The position numbers and the translations under genes were made by a program. Below are positions 1 to 64,000 of a stretch of DNA of 64,000 nt, one piece after another; within the stretch, counting starts at the first letter, position 1, and every line of letters begins with the position of its first letter. The DNA lies in the NCBI GenBank assembly GCA_036275915.1, contig DASUCV010000017.1:62001-126000 (forward strand), in the 5' to 3' direction. Below the pieces are notes generated by a model. The model saw nothing but the letters and a program-made list of their open reading frames with translations. It was not told the DNA's origin and made no database searches. This DNA comes from Candidatus Polarisedimenticolaceae bacterium. Its GTDB lineage: Bacteria; Acidobacteriota; Polarisedimenticolia; Polarisedimenticolales; DASRJG01.

Positions 1-73
1 GGTATAGCTCAGTCGGTAGAGCGGCTGATTCGTAATCAGCAGGTCCCCAGTTCAAGTCTGGGTGCCGGCTCCA
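1..73 (+). tRNA. tRNA-Thr (CGU anticodon), first 3 nt outside window
   Basis: The cloverleaf can be folded by hand. The D stem GCTC pairs with GAGC (7-10 with 19-22). The anticodon stem is 24-28 with 36-40, and its loop reads TTCGTAA, so the anticodon is CGT (31-33) and it reads ACG threonine codons. The T stem is CCCAG/CTGGG and the CCA end is encoded (71-73). The acceptor 3' strand TGCCGGC would pair with GCCGGTA; the window starts at the fourth base of that strand. The part from the anticodon loop to the 3' end is also one copy of the element's attachment repeat, so the element itself supplies the 3' half of the functional gene. Confidence 0.93.
29..73 (+). repeat. Attachment site copy within the intact tRNA (attL)
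   Basis: These 45 bases are identical to 14312-14356. The identity begins at the first base of the tRNA anticodon loop and ends exactly after CCA; the flanking bases differ on both sides (A28 versus T14311, T74 versus A14357). Confidence 0.93.
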
Positions 74-130
74 TGAAATCAAACACTTGTGCAGTTCGTG
101 AAATCCTGCGACTAGGGAAAGCAACCTCGC

Positions 131-142
131 AGTAACCCTGCG
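131..142 (+). repeat. Putative integrase arm-type site, left end
   Basis: AGTAACCCTGCG occurs here, 58 bp inside attL, and again at 14183-14194, about 118 bp inside attR, in the same orientation. Short repeats placed just inside both ends of a tyrosine-integrase element are what arm-type integrase or excisionase sites look like. No binding data; position is the only evidence. The rest of 74-307 shows no convincing gene. Confidence 0.4.
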
Positions 143-307
143 TCGTCGGGTAGTGAAGCCGTGTCCTCATGACTTGCGCTCCCGTCCGCAGGAACGTTGT
201 TAGATGACCTCTTCACTTCGGCAACGATGGAATAGGGCAGCTCGCCCCCGGAGACGGTCGGCTGCGACGTGCTGTCATGCGGCGTTGAAGACATCGATGT
301 ATTCCGA

Positions 308-2158
308 TTACTGGACAAGCCCAATTACCTTTAGGTAAGGAGAGGGTCTGGTTGCACGAGCATCGCCCCAAGGCATCCTGCGTGACTTCGGATACGAGCA
401 GTACAGAAGGCGCTTGGATCTCGTAACCCCAACAAAGGCATTGCGTCGCTCCTCATCAAGTTCCGATCCCTTCGCTCGATAGTCGGGGAAAATGCCCTCC
501 GCCATCCCGACCAGACAAACGACTTCGAATTCCAAGCCCTTGGCGGAATGGACCGTGAGCAATGCGACTCCATCCGAGTTGCGTTGCTGAGTAGTTCCGA
601 GGGCAAGCGCGCTAAGGAAACCGGCGACGCTAGGGTTTTGCGCAGATGCGCGAAGGTAGGTGTCCCATTCTTGTAGCAAGACCTCGGTGTCGTCGTAGAT
701 GGCCTGGCGCTCATCGTCTCCCAGCGAATCAGCAAAGGCCCGAAGCACGCGCGTCGGCCCCTTGATGTCTAGCCGCTGGGTCGGGGACACAACCTTAGCT
801 AATGCCTCAACGCTTACCGCCCAGTCCGACGTTTTCGCCCGGGACACGACCTGCCGTAGGTACTCAATGAGGCCGTCGTGATCAATCGGTGGCTCACTGT
901 TTGTACTGACATCCCATTTCTTGAGCAGCGCCGCGAGGTGAAATCTATCCTTCGGATTGGCGATCAGCCGCATTCCCAGTTGGAAGCTGTCTGCAGCTTT
1001 GGATTCATTCTCGTGAATGACTGAGACCCGCTTGTAATAAGGAATACTCCCGTTCTTCAACGCCTTCTCGACGTGCAAAAGGGCGAAGCGGGTGCGAGCT
1101 AAGACCGCGCATCGGCTCCAGGAAATGGACCCCTCCACATCTCGGTGTCCATGCTTCGAAAGCTCCTTTAGTTTCGCCACAACTAGGGAGGCTTCATTCT
1201 CCTCATTTTCACCCACCAAGAGCCCCAACTCGCCGGCAATTGGCAATTGTCCACTTACCGAATAGCTCTCTTGAAGCGATGATGCCGCACGGACAATTGC
1301 TTTCGAGCTCCTGAAGTTTTCTTTCAGCTCAATCGTCGCCGCGTTGAACTCTTCCGCAAAACGATCCATAAACTTTGGACTGGCCGTATTGAACCCATAG
1401 ATCGACTGCTTCGGGTCGCCAACCATCATCACGTTCTTGAATTCATCGCCGCACATCGCCGTGAGGACTGCGTACTGTGCTTCGTTTAGATCTTGTGCCT
1501 CATCGATGCAAACATATTTGAAGAGCCGGCGATAGAAGTCGGCTACTTTCGGATACTCCGTAAGCAAACGGTAGCTAAGCAGGAGAAGGTCTTCAAAGTC
1601 ATAGGCATTGCAAGCCCTGAGGCCGGCGTTGTAAGCCTCCATGATGCGTTGATTGAGTTCCAAGTCTGCAAACGGCTGCGAGATTGGATGTGCCTTGATC
1701 AACGCGATGCCTCGCAACCACCTATCCAGAGTTTCGCTTCTCGCCTTCGCGTCCCCCGATCTCATCAATTCTTCAGTAAGCAGCGGGTCTGCCGCTACAG
1801 CCTCCATCAGGATGCCTTTGCGGTCAGCCCAGTGCTCGAACAACTGGGGAGAGCCGCTAACTCCAACGTGTTTGCCGCGCTCCGAGAGCATGGTTAGACA
1901 AAATCCATGCAGGGTCCCAATGAACACCCGATCTAGGACGGAGCCTAGGTCTTGGAGGCGCTCTCGCATCTCATTGGCGGCCTTATTCGTGAACGTAAGA
2001 GCTAGAACTCGAAAGTGACCGGTTTCGTTTGCCAGTCGACGGACACGTTCTGTCAGTACCCTGGTTTTTCCAGAACCGGGGCCTGCAACGACCAACAGTG
2101 GGCCGTCGCCGTGATCAACGATCAGTTGCTGCGTTACCGACAGCCAAGCGTGTGCCAA
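308..2158 (-). CDS. gajB: UvrD/Rep-like SF1A helicase, Gabija GajB-like
   Basis: A 616-residue superfamily 1A helicase. Walker A AGPGSGKT is at residues 25-32. Motif II (DEAQD) is near 221, the motif III region VGDPKQSIYGF near 247, NFRSS near 283, VHSAKGLEFE near 537 and the motif VI region FVGVTRSKRLL near 577. The start is TTG, 3 nt after the stop of the OLD gene, with AGGAG placed 7 nt upstream, so the two genes are translationally close. An OLD nuclease plus UvrD-like helicase is the defining pair of Gabija (GajA/GajB), which forms a large complex that nicks phage DNA. The protein is longer than the Bacillus GajB (about 490 residues). A general repair helicase is the alternative, but the pairing makes it less likely. 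Confidence 0.85.
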   Translation of the reverse strand: MAHAWLSVTQQLIVDHGDGPLLVVAGPGSGKTRVLTERVRRLANETGHFRVLALTFTNKAANEMRERLQDLGSVLDRVFIGTLHGFCLTMLSERGKHVGVSGSPQLFEHWADRKGILMEAVAADPLLTEELMRSGDAKARSETLDRWLRGIALIKAHPISQPFADLELNQRIMEAYNAGLRACNAYDFEDLLLLSYRLLTEYPKVADFYRRLFKYVCIDEAQDLNEAQYAVLTAMCGDEFKNVMMVGDPKQSIYGFNTASPKFMDRFAEEFNAATIELKENFRSSKAIVRAASSLQESYSVSGQLPIAGELGLLVGENEENEASLVVAKLKELSKHGHRDVEGSISWSRCAVLARTRFALLHVEKALKNGSIPYYKRVSVIHENESKAADSFQLGMRLIANPKDRFHLAALLKKWDVSTNSEPPIDHDGLIEYLRQVVSRAKTSDWAVSVEALAKVVSPTQRLDIKGPTRVLRAFADSLGDDERQAIYDDTEVLLQEWDTYLRASAQNPSVAGFLSALALGTTQQRNSDGVALLTVHSAKGLEFEVVCLVGMAEGIFPDYRAKGSELDEERRNAFVGVTRSKRLLYCSYPKSRRMPWGDARATRPSPYLKVIGLVQ

Positions 2159-2161
2159 TGG

Positions 2162-4000
2162 CTAGCTCCTGCTCAAATCGAAGCGCTTGGAGATTTCAGC
2201 GAAGAATTGTGCGACGGTTGTGGGTACGCGACGGGCAGCATCTGGGAGGGCCGCTATGACTTCGGCGAGAGATGTCGCAACGCTCCCCTTGTTGCCACGC
2301 AGAGCGTCAATGGCAGCCCTCTCACGTCCTCCGGCAGACGTGTAGTCCCGAGTGTACTCAACGCCAGCCTTCTTTGGCCCCGGTCGTCCGTTGTGCTCCT
2401 TGATGTACTGATCAATGAACCCTGGTTCGAATACTCTGGCGAGCGCTTCTTCGATCTGCGGCAGGTAACCGTCTCGAACAAGTTCAGCCTCGATGTCCCC
2501 TTTCTCGGGGATTACCGTTACCTCGCAACGCGTCTTGTAGTCTGCTATTCCGATTTTGGCTAGCGACGAACTGAGCTGCTTTAGTGCAGCGTCTTCACCG
2601 TCGGAATAGATGAACCACGGAATTCCAAAGCTCTCGGCAAGCCAAACGAAGGGGAAGTAGTTGTGGCCCGCCACGCCAACAAAGCTAAAACCGAGTTCGT
2701 GGACAGTCTTGCCCCAATACGCATTGGCCCAGATTGGGAAAACCAACTCTTCGGTGACGATGCCCTCGTACAAGATCAGGGCCCGCGAGAAGAGTAGGTC
2801 GCCTCTGGTCGCGACAACTTGGCGTTCCACGGCTCGTCGCTCATCATCTGTGATCTTGGAAAGATCGAGCTCGGCGACCGTGCTTTCGCTTTGAGTACGC
2901 CCGATCAGGCGAAGATCGGCAAGCCCTGCTTGCCCGGAAATGTACGGTGAATGTGTACTGAGCAGGCGTTGAGCCGAGACCGTGGCAATTTGGTGATATA
3001 GGGCTCTCTGGGCTTGAGGATGTAGGTGAGCCTCGGGTTCTTCCAAGGCTAAGAAGGCATGAACGGCGTCGCCTGTTGCCTCCGCTTGTTTTTTCTTCCA
3101 CTCTACGTAGGCCCGAAACACCAGAAGCGATGCGAGGCTTCGCGTTCCCATGCCATGCTTGGCCAAGGGGAAAGGCTGGGCGCCCGGAGTTGACAGTGTC
3201 ACATCCACTCCGCGCGATAAGTCTCGCAGCGTTCGCGGGACGGGCGAGATATTTATCCCGGCCTTCTTCGCAGCGATTACGTCTTCGAGATTGACGAGGT
3301 TCTGGTGAATGTGTGTGAGGACACCGCTCTTGGAGACCAGTTCCTCGTTTAGCTTGGTGAGCGCGGCCTCAAAATCTTTTATCTCGGCGTCGCTCAGCCC
3401 CAAGTCGTCCGTCAAGCGCCTCCAGAACGAGCCCCTTGCCCGGAGGTCATTCTCCAAGTCTCGTTGAGCGTCGATGTACGAAACGGCCATTGGCTCAATC
3501 TGTGTGCTGACAACCGCATGCGCCTCCTCCGTGCCAAGCCAATCCGCGAAGGGCTTCCAATCTTTTAGGAACTTCCTAGAAAGGGCATACTCGCCCCTCA
3601 CCGGATCCCACATCAATGTCGTTCGAATGCCGACAAAGTCGTGTACCGCCGAATCCTGCGCGATGCCGTGACCCCAGAGCGCCGTCCAAAAGCTACCCGC
3701 AGGGAACGAGTCCAGCACCGCACCATCCTCTCCGATGGGCCTGATCAAGACATCGACTACCGCCTTTCGATCCTTAGGGAGACTGGGCTCGCCGAAAGTG
3801 GTGTGGATATCGTCGACGCCTATCAACTTGCGGCCGGCGCCGAGCGCAACGTTTATCGCATCTAGGAGGTTAGTCTTGCCAGCATTGTTGGCGCCCACAA
3901 GCAATGTGAGATCGCCAAGCCGTACCGACACGTTTCGGAATGATCGAAAGTTGCTAATGCGGAGCTCGAGAACCGATATCCCGCTTGAAACGCCCGTCAT
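2162..4000 (-). CDS. gajA: OLD-family ATPase/TOPRIM nuclease, Gabija GajA-like
   Basis: A 612-residue protein. The N-terminal ABC-type ATPase has Walker A GANNAGKT at 36-43, an acidic Walker B segment ALEEPEAHLHP at 318-328 and STHSP at 349-352. The C-terminal TOPRIM domain has the catalytic Glu in YEG (E412) and an Asp cluster SDGED (466-470). This is the class 2 OLD architecture, found next to UvrD-like helicases; with the downstream helicase it forms a Gabija module. In Gabija the ATPase senses nucleotide depletion and the TOPRIM domain nicks DNA. It starts with ATG; an upstream small frame ends in an ATGA overlap, but that frame is probably not a gene. Confidence 0.87.
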   Translation of the reverse strand: MTGVSSGISVLELRISNFRSFRNVSVRLGDLTLLVGANNAGKTNLLDAINVALGAGRKLIGVDDIHTTFGEPSLPKDRKAVVDVLIRPIGEDGAVLDSFPAGSFWTALWGHGIAQDSAVHDFVGIRTTLMWDPVRGEYALSRKFLKDWKPFADWLGTEEAHAVVSTQIEPMAVSYIDAQRDLENDLRARGSFWRRLTDDLGLSDAEIKDFEAALTKLNEELVSKSGVLTHIHQNLVNLEDVIAAKKAGINISPVPRTLRDLSRGVDVTLSTPGAQPFPLAKHGMGTRSLASLLVFRAYVEWKKKQAEATGDAVHAFLALEEPEAHLHPQAQRALYHQIATVSAQRLLSTHSPYISGQAGLADLRLIGRTQSESTVAELDLSKITDDERRAVERQVVATRGDLLFSRALILYEGIVTEELVFPIWANAYWGKTVHELGFSFVGVAGHNYFPFVWLAESFGIPWFIYSDGEDAALKQLSSSLAKIGIADYKTRCEVTVIPEKGDIEAELVRDGYLPQIEEALARVFEPGFIDQYIKEHNGRPGPKKAGVEYTRDYTSAGGRERAAIDALRGNKGSVATSLAEVIAALPDAARRVPTTVAQFFAEISKRFDLSRS

Positions 4001-4097
4001 TCCGCACTCGCCATCATCCGGAAGTTTCTCGCCGCCTGGCGGGGCTGATCATCCGCCCCAGGGCTCGGTAGTCCGAGCGGTCGGACGTTGATCTGGT

Positions 4098-4200
4098 TCA
4101 AGCACCGTTTCGGGACGATTCGAACGACGCGAGAATCGCCGCCTGAAGGCGTCGCTTCACCCCTGGCGAAGCGTCCAACAGTTGGCTTGGCGACGATTCT
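4098..4200 (-). pseudogene. 3' remnant of a second spoVG-like gene
   Basis: On the minus strand, codons from about 4181 read LLDASPGVKRRLQAAILASF and stop at TGA (4100-4098). The intact SpoVG-like protein at 10088-10429 reads LLDVSPGVKARLKSLVLAAY at its C terminus, so about 12 of 20 positions are identical. Upstream in the same frame there is a stop (TGA) about 40 nt before this block and no N-terminal half, so only the tail remains. It lies between the DUF4365-like gene and gajA, suggesting that this end of the element came from a related element by recombination. Confidence 0.6.
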
Positions 4201-4213
4201 CGCCCACACGATT

Positions 4214-5146
4214 TCAGCGCTTTTCATCTGCGACAAAAGCTATCGCTGTAGGGTCAAGCAACCCGTACGTGTGGATGAGTGCGGCTAACGGCCTCACTAC
4301 GTCGAGCTTCCCGTATTGCTTCTGGTGGTTGAGGTTGTGCATCAGCGACGCGATTGCTGGCGAAATCGAAGAGAGGATCTCCGGGATGTTCTGATCTGGA
4401 TTGTCGTTGAAGAAGTGCCAAAGTTTCGCGGGTGGCTCCGGAGCCTCGTTCGTGACCCAGGTAATCCACTCTTCCACGTAGGGTACCTTGAGCCGCCAAT
4501 GGGTTAGGTTGCGGTAGTCCAGGCCGACCCAGCGTTCGAGGCAGCGACGAACCTGATCGCGAAACGCTGCCGCCTCATGCTCTTTGACTGAGACCGACAC
4601 GATCGGATTGCCCAGGGGCACGCGATAGCTAAACCCATCACCCGGCCGGGAACCATCCGAGGCATTTGGCAACGGGGATGCGCGATAGCGATTCTGCATC
4701 GATCGGCCTTCCGCTTCAGTGAAATCACCGAGCGAAAGATCAGGGACCAAGACGACTTCACCAGGCATTCCCTTTTGCCACGGCACCCACCACATGAATT
4801 GAGTGCTGTAGAGATTGACTCTCCATTCCTTGAGATCGACAACGCATACAACGAATGACTGCTGCTGCTCGTACAGCCACTCCAGTTCGTAGCGCTTCCA
4901 ATCGCCCCGGTCGTTCATACCGCCGTATCGGATCTCCGGGTCACTCCTGGACTTCACTTGAACGCCAAAAGCCCGACCGGCGAAGAGCGCGTGCCGTTCG
5001 CGTCGCGTGAGGGTGCACAACAGGTCGTACCCGAAGTCCATAGGCACCGGGACGGGGACGACGGCCGCGACGCTTGACAGTACGTAGGTCGCGAAGAGCT
5101 GCGCGCGGTTGCCTTCCCAGAATGACGCCAACTGCAGACCCGTCAC
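4214..5146 (-). CDS. DUF4365-like protein with PD-(D/E)XK nuclease features
   Basis: A 310-residue protein. Near the N terminus it has the pattern GNRAQ..., then FGYDLL (near residue 38), then FGVQVKSR (near 61). This D...QxK spacing fits DUF4365 and related restriction-endonuclease-like folds, where the Asp and the Lys of QxK belong to the active site. The remaining 240 residues (Trp- and Tyr-rich) are not recognised. GTG start with GAGG 6 nt upstream. It is the first gene of the left block and is co-directional with gajA-gajB, so it may be an added component of that defence module or an independent defence gene. Function is inferred from the motif only. Confidence 0.6.
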   Translation of the reverse strand: MTGLQLASFWEGNRAQLFATYVLSSVAAVVPVPVPMDFGYDLLCTLTRRERHALFAGRAFGVQVKSRSDPEIRYGGMNDRGDWKRYELEWLYEQQQSFVVCVVDLKEWRVNLYSTQFMWWVPWQKGMPGEVVLVPDLSLGDFTEAEGRSMQNRYRASPLPNASDGSRPGDGFSYRVPLGNPIVSVSVKEHEAAAFRDQVRRCLERWVGLDYRNLTHWRLKVPYVEEWITWVTNEAPEPPAKLWHFFNDNPDQNIPEILSSISPAIASLMHNLNHQKQYGKLDVVRPLAALIHTYGLLDPTAIAFVADEKR

Positions 5147-5469
5147 GGTTAGCCTCGGTGGTTTCTCTTGCGGGCTGATGGAGGGGCGCTGTGCGAAATG
5201 CGTCGTCCAAGATCGGACTAGACCCCTCCTTCAGCGTGTGTCGCGAATTCTACGCCTCTGGGGTGGAAACGATGGGCCATTCTGAGTGGCTTTCGCATGG
5301 ATGCCCGTCACGATGCCCAAGGGCTCGCGAGGCTGGCGAGCGACCTGCTCCCATTCGCTGGACCGGAGTTCGCGAGAGTCCGGTCCCATGCGTCCCATGC
5401 AGACATCGTAGCGGGAGGTCGATGGGCGGTGTAGTAGCCGCCCGTCGAGCTTCTGCTGCGCGCGGCGCG

Positions 5470-5612
5470 AACTCCTCCGGCGTCATGTTGTCCAACGAGC
5501 TGTGAGGCCGGACTTGATTGTAGTCCCGTCGCCACACCTCGATCTTGGCCCGGGCGTCGTGGAGGCTGAGTACACGAAATAGTTTCTCGGGTATACGGCC
5601 TCCTCCGGGTGA
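5470..5612 (-). pseudogene. IS3-family transposase C-terminal remnant
   Basis: One frame reads LSLHDARAKIEVWRRDYNQV and continues RPHSSLDNMTPEEFAPR, the very typical C-terminal end of IS3-family OrfB (DDE integrase core). Upstream of it the similarity ends after about 10 residues, and downstream the frame runs on without recognisable content to 5250. The DDE catalytic residues and OrfA are missing. The remaining bases of 5147-5701 show no other gene; I did not find convincing terminal inverted repeats. It separates the Gabija block from the kinase block. Confidence 0.75.
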
Positions 5613-5701
5613 TCCGCTGCAATCGACGCGCGGCCGAATTCAAGTCGCCCTGGGCCCCGATGGATCTTGGAGTGCCCCACCAGACTGACTGACGCGCAAA
5701 C

Positions 5702-7882
5702 CTACTTGCCCATGACCACGAACCTTAGAAACCTTCCCGCGGTGACTGCGCTATACGTGTCCAAGTCGCGTGTAAGCCGAACCAGCTGGCTCGAACTCTG
5801 CTGAAGCAGAGGAACCAGGGCGTCGCGACTGCTTTCTAGCTGACGAACTGCGAGCTCACACTCCTGTTGGGCAGCGACGATTTGAGTCCCGATTTGAGCC
5901 TTCTGATCGACAGATGCGCTTCTCGCCGCCCGCTCTAGACTGACCCGTTGCGTTTCGATCCGTGTGATTTCTTCGCCGATCGGACGTTGCTTCGCTGCGT
6001 GGGCCTGTTCGATCGCCATGCGTTGATGCTGCGGAAGCCCGAGCACCACCTTGTGTCGCACGGCAGCTTCGAGTGCGCCGCGCCACTGGGAGAGCGCCTG
6101 AAGCTTCTGCGGTCCCAAGCCGTAAACGTGAATGCGCCGGCCGTTCGGTAGGACTAGGTCGGAGATGGGTGTGCGGTGCGCTCGGCCGGCAGCCCGGATA
6201 GACACACTCCGAAAATCGCCTGCAGTCCGGATTCCCGAAGCCGCAAGACGAGATTTCAGCTCGTTCCCTAGCCCGTGGATGTTTGCACCGGCGATCCAGT
6301 GTGCCTGTAGCTCACGGTCCACCGCAGCCTGGTCGGCAGCTGCCGTCGCCTGCGCAATCTCCGTCCGAAGAGCCCCAGCGAGATTCGCAGCTTGATCACG
6401 AAGCTGTTTGAGTCTCGTCTCCAGCCCAGTCGTTTGTTGCTGTAGTTGCTCCCTGATGCGACGTTCCGCCGCTCCGGACTCTCGTTCTAAGGTGCTCCTG
6501 CGCTCCGCGAATGCCGCCTGACGCTTCGACACCTCCGCCTGTATGCTAGCGATGCGCTGCTCTGTCTTGGTTTTGTCTGCACGCAACGCTCTCGCTTTCG
6601 ATGCTAGTCCACGCTTGGCCACGACGAGAGGATGGCGACGAAAGACAGCCCAGGTCACGCTTCCACCCAAAGCGAGCAACCCCGCCACACCTACTGCGGC
6701 GCTGCGGCCCGGCAATGTGCCGAAGCGAAAGAGTGCGGAGAGCGCGAGCACACCGGCTAGGCAGACCGCATTCCAGATTCGAATCAACGCCCCGTCCTGG
6801 AAGGCGGCAGCCGGTAGTGGAGGCAGATGCGTTTGAATCCATCCGTCCCCTTCTGTGTACTGACTACCGGCCGCACCGCTCAGTGGCGCCTGCGTTCTCA
6901 TCCAGTCAGGAATGTTTCGTCGTGCCGACGCATCTAGGTTCGGCAGTCTCTTGATGGTTTCCAGGTCAAGCCCGATCTGTTCTGGGTCAAACGCCGGAAG
7001 TTGGGTTGGTGACAGTTGCGCAATTCGCTTGATTAGATCGCCGGCCGCTGACAGCGTTGCCTCGCTCGACCCACGCAGCTGCGCAACGAGCGGCGAATGA
7101 GTCGGGTCCTCAAAGTCCCCCTCAGCGAACATCAACGACTCGGAACCGCTGTGGCGATTTAGAAGCCACATTGATGGGGCCGCGGCAATCACGGCCAACG
7201 AGCCGTATATAACCCATGCCGAGAACCGATCGAGCGTCGCGTCAAACTGTTGTACTCCTCGTTTGGGAGATTGGTAGTTTCTGTGCCCTCGCTCACCGCT
7301 CGGCCCGACAGCCGCAAGTTCCGGAACAAACATTCCGTCGTAATCAACGAGTCGTATTGATGCATCTTTCGTGACAAGAATGTTGCCATGCTGAAGGTCA
7401 CCGTGAGCGATGCCACGTTGTTGCATGTCAAGCACCACTTGGGCGAAACTCTTCGCTACCGATGCAATTGCCTGCTGATCGCCAAGATTCTGTTCAACGT
7501 ATTGAAGTAGACCGATTGCATCGATCCATTCCATCTTGAGTATCGGAAGCCACACTCCAGCTACGAGGATTCCGGTCTCGATGTACTCGAACCGGACCGC
7601 CCACGGTGGTTTCTCGGATTGAAGCACGCTGGAGACCGCCGCATATCTTCGCGCCTGGTGTTCGACTGAACGTGTGAAGCACTTGATTGCGTATCTCTTC
7701 TTGGACGGAGTGGTCACCCGAAAGACCGCTGCGAAATTGCCAACGACTGGTCGAGGCATCTGCAACGCGTCCAAATCTGGCAATGACGATTTCAACTCCG
7801 CGTCTCGAAAGCAGAGTTGCGGCTGGGAGATCGCTTCTCGGTATTCGCCTGGCGTCGGTAGGCGAGGTTTCACTTTCTCCAA
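5702..7882 (-). CDS. Membrane-anchored protein kinase with coiled coil and HhH domain (YegI-like)
   Basis: A 726-residue Ser/Thr-kinase-like protein. It has the ATP-binding Lys in YAIK (K67), a catalytic loop HGDLQHGN (160-167), and DYDG (180-183) in place of DFG. Two hydrophobic segments follow (about 366-388 and 395-414), then a charged coiled coil (about 425-525), then a helix-hairpin-helix-like region with NIHGLG (534-539) and VYGLGPQKL (about 583). E. coli YegI has the same kinase-plus-HhH plan. It is the last gene of a VWA-PP2C-kinase operon with only 3 nt separating it from the phosphatase gene. Kinase substrate unknown; a role in stress or phage response is inferred from the TerY-P class of triads. 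Confidence 0.75.
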   Translation of the reverse strand: MEKVKPRLPTPGEYREAISQPQLCFRDAELKSSLPDLDALQMPRPVVGNFAAVFRVTTPSKKRYAIKCFTRSVEHQARRYAAVSSVLQSEKPPWAVRFEYIETGILVAGVWLPILKMEWIDAIGLLQYVEQNLGDQQAIASVAKSFAQVVLDMQQRGIAHGDLQHGNILVTKDASIRLVDYDGMFVPELAAVGPSGERGHRNYQSPKRGVQQFDATLDRFSAWVIYGSLAVIAAAPSMWLLNRHSGSESLMFAEGDFEDPTHSPLVAQLRGSSEATLSAAGDLIKRIAQLSPTQLPAFDPEQIGLDLETIKRLPNLDASARRNIPDWMRTQAPLSGAAGSQYTEGDGWIQTHLPPLPAAAFQDGALIRIWNAVCLAGVLALSALFRFGTLPGRSAAVGVAGLLALGGSVTWAVFRRHPLVVAKRGLASKARALRADKTKTEQRIASIQAEVSKRQAAFAERRSTLERESGAAERRIREQLQQQTTGLETRLKQLRDQAANLAGALRTEIAQATAAADQAAVDRELQAHWIAGANIHGLGNELKSRLAASGIRTAGDFRSVSIRAAGRAHRTPISDLVLPNGRRIHVYGLGPQKLQALSQWRGALEAAVRHKVVLGLPQHQRMAIEQAHAAKQRPIGEEITRIETQRVSLERAARSASVDQKAQIGTQIVAAQQECELAVRQLESSRDALVPLLQQSSSQLVRLTRDLDTYSAVTAGRFLRFVVMGK

Positions 7883-7885
7883 GCC

Positions 7886-8662
7886 TCAGTCAATCATGTC
7901 GAGTCGCATCAGCGTGGTGTCGTCGTTTCGGAGTCCGCGGTCCCGTCGCAGTTCGTCAATCCAGTCCGTGAAGGAACGGGTATCGTGCGCCCCAAGCTCC
8001 TGAATCTTCGGCCAAGGATCGTCTCCGCACTCGAGCTGTCGCAGAAGCCATGCCGCTAGTGCGTCCGTTGCTAGGAGAAATTGATCCCCACTCCTCCAGG
8101 TTCCTTGGACACGCTCCGCCGGACGAATCGGTTCGCCCATTCGGCTCGAAATGAGGTTGGGTGTGGATCCGAACTCGGAATGCTGCGTTAGAGGAAATTT
8201 CTTGATGAGTTGCCCGTCGCGGACTACAAACAGATTTGTGTCCCCAATCGCCTCGAACAGGTATGTGCGCGACTCCCCGTTACGCGCCCGCTTTGAGATC
8301 CTGCCAACGATGAGTGTTGACTCTGCTCCACGATCCATCACTGGTTCTTCGTACCATTGAATGGGTCGCCCAGATTCGCTCCGCTGACGGACGTACTCCA
8401 AGAGCTCTGATGCCCAAACCGCTCTAGCGTTCTCGATCCGCCTGCGAAGTGGAAGGCGAGGTGGGGTGGCAAGGACTCTTGAAAGGGTCTGCGCCCATCG
8501 TCCGGACAGATAGCTCTCAGTCGCTCCGTCGCAGAGTGCGAGGGAAAAGGTCTCGCTGTCGAGCGCGCGTTCAGCTTCGTCCGGATACCCGGCGTCGTCG
8601 CACTCGTCGGGACGCGCCCCCACTTTCGGCACCCGGAAGGTGTCCAGATGCAGTTTGAGCAC
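7886..8662 (-). CDS. PP2C-like protein phosphatase (YegK/TerY-P type)
   Basis: A 258-residue compact PP2C fold. The metal-binding motifs are DECDDAG (near residue 19), ALCDGATES (near 43), a central AIGDTN, and a C-terminal RNDDTTLM. These Asp residues bind the Mn/Mg pair of PPM phosphatases. It is shorter than stand-alone PP2C enzymes, as in the YegK group. It lies between the VWA gene (8 nt upstream) and the kinase gene (3 nt downstream), so it probably opposes the kinase on a shared target. Confidence 0.78.
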   Translation of the reverse strand: MLKLHLDTFRVPKVGARPDECDDAGYPDEAERALDSETFSLALCDGATESYLSGRWAQTLSRVLATPPRLPLRRRIENARAVWASELLEYVRQRSESGRPIQWYEEPVMDRGAESTLIVGRISKRARNGESRTYLFEAIGDTNLFVVRDGQLIKKFPLTQHSEFGSTPNLISSRMGEPIRPAERVQGTWRSGDQFLLATDALAAWLLRQLECGDDPWPKIQELGAHDTRSFTDWIDELRRDRGLRNDDTTLMRLDMID

Positions 8663-8670
8663 CTTCGGAC

Positions 8671-9510
8671 CTATCGGAGGTCGGATGCCCGCGTGCCGAT
8701 ATCCAAGAACTGTACGATGGCCGTGGCATCCGCGTTAAACACGAACCCTCTAGTTCCGTCGGTAGGATTCATACCCTGCTGGCGTGCATAACCCGAGAGG
8801 CCAGGAGGGAGTACGCTCGAAATTCTGAACAGCAGCTTCGCATGCTCGTTTGGAAGTCCACTGTCAGAATCCGGAAACAGGACCGGATGACTGCGGTCGG
8901 AAGAAATATGCAGGTTGAAGAGCAGGACATTGCCATCCGCGCTCAGTAGTGTCGTTAGCGCGTCGGCAGCCTGGGTTGGATCGCCGTCGGTGGACTCCCC
9001 GTCAGTGAGGTGCAGGACAATAGGAGGGAAGCATGTCGGATGCGCTGTGAGCCATCCGTCCACCACTGACCGCGCTCGATCGAGAACCTGGCACATCGGC
9101 GTTCCGCCATTCGCGGTAGGCGACACCCACACTGGGAATTTGACCTTCTGCGCCACGAGGCCGCCGGCACCATCGGGGATTTTCTTCTCCCGCTCCTCAA
9201 CCCGCATCGGCGACGACGCGATCTCGCTGATTGGAATCACGTCTCGCCCAGCAAGGCTGCCGCCGAGAATTGGACCCACAGTCGCTCCGTAACCAAGGAC
9301 TCCAACGTTGAAATAGTCACGGACGCCTTCTTCGCGGGCACACCGCAGAGTGAGCTCCGCGAGAAGCCTGTTAAGAGAATCCGCAACGACTTCGGACTTG
9401 CGATGCGCCGATTCACCTCCACCGACGGGATCCTGCATCGAACCAGACTGGTCGACGATGAAAAGAAACGCCGTCGGATTGGACCTGTCGATCGCCGCGC
9501 TATAGCTCAT
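8671..9510 (-). CDS. VWA-domain protein (YegL/TerY-like)
   Basis: A 279-residue protein that is mostly one von Willebrand A domain. The MIDAS motif FIVDQSGSM is near residues 17-25, the second MIDAS Thr lies in the NGGTPM segment (about 137-142), and HLTDGESTDG (near 167) gives the third. There is no signal peptide, so it is cytosolic. A purine-rich stretch GGGGGAGAGGA precedes the ATG. First gene of the VWA-PP2C-kinase operon; in TerY-P triads the VWA protein is thought to bring the kinase and phosphatase together. The 257 bp upstream, shared with the divergent DUF4236 gene, must hold both promoters; I could not pick a clear one. Confidence 0.8.
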   Translation of the reverse strand: MSYSAAIDRSNPTAFLFIVDQSGSMQDPVGGGESAHRKSEVVADSLNRLLAELTLRCAREEGVRDYFNVGVLGYGATVGPILGGSLAGRDVIPISEIASSPMRVEEREKKIPDGAGGLVAQKVKFPVWVSPTANGGTPMCQVLDRARSVVDGWLTAHPTCFPPIVLHLTDGESTDGDPTQAADALTTLLSADGNVLLFNLHISSDRSHPVLFPDSDSGLPNEHAKLLFRISSVLPPGLSGYARQQGMNPTDGTRGFVFNADATAIVQFLDIGTRASDLR

Positions 9511-9767
9511 TCCTCTCCCCCAAGTAGACAGCCTCGCACTCCGCTGAAAAATGGGGCCAAGTGTACTTTCGGAGCTAGGTGTCGCAAAGCCCCATCAAAA
9601 CTGCCGATGCGGGAGGCCGTTCTCCGGGCGGCGCCAAGCGTGCCCCGTCGAACCCTGATTGACGGGTCCTCGTCGGACAGTCGACAGCAAGCGACTCTTC
9701 CTTGCTCGCCTGCGCGAGTGCCGGGACACGATGGGAGTAAGATCGAGCGAAACTAACAAGAGGCATC

Positions 9768-10091
9768 GTGGGCTGGCGATTCAGGAAAGTCTTCAGTAGC
9801 GGACCGGTGCGCGGTACGCTTTCCCGGAGCGGGGTGGGCTGGAGTGTCGGCATTCCTGGCTTTCGGGTGGGAATTTCAGCGACCGGCCAGAGGTACGTCT
9901 CTATCGGGGTTCCTGGGCTCGGGCTTTACTGGGTGAAGTACTTCGGAGGTCGGCGACTTCCTGCTGGTCCGAATCCAACTGCTCCGACCCCGACGTCAGG
10001 GCAGCCACCCCAGCAATCGACCCCGACCTCCGGGCAGCAACCCCAACGTACTCAGTCCACCAATTCTCAATGGTGGAGGAATCGCACCTAG
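9768..10091 (+). CDS. DUF4236 family small protein
   Basis: A 107-residue protein beginning GWRFRKVFSSGPVRGTLSRSG, with the repeated Gly pattern GIPGFRVGISATG and GVPGLGLYW that defines DUF4236. Its last 40 residues are a Pro/Gln/Thr/Ser linker, likely disordered. GTG start preceded by AGAGG at 5 nt. It is the only plus-strand gene of the element and diverges from the VWA operon, so the two may share a control region. Its stop overlaps the end of the convergent spoVG-like gene by 4 nt. Function unknown. Confidence 0.72.
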   Translation: MGWRFRKVFSSGPVRGTLSRSGVGWSVGIPGFRVGISATGQRYVSIGVPGLGLYWVKYFGGRRLPAGPNPTAPTPTSGQPPQQSTPTSGQQPQRTQSTNSQWWRNRT

Positions 10092-10429
10092 GATGCGTTT
10101 GGCTCCAAAGTGGTCGCGCTGGAGCGCGATGCTTCCTCCCGCGTGGTATCGCGTCTCGTGACCGCGTCGTAGGCGGCTAGCACGAGAGATTTCAGTCGAG
10201 CTTTCACGCCTGGCGAGACATCCAGAAGCGGGCGAGAGACCGGCCGGCCGTCCTTCATGTATGAAGTCTCTGGTAGCCCAACCCAAGGCGACTCACCGTC
10301 CTTTGCGACTACCCGAAACCTTGGGATTGCGATCTCGCCAATGGACGTGGAGAACGACACGGTTGCTGTCGCTCTTAGCTGACCGCGCTCTAGGAGCGCG
10401 ATATCGACTCTCACCCCGTCAGGAATCAT
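10088..10429 (-). CDS. SpoVG-like putative nucleic-acid-binding regulator
   Basis: A 113-residue protein. Its core follows the SpoVG pattern: a strand pair around LRATATVSFSTSIGEIAIP, then RVVAKDG, then WVGLPE, then a C-terminal helix with VKARLKSLVLAAY. SpoVG proteins are small site-specific DNA/RNA-binding regulators in Firmicutes; homologues also occur on plasmids. I chose the ATG at 10429 because GGAGG lies 5 nt upstream and the family similarity begins there; a longer frame from 10543 adds 38 unlikely residues. It lies downstream of the HUH replication gene and could control element genes. A truncated paralogue is at 4098-4200. Confidence 0.65.
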   Translation of the reverse strand: MIPDGVRVDIALLERGQLRATATVSFSTSIGEIAIPRFRVVAKDGESPWVGLPETSYMKDGRPVSRPLLDVSPGVKARLKSLVLAAYDAVTRRDTTREEASRSSATTLEPNAS

Positions 10430-10660
10430 TTGAACCTCCGATTGTCGAAGTCGACACACTCTTCCGGTCAAGCAACGGGACCCGCCTCTCGGCGGCCGTC
10501 CCATATCGATCGAGAGGAGACTCGCTTCGCTCTCGACGACCACTTTTAGATTGGGGCTCCGGAAGCGATGTGCCCCCGGAGCCCCGCGCAGACGCTTCCG
10601 TCTGCCCCATCCGGCTCAGGAGTGGTCAACCTGGCCGAACCCTTGATGGTGGCGCGCCAC

Positions 10661-11452
10661 TCAGAATCGGCAGCGCCATCGTCCCTTTGAGACCTCGTCA
10701 CGAAAGAACCGAAGCACCTCGGGATCGACGCCGCGCCGGTGGCAGCTCTCGGCTAGTCCCCTCGCAAGGGGCAGCAATCGCCACCTCCGCTGCAAGTGGC
10801 GCCCCCGCGACCGCGTCTCTCTGAACCATGGGCCACCGAAGTCGATTTCTCCGCCCTTCACGACGTACTTTGAGACGTAGCCAAGGACCTGCTCCCGGTT
10901 CCGCGGCGCTTCGATGCGCGCGAACCCCGCTAGCTTCGTCCAGCGGTCCATCCAGGTGAGGCGTCGAAGATTGCCGACGTCGCCAAAGAGCGCATGAAAG
11001 TGAATGGTCCCTCGGCGTTGGAGCTCGCATCCACGGACCCAACTGACACCAAAGCCTCTCTTCGCCCAACGCGGGCCGTGAAGCTCCCGATTGATTAGGG
11101 AGACGAACAGCATGAAACGCTTGTTCGCTGTCTCGGGGTGAACGATTCCGTTCCGAAACGTAAACGTGCCGATCCACTCCCAGGGGTGTTTCAGGAGAAA
11201 CGCAACCCAAGCGTCCTTCAGCGAACTTGATTGGAGCCGTCTGTCGGCAACTGCCGGCAACACCTCTTCCTTGTTCGCCTCTTGGAAAACCTGTGGACAA
11301 CCCGTGGAAACTGGGTGGAGTCGCCGTGGTCGTTCGTTGGAGTCGACGGGATCGGCGCTTTGGGCAGGCAAGCGTCTTGACCCGACGGCGTCACGCTGCG
11401 ATAGTGACTCGTGCAAGCTGTCTCCTGTTCGCGGCCCGGCAATTCCCTCCAA
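10661..11452 (-). CDS. HUH-type replication initiator (rolling-circle Rep-like)
   Basis: Up to 263 residues. From about residue 78 it looks like a rolling-circle Rep: FTFRNG (motif 1 region, near 97), the metal-binding HUH motif in IHFHALFG (H151 and H153), and the catalytic motif GYVSKYVVKGG with Tyr192 and Tyr196. Such enzymes nick one strand at a replication origin and stay bound through Tyr. The first 77 residues resemble no family, so the real start may be downstream of 11452. Its presence suggests that the excised circle replicates, or uses the nickase for transfer. A relaxase or an inovirus-type Rep are alternatives. Confidence 0.68.
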   Translation of the reverse strand: MEGIAGPRTGDSLHESLSQRDAVGSRRLPAQSADPVDSNERPRRLHPVSTGCPQVFQEANKEEVLPAVADRRLQSSSLKDAWVAFLLKHPWEWIGTFTFRNGIVHPETANKRFMLFVSLINRELHGPRWAKRGFGVSWVRGCELQRRGTIHFHALFGDVGNLRRLTWMDRWTKLAGFARIEAPRNREQVLGYVSKYVVKGGEIDFGGPWFRETRSRGRHLQRRWRLLPLARGLAESCHRRGVDPEVLRFFRDEVSKGRWRCRF

Positions 11453-11476
11453 GGTCGTGCCGGTGTCGCGCTGACG

Positions 11477-11510
11477 AAGCCTGACCGCACTTCGCGTTCA
11501 GGCTTTTTTT
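11477..11510 (+). terminator. Rho-independent terminator, plus strand
   Basis: AAGCCTGA (11477-11484) and TCAGGCTT (11498-11505) form a perfect 8-bp stem with a 13-nt loop, followed by a run of T to 11510. The T run serves only plus-strand transcription, yet no plus-strand gene lies nearby. It sits in the leader of the minus-strand rep gene, so it may end an antisense RNA. Confidence 0.65.
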
Positions 11511-11554
11511 CTGGCTCCTCGTCGGTGACGCCAACTCCGCTTGCGCGCCTTGAT

Positions 11555-11737
11555 CTAATCGTCGAGCGCTTCCGAAGCGTCACCCTCTTCCTCGACGTCG
11601 CCTTCTTCGTCGTCATCCTCGTCGTCTAGACCGAGGGCATCGGCGACGATTTCATCGAGCTCTTCGACTCGGAAACGCGCCTGCTCCAAGGCGTCGCGAA
11701 GCTGACCGTTTTCCCGCTGCAGCTCTCGTTTCGTCAT
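11555..11737 (-). CDS. Small acidic coiled-coil protein
   Basis: A 60-residue protein starting MTKRELQRENGQLRDALEQA, a short predicted coiled coil, and ending in a strongly acidic tail of Asp and Glu. ATG start with GAGGA 7 nt upstream; the ATG overlaps the stop of the upstream excisionase gene (ATGA), which supports translation. No family recognised. It lies between excisionase and rep and may be an accessory or replication-control protein. Confidence 0.55.
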   Translation of the reverse strand: MTKRELQRENGQLRDALEQARFRVEELDEIVADALGLDDEDDDEEGDVEEEGDASEALDD

Positions 11738-11973
11738 GCACGATTCCTCACGTCCGAATGCGTCGGGAGTGTCATGGGGGGCTCTGAAGTGCTTGCGCGT
11801 CGACGACGCTTCAACCATTCGTCGAGCGTGTCGATGTCGTAGCCAACGGCGCGCGGGCCAAGCTGAACGAACTCCGGCCCGTTGCCCGTTAGGCGGCGCT
11901 TCTCAAGTGTTGACGCGGCCAGACCGATGTATGTCGCCGCTTCCGGGGTCCGGAGAATTCGCTTCGCGGTCAT
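11734..11973 (-). CDS. AlpA/MerR-like excisionase (HTH_17)
   Basis: A 79-residue winged-helix protein with the typical pattern ILRTPEAATYIGLAASTLEK, then FVQLGPRAVGYDIDTLDEWL, as in AlpA and element excisionases. The ATG at 11973 is preferred over GTG 11988 because GAGGG precedes it closely. Such proteins bend DNA at attachment sites to favour excision and can also regulate integrase. It overlaps the next small gene by ATGA and belongs to the integrase-excisionase-rep block. Confidence 0.8.
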   Translation of the reverse strand: MTAKRILRTPEAATYIGLAASTLEKRRLTGNGPEFVQLGPRAVGYDIDTLDEWLKRRRRASTSEPPMTLPTHSDVRNRA

Positions 11974-12051
11974 CGGTCCCTCTATCACCGGGGCGCATCG
12001 CCGGGCGAGAGAAACCTACCGCGTGATTACGTTGGCGATTCCGTCACGATT

Positions 12052-12780
12052 TCAATTCGCAGCCGGAACGTTTGTGATGGAACTCTTTGGGCCGCTCCGC
12101 TTCCACGACTTGGGAACGAACTTGCGCCAAGCATCGATGAACGCCACGCGCGAGTAGTTTGTTCCGAGTTCTCGGTTGGCGTCGGCCATCGCCTTCTCTT
12201 TGCGCGAAGGTTGAACCCCCACCGCGACCAATCGCTGGACCCATTCCGTCGTTCGCCGCTTTGCCTGTGCTCGCGGTGTCCCCGCGAGCGCGTACCGAAG
12301 ATCGGTCAACTCGAATCCTGGTCCTGCCGCAATTCCATGTCGAAGGTTGACGCTCAAGCTCTGCCAGCGCATCCGGTGGACTTCCACCGGTCCAGCAGAA
12401 GCGGGAGTGCGGTTGTCGAAACCCGTAGCAACCAGCGTCCCGCTGCGCAGTAGGCGGAGGAGTGCGTCTTGTGCCGTCGCGCGTTTCGATAGGAAGTCCA
12501 GGTGCGCGATATTGCGGGGATCCGATTGCACTTCGCTCGGGCCTCCGCTTGGAAGGGTCGCACCGCTACACTCCGCCAGCTCTTCCGCGAGCTCCCACTC
12601 GCGAGTGCATTCATTGCTCGCGCCGTTCAGCGCAGCAGCCTCACTCGGGCAGAAGATCCCAAGTGCCTCTTCATACGGGTAGCTTCGTCGCCGCAACGCG
12701 CCGGCGACGTCGCGGCGCTGCATGCGCGGGTTTGTCACCGGGCGCTGCTCTCGGGATGTCGTCTTTCGCGGAAGTTCCAC
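12052..12780 (-). CDS. Hypothetical protein of the element
   Basis: 242 residues, not recognised. It starts 11 nt downstream of the integrase stop, so it is probably cotranscribed with it. The C-terminal 80 residues are basic and helix-rich (AFIDAWRKFVPKSWKRSGPK), suggesting nucleic-acid binding; no signal peptide or membrane segment. Many ORFs of tRNA-integrated elements sit at this place between int and xis. The reading frame is long and composition fits the element, so it is likely real. Confidence 0.5.
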   Translation of the reverse strand: MELPRKTTSREQRPVTNPRMQRRDVAGALRRRSYPYEEALGIFCPSEAAALNGASNECTREWELAEELAECSGATLPSGGPSEVQSDPRNIAHLDFLSKRATAQDALLRLLRSGTLVATGFDNRTPASAGPVEVHRMRWQSLSVNLRHGIAAGPGFELTDLRYALAGTPRAQAKRRTTEWVQRLVAVGVQPSRKEKAMADANRELGTNYSRVAFIDAWRKFVPKSWKRSGPKSSITNVPAAN

Positions 12781-12791
12781 AGTGTTATCTC

Positions 12792-14249
12792 CTATATCTG
12801 GCGCGCTCCGACGGAAAGAAGCGCTTCCGGGGTGGCCTGAGTTTCGACTTCCGGCATCGTCCGCACAGCCCTATTCGCAGCCAGAGGCCGAAGAGGGACG
12901 ATTACTACCTGTTTCCCGGTAGCGGTCAGCGCCGCAGCGATGCGTGCGGACACGCTTTCGGCCGCGGTCTGATGTGGGTGATCCCCAAGGTGTGCGTAAC
13001 GAGCTGTCGTCGTCGCCTGCTTGTGGCCGAGCAGCGCGCCGATAACAAGGAGGCTCGACCCTCCGATTGCAGCAACGCTGGCAAAGGTGTGTCGCAAATC
13101 GTGAAGGCGGACGTCGACCATGCCGGCATGCCGTCGGATGCGATGCCAAACGTGCGGAAGTCCGACGAAGTGACTCGGCTCCATGCTTCGGCCTGGGAAT
13201 ACGTAGGGGTTGCCGGCGACACGCGGCAATCCATCCAGGAGCTGGACCGCGCAAGCGCCAAGAGGAACGATTCTTGGTCCCGTCTTCGATTCTGTGAGTC
13301 GAAGGCAATTGCGGGTGCTATCGACATGCTCCCACTTGAGGGTCACGATCTCGGAGAGTCGACAACCTGTGAACAACAACATTCGAATTGCCGCCGTCGC
13401 AAACGGGGAGACCGGGATCGCGTGGAGAGGACGCCGCCCCCGGGGTTTATCGCGGGTCAGCAGTCCTTCCTCCTCCGCGACGCTCAGCGCCTCCCCCAGC
13501 CTTGCTAGCTCGGTATCGGATAGGAACCGTTCTCGCCGCTTCTCTCGAAATCTCTCGACATGCCGGCAGGGATTCGTACCGTCCGCCCGTATCCCCCACT
13601 TCTCGGCGAGGTTCATCATTTTCGAGAGGAGCGCTAGAACCCGATTCGCCTGGATTGGTGTCGGCCCCAATTCGAGGTGAAGGCGCGTCGCGTCCACTCG
13701 CGTGACGGCCATGACCTTGAGATTGCCGAGCCGCGGCTTGATGTGCCTCTCAAGGAGTCGTTTGTCGTCGCGGACGCTGTTCGGTTTCTTCTTCCGCTCC
13801 GCGTGGTCGCGGATGTAGCGCTCTGCCAATTCCTTCACCGTTAGCGCGCGCCTCTCCGACTGACGGACCTCTGCGGGGTCTCCGCCCTTGGCGACCTCGA
13901 CTTTGAGCTGGAATGCCTCTTTGCGCGCGGCATCCGGCGTCCAGGGCGCTCCGTGGCGCCCGATGGTCACCCGCCTCTTCCGCCTCCCCTTGGAGTACTG
14001 GAAGACGTAGGACCGCGTTCCGGCAGGGGTGACTTTGAGTCCGAATCCCGGCAGCTCGGAGTCCCAGCAAAATGTGTCGCGCAGGGCGGGCCGGAGCGCG
14101 TCGATCGTTCTCTTAGTGAGCTTCGTTCCCTTCACTCGACGTCCCACTGAGTCGGAGTCAGTAGGTTCCGCAGTCACCCTGTAGTAACCCTGCGGCAACC
14201 GTTCGCGAAGGTACGAGGGGGTACACGCGGATACAAGGGAAGAGGTCAA
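12792..14249 (-). CDS. int: Tyrosine recombinase/integrase, P4 type
   Basis: 485 residues in the longest frame. The N-terminal DUF4102-like arm-binding domain has GTKLTKRTIDAL and LPGFGLKVTPAGTRSYVFQY (about 41-85). A core-binding helical domain follows (about 135-230). The catalytic domain has Arg in TGCRLSE (R297), Lys in ESKTG (K322), LHDLRHTFAS (H383, R386), LLGHK (H409) and the nucleophile in ARYAHL (Y418). All six catalytic positions are present, so it should be active. The conserved part starts near residue 39 and the first codons overlap repeat sites (14172-14194), so GTG 14147 or GTG 14135 are plausible true starts. It recombines the tRNA-Thr 3' end. Confidence 0.93.
   Translation of the reverse strand: MTSSLVSACTPSYLRERLPQGYYRVTAEPTDSDSVGRRVKGTKLTKRTIDALRPALRDTFCWDSELPGFGLKVTPAGTRSYVFQYSKGRRKRRVTIGRHGAPWTPDAARKEAFQLKVEVAKGGDPAEVRQSERRALTVKELAERYIRDHAERKKKPNSVRDDKRLLERHIKPRLGNLKVMAVTRVDATRLHLELGPTPIQANRVLALLSKMMNLAEKWGIRADGTNPCRHVERFREKRRERFLSDTELARLGEALSVAEEEGLLTRDKPRGRRPLHAIPVSPFATAAIRMLLFTGCRLSEIVTLKWEHVDSTRNCLRLTESKTGPRIVPLGACAVQLLDGLPRVAGNPYVFPGRSMEPSHFVGLPHVWHRIRRHAGMVDVRLHDLRHTFASVAAIGGSSLLVIGALLGHKQATTTARYAHLGDHPHQTAAESVSARIAAALTATGKQVVIVPLRPLAANRAVRTMPEVETQATPEALLSVGARQI
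14172..14194 (+). repeat. Putative integrase arm-type sites, right end
   Basis: AGTCACCCTGT (14172-14182) is followed directly by AGTAACCCTGCG (14183-14194), a tandem of one imperfect and one exact copy of the 12-mer found at 131-142. They lie within the first codons of the longest integrase reading frame. This favours a later integrase start codon and makes autoregulation by the integrase possible. Confidence 0.4.
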
Positions 14250-14311
14250 CTCATTGAAAAAAAGAGACTAGAGGAAACTTGCGGAAACAGCCGGCAAGAC
14301 GCGAACGGCGT

Positions 14312-14356
14312 TTCGTAATCAGCAGGTCCCCAGTTCAAGTCTGGGTGCCGGCTCCA
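14312..14356 (+). repeat. Displaced tRNA-Thr 3' fragment (attR)
   Basis: This is an exact copy of the tRNA 3' half starting at the anticodon loop. No acceptor 5' strand or D arm precedes it, so it is not a tRNA gene. It marks the right end of the element; chromosomal sequence with the RiPP locus starts directly after it. Confidence 0.93.
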
Positions 14357-14370
14357 AAACACCTTGATCC

Positions 14371-14399
14371 TTGACTTCGACCCGCGAGGCGCGTAGCTA
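14371..14399 (+). promoter_or_regulatory. Possible promoter of the RiPP locus
   Basis: TTGACT (14371-14376) is followed 17 nt later by TAGCTA (14394-14399), about 37 nt before the first precursor ATG. The -35 is good but the -10 matches the consensus poorly. It lies only 15 nt outside attR, so the element's insertion sits right next to the locus's control region. Confidence 0.3.
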
Positions 14400-14435
14400 A
14401 GGCAGGCGTGCGCCCCGCACGAGAAGGAGGTAGAA

Positions 14436-14591
14436 ATGAACGAACGAGCCCCGATGGTCTTGGATCTGGAAGTGGAGGAGATCGAGAGACGCGAGCGCTC
14501 AGGCGGATGCTTGACCTCGTCGAGCACCTCCCGGCTGTGCACCTGTGCCTGTCGCTACACCACCACGATTTCGGCGCAAGCGAAAAGCTGA
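14436..14591 (+). CDS. RiPP precursor peptide 1 (class I lanthipeptide/thiopeptide-like)
   Basis: A 51-residue peptide with a strong Shine-Dalgarno (GAAGGAGG, 5 nt before ATG). The leader, residues 1-24, contains MVLDLEVEEIERRERSGG; the LDLEV part resembles the FNLD-type box that LanB enzymes recognise, and it ends in GG. The core, 25-51, is CLTSSSTSRLCTCACR followed by YTTTISAQAKS: four Cys (25, 35, 37, 39) and eleven Ser/Thr. A second peptide of identical length follows 18 nt downstream, then a split LanB dehydratase. Dehydration of Ser/Thr is expected; whether thioether rings form is unknown because no cyclase gene is present. Confidence 0.85.
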   Translation: MNERAPMVLDLEVEEIERRERSGGCLTSSSTSRLCTCACRYTTTISAQAKS

Positions 14592-14609
14592 GCGTCGCGG
14601 AGGATACCG

Positions 14610-14765
14610 ATGAAGGATCAGACCCCGTTCGTCCTGGATCTCGAGGTGGAAGAGATCGAGCGCCGCGAGCGCAGCGGCGGATGCTCGACCTCGTCGAGCA
14701 CGTCGCGTCTGTGCACGTGCCCCTGCAGGGAAACGACGACGATCCTCACGCACGCCAAGAGCTGA
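14610..14765 (+). CDS. RiPP precursor peptide 2 (paralogue of peptide 1)
   Basis: 51 residues, GGAGG 6 nt before ATG. The leader contains FVLDLEVEEIERRERSGG, with a full FxLD box (F7-V-L-D10), and from residue 8 to 24 it is identical to peptide 1. The core is CSTSSSTSRLCTCPCR followed by ETTTILTHAKS, with the same four Cys positions (25, 35, 37, 39). The differences are clustered (L/S26, A/P38, Y/E41, then S/L, A/T, Q/H), as expected when two products diverge while ring-forming residues are kept. This conservation is the best evidence that both small frames are real genes. Confidence 0.87.
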   Translation: MKDQTPFVLDLEVEEIERRERSGGCSTSSSTSRLCTCPCRETTTILTHAKS

Positions 14766-14783
14766 GGAACGCGCGACCGGAGG

Positions 14784-15662
14784 ATGGGGGTTCTCCGGTC
14801 GCCGCGCGCCATGCGCCCCGACGAATCCTGCCTCTACACCCTCTTCCACGCGCCGAGGGAGCACCACGAAGCGATCCTCGCGCGCTTCGTCATCCCGATC
14901 GTGCGCGAGCTGCGCGATGCGGGCGACCTCGACTGCATCTTCTTCGCGCGCTACTCCGAGCCGGATTGGCAGCTCCGCTTCCGGGTCCTCGGGCGTCCGG
15001 CGTGGGTCGACGGTCCGGTCAAGCGCCGCATCCAGTCATCGCTGCCCCAGGTGATCGATGCCGGCCTCGCGACCCACGTGGATTTCGCCCGCTACGAGCG
15101 TGAGTGGGACCGCTACGGCGGCGAGCACGGAATGATGCTCGCCGAGCAGATCTTCCTCCACGACTCGCTCGCCAGCCTCGACCTCATCGAGGCGGAAGGC
15201 CGCGGCGAGCTCGTGAAGAGCCGTCGCGAGTACAGCCTCCTCTTCGTCGAGCGATTCCTCGATCTCGTAGGGTTCGATCGCCCGGCGCGCCTCGCCTTCT
15301 ACGAGTTCGGGCATTCGTGGCCGATCCGGGACGGAGATTGGACCCCCTTGGACATGGAAACGCTTTCGGCGAAGTACGAGGCGCTGAAGCCCGGCCTCGT
15401 CGAGCTGCTCACCGGGTCCGATGACGTCTGGGGCGGACCGCGCGCGGCGGCGATCGCGACCGGAGCGCTCTCGGCCATGGCCCCGGTCGCCTCGCAGGTG
15501 CGCGCCGGCCTCGCCGACCGATCGATCACCGCGGATCCGATCAACCTCGTCTGGAGCTACATGCACATGCACTGCAACCGCCTCGGGATCGACGCGATGC
15601 CCGAAGCGATCCTCCGCTACTTCATGTGGCGGCTCCACGACGAGGTCGATCTCGCCGCATGA
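14784..15662 (+). CDS. Split LanB elimination-domain protein (thiopeptide-type, SpaB_C)
   Basis: A 292-residue protein of the thiopeptide-type bacteriocin biosynthesis family. Diagnostic segments are CIFFARYSEPDWQLRFRVLG (near residue 50) and YEREWDRYGGEHGMMLAEQIF (about 102), where the RYGG and aE..F motifs are typical. In split LanB systems this protein removes glutamate from glutamylated Ser/Thr to give dehydroalanine or dehydrobutyrine. ATG 14784 has no usable Shine-Dalgarno (GGAGG touches it); ATG 14811, starting MRPDESCLY, is an alternative that keeps all conserved sequence. Its stop overlaps the next gene's ATG (ATGA), so the two enzymes are translationally coupled. Confidence 0.85.
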   Translation: MGVLRSPRAMRPDESCLYTLFHAPREHHEAILARFVIPIVRELRDAGDLDCIFFARYSEPDWQLRFRVLGRPAWVDGPVKRRIQSSLPQVIDAGLATHVDFARYEREWDRYGGEHGMMLAEQIFLHDSLASLDLIEAEGRGELVKSRREYSLLFVERFLDLVGFDRPARLAFYEFGHSWPIRDGDWTPLDMETLSAKYEALKPGLVELLTGSDDVWGGPRAAAIATGALSAMAPVASQVRAGLADRSITADPINLVWSYMHMHCNRLGIDAMPEAILRYFMWRLHDEVDLAA

Positions 15663-18148
15663 GGCGTCTTCTCTTACTCAGGCACGCGACGCGTCCGTTC
15701 TCTTCGCTCCACGACATCGCCGGTGCTTCGGACGGGCGCGCGGCCGATGTACTCACCGGCGCTGAAGCACGCCTCGACGACGAGGCCGATGCGCTCGTGG
15801 CGCTCCTCCACCGTGAAGCCGGGCCGAGTTCGGAAGGTGGTGCGCCACGGAGGAACGCGATCCTCGCGCTCAAACGCGACGCGCACAACCGGCGTCCGCT
15901 TCGATCCGAGGATCTCGAGACCAGCGGCCTCCCATGCGAAGGATACCGAAGCTCTCTCGCCGATCTCGCGGCGGCGGAGGCGGAATGGGCGCGCGCGTTC
16001 GACGACGGCGAGGATCGCGCGCGACGTGCCTTGACGGGAGCCGTCCGCGATCCGCTCGTCCTCGCCGGCCTCGCGTCGGCGAGCGGGCCGCTCGCAGGGA
16101 AGCTCGCGCGGCTCCAAGCGGTCGCAGCCGAGCGCTGGGGACACGGCGAGCGGCACGTTGCGGCGAAAGCGGCGGCGTACCTCGCGCGGTTCGCCACCAA
16201 GACGAGCCCGAACTCGGTCTTCTGCGCCGTCGGGCTCGCGTTCGCCGACGACGGGCCCGCCGCCCTCTCCGGCACGCCGTCGATCGCGCGGATGGACCTG
16301 AGCTTGAGCGTCGCGGAAGCGCGGAAGATCGCCGTCGTCGCGGCGGGCGATCCCGCCCTCGAACCGATCGTGCATCCACGGCCGAACCCCACGCTGCGCG
16401 AGGCGGAAGGCGGGCTCTCGTTCTGGCGCTTCGCGTCCCTCAGGCGCGCCGACGACGATGAGACGCTGTCGCGTGTGAAAGATCATCCCGTGCTGCGGAC
16501 GGCGCTCACGGCCGCGGCGTCGCACCCCACGCTCACCGATCTCGTCCGTGCCGTCGCCCAAGCCTCGGGGATCGATGAGGCGTCGGTCGCGCGCTTCATC
16601 GGCCAGATGATCGAGCGCGGCGTCCTCGTCGGAGAGGTCGAGATCCCGTTCACCGAGCGCCGTCCGCTCCGCTACGTCGCGCTCGCGGCGCGGGCCGTCC
16701 GTCCCCCGCCCGCGTGGGTCGCGTCGGCCTTGGCCATCGAGGAAGAGGTCGATCGCGCCCAAGACCTCCCGTTCGAGAGCGACGAGCGCGCGGCCGCGAT
16801 GAGCGGGATCGCGTACGCCCTCGAGTCCCTTCCTCACGTCCGGCCGTTACGCTCCGACGAGTTGTTCCGGATCGACGCGGCGTCGGCGCTGTCGCTGCGC
16901 CTGCCGATCGCCGTCGCGCTGGATCTCGAGCGCGGGATCCGTCCGTACCTCCGCCTGTTCACGGCACTCTACCCGGCGCGCCGCTACCTCCAGGGGTGGG
17001 TCGACCGATTTCTCTCGACGTTTCCCGCGGGCCACGACGTTCCGATGCTCGACGTTTACCAGGCGATCACCGAGCAGGACGATTCGTACCGCCCCGCTGC
17101 GTTCCCCGAGCCTGCCGCGAACGATCCCGAGGATCCGTCGCGCCGCGCGCTCGCCGCCGTCCGCAACCTCGTCATCGAGCGCGCACGCGCCGGCGGTCCC
17201 GTCACGCTCGACGACGCCGACCTCGACCGTGTCGTCGGAACGGGGCCGGCGTTCCGGTGGGCGGCCGGCATCCTGTTCCAGATCGCGGCTCGCGATCTCG
17301 CGAGCCTTTCATCCGGCGACTACCGGATCGTCCTGAACGGAGTCTTCCACGGCGCGGGCCTCTCGCTCTCCCGCTTCGCGCACCTGCTCGGCGACGACGT
17401 CGTCACCGAGCTGAAGCGCGCGTGGTCGGTCGTCGAGCGACCCGGCGCGATCGTCGCCGAGCTCACGTACAACCACGGCGGACGCACGGCGAACGCCGGT
17501 CTCAGGCCGGCGATCTTCGAGCACGAGATCGAGCTGCCGGGGGATTGCGCCTCCCCCGGAGCGCGGACGATCGCGCTCCGCGATCTGGCCGTGCGCTGGG
17601 ATCCGGAAGGCGATCGGTTCGTCCTCTTCCGGGTCGCGGACGGGGTCGAGGTGATCCCGGTCATCAACAGCGGCGTGAACCCGGTCGGCTTCGTCTCGTT
17701 CCTCGTCGCGATCGGCGAGCAGGGGCTGCAGCCGGTCTCGTACTTCCCCGGTTTCGAAGCCGACGGCGTCACGCATTGGCCCCGTGTGATGAGCGGACGC
17801 GTGATTCTCTTCCGTGAGCGGTGGACGTTCGGTCCTGCCGACCGCCCGCCCTTGGCCGCGCGCGGCGACGACCTCCGCTCGTTCGCACGCGGGGTCCTCT
17901 CCTGGCGGCGGCGCCACGGCCTTCCGCGTCACGTCTTCGCGTTCACGACGAGGGAGCCGAAGCCGCGCTACGTCGACCTCGCGTCGCCGCCGTTCCTCGA
18001 TCTCCTGCGGCGCGACCTCCAAGCGCTCGGAAGCGAGCCCGAAGGCCGCCTCCACGTGAGCGAGATGCTCCCGGGGCCCGACGAGCTGTGGGCCGGCGGG
18101 CACGCCTCCGAGTTCCTCTGCCAGATGAGCGGCGAGCTACGAGGGTAG
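15659..18148 (+). CDS. Split LanB glutamylation-domain protein (lantibiotic dehydratase N-terminal)
   Basis: 829 residues from the ATG that overlaps the previous stop. It starts with LLLRHATRPFSSL, matching the LanB N-terminal RxPxxPF strand. FATKTSPNSVFCAVGLAF (about residues 180-197) matches the Lant_dehydr_N segment R.s.k.tP.g.F. This half of LanB uses glutamyl-tRNA(Glu) to glutamylate Ser and Thr in a leader-bound precursor. In thiopeptide and pyritide pathways the two LanB halves are separate genes, as here, but normally together with YcaO and cycloaddition enzymes, which are absent. Its end overlaps a convergent Mur-ligase gene by 12 nt. Confidence 0.85.
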   Translation: MRRLLLLRHATRPFSSLHDIAGASDGRAADVLTGAEARLDDEADALVALLHREAGPSSEGGAPRRNAILALKRDAHNRRPLRSEDLETSGLPCEGYRSSLADLAAAEAEWARAFDDGEDRARRALTGAVRDPLVLAGLASASGPLAGKLARLQAVAAERWGHGERHVAAKAAAYLARFATKTSPNSVFCAVGLAFADDGPAALSGTPSIARMDLSLSVAEARKIAVVAAGDPALEPIVHPRPNPTLREAEGGLSFWRFASLRRADDDETLSRVKDHPVLRTALTAAASHPTLTDLVRAVAQASGIDEASVARFIGQMIERGVLVGEVEIPFTERRPLRYVALAARAVRPPPAWVASALAIEEEVDRAQDLPFESDERAAAMSGIAYALESLPHVRPLRSDELFRIDAASALSLRLPIAVALDLERGIRPYLRLFTALYPARRYLQGWVDRFLSTFPAGHDVPMLDVYQAITEQDDSYRPAAFPEPAANDPEDPSRRALAAVRNLVIERARAGGPVTLDDADLDRVVGTGPAFRWAAGILFQIAARDLASLSSGDYRIVLNGVFHGAGLSLSRFAHLLGDDVVTELKRAWSVVERPGAIVAELTYNHGGRTANAGLRPAIFEHEIELPGDCASPGARTIALRDLAVRWDPEGDRFVLFRVADGVEVIPVINSGVNPVGFVSFLVAIGEQGLQPVSYFPGFEADGVTHWPRVMSGRVILFRERWTFGPADRPPLAARGDDLRSFARGVLSWRRRHGLPRHVFAFTTREPKPRYVDLASPPFLDLLRRDLQALGSEPEGRLHVSEMLPGPDELWAGGHASEFLCQMSGELRG

Positions 18149-19735
18149 CGGCGAGCCCGCCCGCCAGCGCGCGCGATCGAGCCGGTCGATGAGGTCGAAG
18201 ACCTCGCCGCGGCTCGCGTGCGTCGTCAGCACGAGGAGGTCGCCGGGACGCGCCCACGCGAGAGCCAGCTCCGCCGCCTCGACCTCGCTTGCGGCGTGGA
18301 GGATGCTGCCCGGGTCTGCACCGAGCCGCGTCAGCTCGTCCGTGATGACGCGCGGGATCTCCCCCACGGCGCGGCCGCGCAGGTAGCTGCTCATCTCCTT
18401 GACGACGACCGCGTCGGGCCGGAGACGGAACGCGGCGCGCACGAGCGCCCGGATCGCCTCATCGTCCCGGTCCCCCGCCTGTCCGACGACGAGCAAGCGC
18501 CGCGCCGCGCCGAGCGTCTTGGCGACGTCGACGAGCGCCTCCATGCCGTGCGGGTTGTGCGCGTAGTCGATGAGCACCGTCGCCCCGCCGAGCGGGATCA
18601 CGTTGAGACGGCCCGGGTTGTCCTCGCGCCGGCTCCGGAATGAGGCCAGGCCCGAGGCGACGGCGGAGTCCGGGAACCCGAGCGCCCGCGCGAGCAGCGC
18701 GGCGGCCATCGCATTCGCCACGTTGTGCCTCGCCGCACCGCCGAACGCGGACGGGATGCGCTCGACGTCCAGGAGGCGTCCCGCATCCGCGAGCGCGAAC
18801 CATGCGACCGGTGCTCCGACCTCCGCAGCGCGGGCCTTCAGGATCGGATCGTCGGCGTTGAGGACGACCGTTCCCTCGGGCTTGACCGCGCGCGCGACGA
18901 CCATCTTCACGTCGGCGATGTCGTTCAATCCATGGATCCCGAACTCGCCGAGATGGTCCTCCGCGACGTTCGTGATCGCCGCCGCGTCGATGCGCGGGAC
19001 GACGAGGCCGCGCCTCTGGATCCCGCCGCGCGCGGTCTCGAGCACGGCGACGTCGACGCGTGCGTCGCGCAGAATTCGTCGCGCGCCCTCGGGGCCCGAA
19101 TAGTCGCCCGAGCCGATCGCCTCGCCGCCGACCGCGAGGCCGTCGGTGGTGCTGAGGCCGGCGCACCGTCCCGCGGCCGCCGCGATGGCCCCGAGCATCC
19201 GCACGGTCGTGCTCTTGCCGTTGGTCCCGGTCACCATCGCCACCGGAACGTCGTGCACGCGCTCCCACGGCACGTCTCGCGGCGGCGGCAAAGACTCGAT
19301 CGGAAAGGAGACGTGGCCCCCTCCCATCCCGAGGCTGACCTCGTGGCCGTCGGCGACGAACGCGACGCCTCGCCGGGCCGCTTCGTCGCGAAGCTCGATC
19401 AGCGCGGGATTCCTCTCCTCAGCGATGCTGCGGCCTAGATCTTCGAGCGCACCGTCGCCCGCGGCATCCCACGCGGCCTCGTTGACCTCGGTCGCGGCGT
19501 AGAGTGCGTCGGGGGGTGCGGTCAGGAAGAGGCTGAGATCGCCGCCCGAGGCACGCCACGACGTACGCTCGCCCTCCCACCCCACGGCCGCAAGGAGCCG
19601 GCGCGCCGCCCCGTTCCAGACGCGAGCGACCGTCTCGGGCTCTTCGCCTTCGAGGCGCACGTCGAGGATCGCCCCGGGCGCGTCGCCGAACAGGCTCGCG
19701 CCCGTCAGACGCCGCGAATCGACGCGGACCGCCAT
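18137..19735 (-). CDS. Mur-ligase family cyanophycin synthetase-like protein (CphA'-like)
   Basis: 532 residues. The first 160 are a distinct N-terminal domain with no ATP-grasp fold. The Mur-ligase part follows: P-loop TGTNGKST (about 169-176), VLETARGG, NVAEDHLGEFGIH, VVLNADDP, DYAHNPHGMEAL, GDRDDE. These match the C-terminal half of CphA, which adds Arg to the Asp backbone. It lies directly downstream of full-length cphA (8 nt between), so it probably works with it or with a related amide-bond reaction. The name CphA' has been used for short cphA paralogues; activity here is unknown. Confidence 0.75.
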   Translation of the reverse strand: MAVRVDSRRLTGASLFGDAPGAILDVRLEGEEPETVARVWNGAARRLLAAVGWEGERTSWRASGGDLSLFLTAPPDALYAATEVNEAAWDAAGDGALEDLGRSIAEERNPALIELRDEAARRGVAFVADGHEVSLGMGGGHVSFPIESLPPPRDVPWERVHDVPVAMVTGTNGKSTTVRMLGAIAAAAGRCAGLSTTDGLAVGGEAIGSGDYSGPEGARRILRDARVDVAVLETARGGIQRRGLVVPRIDAAAITNVAEDHLGEFGIHGLNDIADVKMVVARAVKPEGTVVLNADDPILKARAAEVGAPVAWFALADAGRLLDVERIPSAFGGAARHNVANAMAAALLARALGFPDSAVASGLASFRSRREDNPGRLNVIPLGGATVLIDYAHNPHGMEALVDVAKTLGAARRLLVVGQAGDRDDEAIRALVRAAFRLRPDAVVVKEMSSYLRGRAVGEIPRVITDELTRLGADPGSILHAASEVEAAELALAWARPGDLLVLTTHASRGEVFDLIDRLDRARWRAGSPLPS

Positions 19736-19743
19736 CGCCGGGC

Positions 19744-22527
19744 CTAGTCGTCCGCGTCCAGGGGAAGCCAGACGCCGCGCTCGTCGCGCATGAGCGGCGC
19801 CGCCGCGTCGTAGACCGGGACCTCGTCGTCCGAGGGCAGCGCAACCGGCGGGGCCGCGGCACGTTCGGGAACCGCCGCCGCCTCCGGGCGGAAGTAGATG
19901 ATCTGCTTCCAGCAGCGGTTGATCGCGTCGCCGAACACGAGGAGGAGATCGCCCGGGGCGCAGGCGCGGAGCGCCGCGTCGACGGCGTCGGCCTCGCTCG
20001 GAATGACGGCGATCGCCTGGTCCGGCACGCCGTGCTCGAGGAGCGCGTCGCGCAGCATCCGTGGGATCTCGTCGGCGCCGCGGCCCCTCAGGCCGTCGTC
20101 ACGGCGACAGACGTACCGGTCGAAGACGCCGGCGGCGTGCCGCGCGATCTCGCGGACGTCCTCGTCGCGACGGTCTCCCGGAGCGGCGAGGACGCAGGTC
20201 TTCCGCCCCTTCGTTTCGAGGCGGCGCACCATGCGGCACATCGCCTCGACCGCGGCGGGATTGTGGGCGTAGTCGAGAATGACCTTGAAGCCGTGTTCGT
20301 CGAAGATGTTCATGCGGCCCGGCGCCTGGAAGAACGAGGTGTCGAAGGTCCGGAGGCCGTGGCGGATGTTCTCGAGCTTGACCCCCATCGCGTAGGAGAT
20401 CGCCGCGGCGAACATCGCGTTCTGGACGTTGTGCATCGCCTTCCCCTCGATCGTCGCGGGGATGAGATGCGTCCAGAGGAGCGGCATGTGCGCGCCCTTG
20501 TCGTAGAGGGTGATCATCTGCCCGTTGATCCCCTCCTCGAGCACGACGGCACGGCCGCCGGCGCGGATGTGCTCCTTCACGAGGCCGTGCCCCGGATTCA
20601 TCGTCGCGTAGCAGATCGACGCGGCGTCGGTGTGCCCGGCCATCTTGAGGCAGAGCGGGTCGTCGGCGTTCAGGACCGCGGTGTCGCGCGCGACCTCGAT
20701 GATGATCCTCTTGACCTTGGCGAGGTCCTCGAGCGTGCCGATGCCCCGCAGCCCGAGGTGGTCGGCGGACACGTTGAGGCACGCCGCGACGTTGCACCAG
20801 CGGTAGCCCATCCCCGCGCGCAGCAGACCGCCGCGCGCCTGTTCGAGGACGGCGACGTCGACCGACGGATCGCGCAGGACCATCCGCGACGCGATCGGCC
20901 CCGTCATGTCGCCGTCGACGGTGCGGTGCCCGTCGATGTAGACGCCGTCGGTCGTGGCGAGCCCGACCACGTTCCCGTTGAGCTTGAAGACGTGCGCCAC
21001 CATCCGCGCCGTCGTCGTTTTGCCGTTGGTGCCGGTGATCGCGGCGATCGGAATGCGCGACGGCGTCCCCGGCGGGAAGAGCATGTCGATGACCGGCCCG
21101 GCAACATCGCGCGGCGTGCCCTCGGAAGGGGCGACGTGCATCCGGAACCCCGGCGCGGCGTTGACCTCGCAGATGGCGCCGCCGGACTCGCGGTACGACT
21201 TGCTGATGTCGTGCGTGAGGAAGTCGACGCCGCAGACGTCGAGACCGATCGACTTCGCCGCGCGCACCGCCATCTCGCGATTGTCCGGGTGCACGATGTC
21301 GGTCACGTCGACCGCCGTGCCGCCCGTCGACAGGTTGCCGGTCGCGCGGAGGTAGACGACCTCGCCCTCGGGAGGAACCGAGGCGCGGTCATGTCCCGCC
21401 CGCGCGAGCAGGCGCTCGGCCTGCTGGTCGAAGATCAGCTTCGTCAGGACCTTCTCGTGCCCGATGCCGCGCCGCGGATCGGCGTTGACGAGCTCGACCA
21501 GCTCCTCCACCGTGTGGACGCCGTCGCCGACCACGTGCCCCGGGACGCGCTTGCTCACCGCGACGAGCGCCCCGTCGACGACGAGCATGCGATGGTCCTC
21601 GCCGGTGATGAACCCTTCGACGATGACGCTGCGCGCGTGCTGGCGCGCCTGCTGGAAGGCGGCGCGAACCTGCTCCGCGTCGGCCATCCCGATCGAGACG
21701 CCGCGTCCGTGGTTCGCGTTGTAAGGCTTGAGCACCACCGGATAGCCGATGCTCTCGGCGGCCCTTACCGCTTCCTCCTCGCCGGTCACGAGCTTCTGCT
21801 TGGGGACCGGGAGGCCGAGATCGCCGAGGAGGCGGTTCGTCTCTTCCTTGTCGGACGCGATCTCGACGGCGATGTGCCGGGTCTCGCTCGTCACCGTCGC
21901 CTGGAGGCGCTTCTGGAGCCGGCCGTGGCCGAGCTGCACGAGCGAATACTCATTGAGCCGGATCCACGGGATCTCGCGCTTCTCCGCCGCCCGGACGAGC
22001 GACGCCGTCGACGGCCCGAGCGCGCGGCGCTGCGCGAAGCGGATGAACGCATCGCGCTCCTCGGCGAAATCGAACGCGGCGGGAACCGCGTGCGGAGGGC
22101 GAAGATCCTCGGGCAGGAGCGAGGCGAGCAGCGTCAGCGCGAGTCGGCCGGCCTCCGTGCCGACCTCGGCCTGATCGTACTCATAGACGATCTCGTACTG
22201 GCCGGCGGCGTCCGCGCTCCGCGTCTTGCCGAACGTGACCGGCGTTCCAGCGACGTTCTGCAGCTCGATCGCCGCGTGCTCGAGGACGTGGCCGAGCCAC
22301 GTCCCCTCGTCCTCGCGCATGCGCCGGAGGAAGCCGCCGGGCTCGCCGTACGAGCAGCCGTGCTCCGCGAGCCCCGGCAACGCCTCGACGAGCTTCGACT
22401 GGAAGCCGTCGCCGAGCCGGCCGGTCGGCCACGCCTCGAGCGGACCCAGGTCGACGACGAGACGGATGACGGGGAAGCGCGCGTAAAGGCTCGGCCCGAG
22501 ATAGACGGAGCGCTGGACGACCTTCAC
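19744..22527 (-). CDS. cphA: Cyanophycin synthetase
   Basis: 927 residues from GTG 22527, close to the family length. N-terminal domain starts VKVVQRSVYLGPSLYARFPV as expected. The ATP-grasp domain follows (about 220-480), with PVVLKPYNANHGRGVSIG and CEVNAAPGFRMH. The Mur-ligase domain has ITGTNGKTTTARMVAHVF and DYAHNPAAVEAM. The ATP-grasp half adds Asp and the Mur half adds Arg, building multi-L-arginyl-poly-L-aspartate granules. A longer frame to 22704 has a Ser/Arg-rich shadow extension and was rejected. It starts 4 nt after the cyanophycinase stop, and so is in one operon with cphB and the CphA-like gene. Confidence 0.93.
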   Translation of the reverse strand: MKVVQRSVYLGPSLYARFPVIRLVVDLGPLEAWPTGRLGDGFQSKLVEALPGLAEHGCSYGEPGGFLRRMREDEGTWLGHVLEHAAIELQNVAGTPVTFGKTRSADAAGQYEIVYEYDQAEVGTEAGRLALTLLASLLPEDLRPPHAVPAAFDFAEERDAFIRFAQRRALGPSTASLVRAAEKREIPWIRLNEYSLVQLGHGRLQKRLQATVTSETRHIAVEIASDKEETNRLLGDLGLPVPKQKLVTGEEEAVRAAESIGYPVVLKPYNANHGRGVSIGMADAEQVRAAFQQARQHARSVIVEGFITGEDHRMLVVDGALVAVSKRVPGHVVGDGVHTVEELVELVNADPRRGIGHEKVLTKLIFDQQAERLLARAGHDRASVPPEGEVVYLRATGNLSTGGTAVDVTDIVHPDNREMAVRAAKSIGLDVCGVDFLTHDISKSYRESGGAICEVNAAPGFRMHVAPSEGTPRDVAGPVIDMLFPPGTPSRIPIAAITGTNGKTTTARMVAHVFKLNGNVVGLATTDGVYIDGHRTVDGDMTGPIASRMVLRDPSVDVAVLEQARGGLLRAGMGYRWCNVAACLNVSADHLGLRGIGTLEDLAKVKRIIIEVARDTAVLNADDPLCLKMAGHTDAASICYATMNPGHGLVKEHIRAGGRAVVLEEGINGQMITLYDKGAHMPLLWTHLIPATIEGKAMHNVQNAMFAAAISYAMGVKLENIRHGLRTFDTSFFQAPGRMNIFDEHGFKVILDYAHNPAAVEAMCRMVRRLETKGRKTCVLAAPGDRRDEDVREIARHAAGVFDRYVCRRDDGLRGRGADEIPRMLRDALLEHGVPDQAIAVIPSEADAVDAALRACAPGDLLLVFGDAINRCWKQIIYFRPEAAAVPERAAAPPVALPSDDEVPVYDAAAPLMRDERGVWLPLDADD

Positions 22528-22531
22528 GGCG

Positions 22532-23371
22532 CTACTCGCTGCGCACGCTCGACGCGGCGCGCGCCCGGCGGTTGTCGAGATCGAACTGCCCGCCCGCGGC
22601 GAGCACGTGGAGCTGGACGCCGAGAATCGAGACCGCCTCCCCCTTCTTGATGGCGTCGATCGAGGTGTGCTGGATCGCGCCGGGGTCGACGATCGTGACG
22701 GCACCGCTCCCGGCGACCTCGATCACGTTGTCGCCGTCGAGGAACGCCGCCGTGTCCTCGTCGAGGCCGATGCCGACCGCGAACGGGTTGTACGCGAGCG
22801 CGGTGAGAAGCCGCCCGAGGCGGTCGCGCTGCCGGAAGTGCTGGTCGACGATGATCCGGTTCGTGAGGCCGAGGCCCGGCACGAGCGTGACCATCCCCGC
22901 CCGCGGGGTCGAGCCCTCGTCGCCGAAGGCGATCATGTGCTCGGAGATGAACGCCGCGCCCGCCGACGTGCCCGCGATGTGGACGCCTGCCGCGTTGAGC
23001 CGCCGGAACGCCTTCGCCGCCGGCGTGCCGCCGAGGACGGTCGAGAGGCGGAGCTGGTTCCCGCCGGTGAAGAAGATCCCCTGCGCCTCGCCGATCGCCT
23101 CGATCCAGGACTCGCGCTCGCCGTCGGCCCGCGTCTCGAAATAGAAGATCCGGACGCCGCGCGCGCCCAGGCCCTTGAAGACCTCCTCGTAGCGCCGGCC
23201 CGTATCCTCGCGCTCCGAGGCGGTAGGCACGACGGCGATCTTGGCGCGCCGTCCGCCGCAGAGATCGACGAAGCGTCTGAGAATCTCAGGGTCGCGAAGG
23301 TGATCTTCGGCGCCGCCGATGGCCACGATCGACCCCCGGCGGCGTCCTTCTTCGACTCGGGACGGGCTCAC
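22532..23371 (-). CDS. cphB: Cyanophycinase
   Basis: 279 residues of the S51 peptidase family. Early strand GSIVAIGGAEDH, then FFTGGNQLRL, then the nucleophile elbow IAGTSAGAAF containing the catalytic Ser, and VDQHFRQRDRLGRL. The enzyme is an exo-type serine hydrolase that releases beta-Asp-Arg dipeptides from cyanophycin. No signal peptide, so it acts on cytosolic granules. GTG start. First gene of the operon; synthesis and breakdown enzymes are therefore produced together. Confidence 0.92.
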   Translation of the reverse strand: MSPSRVEEGRRRGSIVAIGGAEDHLRDPEILRRFVDLCGGRRAKIAVVPTASEREDTGRRYEEVFKGLGARGVRIFYFETRADGERESWIEAIGEAQGIFFTGGNQLRLSTVLGGTPAAKAFRRLNAAGVHIAGTSAGAAFISEHMIAFGDEGSTPRAGMVTLVPGLGLTNRIIVDQHFRQRDRLGRLLTALAYNPFAVGIGLDEDTAAFLDGDNVIEVAGSGAVTIVDPGAIQHTSIDAIKKGEAVSILGVQLHVLAAGGQFDLDNRRARAASSVRSE

Positions 23372-23420
23372 GCGGTCCTCCCCTCAGGAAGGCACATGAT
23401 GCCACGCCCCGCCTGAGCGA

Positions 23421-24710
23421 TCAGAGGTGGCCGCTGATCGTGTAGGGCAGCGACTGCTGACCCGTCGCCGCGGCGCACGTCCGTGAAACCTGGAACAGCA
23501 CGGTCGTGTTGTCGCTGTAGGAGCCCGATCCCTGCGTGATGATGCACGTGCCCGCGACGTTCGTCTGGCACGAATACGTGTGACTGTTGGTGATCACCGT
23601 CAGCTTGTAACACGCCGGCTGGTTCGCTCCGGTCATCGTGAGCGTGATGCTCAGGTCGTCGATGCAGGTGAACCCACCGGTCGCCGAGAGCGACATCCAG
23701 TCGGGAGCCGAACCGGAGACGGGGTCAAAACCGGTCACGGCCGGAGTCAGGTGATTCCGCGTGTCGTTGATGATCTTGCCGCCGAAGCTGAACGTGTCGC
23801 CGTCGTTGCAAGACTTCGAGCCTTGGCTCACGGCGTTGCCCTGGATGTGGTTTCCCGTGGGCGAATCGAGGGCCTCGCAACCGTCCGACGGATTGACGTC
23901 CACGTCGTAGTTCTCGCCCTGGCAGGAGAACGTGCAGCTCAGAGACGCGTCGCACGTCACGTTGTCCGCGGGCTGACCGTAGCCGGGACAGACGAAGCCG
24001 CACGCGCCGCAGCTCGTCACGATGGAGGGAAGCTCGCAGCCATCGCTCTGGTTCGCGTCCACGTCGCAGAAACCCTGGTTGCACGTCGCCGAGCACGCGC
24101 CGCCGAGACAAACGTTGGAGGCGGTACCTGCATTCGTCAGGCAGGGTTGGCCGCACGCGCCGCAGTTGTTCGCGTCGCTCGTGACGTCGGCGCACGTCGT
24201 GCCGCAGCAGTAGCCGCCTTCGCATGACGCGCTGATGGAGCACGCGGCACCGGCCGATGACGAGCACGACAGACCAGTCCTCTGGACGTTGTGGGAATCG
24301 GTGCCGAGGTCGCCGCCGCACGCCGACTTGGAGCGCACGAGGTAATAGAAGCCGGTTCCCGGCGCGGGCAGGTCGGAGTCGGTGACGACCGACGACGTCG
24401 CCGTGTCGTTCGAGTCGACGCAGGATCCCGCGGTGAAGCCGAACGGACTCGTCGCTCGGATCACGTCGTAAACGATCTGGGTTCCGCCGGGACTGGTCGG
24501 CGCGGCCCACTGGAAAGAGGTCGGCGCCTTGCCCGAGAGCACGAAGGACGTCGCGTCGCCGGGCACTGCCCACGTCGTCGCGTCGACGGGCCGGCAGTCG
24601 ACCGCGTCGTCGACCCCGTCACCGTCGAAGTCGGAAGCGCGGGCGCCCGTGAATGCAAACCAAAGACAGAAAACGGACATGGAGATGGCGAACGCGGACC
24701 TCATCGACAT
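23421..24710 (-). CDS. Secreted cysteine-rich protein with Ca-binding repeat
   Basis: 429 residues from ATG 24710. Signal peptide (FAISMSVFCLWFAFTGARA), then DFDGDGVDDAVDCRP, a thrombospondin-type-3-like calcium loop. An Ig-like or Fn3-like region follows (to about 150). The middle (about 155-300) holds repeated Cys modules such as CGACGQPCL, GFCDVDANQSDGCELPS and CGACGFVCPG, of the kind common in myxobacterial and acidobacterial surface proteins. The last 130 residues are a beta-rich domain with paired Cys. Divergent from pxpB. Function unknown; probably surface or secreted. Confidence 0.7.
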   Translation of the reverse strand: MSMRSAFAISMSVFCLWFAFTGARASDFDGDGVDDAVDCRPVDATTWAVPGDATSFVLSGKAPTSFQWAAPTSPGGTQIVYDVIRATSPFGFTAGSCVDSNDTATSSVVTDSDLPAPGTGFYYLVRSKSACGGDLGTDSHNVQRTGLSCSSSAGAACSISASCEGGYCCGTTCADVTSDANNCGACGQPCLTNAGTASNVCLGGACSATCNQGFCDVDANQSDGCELPSIVTSCGACGFVCPGYGQPADNVTCDASLSCTFSCQGENYDVDVNPSDGCEALDSPTGNHIQGNAVSQGSKSCNDGDTFSFGGKIINDTRNHLTPAVTGFDPVSGSAPDWMSLSATGGFTCIDDLSITLTMTGANQPACYKLTVITNSHTYSCQTNVAGTCIITQGSGSYSDNTTVLFQVSRTCAAATGQQSLPYTISGHL

Positions 24711-24789
24711 GGACGGAGCCCCCCATTTGTAGGAGGAAGTACAACGCACGATCCGATTCGACGGAAGGTTTGTGCTAGAAGAGCCGGCG

Positions 24790-25407
24790 ATGCGGATCGT
24801 GCGGGCGAGCGACCAGGCGTTCCTCGTCGAGATCGACGACGGGATCGGCGCCGTTCACCGTCTCCTCGCGTCGCTCCGCGAGCGGCCGGTGCCGGGACAG
24901 GTCGATCTCCATCCCGCCTACGGCAGCGTTCTCGTGCGGTTCGACGCCGTTCGCACCGACCCGGACGACGTCGCGTCGTCGCTCGCGGGACGAGACGGGA
25001 ACCCCGGGGCTCCCGCAGACGAGCCGCGCACGTTCACCGTGACGGTCGTCTACGACGGTCCCGATCTCGAGCGCGTGGCGGAGATCTGCGGGCTCAGTGC
25101 CGCCGAGGTCGTCCGCCTCCACGCCGGCGCGACGTACGAGGTCGCGTTCCTCGGCTTCTCGCCCGGCTTCCCCTATCTCGTCGGCTTGCCGTCCTCGCTG
25201 ACGACGCCGCGTCTCCCCTCGCCGCGCCGCCGCGTCCCTGCGGGCAGCGTGGCGATCGCCGGAGTTCAGGCCGGCATTTACCCGGTGGCGACGGCGGGCG
25301 GGTGGAACCTCATCGGGCGGACCGACGTGTCGCTCTTCGACGCCGCCGCGAGTGAGCCCGCGACACTCCGCGCGGGCGATCGCGTGCGGTTCGTTCCCGC
25401 GCCATGA
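24790..25407 (+). CDS. pxpB: 5-oxoprolinase subunit PxpB
   Basis: 205 residues from ATG 24790 (an upstream GTG at 24772 would add six). Conserved KipI/PxpB segments are [15 protein letters not shown] (about residue 122), [10 protein letters not shown] and [17 protein letters not shown]. With PxpC and PxpA it forms the ATP-dependent 5-oxoprolinase that opens pyroglutamate to glutamate. It overlaps pxpC by an ATGA junction. The order pxpB-pxpC-pxpA is a standard arrangement. Confidence 0.93.
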
Positions 25408-26315
25408 GCGCCGTCGTCGTCGCTCCCGGCTTCCTCACGACCGTCCAGGACCTCGGGCGGCCGGGGTGGGCGTCGATCGGCGTCTCCGCGTCGGGCGCCG
25501 CCGACCCGATCGCTCTCCGGGTCGCGAACCGTCTCGTCGGGAACTCGCCGGGTGCCGCCGCGCTCGAGATGACCCTGCTCGGCCCCACGCTCCGCTTCGA
25601 GCGCGACGCGATCGTCGCCGTCACCGGCGCCGACGCCGCGGGCATCGAGGGGTGGCGCGCCCGTCGCGTCGCTTCAGGCGAGACGCTGGCGTGCGGCCCG
25701 CTCGCGAACGGCGCGCGCGCGTACCTCGCCGTCGGCGGGGGCATCGCCATCGATCGCGTGCTGGGCAGCGCCTCGACCCACCTCGCCACGGCGCTCGGCG
25801 GTCTCGGCGGACGTGCGGTCGCCGCAGGTGATCACCTCGCGCTCGGAGCGCCGGCGGGCGAGCCTCGCGCGGGAAAGCTCGATCCACGCGACCTGCCGGG
25901 TTACCGTCGTGGTGACCCGTTCCGCGCCACCGACGGTCCGCAAGCGGCGTGGTTCACGGAGGAGGCGCGGATGCATCTCTACGCGAAGCCGTACGTCGTG
26001 AGCGAGGCGTGCGACCGGATGGGAATCCGGCTCGACGGCGCGCCGCTCGTCCAGGCCGCAAGTCGCGAGCTGATCACCGAAGGGGTCGTTCTCGGCGCCA
26101 TCCAGGTCCCCGCGGGCGGGCAGCCGATCGTCCTGTTCGTCGAGCACCAGACCTCCGGCGGCTATCCCAAGATCGCGACGGTTGCGGGGGTGGACGCGTC
26201 GCGCCTCGGCCAGCTGCGTCCGCGCGATACGCTGCGCTTCGCACCGGTCTCGTTCGACGAGGCGGTCGCGCTCCTGCGGAAACAGGCGCATGCTCTCGAC
26301 GAGCTCCTCGCGTGA
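25404..26315 (+). CDS. pxpC: 5-oxoprolinase subunit PxpC
   Basis: 303 residues of the KipA/PxpC family. It starts [20 protein letters not shown], with the family's TvQDxGR motif, followed by [10 protein letters not shown]. Later it has [22 protein letters not shown], the typical C-terminal signature. It partners PxpB and PxpA in pyroglutamate hydrolysis. Junctions on both sides overlap (ATGA with pxpB, GTGA with pxpA), so all three subunits are translationally coupled. Confidence 0.93.
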
Positions 26316-27013
26316 CGACGATCGACCTGAACGCCGACGTGGGTGAAGGCGCGGACGACGACGCGCTCTACCCGCTCCTTTCGTCGATCAACGTCGCGTG
26401 CGGGGGGCATGCGGGCGACGAGAGGTCGATGACGGCCGCGGTCGAGAGTGCGCTGACCCACGGTTTGGCGCTCGGCGCGCACCCGAGCTATCCCGACACG
26501 GATCGCTTCGGGCGCGTCTCGATCGCGATGGCCCACGACGCTCTGGCCGACGTGATCGCGAGCCAGCTCGCCGCCCTCGCCGAGATCGCCGAGGCGCGGG
26601 GCGCACCGCTCCGCCACGTGAAGCCCCACGGCGCTCTCTACAACGACGCCGCGCGCGATCCGGCGATCGCGGCGGCGATCGCCGACGGCGTCGCGCGCGT
26701 GGATCACTCTCTACTTCTCTTCGGTCTGGCCGGCTCGACCGCCATCGCCGTCTGGCGCGATCTCGGCTGGCGCTGCGCCGAGGAAGGGTTCTGCGACCGC
26801 GGCTACGAGAGGGACGGCAGCCTCGTGGCGCGCTCGAAGCCGGGGGCCCTGCTCACCGACCCCGGCGACGCGTCGGCGCAGGCGGTGCGTCTCGCGTCGG
26901 AAGGTCGCTGCCGGACCTTGTGCGTCCACTCGGACACGCCGGGCGCGGCGGCGATCCTCGCGGTCGTGCGCAAGGAGCTGACCGCCGCCGGCTTCGGGAT
27001 CACTCCTCCGTAG
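26312..27013 (+). CDS. pxpA: 5-oxoprolinase subunit PxpA (LamB/YcsF family)
   Basis: 233 residues from GTG 26312, whose GTGA overlaps the pxpC stop. It begins [12 protein letters not shown] and then has NVACGGHAGDERSM, GAHPSYPDTDRFGR and VKPHGALYND, all family motifs with the metal-binding His and Asp residues. A longer open frame upstream of 26312 is out of context and was rejected. Its end overlaps the convergent arfB gene by 14 nt. Confidence 0.93.
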   Translation: MTTIDLNADVGEGADDDALYPLLSSINVACGGHAGDERSMTAAVESALTHGLALGAHPSYPDTDRFGRVSIAMAHDALADVIASQLAALAEIAEARGAPLRHVKPHGALYNDAARDPAIAAAIADGVARVDHSLLLFGLAGSTAIAVWRDLGWRCAEEGFCDRGYERDGSLVARSKPGALLTDPGDASAQAVRLASEGRCRTLCVHSDTPGAAAILAVVRKELTAAGFGITPP

Positions 27014-27422
27014 CCTTTCCGCGAAGCCGCTTCACGACCGAGCGCTTCCGCTTCACGTCGAGGCGATTCGCCTTCGAGCGCCTCGGGACCTTCGTCTCGA
27101 CGCGAGGAATCTCGGGCGCGAGCGCTTCGGCGAAGAGGACGGCGAGGCGCGCCTCGGCGGCGCGGCGGTTCGCGAACTGGCTTCGCGAGGTCTGCGCGAC
27201 GACCCGCAGCGTGCCGTCCGCTGCGATGCGCGTCCTGAGCTTCTCCAGGAGCCGCGCGCGCTGCTCCTCGCTCACGAACGTGCCGTGGGCGAGATCGACA
27301 CGCAGCGTGACGCGGCTCGACGTCTTGTTCACATGCTGTCCGCCCGGACCGCCGCTCCTCGACGCGGTGAAGGTGAGCGCCTCGTCCGGAATCGTCAGCT
27401 CGTCGTTCACGAAGATCGGCAT
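27000..27422 (-). CDS. arfB: Ribosome-rescue peptidyl-tRNA hydrolase ArfB
   Basis: 140 residues from ATG 27422. The catalytic loop SGGPGGQHVNKTSSRV (about residues 18-33) contains the GGQ motif. The C-terminal tail is strongly basic (KRKRSVVKRLRGKA), as in ArfB, where it enters the empty mRNA channel of stalled ribosomes. Length matches ArfB and not full release factors. An upstream ATG at 27437 would fall in the terminator, so the inner start is preferred. Confidence 0.92.
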   Translation of the reverse strand: MPIFVNDELTIPDEALTFTASRSGGPGGQHVNKTSSRVTLRVDLAHGTFVSEEQRARLLEKLRTRIAADGTLRVVAQTSRSQFANRRAAEARLAVLFAEALAPEIPRVETKVPRRSKANRLDVKRKRSVVKRLRGKATEE

Positions 27423-27435
27423 CGTGTCTCTCAAC

Positions 27436-27464
27436 AAAAAGGGGCGCCCGTCGCCGGGCGCCCC
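27436..27464 (-). terminator. Rho-independent terminator of the M13 peptidase gene
   Basis: A perfect 10-bp inverted repeat GGGGCGCCCG (27441-27450) / CGGGCGCCCC (27455-27464) with loop TCGC. Read on the minus strand it is followed by TTTTT (27440-27436). It lies 26 nt after the stop of the peptidase gene and 14 nt before the arfB start, so it separates these two minus-strand genes. Confidence 0.85.
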
Positions 27465-27489
27465 TCGTTCGAATCCGTGAATCAGAAGC

Positions 27490-29517
27490 CTACCAGACGG
27501 TGCAGCGGTTCGTCGGGTGCATCGGCGTTCCCTCGGCGCAGCTGAACGCCTCGGCGAACGCCTGCGAGTTCGACAGCGGCCCGTTGACGCGGAACCGCGG
27601 CGGCGAGTGCGGATCGACCGTGACGAGCATCTGCTCGATCTGCGGCGTCGCGAGCGAGCACCAGGTCTGCGCGAACGCGACGAACATGAGCTGGTCGTTC
27701 GTCAGGCCGTCGACGATCGGCTTCTCGGAGCCGGGGTTCTTCGCCTCCCAGGCCTTGAACGCCGTGTAGGTCTCCTTGATGCCGCCGTTGTCGGCGATGT
27801 TCTCGCCGAGCGTGAGCTTGCCGTTGAGGTGCAGGCCGGGCTGAACCTCGTAGCCCGTGTACTGCTTCTCGATGCACGCGGCGCGCTCCTCGAACTTGTC
27901 GGACACGGCGGGCTCCCACCACTCGGTGAGCTTGCCGGTCGCGTCGAACTTGCGGCCCTGATCGTCGAAGCCGTGGGTCAGCTCGTGGCCCATGACCATC
28001 CCCATGCCGCCGAAGTTCATCGCCATCGGGAAGTCCTTGGAGAAGAACGGCGGCTGGAGGATGCCGGCGGGGAACACCATCTCGTTGTTGAGCGGGTTGT
28101 AGTAGGCGTTCACCGTCGGCGGCGTCATGCCCCACTCGGTCTTGTCGACCGGCTTGCCGATCTTGTTGGCCTCGCGCTCGAACTCGAAGCGGGACGACGC
28201 GACGACGTTGGCGAAGTAGTCGCCCTTCTTCAGCTTGAGCTTGGAGTAGTCGCGCCACTTGTCCGGGTAGCCGATCTTGTTGACGATCGCCGCCTTCTTG
28301 CCGAGCGCGCGCTGCCGGGTCGTGTCGTCCATCCAGTCGAGGCTCGGGAGGCCCGACGCGAAGGCGGTCTGGATCGCCTCGACGAGCTCGCGCGCGATCC
28401 TCTTGCTGTCGCCCGCGAACTGCTTCTTGATGAACTCCTGGCCGAGGATTTCGCCCAGGGCGCCGTCGGTCGCGATGACGCACCGCTTCCAGCGCGCCTG
28501 CTGCTCCTTCTGGCCGGAGAGGACCTTGCCGTAGAACGCGAAGTTCTCCTGGTCGAACGCCTTCGGCAGCGCGGGCGCCGCGTCGTGGAGGACCTTCCAG
28601 CGGAGGTAGGCCTGGATCGTCGCGTCGTCGGTCGAGCCGAGGAGCTTCTCGAGCCCCTGGTAGAACTCGGGGACCGCGACGTTGATCGGGACGATTTCGG
28701 GATGGCCCGCCGCCTTGAGGTAGGCGTCCCAGTCGATGTTCGGCGTCAGCTTCTTCAACCCCGTGATGTCGAGCTTGTGGTAGGTCTTGTCGGGGTCGCG
28801 CAGCTCGGCGCGCGGCTTCGAGATCTTCGCGATCTCGGTCTCGAACGCCAGGATCTTGGTCGCGGTCGCCTTCGCGGCGTCCGGCGTATCGCCGTAGAGC
28901 GTGAACATCTTCTCGATGTGCGCCGCGTACGCCTCACGCTTGTCCTTCTTGTCGTCGCTCAGGTAGTAATCGCGGTCGGGAAGACCGAGACCGCCCTGGA
29001 AGAGCTGCATGATGTTCGTGTTCGGGTCCTTGAAGTCCGCCTCGACGCCGCCGTTGAAGAACGCGGGGATCGTGGCGGCGTGCAGCTTGCCGACCATCGT
29101 CATGAGGTTCTTGTCGTTCTTGGTCTTCGCGGCGTCCTTCATCCAGTCCGCGATCGGCTTGACGCCCGCCTCCTCGATGCCCGACTCGTCCATGCAGGCG
29201 CCGTAGAACATGCCGAGCTTCTGCCGGCCCGGATCGTCGCCCGGATTCTTGACGGCGTCGTCGAGGATCTCGCGCATCGCGGTGCGGTTACGCTCCGCGA
29301 TCTCGCTGAACCCGCGCCCCCAGCGCGACTGGTCGGCCGGGATCTTGGTGGAGTCGAGCCATCCGCCGCAGGCATACCGGTAGAAGTCCTGGCAGGGCTC
29401 GGTCTTGGTATCCATCGCCGCTTTGACGGTGGACGCGACGCCGGACGCCGAGGCGTCGGCGGCGAGGGCCGGTGCGGCGCACAGGGCAGCCGCGAGCAAG
29501 AGTGCAGTACCACGCAT
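27490..29517 (-). CDS. M13 (neprilysin/PepO) family metallopeptidase
   Basis: 675 residues, the usual length. Signal peptide LLLAAALCAAPALA. M13 N-terminal segment CQDFYRYACGGWLDSTKIP (about 42-60). Catalytic region: NAYYNPLNNEMVFPAGILQP, then the zinc motif MGHELTHGFDDQGRKFD, then the third zinc ligand in ENIADNGGI. The C terminus is CTVW, the conserved M13 ending. Exported zinc endopeptidase acting on oligopeptides in the periplasm or outside. AAGGAGA lies about 7 nt before ATG. It is monocistronic, ending at the hairpin at 27436-27464. Confidence 0.94.
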   Translation of the reverse strand: MRGTALLLAAALCAAPALAADASASGVASTVKAAMDTKTEPCQDFYRYACGGWLDSTKIPADQSRWGRGFSEIAERNRTAMREILDDAVKNPGDDPGRQKLGMFYGACMDESGIEEAGVKPIADWMKDAAKTKNDKNLMTMVGKLHAATIPAFFNGGVEADFKDPNTNIMQLFQGGLGLPDRDYYLSDDKKDKREAYAAHIEKMFTLYGDTPDAAKATATKILAFETEIAKISKPRAELRDPDKTYHKLDITGLKKLTPNIDWDAYLKAAGHPEIVPINVAVPEFYQGLEKLLGSTDDATIQAYLRWKVLHDAAPALPKAFDQENFAFYGKVLSGQKEQQARWKRCVIATDGALGEILGQEFIKKQFAGDSKRIARELVEAIQTAFASGLPSLDWMDDTTRQRALGKKAAIVNKIGYPDKWRDYSKLKLKKGDYFANVVASSRFEFEREANKIGKPVDKTEWGMTPPTVNAYYNPLNNEMVFPAGILQPPFFSKDFPMAMNFGGMGMVMGHELTHGFDDQGRKFDATGKLTEWWEPAVSDKFEERAACIEKQYTGYEVQPGLHLNGKLTLGENIADNGGIKETYTAFKAWEAKNPGSEKPIVDGLTNDQLMFVAFAQTWCSLATPQIEQMLVTVDPHSPPRFRVNGPLSNSQAFAEAFSCAEGTPMHPTNRCTVW

Positions 29518-29589
29518 GAGTCTTCTCCTTGAGTCGTGTCCTAAGGTCCTACGGGCCGCCGTTCCGTACGTCGGTGCGGTCCGATTGTT

Positions 29590-30936
29590 TCAATAACCCT
29601 TCTGCACGCTCAGGGCGGGCGCTTCGGCGGAACCCCCCGGCCCCAGGCGAATCGTTGCGAAAGGAGGATCGCAGACTAGCACGCGCCCGTTCTTTCCCGT
29701 AGCCACGATCCGGTACGCTCCGGGCGCCAAGCCTTCGAAGACGAAGCGGCCCGAAGCCTCCGGTGCGACCCGCGCCGCCTGCTTTAAGACGTTGTCGGGG
29801 CCGAGCGCGACGACGGCCTCCACTTCGGACCGATCGGGCCCGGTCAACGTGCCGCTGATGGTCCCTGGGCCTGAAGGCGCGGGTGCGGAAGGAGGCACCG
29901 GAACGGGAGGCGGCGGCTCGACGGGAGACGGCGGCTCCGGAGGTTTCTCCTTAGGCACTGCCTCGGCGGCGGCCGTTGCGGCGGCGGTGCCGGCGACCGC
30001 TCCGGTCGCGGCAGCTGCAGGCTCGGGAGTCGGAGGCGCCGCTGCGGGCTCGGGCGATGCCGGAGGTGGTGCAACTGCTGCCGCGACGGGCGCCGGACTC
30101 GGCGACGACGGCGGAGTCTCCGCCGGCGTGCCCGGCCACGCCGCGACGATCGCCGCGCCCCGCGGAACGACCTGGAGCGGGTCGAGCCGCACGTCGAGTG
30201 CCTGACCGGTGTCGGTCAGCGCGAGCGCGACCGCTTCATCGGGTGACGCGACGAGCTGCCGGACCGAGGCGCCCGTGTCGACCCGGTCCGCGATCTTGAG
30301 CCCGTCACGATCCTGCGGGCCCGCGAGGTCGACGAGGACGAGAGACGCCCCCTGCGCAACGAGCACGCGTGTCGTCCCCGCGAGAGGAGCCACCGCCACG
30401 TTGTCTCCCAGGACGCGATAGAGCGGTCCGCTCGTCAGCGCCGGGAGGACGAAGGTGCGGAGCTCGTCGTGCGATGCGACGAGGAGCGCGCGGCCGCCGG
30501 CGGCCGGAGCGAGCCCCCCGGCGGAGGCGGGGAGGGTGATCGTCATCGCGATCTTCGGGGCCGCGAGGTCGACGCGCACGAGCGTCGTGCGCCGCACGAT
30601 CCCTTTCTTGTCGCTCTCGACGGCGATCGCGTAGGCGGTCTGGCCGTCATCGGTGAGGGCGACGGCACGCGCCGTCCCCTGCAGCTCGACCTCCTTGGGC
30701 GCATCGCCGCGCGCGACCCTCAGCACCGAGCGGCCCGGGTTGCGCGACGACGGCAGCACCGCCACCGCCACCGCGCGATCCGCCGAAAGGTCGAAGCCGG
30801 AGGCCTGATCGAGCGGGCCGAGGGCGGTCACCGAAGGCGGAAGGTCGCCGGACGGAACGAGGACGGGGCCGGCCGCACGCGCCGCCGCGCTGCAGGCGAA
30901 GGCGAGAACGATGAGAGCGATGGCCCGGCGAGGCAC
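29590..30936 (-). CDS. Exported protein: propeller-like domain, Pro/Ala linker, carboxypeptidase-regulatory-like domain
   Basis: 448 residues from GTG 30936; longer frames upstream run through the ABC gene and were rejected. Signal peptide AIALIVLAFACSAAARA. Residues about 25-270 show repeated strands of the propeller type (for example FDLSADRAVAVAVLP and QLVASPDEAVALALTDTG). A low-complexity Ala/Pro linker follows (about 280-360). The C-terminal 85 residues (ISGTLTGPDRSEVEAVVALG, then FVFEGLAPGAYRIVATG) form a carboxypeptidase-regulatory-like beta sandwich. Probably periplasmic; function unknown. Confidence 0.65.
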   Translation of the reverse strand: MPRRAIALIVLAFACSAAARAAGPVLVPSGDLPPSVTALGPLDQASGFDLSADRAVAVAVLPSSRNPGRSVLRVARGDAPKEVELQGTARAVALTDDGQTAYAIAVESDKKGIVRRTTLVRVDLAAPKIAMTITLPASAGGLAPAAGGRALLVASHDELRTFVLPALTSGPLYRVLGDNVAVAPLAGTTRVLVAQGASLVLVDLAGPQDRDGLKIADRVDTGASVRQLVASPDEAVALALTDTGQALDVRLDPLQVVPRGAAIVAAWPGTPAETPPSSPSPAPVAAAVAPPPASPEPAAAPPTPEPAAAATGAVAGTAAATAAAEAVPKEKPPEPPSPVEPPPPVPVPPSAPAPSGPGTISGTLTGPDRSEVEAVVALGPDNVLKQAARVAPEASGRFVFEGLAPGAYRIVATGKNGRVLVCDPPFATIRLGPGGSAEAPALSVQKGY

Positions 30937-30957
30937 CGGTCTATGATACGCGGCTCC

Positions 30958-31881
30958 ATGCCCGCGATCGCCCTCTCCTGCGAAGGCCTCGTCAAGCGCT
31001 ACGGCGATCTCGTGGCGGTCGACGGACTCGACCTCGACGTGCGGACCGGCGAATGCTTCGGTCTGCTCGGTCCGAACGGTGCGGGGAAGACGACCACGGT
31101 CGAGATCCTCGAAGGCCTCCTCGAGCCGGACGCGGGGCGCGTCGCCGTGCTCGGACAGGGCTGGGCGAACGGCGGCGATGCGCTGCGCCAGCGGATCGGC
31201 ATCCAGCTCCAGGAGACGCAGCTCTCCGAGAAGCTGACCGTCCTCGAGACCATCGAGCTGTTCCGCAGCTTCTACGTCCGAGGCCTCGAGCCGCGGGAGG
31301 TCATGCGGATCGTGCGGCTCGAGGAGAAGGAGAAGTCGTGGGTCCGCAAGCTGTCGGGAGGCCAGAAGCAGCGCCTCTCGCTCGCGACGGCGCTCGTCGG
31401 CGATCCCGAGATCTTGTTCCTCGACGAGCCGACGACCGGCCTCGACCCGCAGGCGCGCCGCCAGGTGTGGGACGTCATCGCCGACGTGCGCTCCCGCGGC
31501 GGCACGGTGCTCTTGACGACTCACTACATGGAGGAGGCCGAGCGCCTGTGCGACCGCATCGCGATCGTCGATCGCGGCAAGGTCATCGCGCTGGACACGC
31601 CCGCCGGCCTCATCGCCCGGCTCGGCGCCGATCACGTCCTCGAGATCGAGACCGCGAGCGTTCCCGACCTCGCGTCGCTCAAAGGGTTGACCGACGTGCG
31701 CGACGTGCGCGTCGACGCGGGGATCGTCTCGCTCACGGTCGGCGAGGTGCATCGCGCCGTCCCGGCGCTCCTCCACGAGCTGACACGCCAGGGGGTGCCG
31801 CTCACGCGCCTCACGACGCATCACGCGACGCTCGAGGACGTCTTCGTAGCGATGACCGGCCGCCACCTCCGCGAGAGCTGA
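30958..31881 (+). CDS. ABC transporter ATP-binding protein (ABC-2 exporter type)
   Basis: 307 residues from ATG 30958. Walker A GPNGAGKT (about 38-45), ABC signature KLSGGQKQRLS (about 136), Walker B ILFLDEPTTGLDP (about 157), switch His in LLTTHYMEEAERLCDRI. The C-terminal 90 residues are the domain typical of drug/antibiotic exporters, DrrA or NodI type. The permease gene starts one base after its stop codon, so they form one exporter. Substrate cannot be told from sequence. Confidence 0.92.
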   Translation: MPAIALSCEGLVKRYGDLVAVDGLDLDVRTGECFGLLGPNGAGKTTTVEILEGLLEPDAGRVAVLGQGWANGGDALRQRIGIQLQETQLSEKLTVLETIELFRSFYVRGLEPREVMRIVRLEEKEKSWVRKLSGGQKQRLSLATALVGDPEILFLDEPTTGLDPQARRQVWDVIADVRSRGGTVLLTTHYMEEAERLCDRIAIVDRGKVIALDTPAGLIARLGADHVLEIETASVPDLASLKGLTDVRDVRVDAGIVSLTVGEVHRAVPALLHELTRQGVPLTRLTTHHATLEDVFVAMTGRHLRES

Positions 31882-31882
31882 G

Positions 31883-32914
31883 ATGAGCGCGCATCCCCTG
31901 CTCCATCTCACGCGCGTCAAGTTCCTGGAGTTCGTCCGCGAGCCCGAGGCGATCTTCTGGGTGCTCGTCTTCCCGATCCTCCTCTCGCTCGCGCTCGGCA
32001 TCGCGTTTCGCGCGAGGACGCCCGACCCCATCGCGATCGCCGTCCAGGCCGGCCCCGGGGCCGACGAGGCGCTCGGCGCGCTCTCGTCCGACGGCGCGCT
32101 CCGCGCGAAGATCCTCACGGAGGCGGAGGCGCGAGAGAGCCTCCGCACGGGACGCGTCGCGCTCGTCGTCGTTCCCGGCGTCACCCTCACCTACTGGTTC
32201 GATCCCGCGCGCGACGAGAGCCGCGTCGCGCGCCTCGCCGCCGACGCCGACCTCCAGCGCGCGGCCGGAAGGAGCGATCCGCGCGCGGTCCAGACGCACG
32301 AGATGAAGGAGAAGGGGTCGCGCTATATCGACTTCCTCGTGCCCGGCCTGCTCGGGATGAACCTCATGGGGACCGGGATGTGGGGCATCGGCTTCTCGAT
32401 CGTCACCGCACGATCGCGCGGCCTGCTGAAGCGCCTCGTCGCGACGCCGATGCGCAAGCGCGACTATCTCATCGGCCAGATGCTCGGCCGCCTGGTGTTC
32501 CTCTTCCCCGAGGTCGTTCTGCTCCTCGGCTTCGCGCACCTCGCGTTCGACGTGCCCCTCCGCGGCAGCCTCTTGGCGCTCGGCGCCGTCACCGTCGCCG
32601 GGGCGCTCGCCTTCACCGGAATCGGCCTGCTCGTCGCCGCGCGGCCGCGGACGATCGAAGGCGTGTCGGGGCTCATGAACTTCGTCATGCTCCCGATGTG
32701 GATCTTCTCGGGAGTGTTCTTCTCGCCGTCGCGCTTCCCCGACGCGATCCAGCCGGCGATCGCCCTCCTCCCTTTGACCGCGCTCAACGACGCGATCCGG
32801 TCGGTCATGATCGACGGCGCGCCGCTCCTCGCGGTCGCGAGGCCGGTCGCGATCGTCGCGGGCTGGGGCCTCGCGGCGTTCCTCCTGGCACTCCGTCTCT
32901 TCCGCTGGAAGTAG
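31883..32914 (+). CDS. ABC-2 type transporter permease
   Basis: 343 residues. An N-terminal membrane segment (AIFWVLVFPILLSLALGIAF) is followed by a soluble loop of about 140 residues. Five more hydrophobic segments lie between about 150 and 340, including GLLGMNLMGTGMWGIGFSIV, MNFVMLPMWIFSGVFFS and the segment at the C terminus. This is the ABC-2 membrane family (NodJ/YhhJ-like topology). Pairs with the ATPase directly upstream. Confidence 0.88.
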   Translation: MSAHPLLHLTRVKFLEFVREPEAIFWVLVFPILLSLALGIAFRARTPDPIAIAVQAGPGADEALGALSSDGALRAKILTEAEARESLRTGRVALVVVPGVTLTYWFDPARDESRVARLAADADLQRAAGRSDPRAVQTHEMKEKGSRYIDFLVPGLLGMNLMGTGMWGIGFSIVTARSRGLLKRLVATPMRKRDYLIGQMLGRLVFLFPEVVLLLGFAHLAFDVPLRGSLLALGAVTVAGALAFTGIGLLVAARPRTIEGVSGLMNFVMLPMWIFSGVFFSPSRFPDAIQPAIALLPLTALNDAIRSVMIDGAPLLAVARPVAIVAGWGLAAFLLALRLFRWK

Positions 32915-32915
32915 C

Positions 32916-33119
32916 GTGCAAGGCCCGGCCGGACTCTGCGCGAGCTGCCGCTTCGCGGAGCGCGTCGTCACGGGCCGCGGCTCCGTTTTCACCCGCTGCG
33001 CGCGGTCCGACGACGATCCGCGCTACCCCCGGTACCCGCGGCTCCCGGTCCTCGAGTGCGAGGGCCACGAGCCGAGGTTGGTAGAATCCGCGGACCCCGA
33101 CGAGGATCCGTCATGCTGA
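32916..33119 (+). CDS. Small four-cysteine protein, probable zinc binder
   Basis: 67 residues. LCASCRFAERVVTGRGSVF near the N terminus gives a CxxC, then FTRCARS and VLECEGHEP give two further single Cys, so four Cys in all can form a zinc site. Pattern RYPRYPRLPVLEC is compact and basic. GTG start 1 nt after the ABC permease stop; its 3' end overlaps the arginine deiminase start by 7 nt. The close packing supports translation. No function known. Confidence 0.6.
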   Translation: MQGPAGLCASCRFAERVVTGRGSVFTRCARSDDDPRYPRYPRLPVLECEGHEPRLVESADPDEDPSC

Positions 33120-34378
33120 GCGTCACGAGCGAGGTCGGCCGCCTGCGGAAGGTGCTCATGCACGAGCCCGGCCCCGAGATCGACCGCATGGTCCCGTCGA
33201 TGATGGAAGAGCTCCTCTTCGACGACATCCTCTACGGCGACCGTGCGCGCGAGGAGCACGCCCGGATGCGCCGGGCCCTTCAGGTCCTCGGGATCGAGAC
33301 GATCGATGCGGCGGATCTCCTGGAAGAGGTCCTCGGCGACCCCGCGGGGCGCTCGTGGCTCCTGGACGCGCTCCTCCCCGCCGGCGGGCGCCTCGCCGAT
33401 CAGCTCCGTGAGATGCCACCCGCCGATCTCGCATCCGCGCTCGCGGGCGGTGTTCGCCGCCCGCACGCCCCGGGGACCGCGCTCGACGTCGACGAGCTGT
33501 TCGCCATCCCTCCGCTCCCGAACTGGTGCTTCCAGCGTGATCCGCAGGTCGTCATCGGGAGCGGGGTGGTCTTCGCTTCGATGACGAGCGCCGCACGCGA
33601 GCGCGAGGCGGTGCTCGCGAGAGCGATCTTCCGCTTCCACCCCGACTTCGCGGGGACTCCCGAGTGGCACGAGCCGCATGACCTCGAGTTCGAGCGCTCG
33701 CACGTCGCCGGTGCCGGCCACGCCCGGCTCGAAGGCGGCGATGTCATCCTCGTCTCGCCCGACGTCGTCGCGGTCGGGCTCTCCGAGCGCACGAACCGCC
33801 TCGGCATCGAGGACCTCGCCGAGGCGCTCGCGGTGAGCGACGCCGGCCCGCGCTTCCTCGTCGTGGTCGAGCTGCCCAGGCGGCGCGCCTACATGCACCT
33901 CGACACGCTCTTCACGCCGATCGACCGCGACCTGGCGCTCATCTACTCCCCGGTGATCCTCCAGGGAGGCGCCGAGCACGCGAGCGTCTTCGAGATCGAC
34001 CTCAAGAGCGAGCACCGCACGTGGTCGCCGCGGAAGGACCTCCTCTCCTGCCTCGCGCGGCGCGGGAGCGGACTCGAGCCGATTCTCTGCGGCGGCGACG
34101 ATCCGATCGCGCAGCAGCGCGAGCAGTGGACCGACGGCGCCAACGCGCTCGCCATCGCGCCGGGGGTCATCGCCATGTACGACCGGAACGAGGCGACGCT
34201 CGAATCACTCGCGCGCGGAGGCTTCCGCATCGTGACGGCGAAGGACCTCCTCCTAGGCCGTGAGGAGATCGACCTCGACGGGAACGAGAAGGTGTGCGTC
34301 GCCTTCGCGAGCCACGAGCTGTCCCGCGCGCGGGGCGGACCGCACTGCCTCACCCACCCGCTCGTGCGGGATCCTTGA
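33113..34378 (+). CDS. arcA: Arginine deiminase
   Basis: 421 residues, usual length. N terminus SVTSEVGRLRKVLMHEPG matches the ADI start. NWCFQRDPQVVIG has the substrate Asp, HDLEFER and LEGGDVILVSP follow, HLDTLFTPID holds the catalytic His, and the C-terminal GGPHCLTHPLVR holds the nucleophilic Cys. It converts arginine to citrulline and ammonia. No arcB or arcC follows, so this is not the classic ATP-forming operon. With cyanophycin genes elsewhere in the window it may help use released arginine, but that link is only inferred. Confidence 0.93.
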   Translation: MLSVTSEVGRLRKVLMHEPGPEIDRMVPSMMEELLFDDILYGDRAREEHARMRRALQVLGIETIDAADLLEEVLGDPAGRSWLLDALLPAGGRLADQLREMPPADLASALAGGVRRPHAPGTALDVDELFAIPPLPNWCFQRDPQVVIGSGVVFASMTSAAREREAVLARAIFRFHPDFAGTPEWHEPHDLEFERSHVAGAGHARLEGGDVILVSPDVVAVGLSERTNRLGIEDLAEALAVSDAGPRFLVVVELPRRRAYMHLDTLFTPIDRDLALIYSPVILQGGAEHASVFEIDLKSEHRTWSPRKDLLSCLARRGSGLEPILCGGDDPIAQQREQWTDGANALAIAPGVIAMYDRNEATLESLARGGFRIVTAKDLLLGREEIDLDGNEKVCVAFASHELSRARGGPHCLTHPLVRDP

Positions 34379-34379
34379 G

Positions 34380-34985
34380 CTACCAGCCGTAGCCGAGGAG
34401 CACGCCGGCGTGCAGGCCGCCCGCCGCGATGTCGACCGGGAGGCCGTTGCGCATGAACCGCGCGTCGGCGTGGGTATAGCGCGCGTCGAGGCCGAGATTC
34501 ATGTGCCCGGCGAGGCGCCAGGAGAGGCCGCCCTCGATCCAGAGACCGTAGGCGTTGTCGGCGTAGTGCGGATGGAAGCCCGGCGCGTCGTAGTCGAGAT
34601 TGACCGCGACCAGACATCCGCCGGCGCCGACCAGCGGATGGAACGCACCCAGGTCCCACACCTTGCGTACGCCGATCGCGTACTCGGCCGAGCTGGACTT
34701 CACGTCGACGGGCCCGAGGAACGGCGAGTCGACGACGCTGTCCTTCTGGGAATAGAGGATGTCCATCGCGAAGTGCACGGGAGAGTGCTCGAGGCCGAAG
34801 GCGAACATCACGCCGAACTCGGGCTGGTCCTCGACCGGGTCCCAGTCCTGCTTGTCCATGAGCTTCTCGCCGACGAAGAGGTTCACGTTTCCGTGGTAAC
34901 GCGCGGCGGCCGGTGTGCTGGCCGCGAGCGCGAGCGCGGCGAGCGCCGTCAGGACGACGCTCGTTCTCCGGCCGCGGACGCTCAC
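34380..34985 (-). CDS. Outer-membrane beta-barrel-like protein
   Basis: 201 residues. Signal peptide VVLTALAALALAASTPAAA. The mature part alternates polar and hydrophobic residues in short strands (YAIGVRKVWDLG, AYGLWIEGGLSWRLAG, MNLGLDARYTHADARF) and ends in GVLLGYGW with a terminal aromatic residue, as needed for outer-membrane insertion. Resembles small 8-strand barrels of the PagL/OmpW kind, without a clear catalytic motif. GTG start overlaps the stop of the upstream SlyD-like gene. Confidence 0.65.
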   Translation of the reverse strand: MSVRGRRTSVVLTALAALALAASTPAAARYHGNVNLFVGEKLMDKQDWDPVEDQPEFGVMFAFGLEHSPVHFAMDILYSQKDSVVDSPFLGPVDVKSSSAEYAIGVRKVWDLGAFHPLVGAGGCLVAVNLDYDAPGFHPHYADNAYGLWIEGGLSWRLAGHMNLGLDARYTHADARFMRNGLPVDIAAGGLHAGVLLGYGW

Positions 34986-35473
34986 GCGTGACCGTGCGCG
35001 CCGCCCGTGCCGTGCGCGTGGCGGTGCGCGATCTCGTCCGGCGTCGCCTCGCGGACCTCGAGGACCTCCACGTCGAACGTGAGCGTCTTTCCGGCCAGCG
35101 GATGGTTGCCGTCGAGGACGACCTCGTCGCCTTCGATCGCGACGACGAGGAAGGTCACCGGTCCGTCGGGGGTCGAGGCCTGAACCTCGATCCCGGGTGC
35201 GAGGCCCATCTTCGGAGGGAACTCCGAGACGGGGACGCGGATCCGCGCGCCGGGATCGGAGACTCCGTAGGCGTCTTCCGGCGGAACGACGATCCGCCGC
35301 TTCGTGCCGGCGGCCGATCCCGCGAGCGCGTTCTCGAGGCCCGGGATGATCTGGCCCGCGCCGTGGAGATAGACCATCGGATCGTCTCCGACGCTCGTCT
35401 CGATCGTCGCGCCGTCGGCGCCGGTGAGGGTGTAATGCATGCGGACGACGCGGCCGGGCTCGATCTTCATCAC
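34982..35473 (-). CDS. slyD: FKBP-type peptidyl-prolyl isomerase, SlyD-like
   Basis: 163 residues. FKBP half: GRVVRMHYTLTGADGATIET then VYLHGAGQIIPGLENALAG. The IF (insert-in-flap) chaperone domain lies between about 70 and 125. VVLDGNHPLAGKTLTFDVEV is the SlyD-specific return strand. The tail HRHAHGTGGAHGHA is His-rich and would bind nickel or zinc. It catalyses prolyl isomerisation and acts as a cytosolic chaperone and metal-insertion helper. Confidence 0.9.
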   Translation of the reverse strand: MMKIEPGRVVRMHYTLTGADGATIETSVGDDPMVYLHGAGQIIPGLENALAGSAAGTKRRIVVPPEDAYGVSDPGARIRVPVSEFPPKMGLAPGIEVQASTPDGPVTFLVVAIEGDEVVLDGNHPLAGKTLTFDVEVLEVREATPDEIAHRHAHGTGGAHGHA

Positions 35474-35516
35474 GGCGATCCCCCGAGATCGTGGTTCCTC
35501 ACGCTAGCATGGCTCC

Positions 35517-36137
35517 ATGGAGCGCTCACGTCTTCCATTGTTTCTCTTCGTGTACGTCGCCGCCGTCTTCGCGTGGTCGGGATGGCATCCGCACGATCGC
35601 CTCACGTGGGTGCTCGAGGTGTTCCCGGTCATCATCGCGGTGCCCATCCTCGCCGCCACCCGCCCCAGCTTTCCGCTGACGAACCTCGCCTACGTCCTCG
35701 TCGCGCTCCACGCGACGATCCTCATGGTCGGCGGCAAATATACGTACGCGGAAGTCCCGTTGTTCAACGCGATCCGGGACGCCCTCCACGCGGCGCGCAA
35801 CGATTACGACCGCCTCGGCCACTTCGCCCAGGGGTTCGTCCCCGCGGTCATCGCGCGCGAGGTCCTCTTGCGAAAGACCCCGCTGCGCCGCGGCGGCTGG
35901 CTCTTCTTCCTGGTGCTGTCGATCTGCATGGCGATCAGCGCGACGTACGAGCTCGTCGAGTGGAGCGCCGCGGAGGCGACCGGTTCGGCGGCCGACGCTT
36001 TCCTCGGGACCCAGGGCGACCCTTGGGACACGCAGAAGGACATGCTCTTCGCGGGGATCGGGGCGCTGACCGCGCTGCTCACCATCACGCGCTGGCACGA
36101 CCGGCAGATCGATCGCCTGCTCAGTAGTACCAGGTGA
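35517..36137 (+). CDS. DUF2238 (YjdF-like) membrane protein
   Basis: 206 residues with about six hydrophobic segments: FLFVYVAAVFAW, VFPVIIAVPILAAT, LAYVLVALHATILMVGG, and three near the C terminus. The motif YDRLGHFAQGFVPAVIAREV and ELVEWSAAE then GTQGDPWDTQKDM are the conserved DUF2238 blocks with His, Glu and Asp that may be functional. Inner membrane; function unknown. Convergent with the large exported gene, overlapping by 17 nt. Confidence 0.85.
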   Translation: MERSRLPLFLFVYVAAVFAWSGWHPHDRLTWVLEVFPVIIAVPILAATRPSFPLTNLAYVLVALHATILMVGGKYTYAEVPLFNAIRDALHAARNDYDRLGHFAQGFVPAVIAREVLLRKTPLRRGGWLFFLVLSICMAISATYELVEWSAAEATGSAADAFLGTQGDPWDTQKDMLFAGIGALTALLTITRWHDRQIDRLLSSTR

Positions 36138-39100
36138 ACGGCCCGGGTAGCTCCTCGAGACGGAGCCCCGTGGACTTCGCGTCGGCGGCGGCGCGTGCCC
36201 AGCTCGAGACGCGATCGACCGCTTCCGGAATTCCGACCGGCCCCGCGGAGTAGATTCCGATCGCGGCGAGCTTCCCCTCGCCGAGGAGCGACGCGGGCAG
36301 GTCGTCGCGCGGGGCCCCGGCGAGCGCGACGACGGCGAGCGCCTTGCCGGCGTTCGACGGATCGGCCGCTACGCGGCGCAGGTGCCGGCCGAGGACCCCG
36401 GGCCCTTCGCCGCTCACGACGAGGACGACGCGAGCGCCGGGGGTTCCCGGGGGAAGCGCGCTGATTCCGGAGCGCGACGCCGCGGGGAGCGCAGGGAAGG
36501 CATCGGCTCCCGCGTCGACGGCGAGCTTCCCGTCGAAGCGCGGTGCGGCGGCGAATCGCGCGAGCGAGCCGGCTCCGTGCACGCCGACGACGGCACGCGC
36601 CTCCTCCGGCGGCGCCTCCTGACGCCACCACGCGGTGAGCGCGGTCGCGATCCGGGCGGCGTCGGTCTCGCCGGGCTCGGGGGCGGCGGCGACAGACCAC
36701 GGCGGACGCCCTTCGGCGGCGGTCGCCATGACCATGAGCGTGCGCGCGGACCCGAGGAGCGCTTTCGCGGGGGTGAACGCCGCGAGGGGTCGGTCCGGCG
36801 TGGGATCGAAGGCGCGGCCGAGCACGAGCCGCTGGAGGAGCGTGCCGGGCACGTCGGCGGTGCGGTCGCGCTCCGCGTCGCGCAGACGGAGCGTGATCGC
36901 CGTGAGGCGCCCGGGCGTCGGGGCCGATGCGGACGGAGCGACGTCGAGCAAGGCGAGCCCCGCCGGGACCGGAGCAGGATCCGCGCTCTCGGCCGGAATC
37001 GCGCCGAACGCCTCCTCGGGGAGCTGGGCGAGCACCGTCGCCGCCTTCATCGCGGCGCCGGAGCGATCGAACCGATAGGAGAGGAGCCGGCCGTCCTCGA
37101 GACGCTCGAAGACAGGCGCGCGTCCCTCGACGTCCGGGGTCCGGCGGCGGAATCGCGCTTCGGTGCCCTCCATGCCGAGGATCCATTCTTCCCACGCCAC
37201 CGTGCGTCCTTCGCCGAGCTTCCACGATCCTTTCCGGACGATCGAGCCGGGCCGGCTCCGCGCCACGATCGACCCGCGGCCACCGGGGAGCGCGGTTGTG
37301 GTGCGCTCGGCTTCGGCGCCGAGACCGTGGTCCGGCCACGCCGAGGCGACGGCTTCCGCCTGCGGCGCCGTTGCGGCCGACGGCGGCGCGGTCGCCCTGG
37401 ACGGCGGCGCCGCTTCGATCGAGCCGAGGCCCATCTTCGAGCTCCTCCCGATCGCGCGCGCCAGGATCGCGTTCGTGCCGAGATCGACGCCGCCGATCCC
37501 GATACTGAAGATGCGGGCGTCGGGATCGGAGGAGCGGCGCGCCGCGACCGCCTTCGCCTCGGGCGCCGACAGGCTCGCGAGGATCCGGGCGTGCATGAGG
37601 AGGCGCTCGGCGCGGAACGAGTAGAGATCGAGCGTGACGGCGTCGGTCTCCGAACCGAGAGCATCCATGCGCGCCGCCAGCGCCGCCTGGTCGGGGACCG
37701 ACGGATCGAGGAGCGCGCGGTCGCGGCGGAAGCGCACCGCCGGGGGCAGCGCGCGCCCGTCGACCGGCTCGAGCCGGTCGAGCGCCGTACCGACCGCGGT
37801 GCGATCGAGCACGTCGACGACACCCTCGCCTCCGGCGCGGGGCAGGACGTCGTAGCTCAGGAGCTGCGGGAAGCGGCGCGGCGTCGGAAGCGCCGGCAGC
37901 TCCACGCCCATGAGCATGTCGAGGTCCGGGACGGCCACGCCGTGGGCGCGCGCGCTCTCGAGCCATGCGAAGACCGACAGCCATCGCACCGTCTCGTTGA
38001 GCTCGGACATCTCCGGGAAGATCTGCGACATCTCGTCGTAGTGGGCGTTGATGAACGCCGTCGTCGCCTTCGTCCATGCAGGCTCGGCGGCCGTCGTCTC
38101 GTCGGCCGCATCGCGGACGCGCTCGGAGATCGCGGTCATGCGCGCGCGTCGGAAGGCGCAGACGTCCTGCTCCGGCGAGAGGGTGAGGTCGACGTCGTCG
38201 GGGCGGAACCAGAGACGCGTCTGCTGGTTCATGACCGCGCCGGCGGTCGGGTCGGCGGCGAACCGCTCGAGGTGCGTGCGGAACCCGGGGAGGGTCTTGC
38301 GGACGCTGTCCCTCACGTCCCCGGGACCGAGCAGGTCGATGCCGACGCTGAACGTCTTGAACCGGACGTCCGCGAGCAAGCTCACCATGCCGAGCGCCGT
38401 GTCGCGCAGGCGGCCGCCGTAGTTGACGACCGCGATCTGCGGAACGACCGCGCGCTCGAGGCTCATGTACGGCTCGCCGTATCCCCCGTGCGCGATCGAG
38501 CGGTAAGCGACGGCGAGATCCGCGAGCGACGTCGGGCGGCCGAGGATCACGGGGGCGGAATCCGGCTCGCTCGTGAACCAGCGCACGCGGCCGTCCTCGA
38601 TCTTGCCTCCTTCGATCCGGCGGCCCTTCTCGAGCATCGATGAGAGCGCCGCGAGATCGAGAGGCACCGTCCCGCGGGGAGCCGCGGTGTCGCGCACCGT
38701 CGTCTTCCACGGCTCGGTCCCGAGGAGGAACTTCGAGCGCTCGGGAGCATGCCGGTAGGCATAGACCGAGACCTCGACGTCCCCTTGCCGCCGCTTCCGC
38801 TCCCCCGCCAGCGCGTGGCGCAGCACCGGCCACGCGTCCTGCCACGCCTCGCGAGCGGCGGCGACCGGGTCGGTCGCCGCGGGGGGCGCCTCGGAGAAAG
38901 GCAGCGCCTCGAGACCGGGAGACGGGAGGATCGCCCGCAGATGGCCCTCGCCGTCGCTTTCGAGCAGGAGCCGCCGCGCGCGCGCCAATTCCACCCAAGC
39001 GGGCTGCGGATCGCCGGTATCCCAGAGCGGCCCGACCTCGACGAGCGGCGGGTCGGGCGGAGGAGACAGCGAATCGAGCGCGTCGGGGAGGACGAACGCG

Positions 39101-39366
39101 TAGGGCTCCAGGATCGGGTCGAGGAGCCGGTGCGCGAGCGCGTCCTCCGTATGGTCGGTCAGCGGCGGCCGCGGCCTCCCCCCGAGCTGATCGAGGAGCG
39201 TCCCGACGCTGTCTCCGGAGTGGGTGAGCTTGCGGCGGTCGACGAGCGGGCCGTAGTCGACGACGACCCAACGGGCGGACGCCTCTTTCGACGCGGGTGG
39301 CGGTCCGGGAAGCGCCGCCGCCAGGACGAGCAGGGCGAAGGCGACGATGCGGGGCACGCGGCGCAT
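36121..39366 (-). CDS. Very large exported protein of unknown function
   Basis: 1081 residues. Signal peptide IVAFALLVLAAALPG. No membrane segment after it. Residues about 40-480 form a region with VVNYGGRLRDTALGMVSLLAD and TAFINAHYDEMSQIFPEMSE, somewhat reminiscent of DUF1598-type planctomycete proteins, but I cannot assign it. The rest has Ala-rich stretches and beta-strand blocks such as GARVVLVVSGEGPGVLGRHL. It stands alone and convergent to DUF2238. The ORF is uninterrupted with typical GC3 bias, so it is coding. Confidence 0.7.
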   Translation of the reverse strand: MRRVPRIVAFALLVLAAALPGPPPASKEASARWVVVDYGPLVDRRKLTHSGDSVGTLLDQLGGRPRPPLTDHTEDALAHRLLDPILEPYAFVLPDALDSLSPPPDPPLVEVGPLWDTGDPQPAWVELARARRLLLESDGEGHLRAILPSPGLEALPFSEAPPAATDPVAAAREAWQDAWPVLRHALAGERKRRQGDVEVSVYAYRHAPERSKFLLGTEPWKTTVRDTAAPRGTVPLDLAALSSMLEKGRRIEGGKIEDGRVRWFTSEPDSAPVILGRPTSLADLAVAYRSIAHGGYGEPYMSLERAVVPQIAVVNYGGRLRDTALGMVSLLADVRFKTFSVGIDLLGPGDVRDSVRKTLPGFRTHLERFAADPTAGAVMNQQTRLWFRPDDVDLTLSPEQDVCAFRRARMTAISERVRDAADETTAAEPAWTKATTAFINAHYDEMSQIFPEMSELNETVRWLSVFAWLESARAHGVAVPDLDMLMGVELPALPTPRRFPQLLSYDVLPRAGGEGVVDVLDRTAVGTALDRLEPVDGRALPPAVRFRRDRALLDPSVPDQAALAARMDALGSETDAVTLDLYSFRAERLLMHARILASLSAPEAKAVAARRSSDPDARIFSIGIGGVDLGTNAILARAIGRSSKMGLGSIEAAPPSRATAPPSAATAPQAEAVASAWPDHGLGAEAERTTTALPGGRGSIVARSRPGSIVRKGSWKLGEGRTVAWEEWILGMEGTEARFRRRTPDVEGRAPVFERLEDGRLLSYRFDRSGAAMKAATVLAQLPEEAFGAIPAESADPAPVPAGLALLDVAPSASAPTPGRLTAITLRLRDAERDRTADVPGTLLQRLVLGRAFDPTPDRPLAAFTPAKALLGSARTLMVMATAAEGRPPWSVAAAPEPGETDAARIATALTAWWRQEAPPEEARAVVGVHGAGSLARFAAAPRFDGKLAVDAGADAFPALPAASRSGISALPPGTPGARVVLVVSGEGPGVLGRHLRRVAADPSNAGKALAVVALAGAPRDDLPASLLGEGKLAAIGIYSAGPVGIPEAVDRVSSWARAAADAKSTGLRLEELPGPFTWYY

Positions 39367-39395
39367 CCTACTTCCATACGTCGATCGGACTGGCC

Positions 39396-39424
39396 TTGGC
39401 GAAATGGGACCTCTGTAGTACTGT
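39396..39424 (+). promoter_or_regulatory. Candidate promoter of the rrf2-suf operon
   Basis: TTGGCG (39396-39401) and TACTGT (39419-39424) are spaced 17 nt, ending 19 nt before the ATG of the Rrf2 gene. A short palindrome AGTACT (39417-39422) overlaps the -10 and could be part of an Rrf2 operator giving autoregulation. Judged by eye only. Confidence 0.4.
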
Positions 39425-39443
39425 TTGTCTGGGAGTCACCGTC

Positions 39444-39908
39444 ATGATCCGAATCACGCGACAAACCGACTACGGCATCCTGATCCTGTCCCAGCTCGCG
39501 AGCGAGCCCCAGGAGGCGATCCACGCGGCGAAGGACGTCGCCAAGCGCTCGGGGATCCCCGTTCCGATGGCGAGCAAGATCCTGAAGGCGCTCGCGCGCG
39601 CCGGGCTGCTCGTCTCGCACCGCGGGGTCAAAGGGGGCTACAGCCTCTCCGGCCCGGCGAGCCGGATCAGCATCGCGGACATCATCCAGGCGCTCGAGGG
39701 CCGATTCGGGATCACCGAGTGCTCCTTCAATCCCGGCGGCTGCGAGCAGGAATCTTGCTGCCCGGTGAGAACGAACTGGCAGCGCATCAGCGAAGCCGTG
39801 CGCCACGCACTCGATCGCATCCCGCTCTCGGAGATGTCGGTGCCGCACTCGCCCCAGCTCGACGTCACGCTCCGGACGATCTCGATGGAGGCGCCGAGAA
39901 CCTTATGA
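39444..39908 (+). CDS. Rrf2-family Fe-S-sensing regulator of the suf operon
   Basis: 154 residues. Winged helix: [19 protein letters not shown], then [20 protein letters not shown], then [12 protein letters not shown]. The cluster region [17 protein letters not shown] (about residues 94-110) holds four Cys placed as in IscR/SufR-type Rrf2 proteins that bind an iron-sulfur cluster. It likely represses suf when its cluster is loaded. GGGAG about 8 nt upstream of ATG. It overlaps sufB by ATGA, which ties its level to the operon. Confidence 0.9.
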
Positions 39909-41346
39909 AGACCGAATCGTCGTCCGTCGAGGCCCTCGCCAAGCGCGAGTACAAGTACGGGTTCATCACCGAGATCGAGTCGGACGCGGTACCCCCGGGG
40001 CTCGACGAGGACGTCATCCGCACGATCTCCACGAAGAAGGGCGAGCCGCAGTTCATGCTCGCCTGGCGCCTCGCGGCGTACCGGCACTGGGTCACGATGA
40101 AGGAGCCGACCTGGGCGAACGTTCACTACCCGCCGATCGACTACCAGGACATCGTCTACTACTCCGCGCCGAAGTCGCAGACGGGCCCGAAGAGCGTCGA
40201 GGAGATCGATCCGCAGCTCCTCGCCACGTACGAGAAGCTCGGCATCCCCCTAAAGGAGCGAGCTCTGCTCGCCGGTGTCGCGGTCGATGCGGTTTTCGAC
40301 AGCGTCTCGGTGGCGACGACGTTCCGCGAGAAGCTCGCCTCGCTCGGCATCATCTTCTGCTCGTTCTCGGAGGCGGTCCGCGAACATCCGGCTCTCGTCG
40401 AGAAGTATCTCGGCTCGGTCGTTCCGGTCACCGACAACTTCTTCGCCACGTTGAATTCTGCGGTCTTCTCCGACGGGTCCTTCTGCTACGTGCCCAAGGG
40501 CGTGCGCTGCCCGATGGAGCTCTCGACCTACTTCCGCATCAACGCCGCCAAGACCGGCCAGTTCGAGCGGACGCTCATCATCGCGGACGAGGGCGCCACG
40601 GTGAGCTACCTCGAAGGCTGCACGGCGCCGATGCGGGACGAGAACCAGCTCCACGCGGCGGTCGTCGAGCTCGTCGCGCTCGAGAACGCGACGATCAAGT
40701 ACTCGACGGTGCAGAACTGGTATCCGGGGGACAAGGACGGCAAGGGAGGGATCTTCAACTTCGTGACCAAGCGCGGCAAGTGCGCGGGCGCGCGGTCGAA
40801 GATCTCCTGGACGCAGGTCGAGACCGGCTCCTCGATCACCTGGAAGTATCCGAGCTGCATCCTCCAGGGCGACGAGTCGGTCGGCGAGTTCTACTCGGTC
40901 GCGCTGACGAACAACCGCCAGCAGGCCGACACCGGCACGAAGATGATCCACATCGGCAAGCGCACGAAGTCGACGATCGTGTCGAAGGGGATCTCGGCGG
41001 GGCACGGGCAGAACACCTACCGCGGCGCGGTCAAGATCCTCAAGGGGGCGGAAGGCGCGCGCAACTACTCGCAGTGCGACTCGATGCTCCTGGGCGACAC
41101 GTGCGGGGCGCACACCTTCCCGTACATCGACGTCGCCAACGCGACGGCGACGGTCGAGCACGAGGCATCGACCTCCAAGATCGGCGAGGACCAGATCTTC
41201 TACTTCCAGCAGCGCGGCATCTCGAAGGAAGACGCCGTGAACATGATCGTGAACGGCTTCTGCAAGGAGGTCTTCCGTGAGCTCCCGATGGAGTTCGCGG
41301 TCGAGGCGCAGAAGCTTCTCGGGGTGAGTCTCGAAGGGAGCGTCGG

Positions 41347-41350
<4 letters not shown>
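39905..41350 (+). CDS. sufB: Fe-S cluster scaffold subunit SufB
   Basis: 481 residues, standard length. [19 protein letters not shown] near the start, then the beta-helix core with [35 protein letters not shown] and the essential Cys region [19 protein letters not shown], ending with [19 protein letters not shown]. SufB with SufC and SufD assembles clusters; it accepts sulfur from SufS/SufU. Starts inside the rrf2 stop. Confidence 0.97.
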
Positions 41351-42101
<751 letters not shown>

Positions 42102-42105
<4 letters not shown>

Positions 42106-43307
42106 GCCTGAGGGCCGACGCGCGGGCGCGGTTCGAGACGCTCGGCATCCCGAAGCCGACCGAGGAGGACTGGCGGCAGACGAACGTGCAGCCGGTGGCG
42201 CCGTTCGCGACCGCCGTCGCACCGGCGGTCCGGCTCGACGCCGCGACCCTCGAGGCGGCCTCGCCTCTTGCGAGCCTCCTTCCCGTCCGCGTCGTCCTGG
42301 TGAACGGGCGCTTCGACCGCTCGCTCTCGCGTCTTACGCGTCTCCAGTCGAACGTGCGCGTCGAGAGCATGACGGATCACGATCGCCTCGCGAGCGCCGC
42401 GGCGTTCGACGATCGCGCCTTCGTGGCCCTCAACACCGCGCTCTTTCAAGACGGCGTCCTCATCTCCATTCCCGACGGCGTGGAACTGAAGGAGCCGGTG
42501 CACGTCCTCCATGTCGCGGTTCCCTCGGACGAGCCGCGATCGATCCATCCGCGCGTCCTCGTCGTCGCCGGCGCCGGTGGGCGCGGCGTCGTCGTCGAGA
42601 CTTACGTCACCGTGGGGAACGGCCCCTACCTCACGAACGCGGTCACCGAGATCCTCGTGGCCGACGACGCGCACGTCGAGCACGTCAAGGTGCAGTCGGA
42701 GGGCGAGGGCGCATGGCACGTGGCGACCATCGCCGGCCGTCAGGGACGCGATGCCCGGCTCCACTCGCACAACGTCACGCTGGGCGCGAAGCTCGCGAGG
42801 AACGACATCGGGTCGCGCCTCCTCGGCCAGGGTGCCGAGTGCCACCTCTACGGCCTGTACGTCGCCGACGGCACGCAGCACGTCGACAATCACACCGCGC
42901 TCGACCACGCGGTCCCCCACTGCCCGAGCTGGGAGATGTACAAGGGCGTCCTCGCGGGGTCGGCCCGCGCGGTCTTCAACGGCCGGATCATCGTCCGCCC
43001 CAACGCTCAGAAAACCGACGCGAAGCAGTCGAACAAGAACCTCCTCCTTTCCGACGCGGCGGTGGTCCACACCCGGCCGCAGCTCGAGATCTTCGCGAAC
43101 GACGTGAAGTGCACGCACGGCGCGACGATCGGCCGCCTCGACGAGACCTCGCTCTTCTACCTGCGGACCCGCGGGATCGGCGCCGACGAGGCGCGCGACA
43201 TGCTCGTCCACGCGTTCGCCGGCGACGTGCTGCAGAAGATCCCGGTTCCCGCCCTCGCCGAACGCCTCTCCGCCGGGCTCGCGGAGCGCCTCGGAGGCCG
43301 GCCGTGA
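42102..43307 (+). CDS. sufD: Fe-S assembly protein SufD
   Basis: 401 residues from ATG 42102 overlapping the sufC stop. Beta-helix paralogue of Suf[16 protein letters not shown] near the start, then [27 protein letters not shown]-like region [33 protein letters not shown] and [15 protein letters not shown]. Conserved His in [12 protein letters not shown]. Heterodimer partner of SufB in scaffold assembly. Confidence 0.95.
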
Positions 43308-44545
43308 GCCGAGCACCCGTCACCGCGTTCGACCTCGCGCGGGTCCGCAAGGATTTCCCGATCCTCGAGCGCACGATGCGCGGACGGCCGCTCGTCTACC
43401 TCGACAACGCGAACTCGACGCAGAAGCCGCGCACGGTGATCGAGACGGAGGCGCGCTTCTACACTGAACAGTACGCCAACATCCATCGCGGGGTGTACCT
43501 CCTGAGCCAGGAAGCGACCGCGGCGTACGACCGCGCGCGCGAGCGCGTCGCGCGCTTCGTCAATGCGAGGAGCACGCGCGAGATCGTCTTCGTCCGCGGC
43601 ACGACCGAGGCGATCAACCTCGTCGCGTCGAGCTGGGGTCGGAAGAACCTGAAGTCCGGCGACGAGGTCCTGATCTCGGAGATGGAGCACCACTCGGGGA
43701 TCGTTCCGTGGCAGCTCGCGTGCGAGGCCGCGGGGGCGAAGCTCCGCGTCATCCCCGTGACCGACGCCGGCGAGCTGGACCTCGAAGCGGCCGAGAGGCT
43801 CTTCACTCCGAAGACGAAGATCCTCTCGCTCATCCACATCTCGAACGCGCTCGGTACCGTCAATCCGGTCGCCGCCCTGGTCGCGATGGCGAAGCGTCGC
43901 GATGTGCCGGTGCTGCTCGACGGCGCGCAGACGATCTCGCACAAGGCGGTCGACGTCCAGGCGCTCGGCTGCGACTTCTACTGCTTCTCCGGCCACAAGC
44001 TGTTCGGCCCGACCGGAATCGGCGTCCTCTGGGCGAGAGAAGATCTCCTCGACGCCATGCCGCCGTACCACGGCGGCGGCAACATGATCCACCAGGTCAC
44101 CTTCGAGAAGACCACCTACGCCCCGCTCCCGTTCAAGTTCGAGGCCGGCACGACGAACATCGCCGGCACGATCGGCCTCGCCGCCGCGATCGACTACGTC
44201 GATGCGATCGGCTACGACGCGATCGGGAGCCACGAGCATCGCCTCCTCGAGCGCCTCCTCGCGGGACTGAAACGGATTCCGCAGGTTCGCGTGCTCGGCG
44301 CGCCGAAAGAACGGATCGGCGTCGTCTCGCTCGTGCTCGACGGCGTGCACCCGCACGACGCCGGCACCGTGCTCGACCTCGAAGGCATCGCCATCCGCGC
44401 CGGCCACCACTGCGTGCAGCCGCTCATGGCGCGCTTCGGTGTCCCCGCCTCGATCCGCGTCTCGCTCGCCTTCTACAACACCGAAGCGGAGGTCGACGCG
44501 TTCCTCGCCGGCCTCGCGAAGTGCGCCGAGGTCTTCAAGGGATGA
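43304..44545 (+). CDS. sufS: Cysteine desulfurase SufS
   Basis: 413 residues from GTG 43304, overlapping sufD as GTGA. PLP-dependent class V aminotransferase fold: VYLDNANSTQKPRTVIE, EMEHHSGIVPWQLAC, LDGAQTISHKAVD, and the PLP Lys in FSGHKLFGPTG. The active Cys lies in IRAGHHCVQPLM. It takes sulfur from cysteine and passes it to SufU. Confidence 0.97.
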   Translation: MSRAPVTAFDLARVRKDFPILERTMRGRPLVYLDNANSTQKPRTVIETEARFYTEQYANIHRGVYLLSQEATAAYDRARERVARFVNARSTREIVFVRGTTEAINLVASSWGRKNLKSGDEVLISEMEHHSGIVPWQLACEAAGAKLRVIPVTDAGELDLEAAERLFTPKTKILSLIHISNALGTVNPVAALVAMAKRRDVPVLLDGAQTISHKAVDVQALGCDFYCFSGHKLFGPTGIGVLWAREDLLDAMPPYHGGGNMIHQVTFEKTTYAPLPFKFEAGTTNIAGTIGLAAAIDYVDAIGYDAIGSHEHRLLERLLAGLKRIPQVRVLGAPKERIGVVSLVLDGVHPHDAGTVLDLEGIAIRAGHHCVQPLMARFGVPASIRVSLAFYNTEAEVDAFLAGLAKCAEVFKG

Positions 44546-44994
44546 GCGAGCTGCGCGACCTCTACCAGGAGCTGATCCTCGACCACAGCAAGACGCCGAG
44601 GAACTTCAAGGTCCCCGTCGAGGTCACGCACGAGGCGCACGGCCGCAACCCGCTCTGCGGCGACACCTTCACGATCTTCGTCGACGTCGAGAACGGTACG
44701 ATCAAGGACATCGGCTTCCAGGGCCACGGCTGCGCGATCTCGACCGCGTCGGCGTCGATGATGACCGAGAGCCTCAAAGGGAAATCGCTCGAGGACGGGA
44801 AGAACCTCTTCGAGTGGTTCCACCGCCTGCTGACCACGCCCCCGGACATCGGCACGCCTTCGGGCCCACTCGGCAAGCTCGCGGTCTTCTCCGGCGTGCG
44901 TGAGTTCCCCGTGCGCGTGAAGTGCGCGACCCTTGCCTGGCACACGCTCAAGGCCGCCCTCGACCGCGACGCCAAGGCCGTGACGACGGAGTGA
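44542..44994 (+). CDS. sufU: Zinc-dependent sulfurtransferase SufU
   Basis: 150 residues, ATGA overlap with sufS. ELYQELILDHSKTPRNF-type start (here RDLYQELILDHSKTPRNF), NPLCGDTFTIF with the first Cys, GHGCAISTASASMM with the second, and VKCATLAWHTL with the third. These Cys and an Asp bind zinc and carry sulfur from SufS to SufBCD in systems lacking SufE, as here. Confidence 0.95.
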   Translation: MSELRDLYQELILDHSKTPRNFKVPVEVTHEAHGRNPLCGDTFTIFVDVENGTIKDIGFQGHGCAISTASASMMTESLKGKSLEDGKNLFEWFHRLLTTPPDIGTPSGPLGKLAVFSGVREFPVRVKCATLAWHTLKAALDRDAKAVTTE

Positions 44995-44996
44995 GC

Positions 44997-45314
44997 ATGA
45001 GCGCCGACCCCAAGACGATCGAAGCCGGAGTCGTCGAAGCGCTCAAGACCGTCTACGACCCCGAGATCCCCGTCGACATCTACGAGCTCGGTCTCGTCTA
45101 CGGCATCGACGTCACGCCCGAAGGCGAGGTCACCGTCCGCATGACGCTCACCTCCCCCTCCTGCCCCGCCGCCGAGATGATCCCTCCCGAGGTCGAGCAG
45201 AAGGTCGCGGCCGTCGACGGCGTGACCCGCGCGCGCGCCGAGATCGTGTGGGAGCCGATCTGGAACAAGGACATGATGAGCGAGAGCGCGAAGCTCCGGC
45301 TGGGCTTCTTCTAG
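44997..45314 (+). CDS. sufT: SufT / MIP18 family Fe-S maturation factor
   Basis: 105 residues from ATG 44997, two bases after the sufU stop. DUF59 fold: VEALKTVYDPEIPVDIYELG, then VRMTLTSPSCPAAEMIP with the conserved Cys, then VWEPIWNKDMMSE. Assists Fe-S protein maturation or cluster delivery. Last gene of the six-gene suf operon. Confidence 0.95.
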   Translation: MSADPKTIEAGVVEALKTVYDPEIPVDIYELGLVYGIDVTPEGEVTVRMTLTSPSCPAAEMIPPEVEQKVAAVDGVTRARAEIVWEPIWNKDMMSESAKLRLGFF

Positions 45315-45337
45315 CAACGCACTACAATCCCCCGCCC

Positions 45338-46447
45338 ATGCCCTCGACCGACAAGAAGGTTCTCGGCGACGACGTACGCCTCGGCCGCCTCCTGATGGAC
45401 GACATGAGGCGCGGCAAGCTCGGGCAGGCGTACAAGCGCGACCTCGCCGACATCTACCGGTTCTATCTCACCGAGGAGCAGCGCGAGCAACTCGTCGGGA
45501 TGGGGAGCCTGAAGCGTTTCTTCTGGGTCGTCCGTTGGCTCATCCGCAATTTGCTCTTCCGACTGTCCCCGAGCCGGCGCCTCCTCCTGCTGCTCGTGCC
45601 GTTCCTCCTGATTCTCGATAATGAGTTCCAGTGGGGGAAGGTCCACGTCTCCGTTCGCTTGGCCGCGTGGTCGTTCCTGCCGGTCCTCATCGTGCTCATG
45701 CTCGAGCTGAAGGACAAGCTGCTCGCGCGCGACGAGATCGAGGTCGCGCGGCAAGTGCAGATCTCGCTCCTGCCGAAGACGCATCCCACGCTCGCGGGAT
45801 GGGAGGTCTGGAGCGCGACGACGCCCGCGAACGACGTCGGAGGGGATCTCATCGATTACCTCGAGGCCGGCGGCGGGCGTACGGGGCTCGCGCTCGGAGA
45901 CGTTGCGGGCAAGGGCATGGGCGCGGCGCTCCTGTGCGCGAAGCTCCAGGCGACGCTGCGCGCGCTGGCACCCGAGGCGCCCGAGCTCGCGGCGCTCGGC
46001 GATCGCTTGAACGGCGTTCTCGAGCGGTCGGGGCTCGACAACCGTTACGCGACGCTCTTCTACTGCGAGATCGCACCGGGCGATCCGGAGATCCGGTATC
46101 TGAACGCGGGACACAATCCCGCGTTCGTTCTCCGGAACGGCGGGATCGAGACGCTCGCGGCATCGTCGCTCCCGCTGGGGATGCTCCCGGGCGTGACGTA
46201 CGCTCAGGGGCGTGAGGCATTGGCGCCTGGCGAGGCGATCGTCCTCTACTCGGACGGCATCACCGAGGCGACGAACGTCGCCGGCGAGGAATACGGACCG
46301 GAGCGATTGCGCCGCGTGCTCCTCTCCTCGGGTGCCGGCTCGGCCGAAGCGATGGCGCGCCGCGTGCTCGACGACGTCGGCGCGTTCCTCCATGGAGAGA
46401 AGCCGCACGACGACCAGTCGCTCATGGTCCTGAGACGAACGGGTTGA
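45338..46447 (+). CDS. SpoIIE-type PP2C phosphatase with membrane anchor
   Basis: 369 residues. Two hydrophobic segments (LLLLLVPFLLIL and AAWSFLPVLIVLMLEL, about residues 85-130) follow a charged N-terminal region. Then an RsbU/SpoIIE phosphatase domain: ARQVQISLLPKTHP, ANDVGGDLIDYLEAG, GDVAGKGMGAAL, LNAGHNPAFVLR, ILYSDGITEA-like VLYSDGITEATN, and KPHDDQSLMVL. All metal ligands are present. Probably dephosphorylates an anti-sigma antagonist, none of which is nearby. Its stop overlaps the next gene as TTGA. Confidence 0.88.
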   Translation: MPSTDKKVLGDDVRLGRLLMDDMRRGKLGQAYKRDLADIYRFYLTEEQREQLVGMGSLKRFFWVVRWLIRNLLFRLSPSRRLLLLLVPFLLILDNEFQWGKVHVSVRLAAWSFLPVLIVLMLELKDKLLARDEIEVARQVQISLLPKTHPTLAGWEVWSATTPANDVGGDLIDYLEAGGGRTGLALGDVAGKGMGAALLCAKLQATLRALAPEAPELAALGDRLNGVLERSGLDNRYATLFYCEIAPGDPEIRYLNAGHNPAFVLRNGGIETLAASSLPLGMLPGVTYAQGREALAPGEAIVLYSDGITEATNVAGEEYGPERLRRVLLSSGAGSAEAMARRVLDDVGAFLHGEKPHDDQSLMVLRRTG

Positions 46448-47217
46448 TCGACCGGAGCGCGTTCGCGGCGATCGTACGCGAGGCCGGGGCGACCGTGCGC
46501 GCCGCGTTCGGCGGACCGCTCGCGAGCGCGTGCAAGAGCGACGGCTCCCCGGTCACCGAGGTCGACCGCTCGGTCGACGCGTTTCTCCACGAGAAGCTCT
46601 CGGGTTTGCTCCCGGACGCCGGATGGCTCTCCGAGGAGACAGCCGACGATGCGCGGCGCCTCTCGCTCCCGACCTGCTGGATCGTCGATCCGATCGATGG
46701 CACGAGTCAGCTCCTTCGCGGTATCCCCGAGCTCTCGATCTCCGTCGCCCTCGTCCGCGACGGCGAGCCGGTGGCGGCGGCGGTGCTGAACCCGATGAGC
46801 GGCGAGGAAGGGATCTGGACCGAGGGCGAGCCGCCGGCGTTTCGCGGCCTCACGCCGTCTTCCGCCGGAGACTCGCTCGACGCCATCGAGGCGATCGTCA
46901 GCCGCACCGAGTCGGAGTCGGGCGAGCTCGCCCGGGTTCGCGGCGTCGTGCGCTCGTTCCGCCCGGTGGGAAGCGTCGCGTACAAGCTGCTGCGGGTCGC
47001 GGCACGTGCCGACGCCGTGACGTTCTCGCTGCGTCCCAAGTCCGAGTGGGACGTCTGCGCGGGCATCGCGCTCGTCGAAGCGGCGGGCGGTGTCTACGTC
47101 CGGCTCGACGACCGTCCCGTGCGATTCAACCAGGCGGTTCCCGTGATTCCCTCCGGAGCCGTCGCGGGGCCGGCCGGCCTGGCGGAGGCGCTCGCCGATC
47201 GTCTGAGGCGGCGCTAG
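46444..47217 (+). CDS. Inositol-monophosphatase family phosphatase (SuhB/CysQ-like)
   Basis: 257 residues from TTG 46444 overlapping the previous stop. Metal-binding motifs: DGSPVTEVDRS, LSEETADD, IVDPIDGTSQLLRG, and the C-terminal EWDVCAGIALVEAAGG. These match the FIG superfamily, and the length suits 3'(2'),5'-bisphosphate nucleotidase or inositol monophosphatase; the specific substrate is open. Convergent with a membrane gene (4-nt overlap). Confidence 0.85.
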   Translation: MIDRSAFAAIVREAGATVRAAFGGPLASACKSDGSPVTEVDRSVDAFLHEKLSGLLPDAGWLSEETADDARRLSLPTCWIVDPIDGTSQLLRGIPELSISVALVRDGEPVAAAVLNPMSGEEGIWTEGEPPAFRGLTPSSAGDSLDAIEAIVSRTESESGELARVRGVVRSFRPVGSVAYKLLRVAARADAVTFSLRPKSEWDVCAGIALVEAAGGVYVRLDDRPVRFNQAVPVIPSGAVAGPAGLAEALADRLRRR

Positions 47218-47708
47218 CCGGAACGAAACGCGGCGCGCACCTCGTCCTTCCGCCAGAACCGCAGGAACCAGAGGACGGCGCCGACCTGGGCGACGAAGAG
47301 AAGCAAGGCGAGCGCCGCGACGGCGGCGCGGGCGGCGACGCCTCCTCCCGTGAGCACGACCAGCGGTGCGAGCGAAGGCTTCGCGATCGCCACGAGCATC
47401 GCGATCGAGCCCCACGCGAGCGCCGTGATCGCACGATGGGCGAAGGGAGCGCGCCGGTAGACGGCGACAGCGGCGACGATCGCGGCGGCGCCGAACGCGA
47501 GGTTGACCCCGGCGCTCCAGCCGGAACCGCCGGCGAGCGCCTCACGCAGCGGCCGTGTCGGATCGTCCCCGGTGTCGAGGGAGCCGGCGAGCTTGTCGAG
47601 GAGAATCGGGACGATCGCCTGGAACGCGCCCAGAGCCACGCTGACGACGCCGAGAATGAGGACGGTCGAAGCGGCGGCGTCGATCCGTCCCGCCGGGCCG
47701 TCTTTCAT
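47214..47708 (-). CDS. Small four-helix membrane protein
   Basis: 164 residues with hydrophobic segments VLILGVVSVALGAFQAIVPI, AGVNLAFGAAAIVAAVAVY, ALAWGSIAMLVAIAKP and AAVAALALLLFVAQVGAVLW. The C terminus is charged (RKDEVRAAFRSG). No family recognised. Begins near the promoter side of the amidohydrolase gene, divergent from it. Confidence 0.55.
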   Translation of the reverse strand: MKDGPAGRIDAAASTVLILGVVSVALGAFQAIVPILLDKLAGSLDTGDDPTRPLREALAGGSGWSAGVNLAFGAAAIVAAVAVYRRAPFAHRAITALAWGSIAMLVAIAKPSLAPLVVLTGGGVAARAAVAALALLLFVAQVGAVLWFLRFWRKDEVRAAFRSG

Positions 47709-47763
47709 GACGCCGGAGTGTAGCGCACCGCGTTAGACTCGCGCCCTCTGGCGGGGGGGCCTC

Positions 47764-49443
47764 ATGATCTCGAAGCGGTCAGGGATACGCGCGGGGATTC
47801 TCGTGCTGGGCGCCGTCGTCGCCGCGGGCTGGCTCACGGCGCGGGCGGCACGGCCGAGGATCTACGCGATCACCGGGGCGACGGTCGTCACCGCGCCGGG
47901 GCAGAAAATCGAGTCGGGAACCGTCGTGATCCGCGACGGGCTCATCGATGCGGTGGGGCACGACCTCGCGGCGCCTGCCGACGCGGTCGTGATCGACGGC
48001 AAGGGCAAATTCGTGTACGCCGGCTTCATCGACGCGGGCGGCTGGACGCCGGGCGCCGACGCGCCGGCCGCCGCCCCCGCGGAGCGCGGCCGGGCGAGGA
48101 CCGCCCGCGAGCCCGAGACCGGGCCCGTCTACCCGGTCGCGGCCATCCGGCCCGAGCGCCGGATCGCCGACACGCTCCCCACGTTCGAGGGCGACCGCAA
48201 GCGCGACGCCGACTCGTGGCGGCGTCTCGGCTTCACCGCGCTCCTCGCCGCTCCCGGAAAGGGGATCTTCCGCGGGACGAGCGCGCTCGTGCTCCTTCGC
48301 GACGAGGCGCCGGTCGCCGATCTCATCGTGCGCGACGGCGTGGCCCAGCACCTCGCGTTCGAGACTGGCGGTTTCGGCGACACGTACCCGAACAGCCTGA
48401 TGGGCGCGGCCGCGGCGGTGCGCCAGGCGCTCCTCGATACGCAGCGCTACGTGACGTGGAGCGAGCGGTACGAGAAGAACCCCGCCGGGATGCCCCGCCC
48501 CGAGCGGCTGCCCGCGCTCGAGGCGCTCCGGCCGCTCCTCTCCCGCCATCAGCCGGTCTTCTTCGAGGCGGCCTCGGCCGACGACATCCTGCTCGCCGAT
48601 CGTATCGCGCGCGAGTTCGATCTCGACCTCGTCGCCGTCGCATCCGGGACCGAGGCGGAGATCGCGGATCAGGTGGCGAAGACGGGGCGGGTGCTGGTCT
48701 ATCCCCTGCGGTTTCCCGACAAGCCGAAGGTCGACGATCCCGACGACGCGCTCGACGTCACGCTCAAGCAGCTCGAGCGCTACGTGAAGGCAGGAGCGGC
48801 GCCGAAGACGCTCGCGGACGCCGGCATCAAGCTCGCCTTCTCGGCGCACGGCTTGAAGAACAATGCCGACTTCGCTGCGAACTTGCGGAAGGTGCTCGAC
48901 GCGGGATTCCCGGAGGACGCCGCGCTCGCGGCGCTGACCGTGACGCCGGCGAAGCTCCTCGGCGTCGATCGGACGATGGGCACGATCGAGGCGGGCAAGG
49001 TGGCCGATCTCATTCTGACCGACGGTCCGGTCTTCAAGAAGGACTCGAAGGTGCGCCGGGTCTTCGTCGACGGGTACGACTACGCGATCGACGAGAAGGC
49101 GAAGCCCAAGGGAGATCCGAACGCCGTCGTCGATCCCCGGGGCACGTGGTCGGTCGTCATCGAGATCGGAAGCAACCCGTTGCAGAGGACCTGGACGATC
49201 GCCGGCGAGAAGGGGCATTACACGGGGACCGCCGAGACGCGCGCGGGGGTCGTGACGTTCGACAAGGTCGAGCTCGCGGGCAATGCGCTCACCGTCACGT
49301 TCCCGGCGTCGGAAGGCCGCGGGGCCAACGAGGTCACGGTGATCGTGAACGGCGACGCCTTCGAGGGCACGATGGAGATGGGTCCACGATCGGCGCAGCT
49401 CAAGGGGACACGAACGCACGGGCCCGAGGGAGGTGCGTCATGA
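47764..49443 (+). CDS. Exported amidohydrolase-like protein with degenerate metal site
   Basis: 559 residues. N-terminal signal-anchor (GILVLGAVVAAGWLTARAA), then an amidohydrolase beta-sandwich (IYAITGATVVTAPGQKIESG, VVIDGKGKFVYAGFIDAGGW). The metal motif that normally follows GFID (HxH) is absent and replaced by AGGW. Later: LAALTVTPAKLLGVDRTMGT and KVADLILTDGPVF, the typical C-terminal return to the sandwich. The last 100 residues (GTWSVVIEIGSNPLQRTWTI onward) form an added beta domain. Overlaps the next, related gene by ATGA. Confidence 0.75.
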   Translation: MISKRSGIRAGILVLGAVVAAGWLTARAARPRIYAITGATVVTAPGQKIESGTVVIRDGLIDAVGHDLAAPADAVVIDGKGKFVYAGFIDAGGWTPGADAPAAAPAERGRARTAREPETGPVYPVAAIRPERRIADTLPTFEGDRKRDADSWRRLGFTALLAAPGKGIFRGTSALVLLRDEAPVADLIVRDGVAQHLAFETGGFGDTYPNSLMGAAAAVRQALLDTQRYVTWSERYEKNPAGMPRPERLPALEALRPLLSRHQPVFFEAASADDILLADRIAREFDLDLVAVASGTEAEIADQVAKTGRVLVYPLRFPDKPKVDDPDDALDVTLKQLERYVKAGAAPKTLADAGIKLAFSAHGLKNNADFAANLRKVLDAGFPEDAALAALTVTPAKLLGVDRTMGTIEAGKVADLILTDGPVFKKDSKVRRVFVDGYDYAIDEKAKPKGDPNAVVDPRGTWSVVIEIGSNPLQRTWTIAGEKGHYTGTAETRAGVVTFDKVELAGNALTVTFPASEGRGANEVTVIVNGDAFEGTMEMGPRSAQLKGTRTHGPEGGAS

Positions 49444-52058
49444 TTCCGGCTCTTCTCGCCGCCGCTGTCCTCGTCCGCGACGCGACGATCTGGACGCAAG
49501 GTCCTCAGGGCAAGCTCGAGCACGCCGACCTTCTCGTCCAGGACGGGAAGGTCGTGAAGGTCGGGGCGGGACTCACCGCACCCTCCGGGGCCGTCGTCGT
49601 CGACGGCAAGGGCAAGCACGTCACGCCGGGCCTCATCGACTGCCACAGCCACACGGCGATCCGCGGCGGGGTCAACGAAGGGTCGAACAACGTGACCGCG
49701 GAGGTCCGCATCGACGACGTCCTCGATCCGCGCGACGTCGCGCTCTACCGCGAGCTGGCCGGCGGGCTCACGGCGGCGCACAGCCTCCACGGCTCGGCGA
49801 ACTCGATCGGCGGCCAGGACGCGATCATCAAGCTCCACTACAACTCGAGCCGCGATCGCCTCCTCGTGCCCGGCGCCCCGAAGGGGATCAAGTTCGCCCT
49901 CGGCGAGAACCCCAAGCAGTCGAACTTCCGCGACAGCGCGCGTCCCGTGCGCTACCCCCAGACGCGCATGGGCGTCATGGACTCGATCGCGGCGGCGTTC
50001 ACCGCCGCGCGCCACTACCGCGAGGAATGGCAGGCCTACGACAAGCTCGCAGCCAAGGACAAGGAGCGCCGCGAGCCGCCGCGCCGCGACCTCCAGCTCG
50101 AGGCGATCGCGGAGATCCTGGACGGCAAGCGGAAGATCCACAGCCACTGCTATCGCCAGGACGAGATCCTCGCCCTGATCAGGACCTGCGAGGCGTTCGG
50201 GGTGAAGGTCGGCACCTTCCAGCACGTCCTCGAAGGGTACAAGGTGGCCGACGAGATCGCGGCGCACGGCGCCGGCGGGTCGACGTTCTCGGACTGGTGG
50301 GCGTACAAGCTCGAGGCGTGGGACGCCATCCCGTACAACGGCGCGCTCATGCGGGAGCACGGCATCGTCGTCTCGTTCAACTCGGACTCCGACGAGCTGG
50401 CGCGGCGCCTCAACCTCGAGGCCGCGAAGGCGATGAAGTACGGCGGCGTTCCCGAGATCGACGCGCTCGACTTCGTGACCCTGAACCCCGCGAAGCAGCT
50501 CGGCATCGACGACCGGACGGGGTCGCTCGAACCGGGGAAGGACGGCGACTTCGTCGTCTGGTCGGGCCCTCCCCTCTCGGTCTATTCGGTCGCCGAGCAG
50601 ACGTGGGTCGACGGCGTCAAGGAGTTCGATCGCGCGCAGGACCTCGTCGATCGCGAGGCGCGCGAGAAGCGGCGCGCCGACGCGATCGCGACGATCCGCG
50701 GGAACGCGTCGCCGGCCGCCGCGAAGGAGACGGCGGCCGAACCGCCGAAGCAAGTCCCGGCCGCTGTGCCGCCGGCGTGGAAGGACCGCCTCGGGCCCAC
50801 GACGTCCACGGTGTCGATCGTCCACGCGACGATCCACACCGTCTCCGGCCCGACGATCGAGGACGGCACCGTCTCGTTCCGCGCGGGCAAGATCGTCGAG
50901 GTCGGCGCCAAGCTTGCGCCGCTCGCCGGTGCCAGGGTCGTCGATGCGACCGGACGCCACGTCTACCCCGGCTTCATCGACGCGAACACCGCCCTCGGTC
51001 TCACCGAGATCGGCTCGGTCGCCGGCAGCGTCGACATCGCGGAGACCGGAAGCTTGAATCCGCAGGCGAACACGGCGATCGCCGTCAATCCCGATTCCGA
51101 GCTGATCCCGGTCACGCGCGTGAACGGCGTCACTCACGTCCTCGCCGCTCCCGACGGAGGGCTCGTCTCAGGCACCTCCGCCCTCATCCGCCTCTCCGGC
51201 TGGACCTGGGAAGACCTCCAGGCCGCGTCCCCCGTCGCGCTCCACATTCAGTGGCCCTCGTTCACGCCCCGGCGCGAGCGGTTCGGCGGCACGCCGCCGC
51301 CCTCGGAGGAAGACCAGAAGAAGGAGCGCGACGAGGCGATCAAGAAGATCCACGGGCTGTTCGACGACGCGCGCGCTTACGCGAAGGCGAAGGACGCGAA
51401 GGGGGCCGGCGGCCGCGCGCTCGAGCCCGATCCCGCCCTCGAGGCGGTGCTTCCGGTCCTCGACGGGCGGGCGCCGGTCATCGTGCAGGCGAGCGAGATC
51501 CGTCAGATCAAGAGCGCGATCGCGTGGGCCGAGTCCGAGGGCGTCCGCATGATTCTCCTCGGAGCCGGCGACGTCGCGCGCGTCGCGACGCTCCTGCACG
51601 ACAAGCACGTGCCGGTCATCGTCGACGGCGTGCTCGCGCTGCCGCGACGAGAGGATGAGCCCTACGACGCCGCCTACACCGTTCCGGCGCGGCTCGCGGC
51701 CGCGGGCGTCGAGTTCTGCATCACCGGCGGCGGAGGCGGCTTCGGCGCCTGGAACACGCGCAACCTGCCGTACCACGCCGCGATGGCGGCGGCGTTCGGC
51801 CTCGCGAAGGACGACGCGCTGAAGGCGATCACGCTCTCACCGGCAAAGATCCTCGGCGTGGACCACGCGCTCGGATCGATCGAGACCGGCAAGTCGGCGT
51901 CCCTCGTCGTCACCGACGGAGATCCGCTCGAGATCGCGACGCACGTGCTGCAGGAGTGGATCGACGGACAGCCGGTCGACGTGAAGGACACCAAGCACGT
52001 CCGGCTGTACGAGAAGTACCGCTCGCGGCCCGCGGTCACTGCCCGGGCGGGATCGTGA
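49440..52058 (+). CDS. Double amidohydrolase, first domain with metal site, second degenerate
   Basis: 872 residues from ATG 49440. First unit (1-430): GLIDCHSHTAIRG with HxH (H69, H71), KIHSHCYRQDEIL and VVSFNSDSDEL, so an intact binuclear or mononuclear metal site of the imidazolonepropionase-like group. Linker, Ala/Pro-rich, about 425-455. Second unit (about 458-872): TVSIVHATIHTVSGPTIEDG, then YPGFIDANTALGLTEIG where the HxH is replaced by DANTA, and ITLSPAKILGVDHALGSIE. A short hydrophobic N terminus may be a weak signal. Related exported tandem amidohydrolases exist in Bacteroidota and Acidobacteriota; substrate unknown. Confidence 0.82.
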   Translation: MIPALLAAAVLVRDATIWTQGPQGKLEHADLLVQDGKVVKVGAGLTAPSGAVVVDGKGKHVTPGLIDCHSHTAIRGGVNEGSNNVTAEVRIDDVLDPRDVALYRELAGGLTAAHSLHGSANSIGGQDAIIKLHYNSSRDRLLVPGAPKGIKFALGENPKQSNFRDSARPVRYPQTRMGVMDSIAAAFTAARHYREEWQAYDKLAAKDKERREPPRRDLQLEAIAEILDGKRKIHSHCYRQDEILALIRTCEAFGVKVGTFQHVLEGYKVADEIAAHGAGGSTFSDWWAYKLEAWDAIPYNGALMREHGIVVSFNSDSDELARRLNLEAAKAMKYGGVPEIDALDFVTLNPAKQLGIDDRTGSLEPGKDGDFVVWSGPPLSVYSVAEQTWVDGVKEFDRAQDLVDREAREKRRADAIATIRGNASPAAAKETAAEPPKQVPAAVPPAWKDRLGPTTSTVSIVHATIHTVSGPTIEDGTVSFRAGKIVEVGAKLAPLAGARVVDATGRHVYPGFIDANTALGLTEIGSVAGSVDIAETGSLNPQANTAIAVNPDSELIPVTRVNGVTHVLAAPDGGLVSGTSALIRLSGWTWEDLQAASPVALHIQWPSFTPRRERFGGTPPPSEEDQKKERDEAIKKIHGLFDDARAYAKAKDAKGAGGRALEPDPALEAVLPVLDGRAPVIVQASEIRQIKSAIAWAESEGVRMILLGAGDVARVATLLHDKHVPVIVDGVLALPRREDEPYDAAYTVPARLAAAGVEFCITGGGGGFGAWNTRNLPYHAAMAAAFGLAKDDALKAITLSPAKILGVDHALGSIETGKSASLVVTDGDPLEIATHVLQEWIDGQPVDVKDTKHVRLYEKYRSRPAVTARAGS

Positions 52059-52521
52059 ACTTCGCCTCGCCGTAACCGATCGGCTGGCCCTGGGGCGACC
52101 GCGCCTCGACCGACCACGTGTAGGTGCCGGGGTTCAGGTTCGACACCTCCGTGTCCGACGGTTGGAGAAAGGTGTCGTGGACGGGGCGGATGAACTCGTC
52201 CTCGTCGCCGTCGCCCTTGACCCACACGATGTAGGAGTCCGCACCCTCCACCCGCGCCCAACGGAAAACGACGTTGCGATCGACGGCGCCCCGCGGGCCG
52301 CTCAGCGTCATCGCCTCCGGAGCGCCGGGCCCGCGGTGGGCGATCGCCTGGCGCGAGTCCCAGAACGTGATCAGGAACGCCGCCGCCGCGAGGAGGACGA
52401 GGGAGAGCGCCGCCGCCCCCCACAGCCAGCCGGAGTTCAGCGTGCGCTTCTCGAGCTCCCGGATCTCCGACTCGAGGACTTCTTCGGGGGTCTCGTGCGA
52501 CCCCAGAGGAGTTTCGGCCAT
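52036..52521 (-). CDS. Single-pass membrane protein with Fn3/Ig-like domain
   Basis: 161 residues from ATG 52521 (AAAGGAGG 5 nt upstream; a longer frame to 52581 lacks such support). Cytosolic stretch with ESEIRELEKRTLNSG, one TM segment (LWGAAALSLVLLAAAAFLIT, about residues 33-53), then an extracytosolic Fn3-like domain: FRWARVEGADSYIVWVKG, and LNPGTYTWSVEARSPQGQPI. Family unknown. Convergent with the amidohydrolase gene (23-nt overlap). Confidence 0.65.
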   Translation of the reverse strand: MAETPLGSHETPEEVLESEIRELEKRTLNSGWLWGAAALSLVLLAAAAFLITFWDSRQAIAHRGPGAPEAMTLSGPRGAVDRNVVFRWARVEGADSYIVWVKGDGDEDEFIRPVHDTFLQPSDTEVSNLNPGTYTWSVEARSPQGQPIGYGEAKFTIPPGQ

Positions 52522-52604
52522 CTCGGCCTCCTTTCTGCCGGCGCTGTTCCGAGGGTGCGCCCGCGGCCGCCCGGAGGTCAAGGGTTCCTTGCTACCCTAA
52601 CCGC

Positions 52605-52826
52605 ATGATCAACATCCGGGATCTTTCGGTCCGTTGCGGGCGGTGCCTCAACTACATGACCCTGGCCTCCTATGCACCGCGGGACGGCTGGAACGCCTAT
52701 ACCTACGAATGCGAGACGGCGGGCTGCGACGCCGCGGTGAACCGGACGATCGTCGAGGTCCCCATCGCGGAGGACGAGTTCGCCCAGAAGCACCCGGCCT
52801 GCGGCGGCGGCTGCAGCGTGCGCTGA
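52605..52826 (+). CDS. Small six-cysteine protein, probable zinc ribbon
   Basis: 73 residues. VRCGRCLNYM (CxxC), YECETAGCDAAV (Cx4C) and a C-terminal ACGGGCSVR (CxxxC). Six Cys in pairs suggest one or two metal sites. The sequence between (YAPRDGWNAYTYECE) is aromatic-rich. No Shine-Dalgarno visible. Not recognised. Confidence 0.55.
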   Translation: MINIRDLSVRCGRCLNYMTLASYAPRDGWNAYTYECETAGCDAAVNRTIVEVPIAEDEFAQKHPACGGGCSVR

Positions 52827-52935
52827 CGCCGCTCACCCTCCGGGCGGTACCGCTCACCCGGAAGAGGCGGCCGTCCGTCGGCCCGGGCGCAACGTTTCGC
52901 CCCTTCCCACGTTTCTCAGTGCGAGGAGGGACGCC

Positions 52936-53499
52936 ATGAACAAGATCTCGGCCATCGTGGCGATCGCGGGGGCGGTCGCGTGGGGGGCGCAGGTGAGGGC
53001 CGCGGACCGCTGGATCCACGTGCGGGTCGACGAGCGGGACGAAGGTCACGCCCACGTCGACGTGCAGGTGCCGATCGAGATGGTCTCCGGGCTCATGCCC
53101 CTGATCAAGAACCGGCACGGCTCCGGACACATCCGCCTCGACGGTCACGGGACCGACCTTCAGGAGATGCGCGGCTACTGGGCCGCTGTGCGCGCGGCGA
53201 AGGACGGCGAGTACGTCACCGTCCACGACGACGACGCGAACGTCCGGGTCGCGAAGAACGGCGGGCTCCTCCTCGTCAACGTCGACGAGCACGACGGCGG
53301 TCACGTCCGGATGAAGGTTCCGGTCGCGATCGTCGACGCCGCTCTCGGCGGCGGACGGGACGACGTCGACGTTGATGCGCTCGTCCGGGCGCTCGCGAGC
53401 GCGCCGGCGGGCGACCTGGTCACGGTCGAGGACGAGGACAGCCACGTCCGCATCTGGATCGACGACGCGCCGTCGGCGCCCTCCGGAGACGCGCGATGA
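52936..53499 (+). CDS. Exported repeat protein A of unknown function
   Basis: 187 residues. Signal peptide (SAIVAIAGAVAWGAQVRA). The mature part consists of related segments: WIHVRVDERDEG...VDVQVPIEMVSGLMPLI, YVTVHDDDANVRVAKNGGLL then VNVDEHDGGHVRMKVPVAIV, and LVTVEDEDSHVRIWIDD. The repeats are rich in His and Asp. GAGGAGGGACGCC upstream of ATG gives a good ribosome site. Overlaps the next gene by ATGA; that gene encodes a similar protein. Confidence 0.6.
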   Translation: MNKISAIVAIAGAVAWGAQVRAADRWIHVRVDERDEGHAHVDVQVPIEMVSGLMPLIKNRHGSGHIRLDGHGTDLQEMRGYWAAVRAAKDGEYVTVHDDDANVRVAKNGGLLLVNVDEHDGGHVRMKVPVAIVDAALGGGRDDVDVDALVRALASAPAGDLVTVEDEDSHVRIWIDDAPSAPSGDAR

Positions 53500-53969
53500 G
53501 CCGGGGAGAGCGCCTCGCCTTTGCGATCGTGCTTGCGCTCGGCGTGCTCCTCACCGGCACCGCCGGGGCGACCGCCTACGCGTGGCACCGCTCGGGCAGC
53601 GTGCGCGTCGCGGTCCACGAGACGGAAGACGACGGGACCGATCTCGCTTTCACCCTGCCCGGCATCCTCGTCAACACGGCGATCGAGCTGTGTCCCCTCC
53701 CCCACGATTTCGAGCTCGATCCCCAGCTCGCCGGGCTCCTCCCGGCGCTCCACGCGACCGTGGATCGTCTCGCCGATCTCCCCGACGCCGTCCTCGTCGA
53801 CGTGCAGGACGACGCGGAGCACGTGCGGATCGCGAAGTCGGGCCGCGAGCTCGTCATCTCGGTCCACTCACGCGACGGACGGTTCGAGGTCGCGCTGCCG
53901 GTCGAGTCGCTCCGCCGGATCGTCAGCCGGCTGGAGTCCCGCTCTCCGCGCGGAGGAACCGCCGCCTAG
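53496..53969 (+). CDS. Membrane-anchored repeat protein B, related to its upstream neighbour
   Basis: 157 residues. N-terminal membrane segment (FAIVLALGVLLTGTAGATAY). Then VRVAVHETEDDGTDLAFTLP and VLVDVQDDAEHVRIAKSGRE followed by VISVHSRDGRFEVALPVESL, the same motif pair as in the preceding protein (V.V.D...HVRI.K.G...). So the two form a duplicated pair, one secreted and one anchored. Function unknown. Convergent with the DUF1573 gene (4-nt overlap). Confidence 0.6.
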   Translation: MSRGERLAFAIVLALGVLLTGTAGATAYAWHRSGSVRVAVHETEDDGTDLAFTLPGILVNTAIELCPLPHDFELDPQLAGLLPALHATVDRLADLPDAVLVDVQDDAEHVRIAKSGRELVISVHSRDGRFEVALPVESLRRIVSRLESRSPRGGTAA

Positions 53970-54967
53970 CGAACGCTGACGGGCACGTCGACGGTCTCGT
54001 CCCCGACGTCGATGTGCACCGTCGTCTTCGCGGGACCGGCGTGCCCCGAAGCCTTCCAGTCGACGAGAAGCCGGAAGGCGCGCTCGCCCGGGTGCTCGAT
54101 CTTAGGGACGAACGCCGGGTCGTCCGAGCGGACGCGCACCGCCGCCGGGTCGAGATCGTCGCGGACGGACCCTACGATCGCACCGGTGGCGGTCCCAGGA
54201 GCGTCCGGCACCGGTTGGAGCACGAGCGACTCGGGGTTCAGATCGGCCGGCGCACGAACGTGGACGGTGATCGGAATCGTGTAGACCGGCTCGCGCGCGA
54301 GGCCGGTCTTGAACGTGACCTTCTGCTGGGAAAAGCCGAGCGGAGGCTTCTTCGTCTGGATCGACACGATGTAGTCGCCGGGGTGCGCCGCCGGGAGCCA
54401 ATCGGCGGGCGGCTCCGCCTGCGTGACCTTCCTCGCCGAGACGGCGAGCCACGGGACGCTCGCGGAAAGCGCCGTGAGCGCGAAGACGCCGGACTCGGTA
54501 TCGTCCTTGCGGAGCAGGACGTACGCGGGCTTCCCGTATCCGTTCATCCGCGGGCCGATCGTGAGGGACGGCGTCGGGTAGATCTCCAGGCTGCCGACGA
54601 CGTTCGCCCGCACCGTGAGCATGATCGGGCCCTGCGCGGCGTCGTCGTGATGGACGGTGATCTCCTTCCCGATCGGCCCCTTGTAGTCGACGGTGTGCAC
54701 CTCGGCCTTCAGCTTCCCGGTCGCGCCGGGGGCGACTTCGGCATCGAAGGTGGCGACGGTGCACCCGCAGGCCGGCTTCGCCGCGGTGATGTGGAGCGGG
54801 GCGGTGCCCGTGTTGCGATACGTGAAGACGGCGACGGCGTCGGTTCCGCGGATCACGTCGCCGGCGTTGACGTCCGTGACGTCGAACGCGATGTGAGGCG
54901 CGACGTCGTCCGCCCGCGGTGCTCCCGCGAGGAGAACGATGGCTGCTACCGCGAGCGCGGCCCGCAT
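53966..54967 (-). CDS. DUF1573 family exported protein (Cys form)
   Basis: 333 residues. Signal peptide (LAVAAIVLLAGAPRA). DUF1573 ASH-like domain: FDVTDVNAGDVIRGTDAVAV, FTYRNTGTAPLHITAAKPA, then the CGCTVATF motif (C68-G-C70). The C-terminal 200 residues (SVPWLAVSARKVTQAEPP; GLAREPVYTIPITVHVRAP; HPGERAFRLLVDWKASG) are shared with the upstream paralogue. DUF1573 proteins are often lipoproteins or exported; role unknown. It is the second of a tandem pair, 8 nt after the paralogue. Confidence 0.78.
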   Translation of the reverse strand: MRAALAVAAIVLLAGAPRADDVAPHIAFDVTDVNAGDVIRGTDAVAVFTYRNTGTAPLHITAAKPACGCTVATFDAEVAPGATGKLKAEVHTVDYKGPIGKEITVHHDDAAQGPIMLTVRANVVGSLEIYPTPSLTIGPRMNGYGKPAYVLLRKDDTESGVFALTALSASVPWLAVSARKVTQAEPPADWLPAAHPGDYIVSIQTKKPPLGFSQQKVTFKTGLAREPVYTIPITVHVRAPADLNPESLVLQPVPDAPGTATGAIVGSVRDDLDPAAVRVRSDDPAFVPKIEHPGERAFRLLVDWKASGHAGPAKTTVHIDVGDETVDVPVSVR

Positions 54968-54975
54968 CCCGAGGC

Positions 54976-56082
54976 TCAGGGAGCCGCCGGCGACGGAAGC
55001 CCGGCGACGGGCGTGGCGACCCGGACCGGGACCTCCGTGGTTTCCCCCTCTGCGTTGATGTGGAGCTTCGTCTCGAGCGCCGGCTTCTTCCCGTGCTTCG
55101 TCCAGTCGACGACGACGCGGAAGGCGCGCTCTCCGGGGTTCTCGATACGCGCCACGAACGCCTTGTCGTCGGAGGTCACGGCGACCTTCTTCGTGTCGAG
55201 GTCGTCACGGATCGAGGCGAGGACCTGCCCCGTCGCGCTGTCCGGGCTCTCGGCCTTCGGCTGAAGCACGAGCTCCGCCGGCTGGACGACGATCGGCGCG
55301 CGCACGCTGACGACGACGGGGATCGAGAAGGTCGCCTCGCGCGCGAGCCCCGTCTTGAACGAGATCGTCTGAGACGACCCGCCGACGGGAGGATGCTCGG
55401 CCTGGACCGAGAGGACGTAATCGCCCGCCGCGGTCGCCGGGAGCCCCTCGATCGCCGGCTCGGGGCTCGTCACCTTCCGCGCCGACACGTTGATCCAGGG
55501 CACACTGGCCTTGAGGTCGTCGAGCACCAGATCGCCCTTCTCCGAATCGTCCTTGCGGATGAGGAGAAACGCGGGGGTCTTCATTCCCTTCATGCGCGGC
55601 GCGATCGTCAGGCTCGGATACGGGAAGACGGTCACGCTGCCGACGATGTTCGCCTTCACCGACAGCATGATCGAGCCTTGCGTGCCGTCGTCATGGTTGA
55701 CGGTGATCCCCTTCTGGATCGCGCCGTGATAGCTCGTCGTATGAATGCTGGCCTTGATGGTTCCTGCCTGCCCGGGCAGGACGACCTCGTCGAACGAGGC
55801 CACGGTGCAGCCTCAGCCAGGTTTTGCCGACAGGATGTGGAGCGGTGCCGTTCCCGCGTTGTGATAGGTGAACGTCGCGACCGCGTCGTCGCCCCGCACG
55901 ACGTCGCCGAGGTCGAGCTCGGTCTTGTCGAAGGCGATCTTCGGCTGCGGGCCCGTGGTCGTCGAAGGGTTCGGGCCCTCCGCCGGCTTCGGCGCCTCCG
56001 GTGCCGGCGCTGCCGCCAAGGCGGCGCCCGCCAGAACGATTCCGCACACCCATGCCATTGACCTGATCCGACCGAGCTCCAT
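54976..56082 (-). CDS. DUF1573 paralogue with in-frame TGA at a conserved Cys (possible selenoprotein)
   Basis: 369 codons from ATG 56082 (GAGG 5 nt upstream). Signal peptide MAWVCGIVLAGAALAA. The frame reads HILSAKPG, then TGA (55815-55813, codon 90), then GCTVASFDEVV. The downstream paralogue has AKPA-Cys-GCTVATF at this position, encoded TGC. After the TGA the frame is open for another 278 codons and stays similar to the paralogue to the end, with no frameshift. So either UGA is read as selenocysteine (a U-G-C motif in place of C-G-C) or a single nonsense mutation split an intact gene. If UGA is a stop, products are an 89-residue N-terminal protein and an unexpressed remainder. Confidence 0.6.
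55783..55801 (-). promoter_or_regulatory. Hairpin downstream of the in-frame TGA, possible SECIS-like element
   Basis: GGCCTCGT and ACGAGGTC can form an 8-bp stem (one G-U) with loop TCG. The loop lies about 20 nt after the UGA, inside the 16-37 nt window expected for bacterial SECIS elements. The loop lacks a clear conserved G in its first two positions unless the two inner pairs open, and GC-rich genes form hairpins often, so this is weak support. Confidence 0.3.
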
Positions 56083-56163
56083 TCCCACCTCGCGAGGCGA
56101 AGGATACGCTCTGAAGGGACGATCGACCATCCGGCCGAAGGAAACGCCGCTAGAGTCGCCGCT

Positions 56164-58038
56164 TTAGACCTTGTCCGCGCGGACGACGAGCACGGGGATG
56201 CTCACGCGGTGCCGGACGGGCGTCACCGTCGAGCCGAAGAGGATGTCGCCGAGCGGGCCGTGCCCGTGCGCCCCCATCACGAGGAGATCGATCTTCTCCC
56301 GCTCGACGAGGGCGACGAGCTCTTCCACCGGCGAGCCGTAGAGCAGGACCGCCTCGGCCCGGACACCCGCCTTCGCGGCGTCGTCCCTCAGGCGGTTCAA
56401 GTAGGCGCGATCGTCGCGGGTCTCGAGGTTGTCCGCGGCGCCTCCGAAGTACCGGGCGCCGAACCCTTCGGCGACGTGGACGATGAGCGCCTGCGCCCCG
56501 TACGAGCGCGCGAGCGAGATGCCGTGCGTCAGCACCGCCGGATCGCCCGCGTCGGCGGCGAGCGCGATCGCGATCCGCCGGTAGCCGTGGTCGTCCGGCA
56601 CGGGCGACGTCCAGGGAACGGCCTCCTCGAGCGTCGCTCGCGGCCGGGCGCGCGGGGCGACGAGGACGTAGGCGAGGAGCCCGACGATCCCCAAGACGGA
56701 CGCGACGAGAAGGGCCTTCACGATCCACGGCGTGGCGCCGGTCAGCGTGACCCCGAGCTCTCCCGCGACGAGCCACCCGTTGAGACCGACGATGACGGCG
56801 GCGGACAGCCACGCGAGCGCCTTCACCGTGCGGCCCGAGGCGAACGAGCCCATCCACGCCCGATCGCCGGTGAACTGCACGAGCGGGACGACGGCGAACG
56901 GGAGCTGCAGGGACAGGATGACCTGCGAGAGGATCAGGAGCCTGTAGGTGCCCTGGTCGCCGTATACCGCGACGACGACGACGGCGGGGACGATGGCGAC
57001 CGCGCGCGTGACGAGGCGCCGGAGCCACGGACGCATGCGGAACTGGAGGAACCCCTCCATGACGACCTGGCCCGCGAGCGTCCCCGTGATCGTGGAGCTC
57101 TGTCCCGCGCACAGGAGCGCGATCGCGAACGCGACGCTCGCGAGGCTCGTTCCGAGGAGCGGTGCCAGAAGGCCATGCGCCTGCTGGATCTCGGTCACCA
57201 CGATCCCGTTCCGGTGGAAGGTCGCCGCCGAGAGGACGAGGATCGCTGCGTTGACGAAGAACGCCCCGTTGAGCGCGACCGCCGAGTCGATGAGATTGAA
57301 GCGCGTCGCGAGGCGCGCCCCGCTCGGCGTCCGCGGTACCTCTCGCGTCTGAACGAGCGCCGAGTGGAGGTAGAGGTTGTGCGGCATGACGGTCGCGCCG
57401 AGGATTCCGATCGCCACGTAGAGCGCTTCCTTCGAGCCGAGGCTCGGGAGGAAACCGTGGACGAGCGGCGTCCACTCGGGCTTCGCGAGGACGACCTCGA
57501 GCACGTAGCAGGCGCCGATCGTGAGGATCAACGTGAAGATGAGCCCTTCCATCTTCCGGATCCCCGCACGCTGGACGGCGAGGAGGATGAACACGTCGAG
57601 CGCGGTCACGATGACGCCGGTGGTCAGCGAGACACCGAAAAGAAGATTGAGTCCGATCGCCGTGCCGAGCACCTCCGCGAGATCGCACGCGGCGATCGCG
57701 ACCTCGCAGAGGATCCACAGAGCGAGCGAGACCGGCCGGGGGTACGCGTCGCGGCACGCCTGGGCCAGGTCGCGTCCGGTCACGATCCCGAGCCGAGCCG
57801 AAAGGGTCTGAAGCAGCACCGCCATCAGGTTCGACATGAGGAGGACCCACAGCAGCCGGTAGCCGAAGCGGGAGCCGCCCTCGATGTCGGTCGCCCAGTT
57901 CCCCGGGTCCATGTAGCCGACGCTGATCATGTAGGCGGGACCGGCGAAGGCGAACAGGCGGCGCCAGAACGACGGGGCGCCCGGGATCGCCACGGAGCGG
58001 TGGACCTCGGGAAGGGAGCCGGCCGGTTGAGAGTCCAT
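56164..58038 (-). CDS. mntH: NRAMP metal transporter fused to a C-terminal UspA domain
   Basis: 624 residues. Residues about 25-450 are NRAMP: GYMDPGNWATDIEGG with the TM1 DPGN motif, ATVMPHNLYLHSALV with the TM6 MPHN, and about eleven TM segments. These residues bind Mn(II) or Fe(II). Residues about 480-624 are a universal stress domain: RRIAIALAADAGDPAVL, then IDLLVMGAHGHGPLGDILFG, then PVLVVRADKV; the G.G.G ATP-binding pattern is kept. The fusion may let the nucleotide or stress state control transport. ATG 58038 lies on the edge of the operator and has no Shine-Dalgarno, so GTG 57993 is an alternative start. Confidence 0.87.
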   Translation of the reverse strand: MDSQPAGSLPEVHRSVAIPGAPSFWRRLFAFAGPAYMISVGYMDPGNWATDIEGGSRFGYRLLWVLLMSNLMAVLLQTLSARLGIVTGRDLAQACRDAYPRPVSLALWILCEVAIAACDLAEVLGTAIGLNLLFGVSLTTGVIVTALDVFILLAVQRAGIRKMEGLIFTLILTIGACYVLEVVLAKPEWTPLVHGFLPSLGSKEALYVAIGILGATVMPHNLYLHSALVQTREVPRTPSGARLATRFNLIDSAVALNGAFFVNAAILVLSAATFHRNGIVVTEIQQAHGLLAPLLGTSLASVAFAIALLCAGQSSTITGTLAGQVVMEGFLQFRMRPWLRRLVTRAVAIVPAVVVVAVYGDQGTYRLLILSQVILSLQLPFAVVPLVQFTGDRAWMGSFASGRTVKALAWLSAAVIVGLNGWLVAGELGVTLTGATPWIVKALLVASVLGIVGLLAYVLVAPRARPRATLEEAVPWTSPVPDDHGYRRIAIALAADAGDPAVLTHGISLARSYGAQALIVHVAEGFGARYFGGAADNLETRDDRAYLNRLRDDAAKAGVRAEAVLLYGSPVEELVALVEREKIDLLVMGAHGHGPLGDILFGSTVTPVRHRVSIPVLVVRADKV

Positions 58039-58055
58039 TTTTGAGTAATCAAAAA
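58038..58055. promoter_or_regulatory. Palindromic operator between mntH and the DtxR-like gene
   Basis: TTTTTGA (58038-58044) GTAA TCAAAAA (58049-58055): perfect 7-bp arms around a 4-bp centre, in the only AT-rich stretch of the region (58036-58080). A half-site-like AATCAA recurs at 58077-58082. Length and symmetry are those of DtxR/MntR boxes. It lies between the two divergent genes, so a Mn- or Fe-loaded repressor could control both. Confidence 0.65.
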
Positions 58056-58091
58056 TATGATCGTGATGGACCGAAAAATCAAGGCTGAACT

Positions 58092-58781
58092 ATGCTTCGC
58101 CCGATGCCGACCAGTACCGTCGAGGATTACCTCAAGAGGATCTACCTCGAGGAGCAGGCGGCTCCGGCCGCCCGAATCCCCACGGGGCAGATCGCGCAAG
58201 CCCTCGGCGTGACCCCGGGGACCGCCACCGCCATGATCAAAACCCTCGCCGAGTCCGGGCTCGTGGATTACGAGGCCTACTCGGGGGTCCGGCTCATGGA
58301 GGCGGGGCGGCACCTGGCGGCGCATGTCGTGAGACGGCACCGCCTCGTCGAAGCGTTCCTCGTCGAGGTCATGGGCATGAACTGGAGCGAAGTCCACGCC
58401 GAGGCCGAGATCCTCGAGCATGCCGTCTCCGACCGCCTCATCGATCGCATCGACGAGATGCTCGGCCGACCCGCGTTCGACCCCCACGGCGACCCGATCC
58501 CGACCGCGGGAGGTGAGCTCGCGCCGCCCGGCGCGCACGAGAGCTTGATCGCCTGCCCGATCGACGCCGACCGCGTGGTCGCGCGCGTGACCGACCAGCG
58601 GACCGACTTCCTGCGTCTCGTCGAGGCCGAGGGGCTCATGCCGGGACGCCGCGTCTCCGTGAAGGCGAGGGACCCGCTCATGGATACCGTCGAGGTCTGG
58701 ACCGAAGGCGGCCGCTCGGTACGCCTCGGGTTCCGGGCCGCCTCCCGTGTCCTCGTGCTCCCGTGGCCCAAGTCCGCATGA
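58092..58781 (+). CDS. DtxR/MntR-family metal-dependent regulator
   Basis: 229 residues. Winged helix: TVEDYLKRIYLEEQAA, then IPTGQIAQALGVTPGTATAM, then GLVDYEAYSGVRL. Dimerisation and metal domain: VVRRHRLVEAFLVEVMGMNW, EVHAEAEILEHAVSDRLIDR (with the Glu/His ligands of MntR/IdeR). A C-terminal FeoA/SH3-like domain spans about 150-229. AAGG 7 nt before ATG 58092. Divergent from the NRAMP gene and presumably represses it when metal is plentiful. Confidence 0.92.
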   Translation: MLRPMPTSTVEDYLKRIYLEEQAAPAARIPTGQIAQALGVTPGTATAMIKTLAESGLVDYEAYSGVRLMEAGRHLAAHVVRRHRLVEAFLVEVMGMNWSEVHAEAEILEHAVSDRLIDRIDEMLGRPAFDPHGDPIPTAGGELAPPGAHESLIACPIDADRVVARVTDQRTDFLRLVEAEGLMPGRRVSVKARDPLMDTVEVWTEGGRSVRLGFRAASRVLVLPWPKSA

Positions 58782-58789
58782 GGTGACCC

Positions 58790-59140
58790 ATGAGCTCGTG
58801 GTGGTTTCCCCTCCTCGGCGTCGTCATCGGGCTCGCCGCCAGCTTCACTGGCCTCGGCGGCGGCTTCCTCGTCGTGCCGATGCTCGTCCTCCTCGGGTTC
58901 ACGCCGCAGCGCGCCGTCGGAACGTCGTTCGCGGCGATCGTGCTCATCAGCGTCGCGTCGCTCTTCGGCCACGCTCGTCTGGGCGACGTCGACTGGCGCG
59001 CAGGGGCACTCATCGGACTCGGCGGGATCGCCGGCGCGCAGATCGGCCCGCGACTCCTCCAGCACGTTCCGCAGGCGACCTTTCAGAAGATCTTCGCTCT
59101 GATTCTGGTCGGGCTCGCGATCTGGATGTTCCGCCGCTGA
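58790..59140 (+). CDS. Half-length TauE/SafE (TSUP) family membrane protein
   Basis: 116 residues, about half of the usual 240-260. GVVIGLAASFTGLGGGFLVV is the signature N-terminal repeat of the family; then GFTPQRAVGTSFAAIVLISV, WRAGALIGLGGIAGAQIGPR, and KIFALILVGLAIWMFRR at the end. Four TM helices, so it could act as a dimer that mimics the two-repeat transporter. GAGG 6 nt upstream of ATG, right after the DtxR gene, so likely cotranscribed. Exports or imports anions of sulfur or organic acids in related proteins. Confidence 0.82.
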   Translation: MSSWWFPLLGVVIGLAASFTGLGGGFLVVPMLVLLGFTPQRAVGTSFAAIVLISVASLFGHARLGDVDWRAGALIGLGGIAGAQIGPRLLQHVPQATFQKIFALILVGLAIWMFRR

Positions 59141-59159
59141 AAAAAGAGGGGACAGCTTC

Positions 59160-60425
59160 CTAGTAACCGGGCGCCGCGCCCGGCAGCGCGCTCGTGACCG
59201 CCATGGCGATCGCGAGCGCGACGAGCGCCGCGGTCGTCGTCCAGGTCACGACGTCCTGCACCGGGCCGTTCACGAACTCGCCCATGAGGCTCCTCCGGCG
59301 GATGAGGAGCGCCATGAAGACGAGGACGACCGGCAGCAGGAGGCCGTTCAGGATCTGCGAGATCAGGATGATCGGGAGGAGCGGCACGCGCGGGATCAGG
59401 ATCATCCCCGCGGAGGCGGCGATGATCCCCGTGTAGAGCCAGTAGAACTCGGGGGCTTCCTTGAAGCGCCGGTTGACACCGGCTTCGAGCCCCAGCCCTT
59501 CGCAGACCGAGTACGCCGTCGACAGCGGCAGGATGCACGCGGCGAACAGCGACGCGACCGCGAGGCCGAAGGCGAAGAGGAGCTTCGCCGCGGCGCCCGC
59601 GAGCGGGGCCAAGGCCTCCGCCGCCTCGGCTCCGGATGCGATCTGGAAGATCCCGGCCCGATGAAGAGTCGCCGCGCACGCGACCACGATGAAGAAGGCG
59701 ACGACGACCGCGACGATCGATCCCAGGACGACGTCGAGCCGGACGCCCTTGTAGTCGGAGATCCTCGACTCCTTCTCGACGATCGACGACTGCAGATAGA
59801 ACTGCATCCACGGCGCGATCGTGGTCCCGATGATGCCGACGACCATCGAGACGCCGCCCAGGTCCCACGGGATCGAAGGCGTGATCGTCCCGCGGATCGC
59901 CTCCGACCAGTCGGGCTTGGCGAGCACCGCGGAGATCGGGTAGGCGAAGTAGACGAGACAAGCGACGAGGAAGACCTTCTCGGCGGTCTTGTACGTGCCG
60001 AACACGATGAGGTACCAGATGAAGAACGCCCCGAGCGGAACGGCGACGTAGCGGCTGACGCCGACGACCTCGAGCGCGGAGGCCAGACCCGCGAAGTCGG
60101 CGGCGGCATTCCCGAGGTTCGTGAAGAGGACCGCCATCATGAGCAAGAACGTGATGCGGAGACCGAACTCCTCGCGGATGAGGTCGGCGAGGCCTTTCCC
60201 GGTGACGGTGCCCATGCGCGCGCACATCTCCTGCACGACGATGAGCGCGAGCGTCACCGGCAGGAGGATCCAGAGGAGCCGGTAACCGTAGCGGGCGCCG
60301 CAGAGCGAGTACGTGTAGATGCCGCCCGCGTCGTTGTCGACATTCGACGTGATCATCCCGGGCCCGAACACGGCGATGATTGCGGCCAGGCGCGCGCCCG
60401 CGCCCGTCAACGCCCTCCGGAGCAC
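59160..60425 (-). CDS. NRAMP-superfamily transporter with altered TM1/TM6 motifs
   Basis: 421 residues with eleven or so TM helices. At TM1 it has ITSNVDNDAGGIYTY instead of DPGN, and at TM6 it has TTIAPWMQFYLQSS instead of MPHN; these are the metal-coordinating motifs, so the substrate is probably not Mn(II). Such altered proteins include NRAMP-related magnesium transporters. It starts 2 nt after the stop of an MgtE-like cytosolic domain protein, which strengthens a magnesium link. GTG start. Confidence 0.82.
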   Translation of the reverse strand: MLRRALTGAGARLAAIIAVFGPGMITSNVDNDAGGIYTYSLCGARYGYRLLWILLPVTLALIVVQEMCARMGTVTGKGLADLIREEFGLRITFLLMMAVLFTNLGNAAADFAGLASALEVVGVSRYVAVPLGAFFIWYLIVFGTYKTAEKVFLVACLVYFAYPISAVLAKPDWSEAIRGTITPSIPWDLGGVSMVVGIIGTTIAPWMQFYLQSSIVEKESRISDYKGVRLDVVLGSIVAVVVAFFIVVACAATLHRAGIFQIASGAEAAEALAPLAGAAAKLLFAFGLAVASLFAACILPLSTAYSVCEGLGLEAGVNRRFKEAPEFYWLYTGIIAASAGMILIPRVPLLPIILISQILNGLLLPVVLVFMALLIRRRSLMGEFVNGPVQDVVTWTTTAALVALAIAMAVTSALPGAAPGY

Positions 60426-60427
60426 CC

Positions 60428-61687
60428 TCAGTCGCCCTTCACGAGCCGGGAGAGGACGTCTTCGATGTTGATGATGCCCTTGAGGTCATTGAACTCGTCG
60501 ACGACCGCGAGCGCGCGCAGGTGGTACTTCTCGAAGCGCTCGACGACGTCCTTGAACGGCGCCGCCGTCGTGACCGCGCGCGTCTCTCGGCGCATGAACT
60601 CGGTCACCGGCCGGCCGCCCGGGGCGCGGACGAGGCGGACCAAGGGGACGATGCCGACGAGCTTTCCCGCGTCGTCCGAGAGCGGGATCTCGTCCATCTC
60701 GGGGATGATGTCGTCGTCGACCTTCTGCAGCATCGCGAGGGTCTCGCCGACCGTCCACCCGGCCTTCGCCTGGAAGAAGTCCGAGGTCATCAGGCCTCCC
60801 GCGGAGTCTTCCTTGAAGACGAGGAGGCCTCGCACCTCGTCCGCCTCCTCTTCCTCCATCGCGTCGAGGACGGCCTGGAGGCGCTCCTCGGGCAGGTCTC
60901 CCAGGATGTCCGCCGCCTCGTCGGGGGCCATCTCCTCGAGCACGTCGGCGGCCTGCTCGACGTGCATCGCCTCGACGACCGCAGCCTGCACCGACGGTTC
61001 CGCCTCCGAGAGCGCCTGCGCCGCGGTCTCCGGATCGAGCGCCGCCATGACCCGCTTCCGCTCGACGCGGTTCAGGTCTTCCAGGATGTCCGCCAGGTCC
61101 GCGGGATGCATCGTGGCGATCTGTTGGTGGACCTTGAGCCGGATGCGCGACGTGCCCGGCTCGACCATCGCGACGTAGTCCCAGGGAATCCCCTGCTGCG
61201 ACAGGCCGTCCGCGAGCCTTCTCAGTAGGCGCGGCGAGACGAGGCCGGAGAGCAGGCGCCTCACGAGACCCGCGAGGCCAACCTCGACGCGCCGGAGGAC
61301 GAGCGACTGGCCCGAGGGCTCGAGCTCGATGTCGTTGACCTTGACGACCTTCCGACCTTGCGTGTCGATGATCTGCCGGTCGAGCACGTCGCGCTTCAAG
61401 CAGAGCGTGTCGGCCTCCGGCCCGGGCCACGACTGGGCCGCCGCAGTCTCGACGAGCGCGACGCGGCGGTGCTCCGGAGAGAACGTCTCGACCGCGCTCC
61501 ACGCCGCGGTGCGCACCGCCCCGCCTCCGCGGATCACGATGCGATCGACGATCCCGCGCTGCGAGTCGACACGCAGATCGTCCAGCTTGCCGAGACGCAC
61601 GCCCTCGGCGTCGTGCACGGGGATGCCGAGCACCTCGGAGAGATGGACCATCGCGTGGGTGCGGCTCACGGCCGTGAAGGATGGCAT
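60428..61687 (-). CDS. Soluble MgtE-N/CBS protein with PRC-barrel start, partner of the NRAMP-like transporter
   Basis: 419 residues from ATG 61687 (start uncertain; ATG 61651 also fits). Residues about 12-170 are two PRC-barrel-like repeats (LSEVLGIPVHDAEGVRLGKL; LDRQIIDTQGRKVVKVNDIE). Then an MgtE-N superhelical domain (HPADLADILEDLNRVERKRV; MAPDEAADILGDLPEERLQA). Then a CBS pair (FFQAKAGWTVGETLAMLQKV; YHLRALAVVDEFNDLKGIIN). The MgtE membrane domain is absent; the transporter follows as a separate gene. This suggests that the Mg-sensing module of MgtE has been rewired to an NRAMP-like channel or carrier. Confidence 0.82.
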   Translation of the reverse strand: MPSFTAVSRTHAMVHLSEVLGIPVHDAEGVRLGKLDDLRVDSQRGIVDRIVIRGGGAVRTAAWSAVETFSPEHRRVALVETAAAQSWPGPEADTLCLKRDVLDRQIIDTQGRKVVKVNDIELEPSGQSLVLRRVEVGLAGLVRRLLSGLVSPRLLRRLADGLSQQGIPWDYVAMVEPGTSRIRLKVHQQIATMHPADLADILEDLNRVERKRVMAALDPETAAQALSEAEPSVQAAVVEAMHVEQAADVLEEMAPDEAADILGDLPEERLQAVLDAMEEEEADEVRGLLVFKEDSAGGLMTSDFFQAKAGWTVGETLAMLQKVDDDIIPEMDEIPLSDDAGKLVGIVPLVRLVRAPGGRPVTEFMRRETRAVTTAAPFKDVVERFEKYHLRALAVVDEFNDLKGIINIEDVLSRLVKGD

Positions 61688-61742
61688 CTTCGGATGCGGC
61701 CGTCGAGATGGCGGCGGCGCAATCCGTGAGAGCATCGGCGAC

Positions 61743-63117
<1,375 letters not shown>

Positions 63118-63131
<14 letters not shown>

Positions 63132-63831
63132 GGGCCATGACCGCCGCGCGCAGCAAGGGCTGGACGACGTACGGCGAGACGCGCCACGCGATGATGAGAC
63201 CCACGATGCTGATGCCGGGGATCTCACTGATCTTGACGTACGCGGCGCGGACCGGCGCCACCAGTCCGGCGAGCACCGAGATCCCGTCGAGCGGAGGCAC
63301 CGGAAGCAGGTTGAACACCGCGAGGATCAGATTGAGCCCGAGGACGATCGAGAGGAAGCGGCCGACGCCATCCAGGAACGCGGGCATCCCGGGCGACGCC
63401 GTCACGAGACGGTCGATCGTCAACGTCTCCGGCACCTGGAAGGCGCCGCGGGCGAGGCCGGCGCGGAGCGCGACGAAGGCCGCCGCGAAAAGGAGGAGGT
63501 TGGCCGCCGGCCCCGCCGCCGACATGAGCGCGGCCCGGTGAGGGTGGCGCTCTTCCCAATGGCGGTCGTACGGAGCGCTCGCCCACCCCATCATCCAGTG
63601 CGCCTGCCAGTACGTGAGGAGCGGAACGAGGATCGTCCCGATCGGCTCGCGGCGGATGTGCGGCCACGGGCTGAGCGAGACCTGGCCCGAGTGGTAGGCG
63701 GTGTCGTCCCCGCCTCGGTGCGCGGCCCAGGCGTGCGCCGCCTCATGACAGGTCAATGAGAGTAGAAAAGCCGCGTACCAGACGGGCAGAAGGGCGAGGG
63801 CGGACGCGTCCACGGACGAAAAACCTACCAC
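63118..63831 (-). CDS. Membrane zinc metalloprotease, M50 (site-2 protease) family
   Basis: 237 residues. Zinc motif SLTCHEAAHAWAAHRGGDDT with HEAAH; then MSAAGPAANLLLFAAAF, and the third ligand in VFNLLPVPPLDG. Five or six hydrophobic segments. Length matches the compact M50B group without PDZ domain, close to YwhC-like proteins. Start is GTG 63831, or GTG 63813. Ends 14 nt inside the glpD stop region, convergent. Confidence 0.88.
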
Positions 63832-63874
63832 GGACGGGAAGGGCCGCCGCCCCCCGGGAGCCTATATTGGCCCC

Positions 63875-64000
63875 ATGCGGGCGGTGCCGCGAAAGCTCTC
63901 GGAGATGCGTTGGGGGGACCTGGCGGACGTGATCTGCGACGCCCGGAGGAGCGCGCCCGTCCGCGTCGAGGCGGAGCGTCTGCTGCGCCAGCGATGCGCC
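63875..64000 (+). CDS. Start of an unrecognised gene (cut by the window)
   Basis: The first 42 codons read MRAVPRKLSEMRWGDLADVI followed by a basic stretch with CDARRSAPVRVEAERLLRQR. The frame is open to the window end and its base use looks coding. No Shine-Dalgarno is visible. Cannot be assigned. Confidence 0.4.
   Translation, partial: MRAVPRKLSEMRWGDLADVICDARRSAPVRVEAERLLRQRCA

Follow-up and report, generated by a model that had tools for sequence, protein, structure and literature searches.

A candidate minimal RiPP system of Acidobacteriota combining a split LanB with dispersed cysteine-rich precursors

Mining for thiopeptides is usually anchored on YcaO. Genome mining for lanthipeptides has been anchored on LanC-domain proteins (PMC7268733), and the Acidobacteriota family analyzed here is easily missed because it lacks both anchors. 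Among described pathways, the pyritide cluster of Micromonospora rosaria contains two precursors, MroB, MroC and MroD, with no azole genes; MroC and MroD are both IPR023809 proteins, the precursors have no cysteine, and the leader leaves as a carboxamide (PMC9247985). Split LanB proteins are also found in class I lanthipeptide pathways such as that of pinensin (PMC7268733) and in thiopeptide and goadsporin pathways (TbtB and GodF type). Prochlorosins are made by one class II modifying system, ProcM, acting on many dispersed ProcA precursors with a conserved leader (PMC10783134), and the tha and the clusters of Thermoanaerobaculia encode RiPPs with Cys-rich cores (PMC13083261).

The locus we examined shares features with each of these. 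Like the pyritide pathway it is a minimal split-LanB system that has a pair of precursors and lacks azole genes, most family members have a second TIGR03891-type protein, and the leader is of an LDL/acidic type; however, the cores are Cys-rich, the second TIGR03891 protein is on another contig, the precursors are dispersed, and the second protein (type 2, below) is indistinguishable by fold from elimination domains. The Glu-tRNA-type enzyme pair, the Ser/Thr/Cys core and an LxLE motif akin to FxLD recall split-LanB class I lanthipeptides, but the locus has neither LanC (found nowhere in three of the genomes) nor a C39 transporter. The PDB structures nearest to the P0004 profile are TbtB (6ec7) and a goadsporin biosynthetic protein (9jhq), both from split systems, although, unlike in thiopeptide and goadsporin pathways, YcaO was detected in none of the six family genomes, with positive controls, so that no standard azoles are expected. 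The organization with one modifying system, many dispersed precursors and a conserved leader is that of the prochlorosins, which differ in having LanM enzymes, Nif11-type leaders and hypervariable cores where the cores here are conserved. The tha and the clusters are Cys-rich RiPPs of the same class, but use LanM and a GMC oxidoreductase, neither of which is present here. We interpret the locus as a minimal Acidobacteriota RiPP system whose peptides are dehydrated by a split LanB and probably thioether-bridged without LanC or YcaO, a reading to which we assign a probability of about 0.7.

The locus spans positions 14436-18148 of the window (the whole 64,000-nucleotide stretch of DNA that was analyzed) and consists of two precursor genes, an elimination-type protein and a glutamylation-type LanB protein (Table 1). 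For P0003 a start at 14811 is preferred to the first ATG at 14784 because of the length of its homologues.

Table 1. Positions of the locus features in the window and the evidence for each
Feature	Position	Strand	Evidence
Shine-Dalgarno-like GGAGGT before precursor 1	14426..14431	+	sequence
Precursor peptide 1 (P0001), 51 aa	14436..14591	+	translation; profile match 9.2e-23; codon-position pattern
Precursor peptide 2 (P0002), 51 aa	14610..14765	+	translation; profile match 2.2e-22
P0003, elimination-type LanB protein, type 1 (TIGR03891/PF14028)	14811..15662	+	domain searches; catalytic residues; fold
P0004, glutamylation-type LanB protein (PF04738), 829 aa	15659..18148	+	domain search; homologues 43-55% identical

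The translations confirm the initial annotation in that both precursors have the same length, identical residues 8-24, and cysteines at positions 25, 35, 37 and 39. The leader of P0001 is LDLEVEEIERRERSGG and its core begins CLTSSSTSRLCTCAC; the core of P0002 begins CSTSSSTSRLCTCPC, and the two peptides are 78% identical. Their genes differ at 38 bases, distributed 10/4/24 over codon positions 1/2/3, and of 29 codons that differ, 18 still encode the same residue; because the differences favor third positions and silent codons, both frames are translated and under selection at the protein level. Strong ribosome binding sites had been proposed for both genes, which holds for P0001 (GGAGG), but the site of P0002, GCGGAGGAT, is weaker.

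Alignment of 24 precursors, from which the profile was built, reveals a common leader, LxLEVEEIE, in which L9, L11 and E17 are invariant, with E12 present in 23 and E14 in 22 of the sequences. The FxLD box initially assigned to the leader thus survives as an LxLE variant, with two hydrophobic positions and one acidic position kept and x variable. The core follows the pattern C-x8/9-CTC, with S29, T31, C35, T36 and C37 invariant; cysteine is invariant at three places in the core, and Cys39 is present in half of the precursors (12/24). The T31-xxx-C35 spacing would give a methyllanthionine ring of common size. Neither the proposal that GG marks the cleavage site nor that of a two-component product finds support: Gly24 occurs in only 12/24 precursors and C39 double-glycine peptidases are missing from three of six genomes, and each genome has two to five precursors, many of them orphans, with one core common to all. 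No Pfam or NCBIfam model matches the precursors, and none of the 24 matched TIGR04363, which we take to be the NCBIfam model for FxLD-family lanthipeptide precursors, up to E 10, a search in which filters may drop weak hits.

The split LanB reported beside the precursors is borne out by separate proteins, P0003 matching PF14028 (2.4e-40) and TIGR03891 (2.5e-35) and P0004 matching PF04738 (1.4e-70), whose adjacent genes overlap by ATGA. P0003 residues R58, E98, R101 and H252 correspond to NisB R786, E823, R826 and H961, the catalytic residues of elimination. Its AlphaFold model (pLDDT 92) best matches LanB elimination domains, followed closely by the [4+2] pyridine synthases. When a single LanB_N homologue was searched against the PDB, there was no match. 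From these sequences we predict with high confidence that P0003 and P0004 carry out Glu-tRNA-dependent dehydration. An alternative explanation would make P0004 a peptide aminoacyl-tRNA ligase (PEARL) that adds amino acids to the peptide, which would act as a scaffold; its 829 residues and its domain fit a PEARL and a split LanB alike, and LanC is lacking. We consider this very improbable, since P0004 overlaps an elimination protein that has retained its catalytic residues, and PEARLs typically have no such partner (PMC11962472). Furthermore, the PEARL-specific arginine, TglB R803, lies two residues past a shared glutamate and is replaced by leucine in split LanBs (PMC10979984); the corresponding position in P0004 would be Leu820, within an E818-x-L820 motif that is invariant in seven family members, by a mapping carried on beyond the point where the HMMER alignment stops.

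Homologues of P0004 with 43-55% identity are present in G004 (two), G010, G016, G019 (two) and G024, so that with the genome containing the window the family occurs in six of 41 class genomes, the class name Thermoanaerobaculia being taken from the named MAGs among the relatives. The same gene set is found in these five genomes and in the soil MAGs with loci L063 and L065. A search for related loci using P0003 alone found none, and one using a LanB_N alignment found four. A lack of precursor homologues beside the split LanB genes of related genomes had been named in advance as a result that would refute the initial annotation; precursors in fact adjoin most P0004 homologues, usually one or two, with at least two on G019 contig C1 and four in tandem at L065. 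The genomes with precursors are exactly the six with LanB_N (chance 2e-7, in genomes that share ancestry and are thus not fully independent), and strong matches to the precursor profile occur only in these six within the class, and in six of the 396 phylum genomes. Nucleotide-pattern searches for the core were uninformative, with many chance matches and a reversed-pattern control equally frequent; matches in G001, G022, G026 and G036 were inspected and contain no precursor-like frame. The named relatives are Acidobacteriota (class Thermoanaerobaculia, and one gp7 MAG) and one Rokubacteria MAG, whose locus (L066) has both enzymes, a precursor not being found there by pattern. On plasmids, all LanB relatives among the 20 records listed are distant, with less than 33% identity. 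Within the data searched, the family thus appears confined to Acidobacteriota, mainly class Thermoanaerobaculia, and this Rokubacteria MAG. The open-access papers searched contain no description of these small cysteine-rich peptides, a family of soil Acidobacteria that had not been named before and whose members apparently all depend on a single shared two-part enzyme for dehydration.

LanC is absent from G004, G016 and G024, which are 96-100% complete, and C39 peptidases are absent from G010, G016 and G024, ruling them out as the general leader protease in those three genomes. Where LanC does occur it belongs to other systems, a cluster on contig C22 in the genome containing the window and a LanC domain within a LanM-sized protein in G019. 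The C22 cluster (L014, 6534-14487) is a canonical class I lanthipeptide cluster with a full-length LanB of 1050 aa, LanC, a C39-ABC transporter and further exporters. Its LanC could act in trans at our locus. A further alternative is that the peptides are ordinary class I lanthipeptides borrowing LanC, protease and transporter from this cluster. This alternative is quite improbable: C22 does supply a full LanB, LanC and C39-ABC transporter, but the family persists in the genomes named above that lack LanC or C39 peptidases, and where the C22 LanB aligns with P0003 and P0004, identity is only about 27%. The suggestion that the product is completed by genes elsewhere is only partly sustained, in that the genome containing the window holds more precursors and more elimination-type genes away from the locus, as well as the C22 LanC and C39 transporter, but three relatives have no LanC and none has YcaO. 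Each genome is a MAG broken into many contigs, so that a cyclase could have been missed, and one of an unfamiliar family could be present.

Another full-length LanB with LanC-like neighbors is located in G011 (L097, 8151-14907), a genome without the new family. In G019, two small secreted-looking proteins (L098, 4020-4355, PIRICKCS; L029, 9615-9965, PTRICKCH) have like C-termini; the gene of one directly follows the split LanB, and that of the other lies close to a class II LanM-like gene.

The lack of a cyclase gene in three genomes or near the locus would also fit a linear dehydropeptide without thioether rings, its cysteines free or disulfide-bonded and possibly serving in redox chemistry, metal binding or trapping of electrophiles. 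Cysteines adjoining several Dha or Dhb residues are, however, expected to react spontaneously, and the invariant spacing from Ser/Thr to Cys suggests rings; we therefore regard a linear product as rather unlikely.

The genes are not gathered in one place. The genome containing the window has five precursors on four contigs (two on C17, which carries the locus, and one each on C20, C18 and C11) and one P0004-like gene, on C17; the C20 precursor is accompanied by two elimination-type proteins, and those on C18 and C11 are orphans, which could be relics. The precursors of G004 likewise number five, on contigs C2, C16, C40 (two) and C149, and contig C31 of G016 has an elimination-type gene with no precursor. 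Enzymes and substrates are thus spread beyond any single cluster, and with five precursors to one LanB, two orphans and further elimination-type genes on C20, the enzymes probably act in trans; on these gene counts we place moderate confidence in a split-LanB pair serving scattered precursors. One G004 locus (L068, 3160-6854) contains three elimination-type paralogs with one precursor between them and another after, and a methyltransferase, without a glutamylation-type LanB. A SAM methyltransferase is also added at L030, L031 and L070, and the methyltransferases that were scanned bear a distant likeness to the daptide methyltransferase model but fall well short of its cut-off.

Elimination-type proteins fall into two types. 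Eleven of twelve type-1 proteins keep the equivalents of all four NisB residues, the exception, on G004 contig C2, having leucine at R786; type-2 paralogs lack one or more of them. Type 2 is present in five of the six genomes and missing in G024. In a phylogeny of the elimination proteins type 2 does not form one clade, and these proteins are duplicates from within the family. The AlphaFold model of a type-2 protein (pLDDT 90) matches LanB elimination domains with Z 23 and [4+2] enzymes with Z about 20; with matches this nearly equal, fold does not decide function for either type.

Type-2 proteins are central to the best rival explanation, a pyritide- or thiopeptide-like route that is likewise encoded by a minimal split-LanB cluster without azoles. 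In this route a type-2 TIGR03891 paralog (for example on C20, L011:8750-9571) would join two Dha residues by [4+2] cycloaddition, so that a pyridine macrocycle forms and the leader is released; this would account for the lack of a protease. The pyritide cluster follows the same logic and its MroA1 leader, DLDLAVDEE, resembles those here (PMC9247985); furthermore, type 2 has lost NisB-type residues, and only the type-2 profile reached TbtD (E 0.02, in one search and not in a second). Nevertheless, this route seems unlikely to us, since the type-2 model fits LanB elimination no worse than [4+2] closure and type 1 behaves alike, the paralogs are intra-family duplicates and not a single clade, G024 and the window locus lack a second elimination-type protein, and cysteine is invariant here but missing from pyritide precursors. 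That type-2 paralogs were instead recruited as a new enzyme closing rings between Dha or Dhb and Cys in place of LanC is a speculative idea of similarly low probability; if true, one genome-wide split-LanB toolkit would yield a dispersed set of bridged peptides and need no cyclase of a known family.

In the thioether-bridged reading that we prefer, P0004 would use glutamyl-tRNA to glutamylate core Ser/Thr residues of any peptide with the LxLEVEEIE leader, and P0003 would remove glutamate to give Dha or Dhb, one enzyme pair serving scattered precursors in trans as a one-enzyme, many-substrate pathway. Cysteines of the C-x8/9-CTC motif would most likely add to upstream Dha or Dhb (for example C35 to T31), forming thioether rings. 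Closure without LanC or YcaO would be spontaneous, or aided by diverged elimination paralogs where these are present; it is the weakest step, and our confidence in thioether closure without LanC is low to moderate. The genes may also be compatible with free cysteines, disulfides or pyridine-type closure. Leader removal and export would fall to general cell functions or to other genes. A Glu-tRNA dehydratase with trans-acting, dispersed-precursor organization is suggested, and the two-gene enzyme set and conserved Cys-rich core make the six-genome comparison a clean test of ring closure free of LanC and YcaO.

No LanC-type cyclase or type-2 elimination paralog is present at the window locus, and the absence of LanC, YcaO, protease and transporter genes noted initially is upheld by the neighboring genes, Mur-ligase/cyanophycin-synthetase-like on the right and an integrase on the left. 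One of the former encodes a cyanophycin synthetase, and the other is of the Mur-ligase type and cyanophycin-synthetase-like (both within 18137-22527, minus strand). On the left, a 14.3 kb element of lower G+C is integrated in tRNA-Thr(CGT) (29-14356), bounded by a 45-bp tRNA-Thr direct repeat at 29-73 and 14312-14356 and containing a tyrosine integrase gene (12792-14249, minus strand). Bases 14312-14356 are the attR copy of the repeat and lie outside the RiPP locus, the element ending 80 bp upstream of the first precursor gene. G+C rises to the right of attR, from about 0.60 within the element to about 0.70 beyond it, which assigns the RiPP genes to the host and not to the integrated element.
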